Below are positions 1-33,305 of a stretch of 33,305 nt of DNA, piece by piece; position 1 is the stretch's first letter; every line of letters starts with the position of its first letter. A model generated the notes under the pieces. That model was not told the DNA's origin, did not search any database, and saw nothing but the letters and a program-made list of their open reading frames with translations. Source of the stretch: Bacteroidota bacterium (lineage in GTDB: Bacteria > Bacteroidota > Bacteroidia > Bacteroidales > VadinHA17); contig QKCK01000334.1 of NCBI GenBank assembly GCA_003245695.1, positions 1 to 33,305 of the forward strand, in the 5' to 3' direction. The position numbers and the translations under genes are program-made.

Positions 1-542
1 GCATTTGTGTTAACCCCTGAGGCAATTATTGTTCCGGCAATATGTGTTGAATGGTTTGAGAGGGTTGATTCTATATCACGAAGAGTAACCCTGGAGCCAG
101 ATTCACCCTGGAATTCCTGATGGGATATCAGTACAGCTCCACCATCCCACAGGTTTATTTCTATGCCTTCACCTGAAAGAGACGGGTAGCCATTGTTGTT
201 GTTCCAAAGCTGGTCGGCGGAGATTAGTGCAGCCGCATTTATATTATCAGTAGCATAGTAAACCGGCTTGTTTTTTCTTCCTAATCGCTGGAGGGCTACT
301 GCCCCTCCATTTTTCTCAAAATATGATACTGGCAGGCTTAAAACTTCCGCCAGGGAATCTGCTTTTCTTTTTTCTGCCTTGTATATTGCACTTTTCTGAG
401 ATGCAAAACGGAGAAGGGCACCTTGATCTGTTTTGAGTTTAGACCCAGGCTGCTGCCCTGACAGAGCTTCAATGGAGACTGACAGGAGCAACACAAGGAG
501 AAGCCCGCTTCGTATCGTATACATCAGAAGCCTGATAGACAT
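1..542 (-). CDS. S8 subtilisin-family serine protease, N-terminal part (truncated by the window edge)
   Basis: My reverse-strand translation from 542: MSIRLLMYTIRSGLLLVLLLSVSIEALSGQQPGSKLK...GEGIEINLWDGGAVLISHQEFQGESGSRVTLRDIESTLSNHSTHIAGTIIASGVNTNA. It has a signal peptide, an Asp-box-like 'NLWDGG' and a His-box 'HSTHIAGTI' (cf. HGTHVAGT). Open at base 1; absent from the ORF track because it has no stop in the window. Confidence 0.8.
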   Translation of the reverse strand, partial: MSIRLLMYTIRSGLLLVLLLSVSIEALSGQQPGSKLKTDQGALLRFASQKSAIYKAEKRKADSLAEVLSLPVSYFEKNGGAVALQRLGRKNKPVYYATDNINAAALISADQLWNNNNGYPSLSGEGIEINLWDGGAVLISHQEFQGESGSRVTLRDIESTLSNHSTHIAGTIIASGVNTN

Positions 543-640
543 GCTCACATCGTTTATAATTGAACCAACTGCCCCGGTAGAGGCAGTTGGGTTCATATAA
601 AACAGATCTTATAAGAGATACGTGTTATTGTTCATTTTAA

Positions 641-1777
641 TTATTCCGGTACAACAGGAATGAATTCAATATTGGTATTTCCATGGACAAACTCAAGTAC
701 CTGGACGGCATCATCAGCTGCGCCGGCAAATCCGGCAACCTGTAACAGCGGGGCGCCTTCCCATCTGTACATAAATAGTCCCCGGTCTTCCATTGCCTGC
801 CAGACCGATACTATCTCTTCATCCCAAGTTCCGTCACTATTTAACGTGATGATTTTCAGGAACCTGGTTTTATATATGTCCCTTGAATATTGGAACATCG
901 AATGGCAATCGCAGTCGCCGAAATTAAAATAGTAAAAGTTGTTATTATCAAAATCGTATTCATGTTCATTGAGTATCGGGCTGCAACCCAGACAGTCCAG
1001 GAAACGGTTTATATATACCACCTCGTCTATGTTTATAGTCCCTGTTTTGTCTGAACCAGCGGCAAAGCATGAAGCGGCAAGAGTATAAGGGTCAATATCT
1101 GTATCAGTAAGCTTTGTTAGCTGGCCTGCAAATCCATAATTCATTATTTCCTGGTATAATGCCATGTTTTCGCGGGGTGAATCAATAGTTTTGGTAATGA
1201 TAAGAGTGCCATATGTTTCGGAATCCACATTTGTGTCTGTGTTCCATATAGAAAGTCTGCCACAGAAATCCAGGGAGAACTTTTCTCCAGCATTAATAAC
1301 TTTCAATGCTTCACCCAAAGCCTGATCAAGTACAGACTGGGGTGACCGAACAATATTTAAGCGTCCAAAGTCTACAGGTTGGGCAAGCAAAAGTGATTCA
1401 GGTGTCAGCTCTCCTTCTGCGTCAAGGTCAAGTGGTTCGCCATCAACGCCAACAGGTTGTACAACCCAGATAATCTCACCGGTTGGAACACCTTCCTCAT
1501 CTACCACATCAATCGGAAGCATAATAGGAACCCCGTCAGGATCCCTCAACAGAACATATAGATCTCCATATTCCCCGGCACTGCCTCCGGTGGTACCACC
1601 CTCATCCTTGTTGTTGTGGTCATTCTCATCTGTATTTCCACCAGCCCAGGCAGGGCGGTCAGAATCAGGATCAGGTTCACCTATGCCTCCCCCAGTCATT
1701 CCGTACTTGTCGCATTGAGTCATGAGCCCCATTACGAAAAGCAATCCCACAAAAGAATAAAGCCTTCTTGTTTTCAT
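641..1777 (-). CDS. Putative secreted lipoprotein of unknown function, acidic/Gly-rich N-terminus
   Basis: 378-aa ORF; signal peptide with lipobox-like '...GLMTQC'; acidic linker PDPDSDRPAWAGGNTDENDHNNKDEGG; C-terminal cysteine cluster (CLGC ... CDCHS). Confidence 0.7.
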   Translation of the reverse strand: MKTRRLYSFVGLLFVMGLMTQCDKYGMTGGGIGEPDPDSDRPAWAGGNTDENDHNNKDEGGTTGGSAGEYGDLYVLLRDPDGVPIMLPIDVVDEEGVPTGEIIWVVQPVGVDGEPLDLDAEGELTPESLLLAQPVDFGRLNIVRSPQSVLDQALGEALKVINAGEKFSLDFCGRLSIWNTDTNVDSETYGTLIITKTIDSPRENMALYQEIMNYGFAGQLTKLTDTDIDPYTLAASCFAAGSDKTGTINIDEVVYINRFLDCLGCSPILNEHEYDFDNNNFYYFNFGDCDCHSMFQYSRDIYKTRFLKIITLNSDGTWDEEIVSVWQAMEDRGLFMYRWEGAPLLQVAGFAGAADDAVQVLEFVHGNTNIEFIPVVPE

Positions 1778-2084
1778 AATCTAATTTGTTTGGTTAGTAT
1801 TTGGACTTTCGTTTGGATGTTATAGAAGGATATCAATTGTTGCTACTTCACTAGTTCCGGGCGGATGCGAAATAATCACGGGAAAAATACAACTATATAC
1901 AAATGAAGGCAATAATAGATCTGATGTCAATACTATTTCTGTCTGAAAACAGCTAATCTCATAGTTGGTCTGTTTGTAATTCTGGTTTAGACCTTAATCA
2001 TAAAAGACTTATAGAATTGCATAAATAGTGATAGTCGTATCAACTATTTAGGTAGACGAAAAAAAGAAAGGCGTTTTGGATATC

Positions 2085-2771
2085 CTAGATATGAGAGGGA
2101 CACCCGTGGCAAAATCCGTCGGAATCATAGTTCATAAGCCTGGCTCTGCAGGCATATCTGACCATCCCGAAAAGATTATTTACCCCAAATTTTCCTAAAA
2201 TGTTTTTTCTATGGGTTTTGACAGTGTTCTCACTTAGTCTCAACTCTTTTGCTATTTGTGTATTGGTGTTGCCTGCCACGAGCAGGGAGAGTACTTCTGT
2301 TTCGCGCTGTGTAAGAGCTACCTCGGGTTTTTTGCTGGAATAGACACTTGCTGACAGAATTGACTTAGTAATCTCTGAACAGAAGTAATTTTTGTCATTT
2401 ACCATATTTGTAAGTGCGGCAAACAAATCGGTCTTTGAGCAGCATTCTTTTAAAATATATGCATCTATTCCACTTTTTATGAGTTTGCTGCTCAAATTAG
2501 GGCTTGGTTGAAGAGATATGATCATAACACGAATCTGGGGAAATTGTCTCTTAAGATTGATTATGAGATCAATGTTTCTGCAGTTGGGCAGTATCAGTTC
2601 AATAATAATAATATCAACTGAATTTCTTGATTTAAGGTAATTTTCCAGATAAATTATCGGTACCAGTCCCTGAATGACAAAATCCCTGGAGTTTTCCAGT
2701 AATGAGCCCAATCCTTCTGAACATAAAGTCTGAGTATATGCGATAACAATCTGATGTTTGTTATTTGTCAT
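2085..2771 (-). CDS. LuxR/NarL-type DNA-binding regulator with degenerate receiver domain
   Basis: C-terminal LuxR HTH (LTQRETEVLSLLVAGNTNTQIAKELRLSENTVKTHRKNILGKFGVNN); N-terminal REC-like fold without the canonical acidic residues. Confidence 0.85.
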   Translation of the reverse strand: MTNNKHQIVIAYTQTLCSEGLGSLLENSRDFVIQGLVPIIYLENYLKSRNSVDIIIIELILPNCRNIDLIINLKRQFPQIRVMIISLQPSPNLSSKLIKSGIDAYILKECCSKTDLFAALTNMVNDKNYFCSEITKSILSASVYSSKKPEVALTQRETEVLSLLVAGNTNTQIAKELRLSENTVKTHRKNILGKFGVNNLFGMVRYACRARLMNYDSDGFCHGCPSHI

Positions 2772-3100
2772 ACCAACTAAATATGTGATAAGTTACAAAA
2801 TTTTAATAATGAGGCATCTGTTAATTAAAAAAATAGCATTATGGTAATCTAATATTTAGCGGGTAGGATACTGCTGGGAAATGTGAATTTATTTTCGGGA
2901 TAAAGCATGGAAGAAGCCGAACTTTCTGAGTTTACATAAACAGGGATGGGATTTCTGACAGTCAATAAGGGCAGATAGGTATAATTCACCTCATCAGGGA
3001 AATTCAATATGTTGAAAATTAATAATATTTGCTATATGTTTATTGGTCTTATAAAAGTATATTTACAGCCCGGATGTAGAACAAAATATCAAGAGAACAG

Positions 3101-5047
3101 ATGGTGGTGGCTGAATTGATTCAATTTTTAAAAGAAAGAAATATAGAGCTTCCGGGAACTGCCCGTGAGATACTTAGTGATAACCAGGATATTACCATTT
3201 ACAATACAGTAGCAGCTATTTCACAGGATGCTGTGGGTGGTGAATGTTCGTTTGTCTATGAGGTAAAATATGATATACCGGGCAAAGGTGAGTACACTGA
3301 AGCAATAGTTCACAGGGTTGCAAATGGTGTTTCTGCGAATTTCACAGAGCCATATATGCGTAGGAGGGATCCTGATACTATGGTTATTGCTGATAAAATG
3401 CCGGGAGACAAATCCAGATTCAGTGACAGGTTTGGGTATGACTTTTCCATACTTAAGGAAGAGACAATTCAGTGGTTAAAACAACAGCCGCTGGCAGTGT
3501 TTTTCTATTTTGCCGGAAGAAACGATATTGGAGTAACAGGGGTAGCAATAGCTCCTGCAAATGCCGGATTTTTCTCAATGGGTCTTGCAATGCTGCAAAA
3601 GATAGTGCCTGTTGACTCCCTGGTCCCAGGCAGGATTATTGAGTCGGCTATATATGTGGCACCTACATTCCGCCATACTCATTTTAACGGGAAACAGATA
3701 GTGGTACATGACAGGTCTGATAGCTTTCATGAAGTATACTCATATAACCTTTATCCGGGGCCAAGTGCCAAAAAGGGTCTTTATGGTGCTTTGCTCAATA
3801 AAGGTGAGAAGGAAGGGTGGATCACTGCACATTGCTCAACGGTGCAGGTCATTAGTCCATATGATAATGTGACAACATTCATGCACGAAGGAGCAAGTGG
3901 CGGTGGAAAGAGTGAGATGCTTCAGCATATTGTCAGGGAGCCAAACGGACAGGTTGTTGTAGGGGAGAATATTTTTTCGGGTGAGAAAAGACCTATTAAT
4001 CTGCCGTTATCCTGTTCATTTCATTCAGTGACTGATGATATGGCATTATGTCATCCGTCAATACAGAAAGTTAGTGGTAAACTCTCTCTTCTTGATGCTG
4101 AAAATGCCTGGTTTATACGAGTGGATGGCATTAACGAATATGGTGATGACCCGTTTCTTGAGAAAAACACTATTAAGCCAAAGCAACCCCTGCTCTTCTT
4201 CAATATTAATTCGAATCCGGGTTGTACTGCCCTGATATGGGAACATATTGAGGATGCTCCTGGGGTAAGATGCCCAAATCCACGGGTGATATTACCGCGT
4301 GATATTGTACCGGGAGTGGTCAATAAGCCTGTCACTGTTGACGTAAGAAGCTTTGGCGTCAGAACACCTCCCTGTTCAAGAGAGAACCCCAGTTATGGGA
4401 TAATTGGACTTTTTCATATTCTGCCTCCGGCACTCGCATGGTTGTGGCGACTTGTATCGCCCCGTGGATATGCTAATCCAAGTATTATTGGAGGCGAAGG
4501 GATGGGCTCTGAAGGTGTGGGCTCTTATTGGCCATTCGCCACCGGAAAGATGGTTACCCATGCTAATCTGCTGCTTGAACAGATAATTAACACCCCGAGA
4601 ATGAGATATACACTCGTTCCAAATCAGCATATAGGTGTATGGAAGGTGGGGTTTAAACCACAACTCCTGATGAGAGAGTATCTTACACGAAGAGGTAATG
4701 CAAAGTTCAGACCAGATCAGTATCAGGAAGCCAGATGTCCTCTTTTAGGCTATGAGTTCCAGTATGTAACAATAGAAGGAGCCAAGATCCCAACACGATT
4801 CCTCCAGGTTTACAGACAGACTGAGGTGGGTACGGATGGATATGACGCGGGTGCAGATATTCTATACGACTTTTTCAGAAAAGAGCTGGTAAAATATCTC
4901 TCTCCTGAGCTCTCCTCAACAGGTAAAAAGGTAATAGATGCCTGCCTTTCAGAAGCAACAGTAGAGGATTATAATTCAATAATACCAATGAATTATCAAT
5001 ACTCTTTTCTTACAAATAAGGATCTGGAACAGGGCATTTCTGAATAA
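3101..5047 (+). CDS. DUF4914-like protein, putative P-loop (PEPCK-like) kinase-fold protein
   Basis: 648-aa ORF; Walker-A-like HEGASGGGKSEMLQ; overall pattern resembles the DUF4914 family from memory (no search run). Confidence 0.6.
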   Translation: MVVAELIQFLKERNIELPGTAREILSDNQDITIYNTVAAISQDAVGGECSFVYEVKYDIPGKGEYTEAIVHRVANGVSANFTEPYMRRRDPDTMVIADKMPGDKSRFSDRFGYDFSILKEETIQWLKQQPLAVFFYFAGRNDIGVTGVAIAPANAGFFSMGLAMLQKIVPVDSLVPGRIIESAIYVAPTFRHTHFNGKQIVVHDRSDSFHEVYSYNLYPGPSAKKGLYGALLNKGEKEGWITAHCSTVQVISPYDNVTTFMHEGASGGGKSEMLQHIVREPNGQVVVGENIFSGEKRPINLPLSCSFHSVTDDMALCHPSIQKVSGKLSLLDAENAWFIRVDGINEYGDDPFLEKNTIKPKQPLLFFNINSNPGCTALIWEHIEDAPGVRCPNPRVILPRDIVPGVVNKPVTVDVRSFGVRTPPCSRENPSYGIIGLFHILPPALAWLWRLVSPRGYANPSIIGGEGMGSEGVGSYWPFATGKMVTHANLLLEQIINTPRMRYTLVPNQHIGVWKVGFKPQLLMREYLTRRGNAKFRPDQYQEARCPLLGYEFQYVTIEGAKIPTRFLQVYRQTEVGTDGYDAGADILYDFFRKELVKYLSPELSSTGKKVIDACLSEATVEDYNSIIPMNYQYSFLTNKDLEQGISE

Positions 5048-5062
5048 AATCCGTTTTAAATA

Positions 5063-6700
5063 TTATTCATTACCATTATCGGTATTGACATACTTGCGGA
5101 TGATGTCAAAAAGCTCGTTCTTTCTGATAGGTTTAAGCAGGTATCCGTCGAAACCCTCCTGCTTTATGCGCGTCAGGTCCTCTGGCAGGGCATAGGCTGT
5201 CTGCGCTACAACCGGAAGGTCAGAGTTTATCTCCCTTATCTTCATCAGAGCCTCATAGCCATTCATTACCGGCATTTTGATGTCCATGAGTACCAGTTTT
5301 ATGTTTTTGTTTTTATTGCAGTAATCAACAGCCTCTTTGCCGTTACAGGCTCTGATAAGATTGTAGTTGTTCGGGCCGACAAGCTTTTCTATGTATAGAT
5401 AATTGTAAAAATCATCCTCAGCAATAAGAATAACCTCGTTTTCGCCTTTTACTACATTAGTGTCAGACTCTTTAGTCTGGCTAATGTACTGTTTCATGGG
5501 CTTCTGAAATGTTATTGTGAAGGTGAAGACCGATCCCTTTCCAGGAGCAGAGGCAACCGCTATGGAGCCCCCCAGTAATTCAACATATGCCTTCGAAATA
5601 GCCAGACCCAGACCTGATCCTCCCTTTTTTATGGTCAGATCACTGTCAGCCTGTCTGAACCGTTCAAAAATAATCTTCTGATACTTGCTGTCAATGCCAG
5701 CTCCTGTATCAGTCACAGTGAACTTAAGTGTGTTATCGCCAATCAACTCGTAACCGAATGTGATATGCCCTGTATCAGTAAATTTTATGGCATTGTTTAA
5801 AAGATTAACCAGGATCTGCTTTAATTTCACCTCATCTGTTATGATGCTTTCTACCGGAGGATGATCATGTCTGAGAAGCCTTATGTCAAGGCTCTTCTCC
5901 TTCGGAATTGTAATGCGGAGAGAATTGTATACATCTTCTAAAAGGTGATTGAGATTTGTGACTGAGGCATGCATAACAGCCTGCCCGGCTTCAATCCTTG
6001 ATATCTCAATGATGTCATTTATTATAGAAAGAAGATGTTCCCCGCTGGTCTTTACTATATCGAAATAACCTTCTCTCTCTTCATGTGATATGTCTTGTGA
6101 CCTTAAAATCTCAGTGAATCCGAGAATCGCATTCATCGGAGTACGTATTTCATGAGAGAGATTTGCAAGAAAAAGCGATTTTAACCTGTCATTTTCTTCG
6201 GCCATTTCACGGGCGGCAATCAGCTCCTCCTCATAATGTTTTCTCTCTGTGAAGTCCCTGAGGATTGCAATTATTGCCGTTTCTCCATACCATGCTGTTT
6301 TACTCAGCGATACCTGGACAGGGATGATCATATCGCCCTCCAACGGCTTTATTTTCCACTCTATTGTTCTTGGGATGTTATTGAGAACTCCATTGAATGC
6401 TGAAGAGATATCACCTGTATTTTCACTGTCAGAGAGGATGTCATATACATTGTATTCTTTTTCATCTTTGTCGGAGGCCTTTATTAGCAGACGTGCCTGA
6501 TCATTCAGAAACAACAGTTTGCCATTAAGGTCAAGTATCAGAATACTGTCGCTTGTGCTGTTTATCAGAGTGGCAAGATAGAGCCTGGCCATTTCAAGCT
6601 CGGTTATTTTCTCCTGCAGATCCGGATAATAGCTTTTTTGAAAGGAGTTCTCTCCAAGCCCTATTATCTTCTCCCTGTATTTCCTCCAGTCTACAGTCAT
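5063..6700 (-). CDS. Soluble hybrid sensor histidine kinase (PAS-HisKA-HATPase_c-REC)
   Basis: H-box NLSHEIRTPMNAILGFTE; N-box VNLLNNAIKFTD; G-boxes DTGAGID, GGSGLGLAIS; REC domain LVLMDIKMPVMNGYEAL; no obvious transmembrane segment. Confidence 0.92.
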   Translation of the reverse strand: MTVDWRKYREKIIGLGENSFQKSYYPDLQEKITELEMARLYLATLINSTSDSILILDLNGKLLFLNDQARLLIKASDKDEKEYNVYDILSDSENTGDISSAFNGVLNNIPRTIEWKIKPLEGDMIIPVQVSLSKTAWYGETAIIAILRDFTERKHYEEELIAAREMAEENDRLKSLFLANLSHEIRTPMNAILGFTEILRSQDISHEEREGYFDIVKTSGEHLLSIINDIIEISRIEAGQAVMHASVTNLNHLLEDVYNSLRITIPKEKSLDIRLLRHDHPPVESIITDEVKLKQILVNLLNNAIKFTDTGHITFGYELIGDNTLKFTVTDTGAGIDSKYQKIIFERFRQADSDLTIKKGGSGLGLAISKAYVELLGGSIAVASAPGKGSVFTFTITFQKPMKQYISQTKESDTNVVKGENEVILIAEDDFYNYLYIEKLVGPNNYNLIRACNGKEAVDYCNKNKNIKLVLMDIKMPVMNGYEALMKIREINSDLPVVAQTAYALPEDLTRIKQEGFDGYLLKPIRKNELFDIIRKYVNTDNGNE

Positions 6701-6703
6701 GCT

Positions 6704-7870
6704 TTATAATGCCTCGCTAAGTATTATCTCAAAGTCTTTCTGAGACGGGGTCCTGGGATTTGTTGCATTACAGGGGTCTCCTAATGCCTTTGATGCCAGG
6801 GTAGGTATTATTTCAGAAGTAATCCCTTTTGATGTCAGGGTTGATGTTATACCCATTCTATGCGTAAAGTCAAACATATATTGTGTGAGACTCTCTTTTA
6901 TCTCTGTCTGACTCTTTCCATTTGTTTCAATACCAAGGGTACTTGCAATGTTAGTGTATTCGTCAGGTGCAGCGTAGAAATTATAACCGATGACATGTGG
7001 GAGAAGTATTGCATTACATTCCCCGTGAGGCAGATCAAGATAACCTCCCAGACTATGGGCCAGTGAATGAACACATCCAAGGCTGGCATTGGAAAAGGCT
7101 AACCCGGCATACAGGCTTGCCAGCATAATTTTGCCCCTGGCTTCCAGGTCGTCAGGGGTGGTGATAGTATCATAGAGATTGTCGTTAATCAGGCGTATTG
7201 CCTCAAGTGCAAAAAGATCTGTGAAGTTTGAACTTGCATTCGAAACATATGCTTCAAATGCATGGGATAAGGCATCTATCCCTGTACACGCTGTCAGAAA
7301 ACTGTCCATGGTGGTGAGTACATAGGGATCTATCAGGGCAATGTCAGGGACTATTGACTTGCTGATGATAGCCATCTTATATCGTTCACTTATCTTATTG
7401 ATTATCGCAAACTGAGATACATCAGCTGAAGAGCCGCTGGTTGTGGGGATACAAACCATCGGTGGGAGCGGGCGTCTTATCATATCCACACCCTCAAATC
7501 TGGTAATGTCATCCCTGTTTGTTGCTACTATCCCAATACCCTTGGCACAGTCAATGACACTGCCTCCACCTACTGCCAGTAACAGGTTACAGGCATGGTT
7601 ATTAAAATGAGCTGCACCCTCCATAACCTCCTTGTCTCTGGGGTTGGGCGTGACAGAAGAAAAAACAGTGTATTCTATGCCTTTTAAATTCAGGTCATCT
7701 GCAATCTCACTGAACCATGATTGCTTCATCACTATCGGATCAGTCACAAGACACACTTTTATGCCTCCCAGTTTTCTGCAATAATCACTGGCAAGGGCTC
7801 TTGCCCCATCCCCAAAGATATATTCAGGGGCAACAAATTTTCTCAACTCCAGCTTAACCTTCTCCTTCAT
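6704..7870 (-). CDS. Iron-containing (group III) alcohol dehydrogenase
   Basis: 388-aa ORF; GGGSVIDCAKGIG nucleotide-binding motif, metal-site region HSLAHSLGGYLDLPHGECNAILLPHVIGYN. Confidence 0.9.
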   Translation of the reverse strand: MKEKVKLELRKFVAPEYIFGDGARALASDYCRKLGGIKVCLVTDPIVMKQSWFSEIADDLNLKGIEYTVFSSVTPNPRDKEVMEGAAHFNNHACNLLLAVGGGSVIDCAKGIGIVATNRDDITRFEGVDMIRRPLPPMVCIPTTSGSSADVSQFAIINKISERYKMAIISKSIVPDIALIDPYVLTTMDSFLTACTGIDALSHAFEAYVSNASSNFTDLFALEAIRLINDNLYDTITTPDDLEARGKIMLASLYAGLAFSNASLGCVHSLAHSLGGYLDLPHGECNAILLPHVIGYNFYAAPDEYTNIASTLGIETNGKSQTEIKESLTQYMFDFTHRMGITSTLTSKGITSEIIPTLASKALGDPCNATNPRTPSQKDFEIILSEAL

Positions 7871-7991
7871 ACCCTCAATTTGAAGTTCAACAGAAAAATC
7901 TCAACTAATAAAAGGATTTCAATGCAATTACCTGAAAAAGAAAAAATAAAGAGTATTTAAACATTGCATCTAAACAAAGTTATGAAAAAAA

Positions 7992-9275
7992 TTATGACTG
8001 TTTCATTTTATCCCACAATCGTTTTGCATGTTTTTTTGATTCTGAAGTAATTTCATTTTCATCCACTCTTGTTATTTGTCGATCCTTTACAATGATCCTT
8101 CCACGGGATATAACATGCCTCACATTGTTTGAGGTCAGACCAAAGATGAAGTGACCTGAAAAATTATCCTTGTTGAATTCAGTAGGAGAAGAATAATCAA
8201 GAACAACCAGATTATTGTCACTGTCCCCTGTGTAATTGTTTTCAGCAAGGTAGTTGTGTATATTTCTGAATCGTTGGTAGGCTGAAAGGTAGTTTATGTT
8301 GTCATGTCTCTGCCCGCTGAAAAAGGCAGCTTTAGTGCTCTGTAACATATCACTGTGCATTCCGTCAGTGCCCAGCATTATCTTGTCTCCCAAACCAGTG
8401 CCGTTAAAGTAGCCTACATTATTGTTCATATTGCTTTCGCAATTCTCTGCCACCCAGCACGGTGAATGCCTGATGATGTTTCTTTCATTTTCATCAAGAT
8501 GAAGGCAATGGGCAAGTATGGTCTTTGATGAAGCAAGGGCTCCTGCTTCATTAAGGCGCTCTATCACTCTTTTGCCATGGTCGCGGAGGCATAACTCCTG
8601 ATCAATATTGTCTTCAGCAACATGAATGTGAATCCCGCTGTTAAAGCGGTTCATAATCTCAACAGCCCTCGCAAGAGTGTTGTTGCCAATGGTGAAGGAG
8701 GCATGTAGCCCTACCAGTCCCTGATGGCTCTGAAGATATGATTCAGTCTCCTTTAAGCCTCTCTCAGTTATCTCAACTCCATCGCGGTCAGACACCTCAT
8801 AACAAAGCAGGTGTGAAATACCCACCCTCTCAAACGCCTCTTCTATTATCTCAAGAGAGGTACTGACTGCATTTGGTGACGCATGATGATCAATAACGAA
8901 AGTAGCCCCTGCTTTTGCACACTCCATTGCTGCTACCAGCGCGCTTGACTCTATCATCTTTTCATCAAGGCATTTGTCAAGGGTCCACCATATATACTGC
9001 AGTATCTCAAGGAAATTCCGTGGATTCTTTTTTGGCGCACCCATCCCTCTTGATAAAGCTGAGTAGATGTGATGGTGTCCGACTCCAAATGACTTTGTTA
9101 CATACATGCCTGTGCAGTCAATTACCTCTGGACGGAGATCAGTAATAACACTGTTCAGGTTGTCATCTTCAATAAAGCTGAGCGCTTCATCTTCTTGATC
9201 GGTAAGAATGTTGCAACATTTAAAGTCAAGAGTCATCCAGTTGATATATGTTGCATTCTTAAGAATAACTGCCAT
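7992..9275 (-). CDS. ssnA: SsnA-like putative aminohydrolase/chlorohydrolase
   Basis: 427-aa amidohydrolase; GVGHHHIYSALSRGM, HIHVAEDN, LAHCLHL, GTDGMHSDM motifs; order SsnA next to an XdhD-like protein matches the E. coli purine/selenium locus. Confidence 0.85.
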   Translation of the reverse strand: MAVILKNATYINWMTLDFKCCNILTDQEDEALSFIEDDNLNSVITDLRPEVIDCTGMYVTKSFGVGHHHIYSALSRGMGAPKKNPRNFLEILQYIWWTLDKCLDEKMIESSALVAAMECAKAGATFVIDHHASPNAVSTSLEIIEEAFERVGISHLLCYEVSDRDGVEITERGLKETESYLQSHQGLVGLHASFTIGNNTLARAVEIMNRFNSGIHIHVAEDNIDQELCLRDHGKRVIERLNEAGALASSKTILAHCLHLDENERNIIRHSPCWVAENCESNMNNNVGYFNGTGLGDKIMLGTDGMHSDMLQSTKAAFFSGQRHDNINYLSAYQRFRNIHNYLAENNYTGDSDNNLVVLDYSSPTEFNKDNFSGHFIFGLTSNNVRHVISRGRIIVKDRQITRVDENEITSESKKHAKRLWDKMKQS

Positions 9276-9290
9276 GGTTCATTTTTTAGA

Positions 9291-11846
9291 TTATTTGCTG
9301 AATCTCCTGACGGGCAGCCTGGTTCTCTTTACTCCATCATAGGCGTAAAGGGCATTTACAATAGCGGCGGCTGTTGGCACCAGACCTATTTCGCCTATCC
9401 CTTTAGCCCCGTATGGTCCTACCGGATCTCTTTTCTCAATTCCGATTATCTCCATCTCGGGCATAGATGATGCTCTGAGGATGCCTAAGTCATTATATTT
9501 CAAGCTTACAGGCCGGCCGTTTTTCATAGGAAGGTCTTCACTAAGGGCATACCCCATACCCATATGAAGCGCTCCCTCTATCTGTCCTTCAAACAGCATC
9601 CTGTTCATTATTTTTCCTGCATCATGAGCCGCTATTATTTTTTGAATATCGCCGTGGTCATCTAGTATCACTACCTGTGTGGCATATCCATATGCAAAAT
9701 GGATAATAGGCTCTTCTGTCCCGCTTCCCGGTTTGCATGTCCAGTCACATATATACTTGCCTTTATAGACACGTCCGGCGAGTTTGTCCAACGAACTGCC
9801 ATCCAGATCGTCTCTTATCCTTCGTGCAGCATCGATAAGCGCGTTTCCTACCAGAGAAGTGGCCCTTGATGAAGTAGTCATGCCTGTCGGAAGCCCTTTT
9901 GCTGTGTCGACTCTTACCTCAATTATCCCAGGGTCTATTCCCGTTTCCTGATGAAGTACCTGGATAGCCATGGTGTGTACGCCCTGTCCCATTTCACTCC
10001 ATCCGTGGTTAATCACAACCCTGTTCTCTGAGGTGATTTCGACAGATACTTCACTTTCATCAGTCATTCCATTACCTACTCCTGTGTTTTTCAGGCCACA
10101 GGCGATGCCGGCATACTTTGCTTCATGGAAGGCCTCTTTCACTGCAAGCAGCGTTTCTTTAAGCCCTACGCCATGTAATATTTGCCCTGTGGCTGTTTTC
10201 TTACCCTCTTCCAGCGCGTTGTCATATCTTATCTTCCACCGGTCAAAACCTCCTTTTACGCATATCTCGTCTATACAGCTCTCCAGTGCAAAGACCACCT
10301 GTGGCACTCCAAAACCACGCATAGCCCCTGAGGGTATGTTGTTGGTATAGACCGTGGCGGCCTTGATGTCTACGGACGGGATTGTATATCCTCCCGTGGC
10401 ATGACCCACAACTCTTTCCATTACCTTTGTGCCTACTGAAGCATAGGCGCCGGTGTCACCTATCGAATTAAGCTTTATTGCAGTGAACATTCCATTGCTG
10501 TCGCAGGCTAGACTTATCTCCATCCATACCGGATGCCTTTTGGGATGCATAATTATTGACTCATCCCTGGTAAGATGTACTCTGACAGGTCTTTTGAGCA
10601 GATATGCGTGCAGTGATGCGTGACCCTGGACCGTGATGTCTTCTTTGCCTCCAAAACCCCCTCCGTTCTGTACCTGAATGACTCTTATACTTTCCGGTGA
10701 TAATCCAAGGATTTCAGCAACAGCATTCCGATCAACATACGCGCCCTGACCCTGGCTGTATAGTCTTATGCCATCTCCTTCAGGAAGCGCTATGGCTGTT
10801 TCTGTCTCAAGAAAGGCGTGTTCTATACGCTGTGTCTCATATATGTCTGAGGAGATATATGCAGCCTCACTGAAAGCTCTCTCAACATCACCGAATCTGA
10901 TACTGCATGTCTCAAGTACATTTGATCTCCCCTGATGTACCTGCATGCTGTCAGGTTTAATTGCTTGGTGAATGTCAGTGACAGGTTCAAATATCTCATA
11001 TTCCACATCTATGAGCCTGACAGCAGCGCGGGCTGCTGCTTCAGTTTCTGCAACAATGCCTGCCAGCACATCCCCTATGTAGTTTGTCGTCTCTCCTATG
11101 TCTACCATAAGGGGCCAGTCTTTAAATATAAGACCTGTTTTGTGGCTGCCGGGAATGTCTTTTGCAGTGTATACAGCTATTACCCCATCAGCTCTTTCAG
11201 CCCTGCTGGTGTCAATGCTTTTTACCCTGGCTCTTGGGTGATCTGAGAACCTGAGAGCTGAATGAACCATGCCTTCAAAATACATGTCGTCAACAAAGTC
11301 TCTCTCGCCCAGAGCCGTCGTAACAGCCTGGTATTTTGGATATCGTGAACCTATCAGAGCGTCTGTTTTACCTTCCCTTTGAGATAGATTATTCAGCTCA
11401 TGGAAAGCAGACTCTATGGCATCAGCAATTTTTACATACCCTGTACATCTGCACAGGTTTGGTGTTATGGCTTTAATTATCTCCTTTCGTGACGGGGATT
11501 GATTAGTGTTGTAGAGCCCGCGTGCTCTCATTATCATTCCCGGAGAGCAGAATCCGCATTGAACAGCCCCTTTCCCGGCAAAGTGTCTGCTCATTACCTC
11601 CCTGAATATTTCAGGCAGACCCTCAGTGGTATTAACTTCAGCTCCTTCAATATCCTTCATTTTTGTTCTGCATGCCATTTTAACTCTGCCGTCAATCTCC
11701 ACACTGCAGGCTCCGCAGACACCCTGTCCCGAACAACCATCCTTGGCAGTAGTGATCTTCTCTTCAAGCCTGAGATGTCTGAGTAACGTCTCCTCAGGGT
11801 CTCCCTCGAAAACTCTCTTTATACCGTTTAGAGTGAAGCTGATCAT
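9291..11846 (-). CDS. xdhD: XdhD-like molybdopterin hydroxylase: N-terminal 2Fe-2S domains fused to Mo-binding domain
   Basis: CSGQGVCGACSVEIDGR and CGFCSPGMIMRA...CRCTGYVKI [2Fe-2S] motifs; Mo domain GGGFGGKED, MRGFGVPQ, GAKGIGEIGL; 851 aa. Start overlaps the upstream stop by 4 bp (ATGA). Confidence 0.88.
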   Translation of the reverse strand: MISFTLNGIKRVFEGDPEETLLRHLRLEEKITTAKDGCSGQGVCGACSVEIDGRVKMACRTKMKDIEGAEVNTTEGLPEIFREVMSRHFAGKGAVQCGFCSPGMIMRARGLYNTNQSPSRKEIIKAITPNLCRCTGYVKIADAIESAFHELNNLSQREGKTDALIGSRYPKYQAVTTALGERDFVDDMYFEGMVHSALRFSDHPRARVKSIDTSRAERADGVIAVYTAKDIPGSHKTGLIFKDWPLMVDIGETTNYIGDVLAGIVAETEAAARAAVRLIDVEYEIFEPVTDIHQAIKPDSMQVHQGRSNVLETCSIRFGDVERAFSEAAYISSDIYETQRIEHAFLETETAIALPEGDGIRLYSQGQGAYVDRNAVAEILGLSPESIRVIQVQNGGGFGGKEDITVQGHASLHAYLLKRPVRVHLTRDESIIMHPKRHPVWMEISLACDSNGMFTAIKLNSIGDTGAYASVGTKVMERVVGHATGGYTIPSVDIKAATVYTNNIPSGAMRGFGVPQVVFALESCIDEICVKGGFDRWKIRYDNALEEGKKTATGQILHGVGLKETLLAVKEAFHEAKYAGIACGLKNTGVGNGMTDESEVSVEITSENRVVINHGWSEMGQGVHTMAIQVLHQETGIDPGIIEVRVDTAKGLPTGMTTSSRATSLVGNALIDAARRIRDDLDGSSLDKLAGRVYKGKYICDWTCKPGSGTEEPIIHFAYGYATQVVILDDHGDIQKIIAAHDAGKIMNRMLFEGQIEGALHMGMGYALSEDLPMKNGRPVSLKYNDLGILRASSMPEMEIIGIEKRDPVGPYGAKGIGEIGLVPTAAAIVNALYAYDGVKRTRLPVRRFSK

Positions 11847-13081
11847 AATATAATATTTTTCAGATTGTCAACAGAAGGTTCTATTGAATCAGGCATATTT
11901 ATTCCTGGCTTAACTGCATTGAGATCCTTTAGGCCACAACCTGTAAGTAATACAACATTTGTGGTTCCTGGTAAAAGAATGCCATTCCTGCTGTACGATA
12001 GCATGCCTGCAAAAGCTGTTGCGGCAGCAGGCTCTGCAAACAGGCCTGTATTGCGTGAAAGAATGGCTGAGGCATTAAGTATGTCCTCGTCACTTACAGT
12101 CATGTACTCACCTGAATACCTCTGAATATAGTTGGCAGCCATATAAAAATTGCGGGGTATGTCAACAGCAATGGAGTCAGCAATTGTATCTGACGGGCTT
12201 ATGGTAAAGGTCTCTTTGCCAATGTTACTGACAAGGTTGTCGCTTCTCTCTGATTGTACGGCAACAATAGCAGGCATACGATCTATTATCTTCAGGCTGA
12301 GCAGATCTTCAAACCCTTTATAGACTCCTGATATAATTACTCCATCACCAACAGGGACAAATATTCTGTCGGGTAACATTTTCTTAAGCTGGCCATAGAG
12401 TTCAAACGATACACTCTTCTTTCCCTCAATGGTAATGGGATTATAAGCTGTATTTCTGTTATACCATCCAAATTCACGGGTTGCCATTATGCTCAGGTCA
12501 AAAGCCTGGTCATAAGTTCCTTTCACCGGAACGATAGTGGCGCCATACATCATTATCTGAGTGAGCTTTGCCAGTGGAGCTCTCTCCGGGACCATGATAA
12601 TAGCCTTCTGTTTCTGCGAAGCACATATACCTGCCAGTGATGACCCGGCATTACCAGTGGAAGCAGCCACAATGGTTCTGATGCCCTTCTCCCTGGCATA
12701 GGCAGATACCAGGGCTGAAGCCCTGTCTTTAAACGAATATGTAGGGTTCTGAGAGTCGTCCTTCAGCCAGAGATCAAAAGGCAATTTGCCTGAATCAATC
12801 TCAGATATATGGTACAGAGGTGTATTGCCTACTATCAGTGGGGGCATTGACCATAAATTATCTATCGGAAGAAGATCAATAAACCCTGTTTTTCTCAGTG
12901 CTTCAAATCCTTGTGACCTCTTTAGTATACCAGAGTAATCATATATAACCTTCAATACTCCTTTCGGTGGTGTGGTTGCACTGTTTGTTGCACTGCATGA
13001 TGGACACAGGTATGTTACTGCTTCCGTCATGTATTCATGGCCGCAGTCATTACACCTGTAAACGAATTTGCCCCTGCTCAT
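11843..13081 (-). CDS. Threonine synthase-like PLP enzyme (fold type II) with N-terminal zinc ribbon
   Basis: Zinc ribbon YRCNDCGHEY...YLCPSC; PLP lysine NPTYSFKDRAS; phosphate loop STGNAGSS; IEGKKSVSFEL as in the ThrC family. Confidence 0.8.
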   Translation of the reverse strand: MSRGKFVYRCNDCGHEYMTEAVTYLCPSCSATNSATTPPKGVLKVIYDYSGILKRSQGFEALRKTGFIDLLPIDNLWSMPPLIVGNTPLYHISEIDSGKLPFDLWLKDDSQNPTYSFKDRASALVSAYAREKGIRTIVAASTGNAGSSLAGICASQKQKAIIMVPERAPLAKLTQIMMYGATIVPVKGTYDQAFDLSIMATREFGWYNRNTAYNPITIEGKKSVSFELYGQLKKMLPDRIFVPVGDGVIISGVYKGFEDLLSLKIIDRMPAIVAVQSERSDNLVSNIGKETFTISPSDTIADSIAVDIPRNFYMAANYIQRYSGEYMTVSDEDILNASAILSRNTGLFAEPAAATAFAGMLSYSRNGILLPGTTNVVLLTGCGLKDLNAVKPGINMPDSIEPSVDNLKNIIL

Positions 13082-13114
13082 CTATATCTGTTAACGGTTT
13101 ACGTAAAGGTAAGT

Positions 13115-14590
13115 CTATTTCAGCAACCCGGTGCGGTCATTGAATTCATTTATCATCTCATCCCATTTATCGACCTGCGTAAACATGGTATCCCAAATAT
13201 GTCTGTCAGACCATAACATATTGAGATCTTCCGTCTCTTTTCCCTGTTGTTCCACCCAGGTATAATATTTGAGGTTATGGATTGCCTTGCGGTCTCTGTA
13301 TCCCAGTTCCTTCATATTGTCGGTGGAAGTCCCCATAATGCATTTTTCAAAGTCTTTTATTGCCTGTGTGGTACTGTAGGCACCACGTTCTTCTGTAAGC
13401 TCAGAGATCCTTGACCTGTACATGTCAGCCGAGTCAGTGGCAATTGTGAAAATAATGTCTTCACTGGTCATTTCGAAATATTTTGCAGTCTTAATTGCCG
13501 ATAACATATTGCCGATGCCAGAGATGCCTATCAGATGCAGGTCATTGATGACACTCATTTCAATACCTGTGGCTTTGAGAAGGTCATGGCCCTCTCTTTC
13601 ATTAAACAGACGCAGTGTTCTCATGCAATCTTCATCATCAATGGCTGTGATAATATCAGTGTTCTTTACATTGTGCACCCATGGAACATGCTTGTCTCCA
13701 ATACCTTCGATGCGATGACCTCCAAAACCATTCATGAGCAGGGTGGGGCATTGCAGCGCCTCTGAAGCAACAACCTTAACGTGTGGGGCAATACGTCTCA
13801 GATAATCACCTGCGGCAATAGTGCCTGCTGATCCTGTTGCAGAGACATATCCGGCAAGTCTGCTATCCTTATCTCTGATAAGATTAAAGACATCTTCTAT
13901 TGCCCTGCCAGTGGTGTTGAAGTGCCAGGCAGCATTGCCAAACTCATCAAACTGGTTGAATATTATACAGTCGGGGCGTGTTCGCCTTATCTCCCAACAC
14001 TTGTCATATATCTCTTTTACATTTGATTCACACCCTGGCGTGGCGATAACTTCTGAGCCGATAACATCACGCAGCCATGTAAAGCGCTCCCTGCTCATCT
14101 CTTCAGGCAGAATCGCAACCGATTCTGTACCCATAAGCTTTGAGTCAAAAGCCCCACCTCGACAATAGTTGCCGGTAGATGGCCATACAGCTTTGTGGTA
14201 CGTGGGGTCAAAGCCTCCGGTAATAATTCTTGGAGCCAGGCATCCATAAGCCGCACCTACCTTGTGCGCTCCCGTGGGGAACCATTTCCCGATTAATAGC
14301 ACTATACGCGCATCCACCCCTGTCAGTTCACGGGGAAGCTCTATGTAATTTACATCGCCAAAGAGACCTCCCTTTTCTTTTGGTTCGTTTTTCCACGTTA
14401 TGCGGAAAAGGTTCAGAGGGTTGATGTCCCATAATCCTATGCCTTTCAACTTCTCCCTTATCATTTCAGGGATGAGCGACGGATTCCTCTGCTGTTCAAA
14501 AGTAGGAAGGATTATACCTCTCTCCCTGAAACGCTTTACGGCATTCTCCAGGACTTTTTCATCAGTTATTTTATCAATTGGTGATATCAT
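13115..14590 (-). CDS. Fold-type II PLP-dependent enzyme, substrate unknown
   Basis: 491 aa; PLP-lysine-like FPTGAHKVGAAYG (cf. TrpB TGAHK), phosphate-binding STGNYCRGGAF; first gene of the minus-strand operon. Confidence 0.78.
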   Translation of the reverse strand: MISPIDKITDEKVLENAVKRFRERGIILPTFEQQRNPSLIPEMIREKLKGIGLWDINPLNLFRITWKNEPKEKGGLFGDVNYIELPRELTGVDARIVLLIGKWFPTGAHKVGAAYGCLAPRIITGGFDPTYHKAVWPSTGNYCRGGAFDSKLMGTESVAILPEEMSRERFTWLRDVIGSEVIATPGCESNVKEIYDKCWEIRRTRPDCIIFNQFDEFGNAAWHFNTTGRAIEDVFNLIRDKDSRLAGYVSATGSAGTIAAGDYLRRIAPHVKVVASEALQCPTLLMNGFGGHRIEGIGDKHVPWVHNVKNTDIITAIDDEDCMRTLRLFNEREGHDLLKATGIEMSVINDLHLIGISGIGNMLSAIKTAKYFEMTSEDIIFTIATDSADMYRSRISELTEERGAYSTTQAIKDFEKCIMGTSTDNMKELGYRDRKAIHNLKYYTWVEQQGKETEDLNMLWSDRHIWDTMFTQVDKWDEMINEFNDRTGLLK

Positions 14591-14662
14591 CTCTAACTAT
14601 TTTTTGGTTATAATAATGCGCAATTTACTAAATGTAAAGTAAAATACTTATATAATAAGAAA

Positions 14663-14683
14663 TAATAGAATAAAATACTATTA
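14663..14683. promoter_or_regulatory. Candidate operator palindrome TAATAG-N9-CTATTA between divergent lrp-like gene and purine operon
   Basis: Read directly: taatag aataaaata ctatta in the divergent intergenic region; spacing compatible with a dimeric HTH regulator but unproven and AT-rich. Confidence 0.35.
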
Positions 14684-14707
14684 AAGCATTAAAAACAGGA
14701 AAATAAA

Positions 14708-14715
14708 TATATTTG
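14708..14715 (+). promoter_or_regulatory. Bacteroidota-type -7 element TATATTTG upstream of the Lrp-family gene
   Basis: Exact match to TAnnTTTG, about 40 bp upstream of the likely GTG start at 14755; no clear -33 TTG found. Confidence 0.4.
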
Positions 14716-14754
14716 CATTATGGTTTTATTAGGAAAAAAAGGAGATCACAACAG

Positions 14755-15216
14755 GTGAAGAAGCTTGATGAAATTGACAGGAAGTTACTGAACATTCTTC
14801 AGACAGACAGTCGGATAACAGTAAGGGAGTTGTCTGAGAAACTACATTTGTCAACCACCCCGGTTCATGAGAGAATAAAAAAGCTGGAGGGGAATGGTTA
14901 CATACAGCAGTATATTGCTGTACTTGACCCCAAGTTACTGGGGAAGAGGCTTATAGTATATATATCGGTTTCGCTTGTCACACACACCAAAGAGGCTGTT
15001 GATGAGTTTGAGGCTGCTATGGAGAGACTTGATGAAGTGATGGAGTGTTATTACATATCAGGTAATGCCGACTTTCTGGTAAAGGTATATTGTAATGATA
15101 TGGATGATTATCATAGTTTTATCACCTACAAGTTTTCTGTGATAAAGAATATTACACAATTCTATAGTTCCTTTGTAATGGCTGAGACTAAGGTAAAGCG
15201 GAACTACAGTCTGTAA
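14755..15216 (+). CDS. Lrp/AsnC-family transcriptional regulator
   Basis: KKLDEIDRKLLNILQTDSRITVRELSEKLHLSTTPVHERIKKLEGNGYIQQYIAVLDPKLLGK HTH plus AsnC-type C-terminal domain. ORF track starts at TTG 14713, inside the likely -7 box; GTG 14755 preceded by aggag (14739-14743 region) is more plausible. Confidence 0.88.
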   Translation: MKKLDEIDRKLLNILQTDSRITVRELSEKLHLSTTPVHERIKKLEGNGYIQQYIAVLDPKLLGKRLIVYISVSLVTHTKEAVDEFEAAMERLDEVMECYYISGNADFLVKVYCNDMDDYHSFITYKFSVIKNITQFYSSFVMAETKVKRNYSL

Positions 15217-15219
15217 TTT

Positions 15220-18200
15220 TTATGCAATCTCTTTGGCTCCCTGAAGCACTACCAGCATTTTCACTGCTCTTTCAAAGTGTGCCTGTTGAATACATGGGGT
15301 AAGAAACTCAGCGCTGAGAAGTCTGAAGTCTTCCTTTGAAAAACGGGCTGACACGTAATCGTTCTCATATATATATTCATCAGATAGTTCAGACAGTGTT
15401 GTGATACTGTTATTCTGTCTGAAGATAATATTTGTTCTGTCCTTTAATCTTGCAAGCAGATATCCTTCTTCAGCCTGGTTAAAGGCCGATGCGGTAAGGA
15501 AGAGCCTTGGTTTGTCTTTATACGGGGACCCGGCTGTGGGGCAGAATGTGGTGCAGTTGCCGCATTCATTACAGAAGTTGGCTATATTGAGTACCTGGTA
15601 CTGTTGTTGTAGCTCGAAAGGTTTGTCATCGCTTATTATTATTTCGCCGTTTTCATTGAGAGCTGCCTTCTGCAGCATTATTCTGAAAGGAGTGATGTTA
15701 TATGACCTGTTTGCAAAATTTGGACACACTGATACACAAATATTGCATAACTCATCGCAGTAAAGGCAGCGTTGGGCTTCTTTTATGGCACTATCCCTGT
15801 TGATTGTCTCACTTACAAGGTCAAAGCTCTTTCTACGGCTCAGGGGCAACTCTTTTAGTTCAGTGCTGTATTGTCTGATAGATTTTTTTATTATCAGCTC
15901 CTTTTTAGTATGTATGTCTCTTCCTTCAGGTTTGCTGATTGAAAAGGTTATGCCATGGTTTGCTATTATTTCGGCAGCAGCTTTCCTGCCGTCAGCGATA
16001 GCATTTATTGCTGTGGAGGCTCCTCTCAGGGCATCTCCACCAATGTATACATCAGCGAGTTGAGTCATGTATGAGCCAGTGAGTGTTCTTAGCTCTTCGT
16101 CTGTGGCAAAGGGCAAAGATCTCTGCTGTCCTATGGCAGGTATAATCGTATCGCATTCAATCTCAAATGATGAGTCTTCTATCTTAACAGGTGTTGGTCG
16201 TCCTTTGTCATCTACTCCGCACAGTTCCATTCTGGTGCATGATATGGCTTTCACTTTTCCATTATCTCCAATTATCATCTCAGGAGAAGCGAGCTCAATC
16301 ACCCTTATCCCTTCCTCCAGCACTGCCTTTATCTCACCCTGGTCAGCGGGCATTTCATTTATGGTGCGTCGGTATATCACTGTTACTCTGCCATTTTTGC
16401 CTGTCAGGCGCCATGCAGTGCGGGCTGCATCCATTGCAGTATTCCCTCCTCCGATAATCACAATGTTCTCTCCGGCACCTGTCTTCTCTCCGGCTCTTGC
16501 CCTGTAAAGAAAAGAGAGTGGGTCAATAACCCCTTGAAGATCAGATCCATCTATTGCAAATGGTGTGGCTGTCTGTGCTCCGGCACCTATAAAGAGCGAG
16601 GAATACTCTTTCCGCATTTTGCTGAAGAGAGAGGCATCTACAATTGTGTTGTATTTTACTGATACTCCAAGTTCTGTTATCCTGTTGATATCTTTGATGA
16701 TAGCTTTGTCAGTAAGCCGGAATCCTGGAATGGCAAACTGTACCATCCCCCCTGGTTCTGACCTTGACTCAAAAACATCTACACTGAAGCCGGCCAGCGC
16801 CAGAAAATATGCACATGAAAGACCTGAGGGTCCGGCTCCTATGACCGCAATCCTGATCCCATTGTTCCTTATCTCTTTTGTCTCTTCCTCAGACACTTCC
16901 GCGATGAAGCGTTTTATCTCCCTTATCTGCAGTGGATTATCATAGTTTATCCTGGTGCATTTCCCCTGGCAGAGGTGATCACATACCATGCCTGTAGTTG
17001 ACGGAAAGGGGTTTGTCCGGAGGATTGCCTCATGTGCCTTGTCAAACATCTTGTGCGATGTATAATACATATAATCAGGGATGTCCTGTCCGGTTGAACA
17101 GGTGTCGCGGCAAGGTGCTGAGATACAGTCAAATTCAGTAAGACTGCGTTTGGTCTTTATGTCAGGTGTCCGGAGGTATTCTCTTCTGTATCTGCCGGAA
17201 CAGATAATCCTGTCAGCATACTCATTAAGATATGCCAGTGAAACTTGTTTACCCTCTGCTGTCTCTCCGCCTCCGTTTACGAATTCTGCTATGCTCCCTG
17301 CTGATTTGGTGTCAAAGGCACTGTTTAGCTCATCGAAATACTGTTTTAACCTCATGTATCCGCCGGGTCTTAAGAGGTCAGAGCATACTGTCACCGTTTT
17401 AAAACCGCAGGAAATCACATCGGCAATATTAAAAGCATCTACTCCTGCCGAGAAGGAGAGTGTGAGCTCGCCTGTGAAGTCATTCTGGAGTTTTTTTGCC
17501 ACATTTATTGAGATGGGGTGTAAGGCACGACCACTCATATACATCATTTCAACGTCATTGCCAAAGCACCCCTTGTTATTTACAGACTCCAGAGTATTGG
17601 TGAGTTTCAGCCCGAATTGCAGATTGTGCTTGTCTGACAGCTTCCTTAGAGAGCGAATGATATTCAGGGCATCTCCATATTTCAGGTCGTGTTCAAAGGC
17701 AATGTCAGGTACTATGGTTTTGAAATCAAGCTTTTTATTCAGTATCTCTCTGAGACTATCGGCCCCCAGCAATGTGGGGTTCAGCTTAACAAATGTGTGA
17801 AGCTTTTTCTTTTCTATAAGATACCTTGCTATCTCTTCAATCTCACCGGCAGGACAACCATGCATTGTAGACAATGTTATATTGTCAGAAAGAGAGGCGG
17901 GGATGTATATTTTATCAATCTCAGGTATGATATCTCTTATCTCATCTTTTTTCTTTTCTATCTCTTCACCGCAGTCTCTCATCTTCATGAGAAACCAGTC
18001 AACATTATCACTCATTATGCCATTGAGGTTATACCCTACACTCATGTTGAATATTACCCCCGGTTGATTACCCCACCCAAGTGTGTGATTCAGAATATGA
18101 ATCATCATCCACGCCTTCAGATATTCATCAAAGCTATCACTTACTTTAAGTTCCTGCGACCATTCGCAGTTATATCCTTCATCCTGCATGTCTATGCAGG

Positions 18201-18498
18201 GTTTTGATATTAATAGCTCATCCAGTGTCTGAATGGTTTTCAGTTCTATATATCTTGCTCCCATCAACCAGGCTCCGATAATGTTCTGCGACATCTGTGT
18301 ATGCGGCCCTGCTGCCACACCTATTGGCGTCTGCAGTAGGTGCCCAAACATTTCTGTGGATAGTTTCTGATTGTCTGCAGGTTTGAAAAACAGATCATCA
18401 GGTATGCCAAAGATGCTGCCTTCTCTTTTGTGCTCTCCTAAAATCATAAGCAACAGCTGACGCAGGGGTATAGGATAGAACTTATCTGATGTTTTCAC
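15220..18498 (-). CDS. ygfK: YgfK-like Fe-S/flavin oxidoreductase ('putative selenate reductase' subunit)
   Basis: 1092 aa; N-terminal dihydroorotate-dehydrogenase-like region, GltD/NfnB-type FAD/NAD(P)H domain (CRDTCSTGQDIP, GAGPSGLSCAYFLALAGFSVDVFE, GGGNTAMDAAR), C-terminal ferredoxin motifs CDELCNICVSVCPN and CNECGNCTTFCPT. Confidence 0.88.
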   Translation of the reverse strand: MKTSDKFYPIPLRQLLLMILGEHKREGSIFGIPDDLFFKPADNQKLSTEMFGHLLQTPIGVAAGPHTQMSQNIIGAWLMGARYIELKTIQTLDELLISKPCIDMQDEGYNCEWSQELKVSDSFDEYLKAWMMIHILNHTLGWGNQPGVIFNMSVGYNLNGIMSDNVDWFLMKMRDCGEEIEKKKDEIRDIIPEIDKIYIPASLSDNITLSTMHGCPAGEIEEIARYLIEKKKLHTFVKLNPTLLGADSLREILNKKLDFKTIVPDIAFEHDLKYGDALNIIRSLRKLSDKHNLQFGLKLTNTLESVNNKGCFGNDVEMMYMSGRALHPISINVAKKLQNDFTGELTLSFSAGVDAFNIADVISCGFKTVTVCSDLLRPGGYMRLKQYFDELNSAFDTKSAGSIAEFVNGGGETAEGKQVSLAYLNEYADRIICSGRYRREYLRTPDIKTKRSLTEFDCISAPCRDTCSTGQDIPDYMYYTSHKMFDKAHEAILRTNPFPSTTGMVCDHLCQGKCTRINYDNPLQIREIKRFIAEVSEEETKEIRNNGIRIAVIGAGPSGLSCAYFLALAGFSVDVFESRSEPGGMVQFAIPGFRLTDKAIIKDINRITELGVSVKYNTIVDASLFSKMRKEYSSLFIGAGAQTATPFAIDGSDLQGVIDPLSFLYRARAGEKTGAGENIVIIGGGNTAMDAARTAWRLTGKNGRVTVIYRRTINEMPADQGEIKAVLEEGIRVIELASPEMIIGDNGKVKAISCTRMELCGVDDKGRPTPVKIEDSSFEIECDTIIPAIGQQRSLPFATDEELRTLTGSYMTQLADVYIGGDALRGASTAINAIADGRKAAAEIIANHGITFSISKPEGRDIHTKKELIIKKSIRQYSTELKELPLSRRKSFDLVSETINRDSAIKEAQRCLYCDELCNICVSVCPNFANRSYNITPFRIMLQKAALNENGEIIISDDKPFELQQQYQVLNIANFCNECGNCTTFCPTAGSPYKDKPRLFLTASAFNQAEEGYLLARLKDRTNIIFRQNNSITTLSELSDEYIYENDYVSARFSKEDFRLLSAEFLTPCIQQAHFERAVKMLVVLQGAKEIA

Positions 18499-18520
18499 TT
18501 TATACGGTTTTGATGAACAA

Positions 18521-18528
18521 CAAAACTA
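18521..18528 (-). promoter_or_regulatory. Possible -7 element (TAGTTTTG on minus strand) for ygfK
   Basis: CAAAACTA on + strand = TAnnTTTG on minus, about 23 bp upstream of the ygfK ATG; no convincing -33 TTG. Confidence 0.3.
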
Positions 18529-18627
18529 AGTAAATCAAATGATATTTGTGAATTGTTACCTGGCATAATATGGTAAAATGCCTCTTACAGTATTTTGATT
18601 ATGCATTATTTTCAATGTGTTATAAGT

Positions 18628-18694
18628 AATGCCTTTTGCAGGGAGGAGGTCATTAAACCTTACCTTACAGTATGATCTCCTGCAAACAGGCATT
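18628..18694. repeat. Long interrupted inverted repeat/hairpin between XDH Mo-subunit gene and ygfK
   Basis: AATGCCT+TTTGCAG+(4-nt bulge)+GAGGTCAT (18628-18653) pairs with ATGATCTC+CTGCAAA+(1-nt bulge)+AGGCATT (18672-18694): 22 pairs including one G.T wobble, 18-nt loop. Confidence 0.8.
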
Positions 18695-18708
18695 GCTGAT
18701 AACGGTCA

Positions 18709-20961
18709 TTATTTTGAATATAAATTCCTCAGCACCTTTTCCGGGGTCATTGGGAGGTTAAAATCAGGTGTATATCCTGGGTTGAAGGCTTTAATAGCAT
18801 TCTGTATTGCAAAATAGGCTCCTATGCCATACATGAACGGGGGTTCACCTACCGCCTTTGATTTCATTACAGCAAGTTCCGGACCTGTTGTCTCAAGTGG
18901 TATACATTCAAGCCTTGAAGGTGCTGAATAGATGTCAGGGACTTTATATGTAGAGAGAGTATCAGACAGGAGTCGTCCCTCACTGTTGAAAACAATCTCT
19001 TCCATGGTACTCCATCCAAGACCCTGTAGTACGCCTCCCTCTATCTGCCCCTTATCAATCACCGGATTCAGGCTGTTGCCAAAGTCATGAACAATAAGAA
19101 CCTCATCAATGTCGTATGTCCCCCTGATGCAATCAACAGTTACTGTAATAATTGCGGTGCCATATACATGATAAGCAAAGGGATTTCCTTTCTCTGATGT
19201 TTTATCAAAGAATATTTTTGGTGTGGTGTAATGTCCTATTTCTGAAAGTGATACTCTTTTTAAAAAGGCTTCTTTTATTAGCTCCTGCCAGGTAAGTTCT
19301 GTAGGGGTCGACTCTTTGAAGATAATCTCGTTATGAAATGAGATATCTTCAGCATTGCAACCTGTTATTGCTGATGCAACCTTTTTCAGTCGTGCTGAGA
19401 GTGCATTGCAGGCTATTATCAGGGCATTCCCATTTAAGTCAGTGCCACTGCTTGCTGCAGTGGGAGAGGTGTTGGCTACCCTGGATGTATTTGTGGTTTC
19501 AAGCTTTACCCTGTTTATATTAACAGAAAAGACTGCCGCTGCTATCTGAGCCAGTTTAGTGTTTACTCCCTGTCCCATTTCTATTGCACCAGTACTTATC
19601 CCAATGCTGCCATCCTGGTATATATGTACCAGTGCTCTGGCTTGATTCATTGTAGTATTAGTGAAAGAGATTCCGAAGCATACAGGCATAACTGCCATTC
19701 CTCTCCTGGCGTTTGGTGAAGAGGCGTTGAAGTCGTTTATCTCTTTCTCTTTGTTGTTGAGCTGAAACTTCTCCGACGCTTCATTAAAACACTCTTTTAT
19801 ATTTGATCCGGAGGCTACCTGCCCATATTGGAACAGATCTTTTTCTTTGAGCAGATTTGTCTTTTGTATTAAACGGGCAGGTATATTAAGCTTGTATGCA
19901 GCCAATGCGATTGCAGATTCGATAACGAAAATGCCCTGTGGCGCTCCAAAACCTCTGAAAGCAGTATTGGGAGGGAGGTTGGTTCTGCAACTGTATACTG
20001 TTACTTCGGTATTTGGGATGAAATAGGCATTTGTGGAATGAAAAAGTGTGCGTTCCATAATCGCCGGAGAGAGGTCAGCGGAGGCTCCTCCGTTCTGATA
20101 CATTGTAGCTTTAAATGCAATGATTCTGTAATCTTTTGACAATCCTATCCTGAAGTCAGAGCTGTAGGGATGTCTTTTGCCAGTCATACGAATATCATCA
20201 TGCCTTGGGAGGACAAGCTTAACAGGTCTGTGGAGGTGATATGCTGCCAGTGCTGTCATTACAGCAAAGCCGGTTGCCTGGTCTTCTTTACCTCCAAAGC
20301 CACCTCCAAGACGTGCCACATCAACCTCTATCTGGTTCATTGTCATGCCAAGGACCTGTGCCGTAATCCGCTGCACTGCCGTTGGACCCTGTGTTGATGA
20401 GTGTATCTTTATCCCTCCGTTATCTGCAGGGTATGCATATGCACCCTGGGTCTCAATATACAAGTGCTCCTGAGCTCCACTGTCAACACTCCCTTCAAAG
20501 ATATATTCGCACTGGTCCCAGGCTTCTTCTATCTCACCAAGCCTGAAGGTACGGGGAGGTATCAGGAATTCTTCTCTCTCTCTTGCAATGCGTGGGTCTG
20601 TGATAATCTCAAGAGGCTCACTTATTATCTTAATCAATCCGGCAGCACGTCGGGCTGTCAGCTCATCTCTCGCAACAACAAGGGCTATTGGCTGTCCGTA
20701 GTAATGTGTCTCGTCAGAAGCAAAGAGAGGCTCATCAGCAATAATACCACCTATCTCATTCTGCCCAGGTATATCCGCCGATGTGAAAATCCTTTCAACA
20801 CCTTTAACAGCCATGGCATCTTCTAAATGCACTCCGGTGATCTTTGCGTGTGCTGCCTTAGAACCTAGAACAGCCCCATATAACGTGTTATGTAACACCG
20901 GGATGTCATCAAGATAGACGGATCTTCCTCTTACATGATTTGCTGACTCCATATTATTCAT
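18709..20961 (-). CDS. Xanthine dehydrogenase molybdenum-binding subunit (XdhB-type of bipartite XDH)
   Basis: 750 aa; GGGFGGKEDQ, MERTLFHSTNAY, NTAFRGFGAPQG, FGISFT, EMGQGVNTK, TSPTAASSGTD, SKAVGEPPF all parallel mammalian XOR motifs. Confidence 0.9.
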   Translation of the reverse strand: MNNMESANHVRGRSVYLDDIPVLHNTLYGAVLGSKAAHAKITGVHLEDAMAVKGVERIFTSADIPGQNEIGGIIADEPLFASDETHYYGQPIALVVARDELTARRAAGLIKIISEPLEIITDPRIAREREEFLIPPRTFRLGEIEEAWDQCEYIFEGSVDSGAQEHLYIETQGAYAYPADNGGIKIHSSTQGPTAVQRITAQVLGMTMNQIEVDVARLGGGFGGKEDQATGFAVMTALAAYHLHRPVKLVLPRHDDIRMTGKRHPYSSDFRIGLSKDYRIIAFKATMYQNGGASADLSPAIMERTLFHSTNAYFIPNTEVTVYSCRTNLPPNTAFRGFGAPQGIFVIESAIALAAYKLNIPARLIQKTNLLKEKDLFQYGQVASGSNIKECFNEASEKFQLNNKEKEINDFNASSPNARRGMAVMPVCFGISFTNTTMNQARALVHIYQDGSIGISTGAIEMGQGVNTKLAQIAAAVFSVNINRVKLETTNTSRVANTSPTAASSGTDLNGNALIIACNALSARLKKVASAITGCNAEDISFHNEIIFKESTPTELTWQELIKEAFLKRVSLSEIGHYTTPKIFFDKTSEKGNPFAYHVYGTAIITVTVDCIRGTYDIDEVLIVHDFGNSLNPVIDKGQIEGGVLQGLGWSTMEEIVFNSEGRLLSDTLSTYKVPDIYSAPSRLECIPLETTGPELAVMKSKAVGEPPFMYGIGAYFAIQNAIKAFNPGYTPDFNLPMTPEKVLRNLYSK

Positions 20962-22349
20962 ATAAGATCCTCCAGTTTAATGACGTCAGGGAAAAGTTTT
21001 ATGAAATGGGCAAACAGAAGTTGACGAAGCAATAATCTTTTATATCCGGCACTGCCCCTGATATCACTTATTGGGGAAATCTCTTCCTCCATTACAGTTA
21101 CAGCGCTGACAATCAGATCAGGGCAAAGTGTCTTGCCTGTCAGGAAAGCAGAGGTCATGACAAGTGTCAACGGCACCGGACTGACACCTCCTGCAGAGAT
21201 TGTGCATTGTTCAATAAACTTCCCATTTGTTATGATTGTCATTGCACTATTTACGCTGGCAATATCAAGATGTTTTCTTTTGCTTATCTTTTCAAAACTG
21301 AACAGTGAGGGCTCAATATTTATTCTGACACTTCTGAGGTATTCATTCTCTTTTAGATCCAGCTTCTTGTAGCCTTTGTAAAGGTTTTTCAGAGCTATTG
21401 TTCTCTCAGTCTCATGCGAACTGATTGTTACATCTGCATTCAATGCCAGTAAGATAATAGTAAAATCAGCTATTGGTGATGCATTGACAATATTGCCTCC
21501 TATGGTTGCCATGTTTCTTACGGGTTCAGAAGCAACAGATTCAAGTGATGATATGATGCCAGGGTAGGATTCAGAAATGATCTCTGATTGCTTCAGTTCG
21601 TTTATTGTCAGTGATGTTCCTATGGTCAGCGAGTTCTCTTTCAGCTCTGTTTTAGTCAGTTCCTCTTTGCGGTATAGTGAAGCTATCTCCTTTTCAGCAA
21701 GGGCATCAGCTTCCCTGACATATAAGTCTGTTCCACCAGCAACGAGTCGTCCACCTGCGGTTGAAAAATCCTTCTCCGGGATATTCATAAGTCTTTCAGG
21801 TATAGTAAGGAAGTAGCCGGGAAGTGAGTTTTGACTGACAAGCCACCTTACAGGGTCTTTCTGGTCTTTCTCTCTCATGGCTGCAGCTATCTCTGATGCT
21901 GCCCTTTCAATTGACTTATATCCGGTACAGCGGCATATGTTACCGCTTACGGCATTGATCAGAGTATCAGAGTCACTTTTATTTTCTGAGAGGCAGTCGG
22001 AGGTCAATGACATGACAAAACCCGGGGTGCAGAAGCCGCATTGTGTTGCAGCGTTTTCAACCACAGCCTTCTGGACTATGGTGAGATTTTCTCCGTTTAT
22101 GCCTTCAATGGTGACAATGTGGCATCGATGAATGTTGCCTATTGGAGTAAGACAAGCAACGATGTTTTTATAAATCATCTTATTGCCCTCCAGCGTTCCA
22201 AGTAGTACTGTGCATGCACCGCAGTCACCCTCACGGCAGCCTGCCTTGGTGCCTTTGAGCCCCATCTCTGTCCTGATGAAGTCCAGCAGGGTACTCCCGG
22301 AAGGTTTATCAGTAGAGACAGTCGTGTTATTTAATATAAATGTTACCAT
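20958..22349 (-). CDS. Xanthine dehydrogenase small subunit ([2Fe-2S] x2 fused to FAD-binding domain, XdhA-type)
   Basis: 463 aa; CREGDCGACTV, CGFCTPGFVMS...CRCTGYKSI, then FAD domain AGGTDLYV and ATIGGNIVNASPIAD; 4-bp ATGA overlap with the downstream Mo subunit. Confidence 0.9.
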   Translation of the reverse strand: MVTFILNNTTVSTDKPSGSTLLDFIRTEMGLKGTKAGCREGDCGACTVLLGTLEGNKMIYKNIVACLTPIGNIHRCHIVTIEGINGENLTIVQKAVVENAATQCGFCTPGFVMSLTSDCLSENKSDSDTLINAVSGNICRCTGYKSIERAASEIAAAMREKDQKDPVRWLVSQNSLPGYFLTIPERLMNIPEKDFSTAGGRLVAGGTDLYVREADALAEKEIASLYRKEELTKTELKENSLTIGTSLTINELKQSEIISESYPGIISSLESVASEPVRNMATIGGNIVNASPIADFTIILLALNADVTISSHETERTIALKNLYKGYKKLDLKENEYLRSVRINIEPSLFSFEKISKRKHLDIASVNSAMTIITNGKFIEQCTISAGGVSPVPLTLVMTSAFLTGKTLCPDLIVSAVTVMEEEISPISDIRGSAGYKRLLLRQLLFAHFIKLFPDVIKLEDLI

Positions 22350-22415
22350 CAGACTAAGATAATGAAAACGGTAATTGCTCTTATTCAGCTGAGGATGAAA
22401 AAACTATTATTTCCT

Positions 22416-23372
22416 CTAAACTCTTTTTCTTCGCACACCTACTATCTCGGCTGCAATGCTGACGGCTATTTCTGCAGGTGTCTGACTGCCAATAGGTAAT
22501 CCAATAGGTGTCTTTATGGCCATAATCCTTTCTTCTGCATAGCCCTCTCTTCTTAGCTGATCAAAGATGACGTTCACTTTGCTTCGGCTACCTATCATGC
22601 CCAGATACTTCAACTCTTTGGAGAGCATCTGCCGCAGAATAATATCATCAGATCTATGTGCAAAGCTCATGATCACAACATAACTACCTGGGTCCTCAGG
22701 AATCAACGAACCCGATTTTCTGTAATCAATTACTTCTTTATTGTTTGCAGCTTCATTTGAAATAAAGGTTGAAAGCTCTTTGCGGTCATCATAGACAACC
22801 ACACGAAAATCAAGCATCCGCATTATCCTGCTTAAGGGGAGACTGATGTGTCCTGCTCCGAAGATATAAACCGTCTCCTGAAAACCCACCTCTTCAGTGT
22901 ATTTCCATTCAGCCTGATTAGAGTGTCTCAATCCTCTGTTCTTCCCAGTCTTTTCACCTGTTGAAAAGCTGAGCCCCGATGGGCATACTTCAATAATGGC
23001 TCTCCCACCACTTTCGATGCATTCTGTAATTGAACCAATTGTACTTTTCTCCCGGGGTGAGACAGGAATAAATGCATGAGTCTGTTCGCCTGAGCATATC
23101 ATGCCTGACCTGTCATGTTCTGCCTCCGGATCGTGTACCTGATGAATGACTGATATCTCTTTTGTGTTATTGTTTAATAGATGCCGGGCCCTTTCAACCA
23201 TATTATACTCCATGACACCTCCTCCTACAGAACCAGAAATATCTCCGTGTTCAGCTACTGCCATCTTGAATCCTGGCCGTCCTGGACTACTACCTTTTGT
23301 GTCAATAACAATAATCAAGACCACTCTTTCATTGTCATCAAGGTGCTTTCGTATGAAATTCCAGATCTCCAT
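22416..23372 (-). CDS. xdhC: XdhC/CoxI-family molybdenum hydroxylase maturation protein
   Basis: 318 aa; DTKGSSPGRPGFKMAV, GSVGGGVMEYNMVERA, Rossmann segment VYIFGAGHISLPLSRI, YLGMIGSRSKV. Confidence 0.88.
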   Translation of the reverse strand: MEIWNFIRKHLDDNERVVLIIVIDTKGSSPGRPGFKMAVAEHGDISGSVGGGVMEYNMVERARHLLNNNTKEISVIHQVHDPEAEHDRSGMICSGEQTHAFIPVSPREKSTIGSITECIESGGRAIIEVCPSGLSFSTGEKTGKNRGLRHSNQAEWKYTEEVGFQETVYIFGAGHISLPLSRIMRMLDFRVVVYDDRKELSTFISNEAANNKEVIDYRKSGSLIPEDPGSYVVIMSFAHRSDDIILRQMLSKELKYLGMIGSRSKVNVIFDQLRREGYAEERIMAIKTPIGLPIGSQTPAEIAVSIAAEIVGVRRKRV

Positions 23373-23460
23373 AGTGCTATTTTGTGTCCGACTAATATAG
23401 GGAATTAGATTTGTTGCTGGTCTTCTTATAAAGAATTACCTTTAAATTTATTAAATAATT

Positions 23461-23877
23461 ATGGGAAGAATAATTGTTATTTTCTGGTTGCTGATACTTG
23501 TGGCCTTCGCTGCAGGAGATACCTATGTTGATGGAGTCTACAACGGCACTTCACGTTCAGTTTATGTAAATGAACCTTACTTTGGCACTGCCACAATAGT
23601 TATCAGTAATGGAAAGTTTTCAAGTGTAAGCTTTTTTATCAGGGACTCGGTTAAGCATGAATGGTTTGATGAAAAATATGAACGTCATTTTGAGGGGAAT
23701 GAACAATACATTCAGCAGTGCAGAAACGATCTTAAAGGTGTGCGCTCTTACCCTGAGACGCTTTTGAAGTGTCAGGATCCAGATGAAGTTGACTGCATGA
23801 GTGGGGCTACCTGGTCTTATAATATTTTCAGAGCCTCGGTGGAAGAGGCTCTGAAAAAAGCAGTTAAGGATAAATGA
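23461..23877 (+). CDS. Small secreted FMN-binding domain protein (putatively covalently flavinylated)
   Basis: 138 aa; signal-like N-terminus, DGVYNGTSRS..., DCMSGATWSYN matching the ApbE flavinylation-type D..S(G/A)AT motif. Confidence 0.78.
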   Translation: MGRIIVIFWLLILVAFAAGDTYVDGVYNGTSRSVYVNEPYFGTATIVISNGKFSSVSFFIRDSVKHEWFDEKYERHFEGNEQYIQQCRNDLKGVRSYPETLLKCQDPDEVDCMSGATWSYNIFRASVEEALKKAVKDK

Positions 23878-23904
23878 AGATTATTTGCCTTATACAAATT
23901 AACA

Positions 23905-25044
23905 TCATTCTGCCAGAACATTTATTACAGGAGCCAGTGACTCAGCAATGCGCATCATTCCAAGATCATTCGGATGTATTCCGTCAACTGTTCCTTCGTG
24001 GTCTGTACCTATAACATCGTCTCCGGTTTTGTAATACAATCCCTTTATGCCATTTGATATAAGGTAATCAAATGCCTTCCTGAGTTCGATATTTTTTTTG
24101 CCAGGCTCTGAGTCTTTCTTCTCAATAAACCCATTCTCAAAATAGATGCTTTCAACCAGCAACACAGGTGTCTCAGGTCTCTTCTGCTTCAGGAGTTTGA
24201 CAAGAGCCACTGTTCTGTCATAAACTTCTTCGCGTTTGGTGTTTGGGTTGTTATCAAGGACATAAAGTGCGGCATCAATCTCACACATAGCCTCACCAAC
24301 TGACAACTCACAATTGCCATTGCCGCTGAAGCCAAAGTTTATGATGCTTCTGTCTATCTGCCGTGAAATGATGTTTGTAAAAGCCAGTCCGGGTCTGGAG
24401 GCACATCCTCCCTGGGCAATGCTTGTTCCATAATATACTACAGGCTTGTTTGCTATGAGATAGTTATCCGCCGGGGTGGTGATTTCTGCACTGTTCCTGA
24501 TCCCTATAGACAAAGATTCAACTCCATCATATAACGGTAAATTAAGCAGGTATTCCCGATAAACAGTGCCTCCCTCCTTAAGCATGGTGTATTCATTCTC
24601 TTTGCCTTTTACACGACCTGTGTTAATATATTTCCAGTGACCGTCAGTATAAGCATACAGGTCTATCCCCCTGACGCCGGTGCTGGCCATGTGGTCCATG
24701 GTGTAATTGTTCAGGAGAGTCCATCGTACGACTATCTCCGGAGAATTTGTCCGGAAACGGATGGAAATACCCGCTGAATTCTGCCCAAGGGCCCATACCT
24801 CCTTGCGTAATGTCTCCCTGTATTTTGCAGGGAAACGGCCATATGTTTTCTCGGTATGAAATCTTCCGATCACGGTAAGTTCCTGACCGTCATAAAATAT
24901 TATAGAATCATCTTTTTGCTGCTCCTGGCCTGAGGACTCAAAAGAGCAGAGAAGAATAAAAAATACAAGCAGCGCCACAGCCCTGCCTTTAAACACAGTT
25001 GAAATGTAACCTGAGAGTACTGATGATTTCTCGTTTTGTTTCAT
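23905..25044 (-). CDS. Secreted SGNH/GDSL-family hydrolase with N-terminal GxDLY-type domain
   Basis: 379 aa; signal peptide; GVRGIDLYAY; YYGTSIAQGGCASRPG (block I Ser), NFGFSGNGNCE (Gly/Asn blocks), DGIHPNDLG (Asp/His). Confidence 0.85.
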   Translation of the reverse strand: MKQNEKSSVLSGYISTVFKGRAVALLVFFILLCSFESSGQEQQKDDSIIFYDGQELTVIGRFHTEKTYGRFPAKYRETLRKEVWALGQNSAGISIRFRTNSPEIVVRWTLLNNYTMDHMASTGVRGIDLYAYTDGHWKYINTGRVKGKENEYTMLKEGGTVYREYLLNLPLYDGVESLSIGIRNSAEITTPADNYLIANKPVVYYGTSIAQGGCASRPGLAFTNIISRQIDRSIINFGFSGNGNCELSVGEAMCEIDAALYVLDNNPNTKREEVYDRTVALVKLLKQKRPETPVLLVESIYFENGFIEKKDSEPGKKNIELRKAFDYLISNGIKGLYYKTGDDVIGTDHEGTVDGIHPNDLGMMRIAESLAPVINVLAE

Positions 25045-25350
25045 AAAAGAGGCTTTATATTTATTTTGTTGATTATTGTTGTCTCCCGTTGCCTATTCTT
25101 ATCATCCGTTTAAATCATAACTATCAGACCTGGTTAAGAAGGAGTGATGTATGTTTTGTATGAGCCTGCTTTACAGATAATATTTAAAAAGAGTGTGTGT
25201 GCCAGATGACCATGTACAGGGTGATTTCCGGATACGAAAAAAGATAACGTAAGTCAGAAAACACTTTAATCTTAAACAAGGTCATCAACAATTCTTCTTA
25301 GGAACTGAATAGAGGCTCTGTTATGGTAGTCAAAGGTAGATAAAAAATGG

Positions 25351-26028
25351 TCAATCCTTGCTTACAATTTTACCTTTGACATCATCGATTTTTATAACAT
25401 TGGTCCTGTTAGTAAGTCCGTCGTAAGACTTGAATACAATAATGCCTGTTTCTGAGAATTCAGGTGCCGAGAAACTGTTATATTTTCCTTCAGAATAGAG
25501 ATTCTCAAATTTCCATTCAAACCTGCCTGTATCAAGGTTTAGTTTACCCACGAAGCCAATAGTGCTTAAATAGGCTTTATTGCCTACAATTAGCGGCTGT
25601 GACAGGTTGAACCCATATATAGGTGTCGACCATATAATTTTATTTGTGGCCGGGTTAATTTTCCTTGCAAAGCTTGCCGCATTGTCATTAGAGTTTTCAA
25701 CGAAGAAAGCAACTATATCTTTGTTCATATCAATCATATAGAGCTTCTCAATCTGTTTATGAGTCTTCATGTCAAACCACATTTTCCCGTCCCTGTTAAC
25801 TTTGCCTCCCTCAAGCACCGTGAGATTCTGTCCGTTCAGTGTCAGGGTCATTGCACCACTCCTTGAGTTCTCAGGATAAAGAGCCTCCTCAGCATATGCC
25901 GCCACTCGTTCATATTTTGAGCCAGCCTCCGGACTTTCAGGTCTGACAGGCCTCTTTGTTTCTTCACGCTTTGTCGCATGGCATGCAGTAAGAGATACCA
26001 TAGCAAAGATTATCAGAAGTTTTCTCAT
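25351..26028 (-). CDS. Lipoprotein with PQQ-like/beta-propeller-type repeats
   Basis: Likely start at Met10 of the ORF (MRKLLIIFAMVSLTAC lipobox); repeats such as INPATNKIIWSTPIYGFNLSQPLIVGNKAYLSTIGFVGKLNLDTGRFEWKFEN. Confidence 0.65.
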   Translation of the reverse strand: MRKLLIIFAMVSLTACHATKREETKRPVRPESPEAGSKYERVAAYAEEALYPENSRSGAMTLTLNGQNLTVLEGGKVNRDGKMWFDMKTHKQIEKLYMIDMNKDIVAFFVENSNDNAASFARKINPATNKIIWSTPIYGFNLSQPLIVGNKAYLSTIGFVGKLNLDTGRFEWKFENLYSEGKYNSFSAPEFSETGIIVFKSYDGLTNRTNVIKIDDVKGKIVSKD

Positions 26029-26207
26029 TGTATTGTCTTGTGTGATTTGATGCAATTAAGCAAAACTTTCTATATGATTATCTTTTATCAGGCTGTGAGA
26101 AGGGTTTTGATTCAATCACCATAGCTGGTTTTCAAGAAAAATCAGGAAAATAACTAAGGTAAATATTCCTGGTTCTCATTCTGGACTTTTCTGTGAACAG
26201 GAATAAA

Positions 26208-26630
26208 TTACTTTATTCTCATCTTATAAGCTGTTATTTTAAGCACCTCATTCACCTGATCTTCTTCTGAAACATCAATTATAAGCGGAATGAGCTTGCC
26301 TACAGGTTTACTTTCAGCAAAAGCCTTTTTAATATGGTCAGCGATATCAAGGTCATATATTCCTGGGTAGTCCTTCTCGGTGAAATAAAACGCCGTTTTG
26401 AAAAAACCGTCCCAGACCGACATCCAAAAGACAGTCTTTTTTTTATAAACGACTTTACATAGCCAGGCTTTTCCATCGTTATAATACCTCCATTCAGGGT
26501 TAAGCCCATGCTCATCACTGGTTATTGTATTCATCAGCAGGTTGTATGAACCGAAACTCCCTTTCAGAGTCTTTTGCAGGATATTTGTGTCGGGATACGT
26601 TTCCTTGTCACCTAATAACTGTTTTTCCAT
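26208..26630 (-). CDS. DUF3788-like small cytosolic protein
   Basis: Compact ORF from MEKQLLGDKETYP; EWRYYNDGKAWLCKVVYKKKTVFWMSVWDGFFKTAFYF pattern recalls DUF3788; not searched. Confidence 0.6.
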   Translation of the reverse strand: MEKQLLGDKETYPDTNILQKTLKGSFGSYNLLMNTITSDEHGLNPEWRYYNDGKAWLCKVVYKKKTVFWMSVWDGFFKTAFYFTEKDYPGIYDLDIADHIKKAFAESKPVGKLIPLIIDVSEEDQVNEVLKITAYKMRIK

Positions 26631-26779
26631 AGTATAAATATACGAATGAGACACAAATGATCCGGTAAAAGATGTTATTAAAATTTATTATAACTCCCTT
26701 TTTTTGGCCAGGTTTTGTTCTGTCAGAACCAATGATGAAAAAAAAGCAACACTTTTATTCAATGATTTGCCAATTAGTA

Positions 26780-26787
26780 TAACTTTG
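26780..26787 (+). promoter_or_regulatory. -7 element TAACTTTG upstream of the ygeY-like gene
   Basis: Exact TAnnTTTG match, 25 bp before the ATG at 26813; -33 TTG not convincingly spaced. Confidence 0.45.
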
Positions 26788-26812
26788 GTGTCCTTTTTCA
26801 AAAATCAGAATA

Positions 26813-28024
26813 ATGGAAAATGTCTTCGGAAAAATTAATGAACTGTCAGAAAAGTACAGGGATTACACGGCAGAGAATCTGTCGAAACTGGTAAAGATTA
26901 AGTCGCTCAGCACCAAGGAAAAAGATGTTCAGATTGAGTTGAAGCATCAAATGGAAGAGGCTGGGTTTGACGACGTTTTTATTGATGGTCTGGGTAATGT
27001 TATTGGCAGAATCGGAGAGGGGAGCAGGGTCCTGGCCATAGATGGGCATATGGATACGGTTGACATTGGTAATATTGATAACTGGAGCTTTAACCCTTTG
27101 GGAGGAGAGGTGAAAGAAGGCTTTGTTCATGGGCGTGGAACTGTTGATCAGGAGGGAGGCCCTGCGGCTTTTGTAACCTCAGGGAGGATATTGAAAGAGC
27201 TGGGCTTTGATAAAGACATTACAATATATTTTGTCGGAAGTGTTATGGAGGAAGACTGTGATGGTCTTTGCTGGAAATATATTATTGAGGAAGATAAGAT
27301 CAGGCCTGATGTTGTTATAAGCACTGAGCCTACAAATCTGAATATTTACCGTGGACACCGGGGTAGGATGGAGATACATGTACATTTCTATGGAGTGTCA
27401 TCGCATGGTTCGGCTCCAGAGAGAGGAAAAAATGCTATATATATGGCTTCAAGGGCTGCGTTGGAGGTAGAGAAACTGAATGACAGGCTGGCATATGATG
27501 ACTTTCTTGGCAAAGGCAGTGTTACCATCTCGGAAATAATCTCAGGGAGTCCATCATTATGTGCTGTTGCTGACTATGCCCGTCTTCATCTCGATCGCAG
27601 ATTGACATGGGGTGAGACAAAAGAATCAGCAGTAAAGGAGATAGAAGAGATTGTTAAAGGCATGAATGCCAGGGTTGAGGTTCTTGATTACTCAGAGAGG
27701 GCTTATACAGGTCTGGAGTATGGTATGGAAAAGTATTATCCTACCTGGAAACTGGAAGAGAGTCATGAAGCTGTGCAGGATGGAGTGAAGGCTTATACTA
27801 CCCTTTTTGGAAGGGAACCAGTTGTTGATAAATGGACCTTTTCAACAAACGGAATAATGACTTGTGGGACATATAAGATACCTACTATCGGATTTGGACC
27901 AGGTAATGAGGTTCTGGCACATGCCCCTGACGAAAAGGTTCCTGTAAATGATCTGGTTATGGCCTCAGCATTTTATGCAGCATATGCATATCTGTTTGCA
28001 GGGGAAGAGACAATTGAGGAATAA
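26813..28024 (+). CDS. ygeY: YgeY-like M20-family hydrolase (selenium/purine-metabolism-linked)
   Basis: 403 aa; AIDGHMDTVDIGN, GRGTVDQEGG, SVMEEDCDGLCW, HRGRMEIHVHFYGVSSHGSAPERGKNAI metallopeptidase motifs; directly followed by the YgeW-like gene. Confidence 0.88.
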   Translation: MENVFGKINELSEKYRDYTAENLSKLVKIKSLSTKEKDVQIELKHQMEEAGFDDVFIDGLGNVIGRIGEGSRVLAIDGHMDTVDIGNIDNWSFNPLGGEVKEGFVHGRGTVDQEGGPAAFVTSGRILKELGFDKDITIYFVGSVMEEDCDGLCWKYIIEEDKIRPDVVISTEPTNLNIYRGHRGRMEIHVHFYGVSSHGSAPERGKNAIYMASRAALEVEKLNDRLAYDDFLGKGSVTISEIISGSPSLCAVADYARLHLDRRLTWGETKESAVKEIEEIVKGMNARVEVLDYSERAYTGLEYGMEKYYPTWKLEESHEAVQDGVKAYTTLFGREPVVDKWTFSTNGIMTCGTYKIPTIGFGPGNEVLAHAPDEKVPVNDLVMASAFYAAYAYLFAGEETIEE

Positions 28025-28053
28025 TAGTATTAACAATTAACCGGCAAAACACA

Positions 28054-29238
28054 ATGAAATTAAAAGAGAGAGCAGATTATCTCAGCAAAATAAATTCAGG
28101 TTTATACGGTGAGGATTTTCTTCTTACATGGGAGAAGAGTGAGAGTGATCTCAGAGTGATACTGGAAGTTGCGGCTATTCTTAAAGAGATGCGATCTGCA
28201 AATATTTCAACACGTCTTTTTGACTCAGGTCTGGCAATATCAAATTTCAGGGATAACTCAACACGTACAAGATTCTCCTTTGCTTCAGCCAGTAACCTTT
28301 TAGGGCTGGCAGTGCAGGATCTGGACGAGGAAAAGTCACAGATAGCCCATGGGGAGACAGTTCGTGAGACGGCAAATATGATCTCATTTATGTCTGACTT
28401 TATTGGCATACGTGACGACATCTTCCTGGACGAGGGCCATAAATATATGCTTGAGGTTGGTGCAGCACTTGATGAGGGCTTCGAAAAGGGCGTTCTGCCT
28501 GTCCGTCCCGGAATCGTCAACCTTCAGTGCGATAAAGATCATCCCACGCAGTCTATGGCAGATCTGATGCATCTGACTAATGTGTTTGGCTCTCTTGAGG
28601 CTTTACGCGGGAAAAAGATAGTTATGAGCTGGGCATATTCACCAAGCTATGGTAAGCCTTTGTCTGTTCCTCAGGGTATTATATCCCTTATGTCACGTTT
28701 TGGCATGAATATAGAACTTGCATATCCTGAAGGTTATGAACTTATCCCTGAGATTGTTGATATAGCTGCTGTAAATGCCAGAAATAGCGGAGGGTCATTC
28801 AAAATAAACCACTCTATGTCTGATGCAATGAGAGATGCGGATATCGTTTATCCAAAGAGCTGGGCTCCTTTCAACATCATGAAACAGAGGACCCAGATAC
28901 TTAAAAGTGGTGATAAGGCAGCATTGAAAGAGCTTGAGCAGGTATGTCTTGCCAATAATGCTAAATTCACTGACTGGGAATATAATGAGGATATGATGAA
29001 GAGTACCCGCGATGGCAATGCACTTTATATGCATTGCCTGCCAGCTGATATAAGTGGTATATCATGCAGGCAGGGAGAGGTGAGTGCTGCCGCTTTTGAA
29101 CATCACAGAATACAGACTTATCATGAAGCAGGATACAAGCCTTATATTATTGCTGCTATGATGCTTACAAACAGATTTGAAAATCCGGGGGAAATACTGA
29201 ACGAACTCTTAATACGTAACAGGAAAAGGGTTGGGTAG
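28054..29238 (+). CDS. ygeW: YgeW-like knotted carbamoyltransferase
   Basis: 394 aa; STRTRFSFASASN carbamoyl-phosphate loop, HPTQSMADLMHL, MHCLPADISG; linked to YgeY-like gene with a 29-bp gap. Confidence 0.9.
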   Translation: MKLKERADYLSKINSGLYGEDFLLTWEKSESDLRVILEVAAILKEMRSANISTRLFDSGLAISNFRDNSTRTRFSFASASNLLGLAVQDLDEEKSQIAHGETVRETANMISFMSDFIGIRDDIFLDEGHKYMLEVGAALDEGFEKGVLPVRPGIVNLQCDKDHPTQSMADLMHLTNVFGSLEALRGKKIVMSWAYSPSYGKPLSVPQGIISLMSRFGMNIELAYPEGYELIPEIVDIAAVNARNSGGSFKINHSMSDAMRDADIVYPKSWAPFNIMKQRTQILKSGDKAALKELEQVCLANNAKFTDWEYNEDMMKSTRDGNALYMHCLPADISGISCRQGEVSAAAFEHHRIQTYHEAGYKPYIIAAMMLTNRFENPGEILNELLIRNRKRVG

Positions 29239-29259
29239 GGTAATTTGTAATTGATATAC

Positions 29260-29293
29260 GCCGGGATGTGAGTGTTTACACCCGGCAGCTTTT
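29260..29293. terminator. Hairpin between convergent ygeW and hyuA genes, candidate terminator
   Basis: gccggg(a)tgt gagtgttt acacccggc followed by agctttt on the + strand. Confidence 0.55.
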
Positions 29294-30668
29294 AATACTG
29301 AACCCTCCTGGGCAGAAAAGCACCCTTGATGTCTTCTCTGATAATCTTATTATTCCTTGCAACAACAACACCTCTCTTTATTACATAGTCTGCAATGCCT
29401 GTTGTTCGAAAGCCTTCGTAAATTTCTGTGTCGCAGTTCTGAATATGATCAGCAGCAGATATTGTTCCTGATGTTTCGGGATCCCATATCACAATATCAG
29501 CATCTGATCCTTCCATGATCTCTCCCTTGCGTGGATAGAGCCCAAATATTTTTGCAGGGGTGGTTGAGAACAGATCTACCATCCTGTTAACTGATATTCT
29601 GCCTGTCATAACTCCATAGGTATATAACAACGCCAGTCTGTGCTCAACTCCTCCTGCTCCGTTGGGTATCAGTCTGAAGTCATTGATCCCACTCATCTTC
29701 TGTGCAATTGTGAACGGACAGTGGTCTGTGCCAATAGTGTCAATTGTCTCTTCTGCAATACCTTTCCAGAGTTCTTCGTTATCACCAACGCCTCTTAATG
29801 GGGGACTCATAACAAATTGTGAGGTATTGATATACTTCCCTTCGTAACGAGAGTCATTCAGAAGAAGATAATGTGGGCAAGTCTCAGCATATACCTTCAC
29901 GCCTCTTGATTTAGCCTCCCTGATAATTGGAGGCGATCCGGCTGCAGAAACATGAACAATATAAAGCCTGCACCTGTATTTATCAGCCATCCGGATTAAC
30001 CTGGCTATTGCCTCTGTCTCTGTATTTCCGGGGCGGGATAGAGAATGGTATAGAGGGTCTCTTTTGCCCTCCCTGAAAAGTCTCTCTTTTAGTGCCTCAA
30101 TCTCATCTCCTTCCTCACAGTGTGCTGTGACCAATGCTCCGGCTTTGCCTGCTGTTTCCAGTACTTTGCATATTGCATTATCATCAAGACCAATGCTGTT
30201 TTTATATGCCATGTATATCTTGAAACTGGTTATGCCCGTTCTTATACACTCAGCCATTTCAGAAGAGGTGGTGTTACGCCATTCCACCGGACTTACATGA
30301 AATGAATAGTCAGCCAGTGATCCTGCCGCCTCCTCCATTCTGTGACTGAGTGCTGTTGTCAGCGACTCACCTCTTGACGGTGTTACAAAATCCAATAATG
30401 TAGTAGTGCCTCCGGCCAGTGCGGCCTTGCTTCCGGTGATGAAGTCGTCAGCCGAGTATCCTGAGGGGCCTGGCAGATGCATATGGACATGAGGATCAAC
30501 GCCTCCCGGGAAAATATACCTTCCGGATGCGTCAACAGTGATGTCTGCTATACAATCATTGGTGTCAATTGTGCCGGTCTTAACTATTCTCTCTCCGTCA
30601 ATAAGAATGTCGCTCTTTTCAGTATTTTCTGCTGAGACAACCAGCCCGTTTCTGATAAGTGTCTTCAT
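29292..30668 (-). CDS. hyuA: Dihydropyrimidinase/D-hydantoinase (HyuA/YgeZ-like)
   Basis: 458 aa; PGGVDPHVHMHLP, carboxylated-Lys region GITSFKIYMAYK, VTAHCEEGDEI, YIVHVSAAGS, DTIGTDHCPF. Confidence 0.9.
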   Translation of the reverse strand: MKTLIRNGLVVSAENTEKSDILIDGERIVKTGTIDTNDCIADITVDASGRYIFPGGVDPHVHMHLPGPSGYSADDFITGSKAALAGGTTTLLDFVTPSRGESLTTALSHRMEEAAGSLADYSFHVSPVEWRNTTSSEMAECIRTGITSFKIYMAYKNSIGLDDNAICKVLETAGKAGALVTAHCEEGDEIEALKERLFREGKRDPLYHSLSRPGNTETEAIARLIRMADKYRCRLYIVHVSAAGSPPIIREAKSRGVKVYAETCPHYLLLNDSRYEGKYINTSQFVMSPPLRGVGDNEELWKGIAEETIDTIGTDHCPFTIAQKMSGINDFRLIPNGAGGVEHRLALLYTYGVMTGRISVNRMVDLFSTTPAKIFGLYPRKGEIMEGSDADIVIWDPETSGTISAADHIQNCDTEIYEGFRTTGIADYVIKRGVVVARNNKIIREDIKGAFLPRRVQY

Positions 30669-30672
30669 TTAG

Positions 30673-31677
30673 TCAGTCATTTCTCTCAAGCCATTTCAGA
30701 ACAGCAAAATTTATTAATCCGATAACAAGGAGGAGGATACCAAACAGAGGATATGATATTTGCCACCTGGCTTCTCCAGTCATCATGGTCCATTCACTCA
30801 TCCCAAAAATGCCTGCCAGCAGTGTCATTGGCATAAAAATGGTAGTTATGAGAGTCAGGCGTCTGACCGATGCATTTGTCAGGTTTGAGTCACGCGCCAT
30901 CTTATTGTTGAGCATAGAGGCATATAACTCCATCAGGCTTGTGACTTTATCACGGTTACTTTCAGTTGTCTCGAGGAAATTTGAGATATGATCATAGATA
31001 TCACGGTAGTCAACTGTGGCTTTCTCAGGAATAAAACTGCTGTCATTCCTTACAATCTTTATAAGGATCTCCCTCTCATGGAAAATACTCTTCCTCAGAG
31101 AGAGGAGGCTGCGGCGCAGATAAAGCAATGTTGTCGCGTCAAATCCTCCAGGATTGTCAAGTATCTCTTCCTCTGCAGCATCAATCTCTTCCTCTATCGA
31201 ATCAATAACCGGGACCATGCTGTCAACCACATTGTCAAGGACAAGGTGTGCCAGTTTTGCCGGGCTGCTTTTAATGTTATGTGTGTTTCTCCTTACCATC
31301 TGATCAATTGCAGAAAGAGGATTTCTGCTGGATTCTGAAAACCCGCTTACCGTAATGATGAAATTACTGCCGATAAAAAGATCCACCTCATCTGAAACTA
31401 TTTTCCTGCTTTCGTAGTATAAGGAGTTAAATATTACGAAGCTGTAATTTGAGAAGTCTTCAATCTTTGGCATCTGGTTTTCATCAGTACAGTCTTCTAT
31501 GGAGAGCGGATGTAAAGATAATGGTCCTGATAGCTCAGAAAGTTCTTCCCGTGAGGCATTGACATAGTCAAACCAGACATAGCCTTTTAATGAAAGCGCT
31601 TTCAGGGCTTCATCAAAATCAGATAGCGGAGTATATTCTCCTGATGGCGAAATATGGTGGAAGGATGCTTTTGACAT
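30673..31677 (-). CDS. corA: CorA-family (2-TM-GxN) divalent cation transporter-like protein with variant GMS motif
   Basis: 334 aa; two C-terminal TM helices TLITTIFMPMTLLAGIFGMSEWTMM...PLFGILLLVIGLINFAVLKWLERND. Confidence 0.85.
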   Translation of the reverse strand: MSKASFHHISPSGEYTPLSDFDEALKALSLKGYVWFDYVNASREELSELSGPLSLHPLSIEDCTDENQMPKIEDFSNYSFVIFNSLYYESRKIVSDEVDLFIGSNFIITVSGFSESSRNPLSAIDQMVRRNTHNIKSSPAKLAHLVLDNVVDSMVPVIDSIEEEIDAAEEEILDNPGGFDATTLLYLRRSLLSLRKSIFHEREILIKIVRNDSSFIPEKATVDYRDIYDHISNFLETTESNRDKVTSLMELYASMLNNKMARDSNLTNASVRRLTLITTIFMPMTLLAGIFGMSEWTMMTGEARWQISYPLFGILLLVIGLINFAVLKWLERND

Positions 31678-31789
31678 AATCGAATTTCAGCTAAATTTGA
31701 ATGTGAATTTAGGAAAGAATTAGATTCTGGCATCAAAATTGTTTTTTATATCCAAACGGGATTCGAAAGAATCCATAAAATTGAAGATC

Positions 31790-33232
31790 ATGAAAAAGAT
31801 TGCATTAGTTTCGGTTGTCTCTCTGATGGTTACCCTGGTAGCCTCAGGTGCTGTGAAGAGACAGGATGAAGATAGGCTGGGTCTGCCCGGTGATAATCTG
31901 AATCTGTATGCTGTAATGAAGTTGTTCCAGGAGTCGGAGACACTGGAAGGATTTGAAAGAAGTCTTAATGATGAGGATCAGATGATCAATAACCTTGACC
32001 TTGACGGTGATAACAGGGTTGATTATATAAGAGTCCTTGATTATGTTGATGGTGATGATCATACCATTGTTCTCCAGGTAGCTCTAAATGCGCGTGAGAA
32101 TCAGGATGTAGCTGTCTTTACTGTAAATCGTGACAGGGCTGGTAATGTGACAGTACAGCTGATCGGTGACGAGGCACTTTACGGACGGAATTATATTATT
32201 GAACCATATTACGGTGATGTGACAGAGACGCCTAACCCTGCCTATATAGGCAATGCCGGTCAGCAGAATGTTGTTGTGACTCGTGTTACAAGGGTTGAGG
32301 TTGCTGCCTGGCCGGTAGTAAGGTTTATGTATGTGCCGGGATATGTTGTATGGAGGTCACCATGGTACTACGGTTATTATCCGGGCTACTGGCACTACTG
32401 GCATCCACACTACTGGCATTATTACTACGGATACCATTCACATATGGACAATTACTATTATGGTTACTATCATCGCTGGGATCACTATCGCTGGGATAGA
32501 TACAATGATTACTACTATTCAAGACACAGGTCACATTCAACGATAGTGGTTAACAATATCAATAACAACTATTACACTAAGACATATTCCCGTCCGGAGA
32601 CTAGAGATGAAGGATCGAGAACCTACGAAAGGCGTGAGGCTACACGGGCTGCATCGACCAGCAAGCCAGGCCGGGAGTCGACACTGACAAACTCGTCGGT
32701 ACAGAATGGCAACAGACGTACTTCAACAGCTGGCACTAATAGCCGTTCAAACACAAACACAAAAGCCAGTGGTACAAACACATCCAATGGCCGACGTTCA
32801 ACAGTGTCTTCATCAGGCACAACCAGGTCTTCTTCAGCAAATAGTTCGAACAACTCAGGCAGATCGCAGGTTTCAACAAGAAACAGGAATCAGAGTCAGT
32901 CGAGCGTAAACAGCAGATCAAACAACAACAGCCAGAACAAATCGAGTGCGGGTACCAGTGCAGGACGCTCTTCTTCATCATCAAGAAGTGGCAGCTCGGG
33001 GAGCTCGGCTGCATCTAAAGGCTCAACAACCTCACGCAGCTCTGCTGCTTCAGGCTCGGGCTCTTCAAGCAGGTCTTCATCTTCAGCACAGTCTGGAAGC
33101 AGCTCAAGGAAGTCACAGGCCTCAAGCTCTTCAGGTAAAAGATCAAGCAGCTCCTCCGCTTCAAAAGAATCAAAGAGCAAGAGCAGTAAATCAAGCTCCT
33201 CAGAAAAGAAAAGCAGGAGATCAGGAAACTAA
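31790..33232 (+). CDS. Secreted low-complexity protein: EF-hand-like segment, Tyr/His/Trp-rich middle, Ser/Asn/Arg/Lys-rich C-terminus
   Basis: Likely start MKKIALVSVVSLMVTLVASG (ORF track starts 17 codons earlier); NNLDLDGDNRVDYIRVLD; WYYGYYPGYWHYWHPHYWHYYYGYHSH...; Ser-rich tail ending SSEKKSRRSGN. Confidence 0.75.
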   Translation: MKKIALVSVVSLMVTLVASGAVKRQDEDRLGLPGDNLNLYAVMKLFQESETLEGFERSLNDEDQMINNLDLDGDNRVDYIRVLDYVDGDDHTIVLQVALNARENQDVAVFTVNRDRAGNVTVQLIGDEALYGRNYIIEPYYGDVTETPNPAYIGNAGQQNVVVTRVTRVEVAAWPVVRFMYVPGYVVWRSPWYYGYYPGYWHYWHPHYWHYYYGYHSHMDNYYYGYYHRWDHYRWDRYNDYYYSRHRSHSTIVVNNINNNYYTKTYSRPETRDEGSRTYERREATRAASTSKPGRESTLTNSSVQNGNRRTSTAGTNSRSNTNTKASGTNTSNGRRSTVSSSGTTRSSSANSSNNSGRSQVSTRNRNQSQSSVNSRSNNNSQNKSSAGTSAGRSSSSSRSGSSGSSAASKGSTTSRSSAASGSGSSSRSSSSAQSGSSSRKSQASSSSGKRSSSSSASKESKSKSSKSSSSEKKSRRSGN

Positions 33233-33257
33233 AATGCAATTTCCATTATACCATCAG

Positions 33258-33287
33258 GCCACAGCTTTTTGCTGTGGCTTTTTTTTT
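33258..33287 (+). terminator. Intrinsic (rho-independent) terminator
   Basis: Perfect 8-bp stem GCCACAGC-TTTTT-GCTGTGGC followed by a T-tract, 26 bp after the stop at 33232. Confidence 0.9.
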
Positions 33288-33305
33288 AACCCATGGTATT
33301 ATCAC

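Follow-up and report, generated by a model that had tools for sequence, protein, structure and literature searches.

The reductive uric-acid pathway appears to have a second ending. In the 33,305-nucleotide stretch of Bacteroidales DNA analysed here (the window), we find what is probably a complete reductive (anaerobic) uric-acid cluster, in which the terminal enzyme YgeX would be replaced by two other PLP enzymes: PLP491, a protein of 491 aa, and TSL, a threonine-synthase-like protein of 412 aa. This pair is a real and widespread variant of a pathway that was solved only in 2025 (PMC12507026) and whose end is debated, both as to the first ureido group to leave and as to the stereoisomer formed (PMC12990295). 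It is undescribed in the open-access literature that we searched on anaerobic urate and xanthine use, in which neither a threonine-synthase-like nor a second PLP enzyme is mentioned. The pathway is relevant to gout and to gut urate, and a second ending that is conserved across many anaerobes provides enzymes that can be tested directly. In the following, genomes are labelled with G-numbers (e.g. G073), G000 being the genome of the window.

The locus and its gene content

On the minus strand, PLP491 is followed after 33 bp by TSL, the stop codon of TSL overlaps the start of XdhD by 4 bp, and XdhD is followed after 15 bp by SsnA (Table 1). Both PLP ORFs are intact, have the coordinates and lengths given in the initial annotation, and head an operon that runs into XdhD and SsnA, as also stated there; the motifs quoted there are correct. 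The uricolytic set of XdhD, YgfK, SsnA, HyuA, YgeW and YgeY lies entirely on the window contig, so that a candidate is present for all steps described for reductive uric-acid degradation except that of YgeX. A promoter scan of positions 14500-14850 gave no signal above chance.

Table 1. Genes of the uricolytic locus, with the evidence for their assignment
Feature	Position	Strand	Basis
PLP491, 491-aa fold-type II PLP enzyme, own CysK-side family	13115..14590	-	ORF, profiles, tree, AF2
TSL, threonine-synthase-like PLP enzyme of 412 aa with a zinc ribbon, candidate 2,3-diaminopropionate ammonia-lyase	11843..13081	-	ORF, profiles, tree
XdhD-type molybdenum hydroxylase, follows TSL in the operon	9291..11846	-	TIGR03311 892 bits, cut-off 830
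SsnA aminohydrolase	7992..9275	-	NF005540 367 bits, TIGR03314 328 bits; best family, under NCBI cut-offs
Lrp/AsnC-family regulator, divergent from PLP491	14755..15216	+	
YgfK, xanthine reductase of the reductive uricolytic pathway	15220..18498	-	TIGR03315 902 bits, cut-off 835
XdhB, XdhA and XdhC-like genes, for another molybdenum hydroxylase and a maturation factor	18709..23372	-	
YgeY, ureido-group hydrolase	26813..28024	+	524 bits, cut-off 321
YgeW, knotted carbamoyltransferase	28054..29238	+	653 bits, cut-off 453
HyuA / dihydropyrimidinase-type hydantoinase	29292..30668	-	TIGR02033 510 bits, cut-off 393

All six components of the uricolytic set are common to the window and the clusters of E. 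coli and C. difficile (PMC12507026); the latter, however, include YgeX, where the window has two other PF00291 enzymes. The window genome is a MAG of 3.59 Mb and 94% completeness, in which we found no ygeX: the best match to the YgeX model TIGR03528 is TSL itself, which scores 33 bits where 532 are needed, and PLP491 is not among the matches listed. Given the completeness of the MAG, the case for absence is strong, if short of absolute. A PF00291 search of this genome returned six proteins, namely an IlvA-like protein, CysK, two TrpB, PLP491 and TSL. The CysK, TrpB, IlvA and ThrC genes are located away from the pair, and the class-II ThrC gene lies on a truncated contig and contains an in-frame TAG. 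PLP491 and TSL had been described as a tandem of non-homologous-looking fold-type II enzymes; tandem and fold type hold, but both match PF00291 (226 and 54 bits, with the ORFs listed in the order TSL, PLP491; cut-off 35) and are hence distant homologues of one fold. In the survey of Li et al. 2025 (PMC12507026), YgeX was scored only as PF00291 and no Bacteroidota were listed. Counting any PF00291 protein as YgeX can overcount this enzyme, and the Bacteroidales are to be added to the likely uricolytic groups.

Family relationships of PLP491 and TSL

In a tree of 66 proteins, PLP491 forms one clade (SH-aLRT 100) that is joined to CysK (98), TSL forms another (99) among the threonine synthases, and the YgeX proteins, without exception, fall into a third (100), while TrpB stands apart. 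Of the families considered in the initial annotation, ThrC is thus the one to which TSL is closest, whereas PLP491 belongs with CysK; a kinship of PLP491 to TrpB is ruled out by both the tree and the structure search. Cysteate synthase, represented by the models TIGR03844 and NF053679, is matched by neither protein at cut-off level (TSL 59 bits of 325; PLP491 35 bits of 600). Both proteins gave confident AlphaFold models (pLDDT 92 for PLP491 and 90.5 for TSL).

Among solved structures in the PDB, PLP491 is nearest to β-cyanoalanine synthase and cysteine synthase (OASS), at about 24% identity. It shares with these enzymes and with cystathionine β-synthase the core of the fold and the GIG region of the lid, but is about 170 residues longer, carries HKVG at the lysine, where they have KDR, and differs in the DKH of its lid. 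Its PLP lysine, K110, lies in the motif GAHKVGAAYG, the asparagine loop is S138-T-G-N141, and the active-site lid carries E295-G-I-G-D-K-H301, of which the polar D-K-H is invariant. PLP491 is unusually conserved: across 51 sequences that span many phyla, identity to the copy in the window is 56-79%. It reaches the cut-off of none of the NCBIfam models (98 bits for the CysK model TIGR01139, cut-off 351) and matches no curated family.

TSL resembles class I ThrC in its fold, its catalytic lysine and its SFKDR and STGN motifs, and its nearest solved structures are threonine synthases (about 31% identity). It differs from them by its uricolytic context, by replaced phosphate-pocket residues, and by GKK instead of GQK and ADSI instead of ATAI. 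While the window TSL narrowly misses the threonine synthase model TIGR00260 (165 bits, cut-off 167), a clostridial TSL exceeds two NCBI threonine synthase cut-offs (216 vs 167 for this model; 306 vs 303), an annotation that our analysis would correct.

Compared with YgeX (TIGR03528 / NF006058), TSL is likewise a fold-type II PLP enzyme, would take the same position in the pathway, and probably has similar acidic residues close to the side chain of the substrate. Unlike YgeX, it has a threonine in place of Asp120, a zinc ribbon, a position among ThrC proteins in the tree and a TIGR03528 score far below the cut-off. PLP491 is set apart from YgeX by its placement with CysK.

Distribution of the pair and of YgeX

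Both enzymes track uric-acid degradation genes. Among 247 genomes of the order, 63 encode PLP491, 60 TSL and 66 a true SsnA; TSL and SsnA have 58 genomes in common (Fisher p 5e-45), PLP491 and SsnA 59 (p 7e-44), and PLP491 and TSL 55 (p 4e-40), all p-values ignoring relatedness. Of the 181 genomes without SsnA, just 2 encode TSL. To look beyond the order, we scanned a collection of 84,980 species for PLP491 relatives, which are encoded in at least 591 places; the best 80 of these yielded a set of 50 genomes, mostly from other phyla and chosen because they carry PLP491, of which 42 encode TSL, about 44 SsnA and 11 YgeX.

The linkage of PLP491 and TSL is far above chance: a TSL gene on the same strand lies no more than 1.2 kb from PLP491 at 24 of 40 order-level loci, and at 34 of 73 loci in a second, partly overlapping set of genome contigs. 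At many loci, the two cluster with YgfK, XdhD, SsnA, HyuA, YgeW, YgeY or carbamate kinase, and a homolog of the Lrp/AsnC regulator is found at 11 of the PLP491 loci examined.

TSL and YgeX, by contrast, tend to be ALTERNATIVES, largely excluding each other. In the 50-genome set, YgeX is present in 5 of 8 genomes that lack TSL, as opposed to 6 of 42 that have it (p 0.0085); for the 63 genomes of the order that encode PLP491, the corresponding counts are 3 of 8 and 0 of 55 (p 0.0014), relatedness being ignored in both cases. Where YgeX accompanies PLP491, it can occupy the usual slot of TSL, with the gene orders PLP491-YgeX-xdhD in G246 and ygfK-PLP491-YgeX in G026. In G129, YgeX is encoded elsewhere in the genome, and G073 has neither PLP491 nor TSL, a gap of just 26 bp between ygfK and xdhD, and a canonical YgeX elsewhere. 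The YgeX next to PLP491 is of a divergent type; a scanned relative (L119) scores 422 with NF006058, a diaminopropionate ammonia-lyase model (cut-off 276), and K77, D120 and D189, the catalytic residues of the E. coli enzyme, are all retained in the group. The replacement is not strict, since canonical YgeX, TSL and PLP491 are all present in G284 (Diplocloster) and in the Chloroflexota genomes G272, G276 and G290.

The initial proposal that the pair may do the amine-eliminating or β-replacement step(s) survives in part. No ygeX was found elsewhere in the window genome, the two proteins do not look like housekeeping orthologs, their linkage to xdhD and ssnA is conserved in many genomes, and the pair stands in the place of YgeX. 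The two enzymes are not equivalent, however, since the exclusivity concerns TSL, while PLP491 is also found beside YgeX.

Proposed reactions and their alternatives

While the genes, their arrangement, their joint distribution and their family ties can be read from the sequences directly, the reactions are what we infer from them. The simplest reading of the exclusion and of the exchange of slots would be that TSL has YgeX activity. We favor, with some reserve, the view that it is a non-orthologous 2,3-diaminopropionate ammonia-lyase, and the active site is consistent with this. The PLP lysine (K118 in the window) and the STGN loop are retained in all 34 aligned TSLs. T88, R160 and N188 of Thermus ThrC, which bind the substrate phosphate, are replaced in 34 of 34 by A, by T, L or M, and by D, respectively (A145, T217 and D246 in the window); R209 and D302 are invariant, and the 34 TSLs have new invariant R, D and K residues at Thermus positions 153, 239 and 164. 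R160 and N188 both persist in the class I ThrCs encoded in these genomes, whereas none of the TSLs has either. With an arginine lost and aspartates gained, a pocket rebuilt in this acidic way would suit a substrate whose side chain is positively charged, for instance diaminopropionate. The latter would form an external aldimine on TSL, K118 would take its α proton, the β-amino group, held by D246 and D302, would be expelled, and the released aminoacrylate would yield pyruvate and ammonia.

PLP491 may be a CysK-like partner whose substrate is the C3 amino acid used by TSL or its ureido precursor. As its companion can be either TSL or the divergent YgeX, it appears to be an added component, and its presence along with YgeX (adjacent in G026 and G246, elsewhere in G129), together with its CysK kinship, suggests that it probably does something extra. 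The GIGDKH lid, the relationship to CysK and the adjoining Lrp regulator point to β-elimination or β-replacement on an amino acid; candidate roles are those of a D-isomer lyase or racemase, an albizziin lyase, or an enzyme of serine or cysteine formation. A stereo-complementary lyase or racemase would be a weak first guess, given that canonical YgeX accepts both isomers and that YgeX occurs in G073 without either partner. The idea that the YgeX paired with PLP491 has lost Asp120, and so needs PLP491 for the D-isomer, is ruled out by the retained TDGN motif, which leaves a stereoisomer role without residue-level support.

It is conceivable, though we rather doubt it, that PLP491 and TSL together form a new two-enzyme terminal module of anaerobic purine catabolism, found in many uricolytic lineages other than those of the E. 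coli/C. difficile type and acting on a C3 intermediate or stereoisomer other than that of YgeX, for instance D-diaminopropionate or albizziin. If so, the published end of the pathway would be just one of several variants.

We regard it as unlikely that PLP491 is the main diaminopropionate lyase, with TSL or YgeX as an accessory, or that the pair acts sequentially on a different C3 intermediate, for example by β-elimination of urea from albizziin or by β-replacement to serine or cysteine. PLP491 is tied to SsnA as tightly as TSL is, it groups with β-eliminating and β-replacing CysK enzymes and has the invariant D-K-H lid, and the divergent Lrp/AsnC regulator suggests an amino-acid substrate. 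L-serine dehydratase is encoded close to PLP491 in G129 and to YgeX in G274, a clue to the product that we set aside because it comes from only two genomes. Yet PLP491 adjoins a bona fide YgeX in G026 and G246 and is thus not a simple substitute for it, and the YgeY found in many of these clusters would make an albizziin lyase needless.

Less probable still is that TSL works as an ordinary threonine synthase, or as a bifunctional one, and lies in the operon by chance. Its nearest structures and the clostridial profile scores would agree with this, as would the possibly interrupted class-II ThrC of the window genome and the lack of another ThrC in most sampled TSL genomes of the order. thrB (TIGR00191) was missing in 9 of 10 sampled order genomes in which TSL is the sole ThrC-family match, but was also missed in a Bacteroides control. 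The exchanged phosphate pocket, the near-confinement of TSL to SsnA genomes and its separation from the ThrC clade, however, disfavor a housekeeping role; given the several TSL genomes with no detectable ThrC, TSL could make threonine as a second activity.

Finally, it is very improbable that the pair supplies sulfide or selenide for the cluster's molybdenum or iron-sulfur enzymes: PLP491 is CysK-like and adjoins XdhD and YgfK, which need sulfur-containing cofactors, but sulfur is usually donated by NifS proteins of fold type I, and the exclusion of TSL and YgeX and their common slot would be left unexplained.

PLP491 also occurs outside the main operon. In G040, it adjoins genes for an 8-oxoguanine deaminase and a xanthine dehydrogenase, in G129 a purine nucleoside phosphorylase is encoded nearby, and in several other genomes its neighbors are unrelated.

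Neighbouring genes in the window

Immediately downstream of SsnA lies an ErcA-type iron alcohol dehydrogenase that scores above the NCBI cut-off, and a hybrid histidine kinase comes next; together with the LuxR-type response regulator, this stretch may constitute a separate regulatory unit. A DUF4914 protein (944 bits) is also encoded close to the uric-acid cluster, and the window carries a second xanthine-dehydrogenase-like set in addition to the XdhD-type enzyme. Elsewhere in the same genome, the class-II threonine synthase gene is interrupted by a contig end and contains an in-frame TAG; it is either a pseudogene or an assembly error.

Coordinates of the features discussed
Feature	Sequence	Position
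LuxR-type response regulator	window	2085-2771
DUF4914 protein	window	3101-5047
ErcA-type dehydrogenase, hybrid histidine kinase	window	5063-7870
XdhB/XdhA/XdhC	window	18709-23372
Class-II threonine synthase	L203 (G000:C68)	about 2506-3408
Probable membrane protein, ~209 aa	L078	18222-18851
PLP491 and the 8-oxoguanine deaminase following it	L051 (G040)	5286-8172

Carbamoyltransferase variants

In two Elusimicrobiota loci (L134, L147), two distinct carbamoyltransferase-like genes are found close to PLP491, the 491-residue PLP enzyme; such pairs might allow the phosphorolysis of both ureido groups. In L160, L155, L149 and L171, an ornithine-carbamoyltransferase-like protein with 31-35% identity to YgeW occupies the expected place of YgeW, adjoining YgeY.

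PLP491 and its neighbours in other genomes

In L098, L112, L117 and L118, contigs whose titles name Izimaplasma, Aminicenantes, Chlamydiota or Spirochaetes, PLP491 shares 71-79% identity with the protein of the window; these are probably either mis-binned MAG contigs or cases of recent transfer of the gene. The probable membrane protein and its counterparts, which have no Pfam match, recur in 11 loci, typically with SsnA on one side and HyuA on the other. Two loci, L189 and L200, include an L-serine dehydratase gene: in G274 it belongs to the locus of YgeX, in G129 to that of PLP491. Finally, in L051 (G040) the 8-oxoguanine deaminase (590 bits versus a cut-off of 532) directly follows PLP491 inside a xanthine dehydrogenase cluster.
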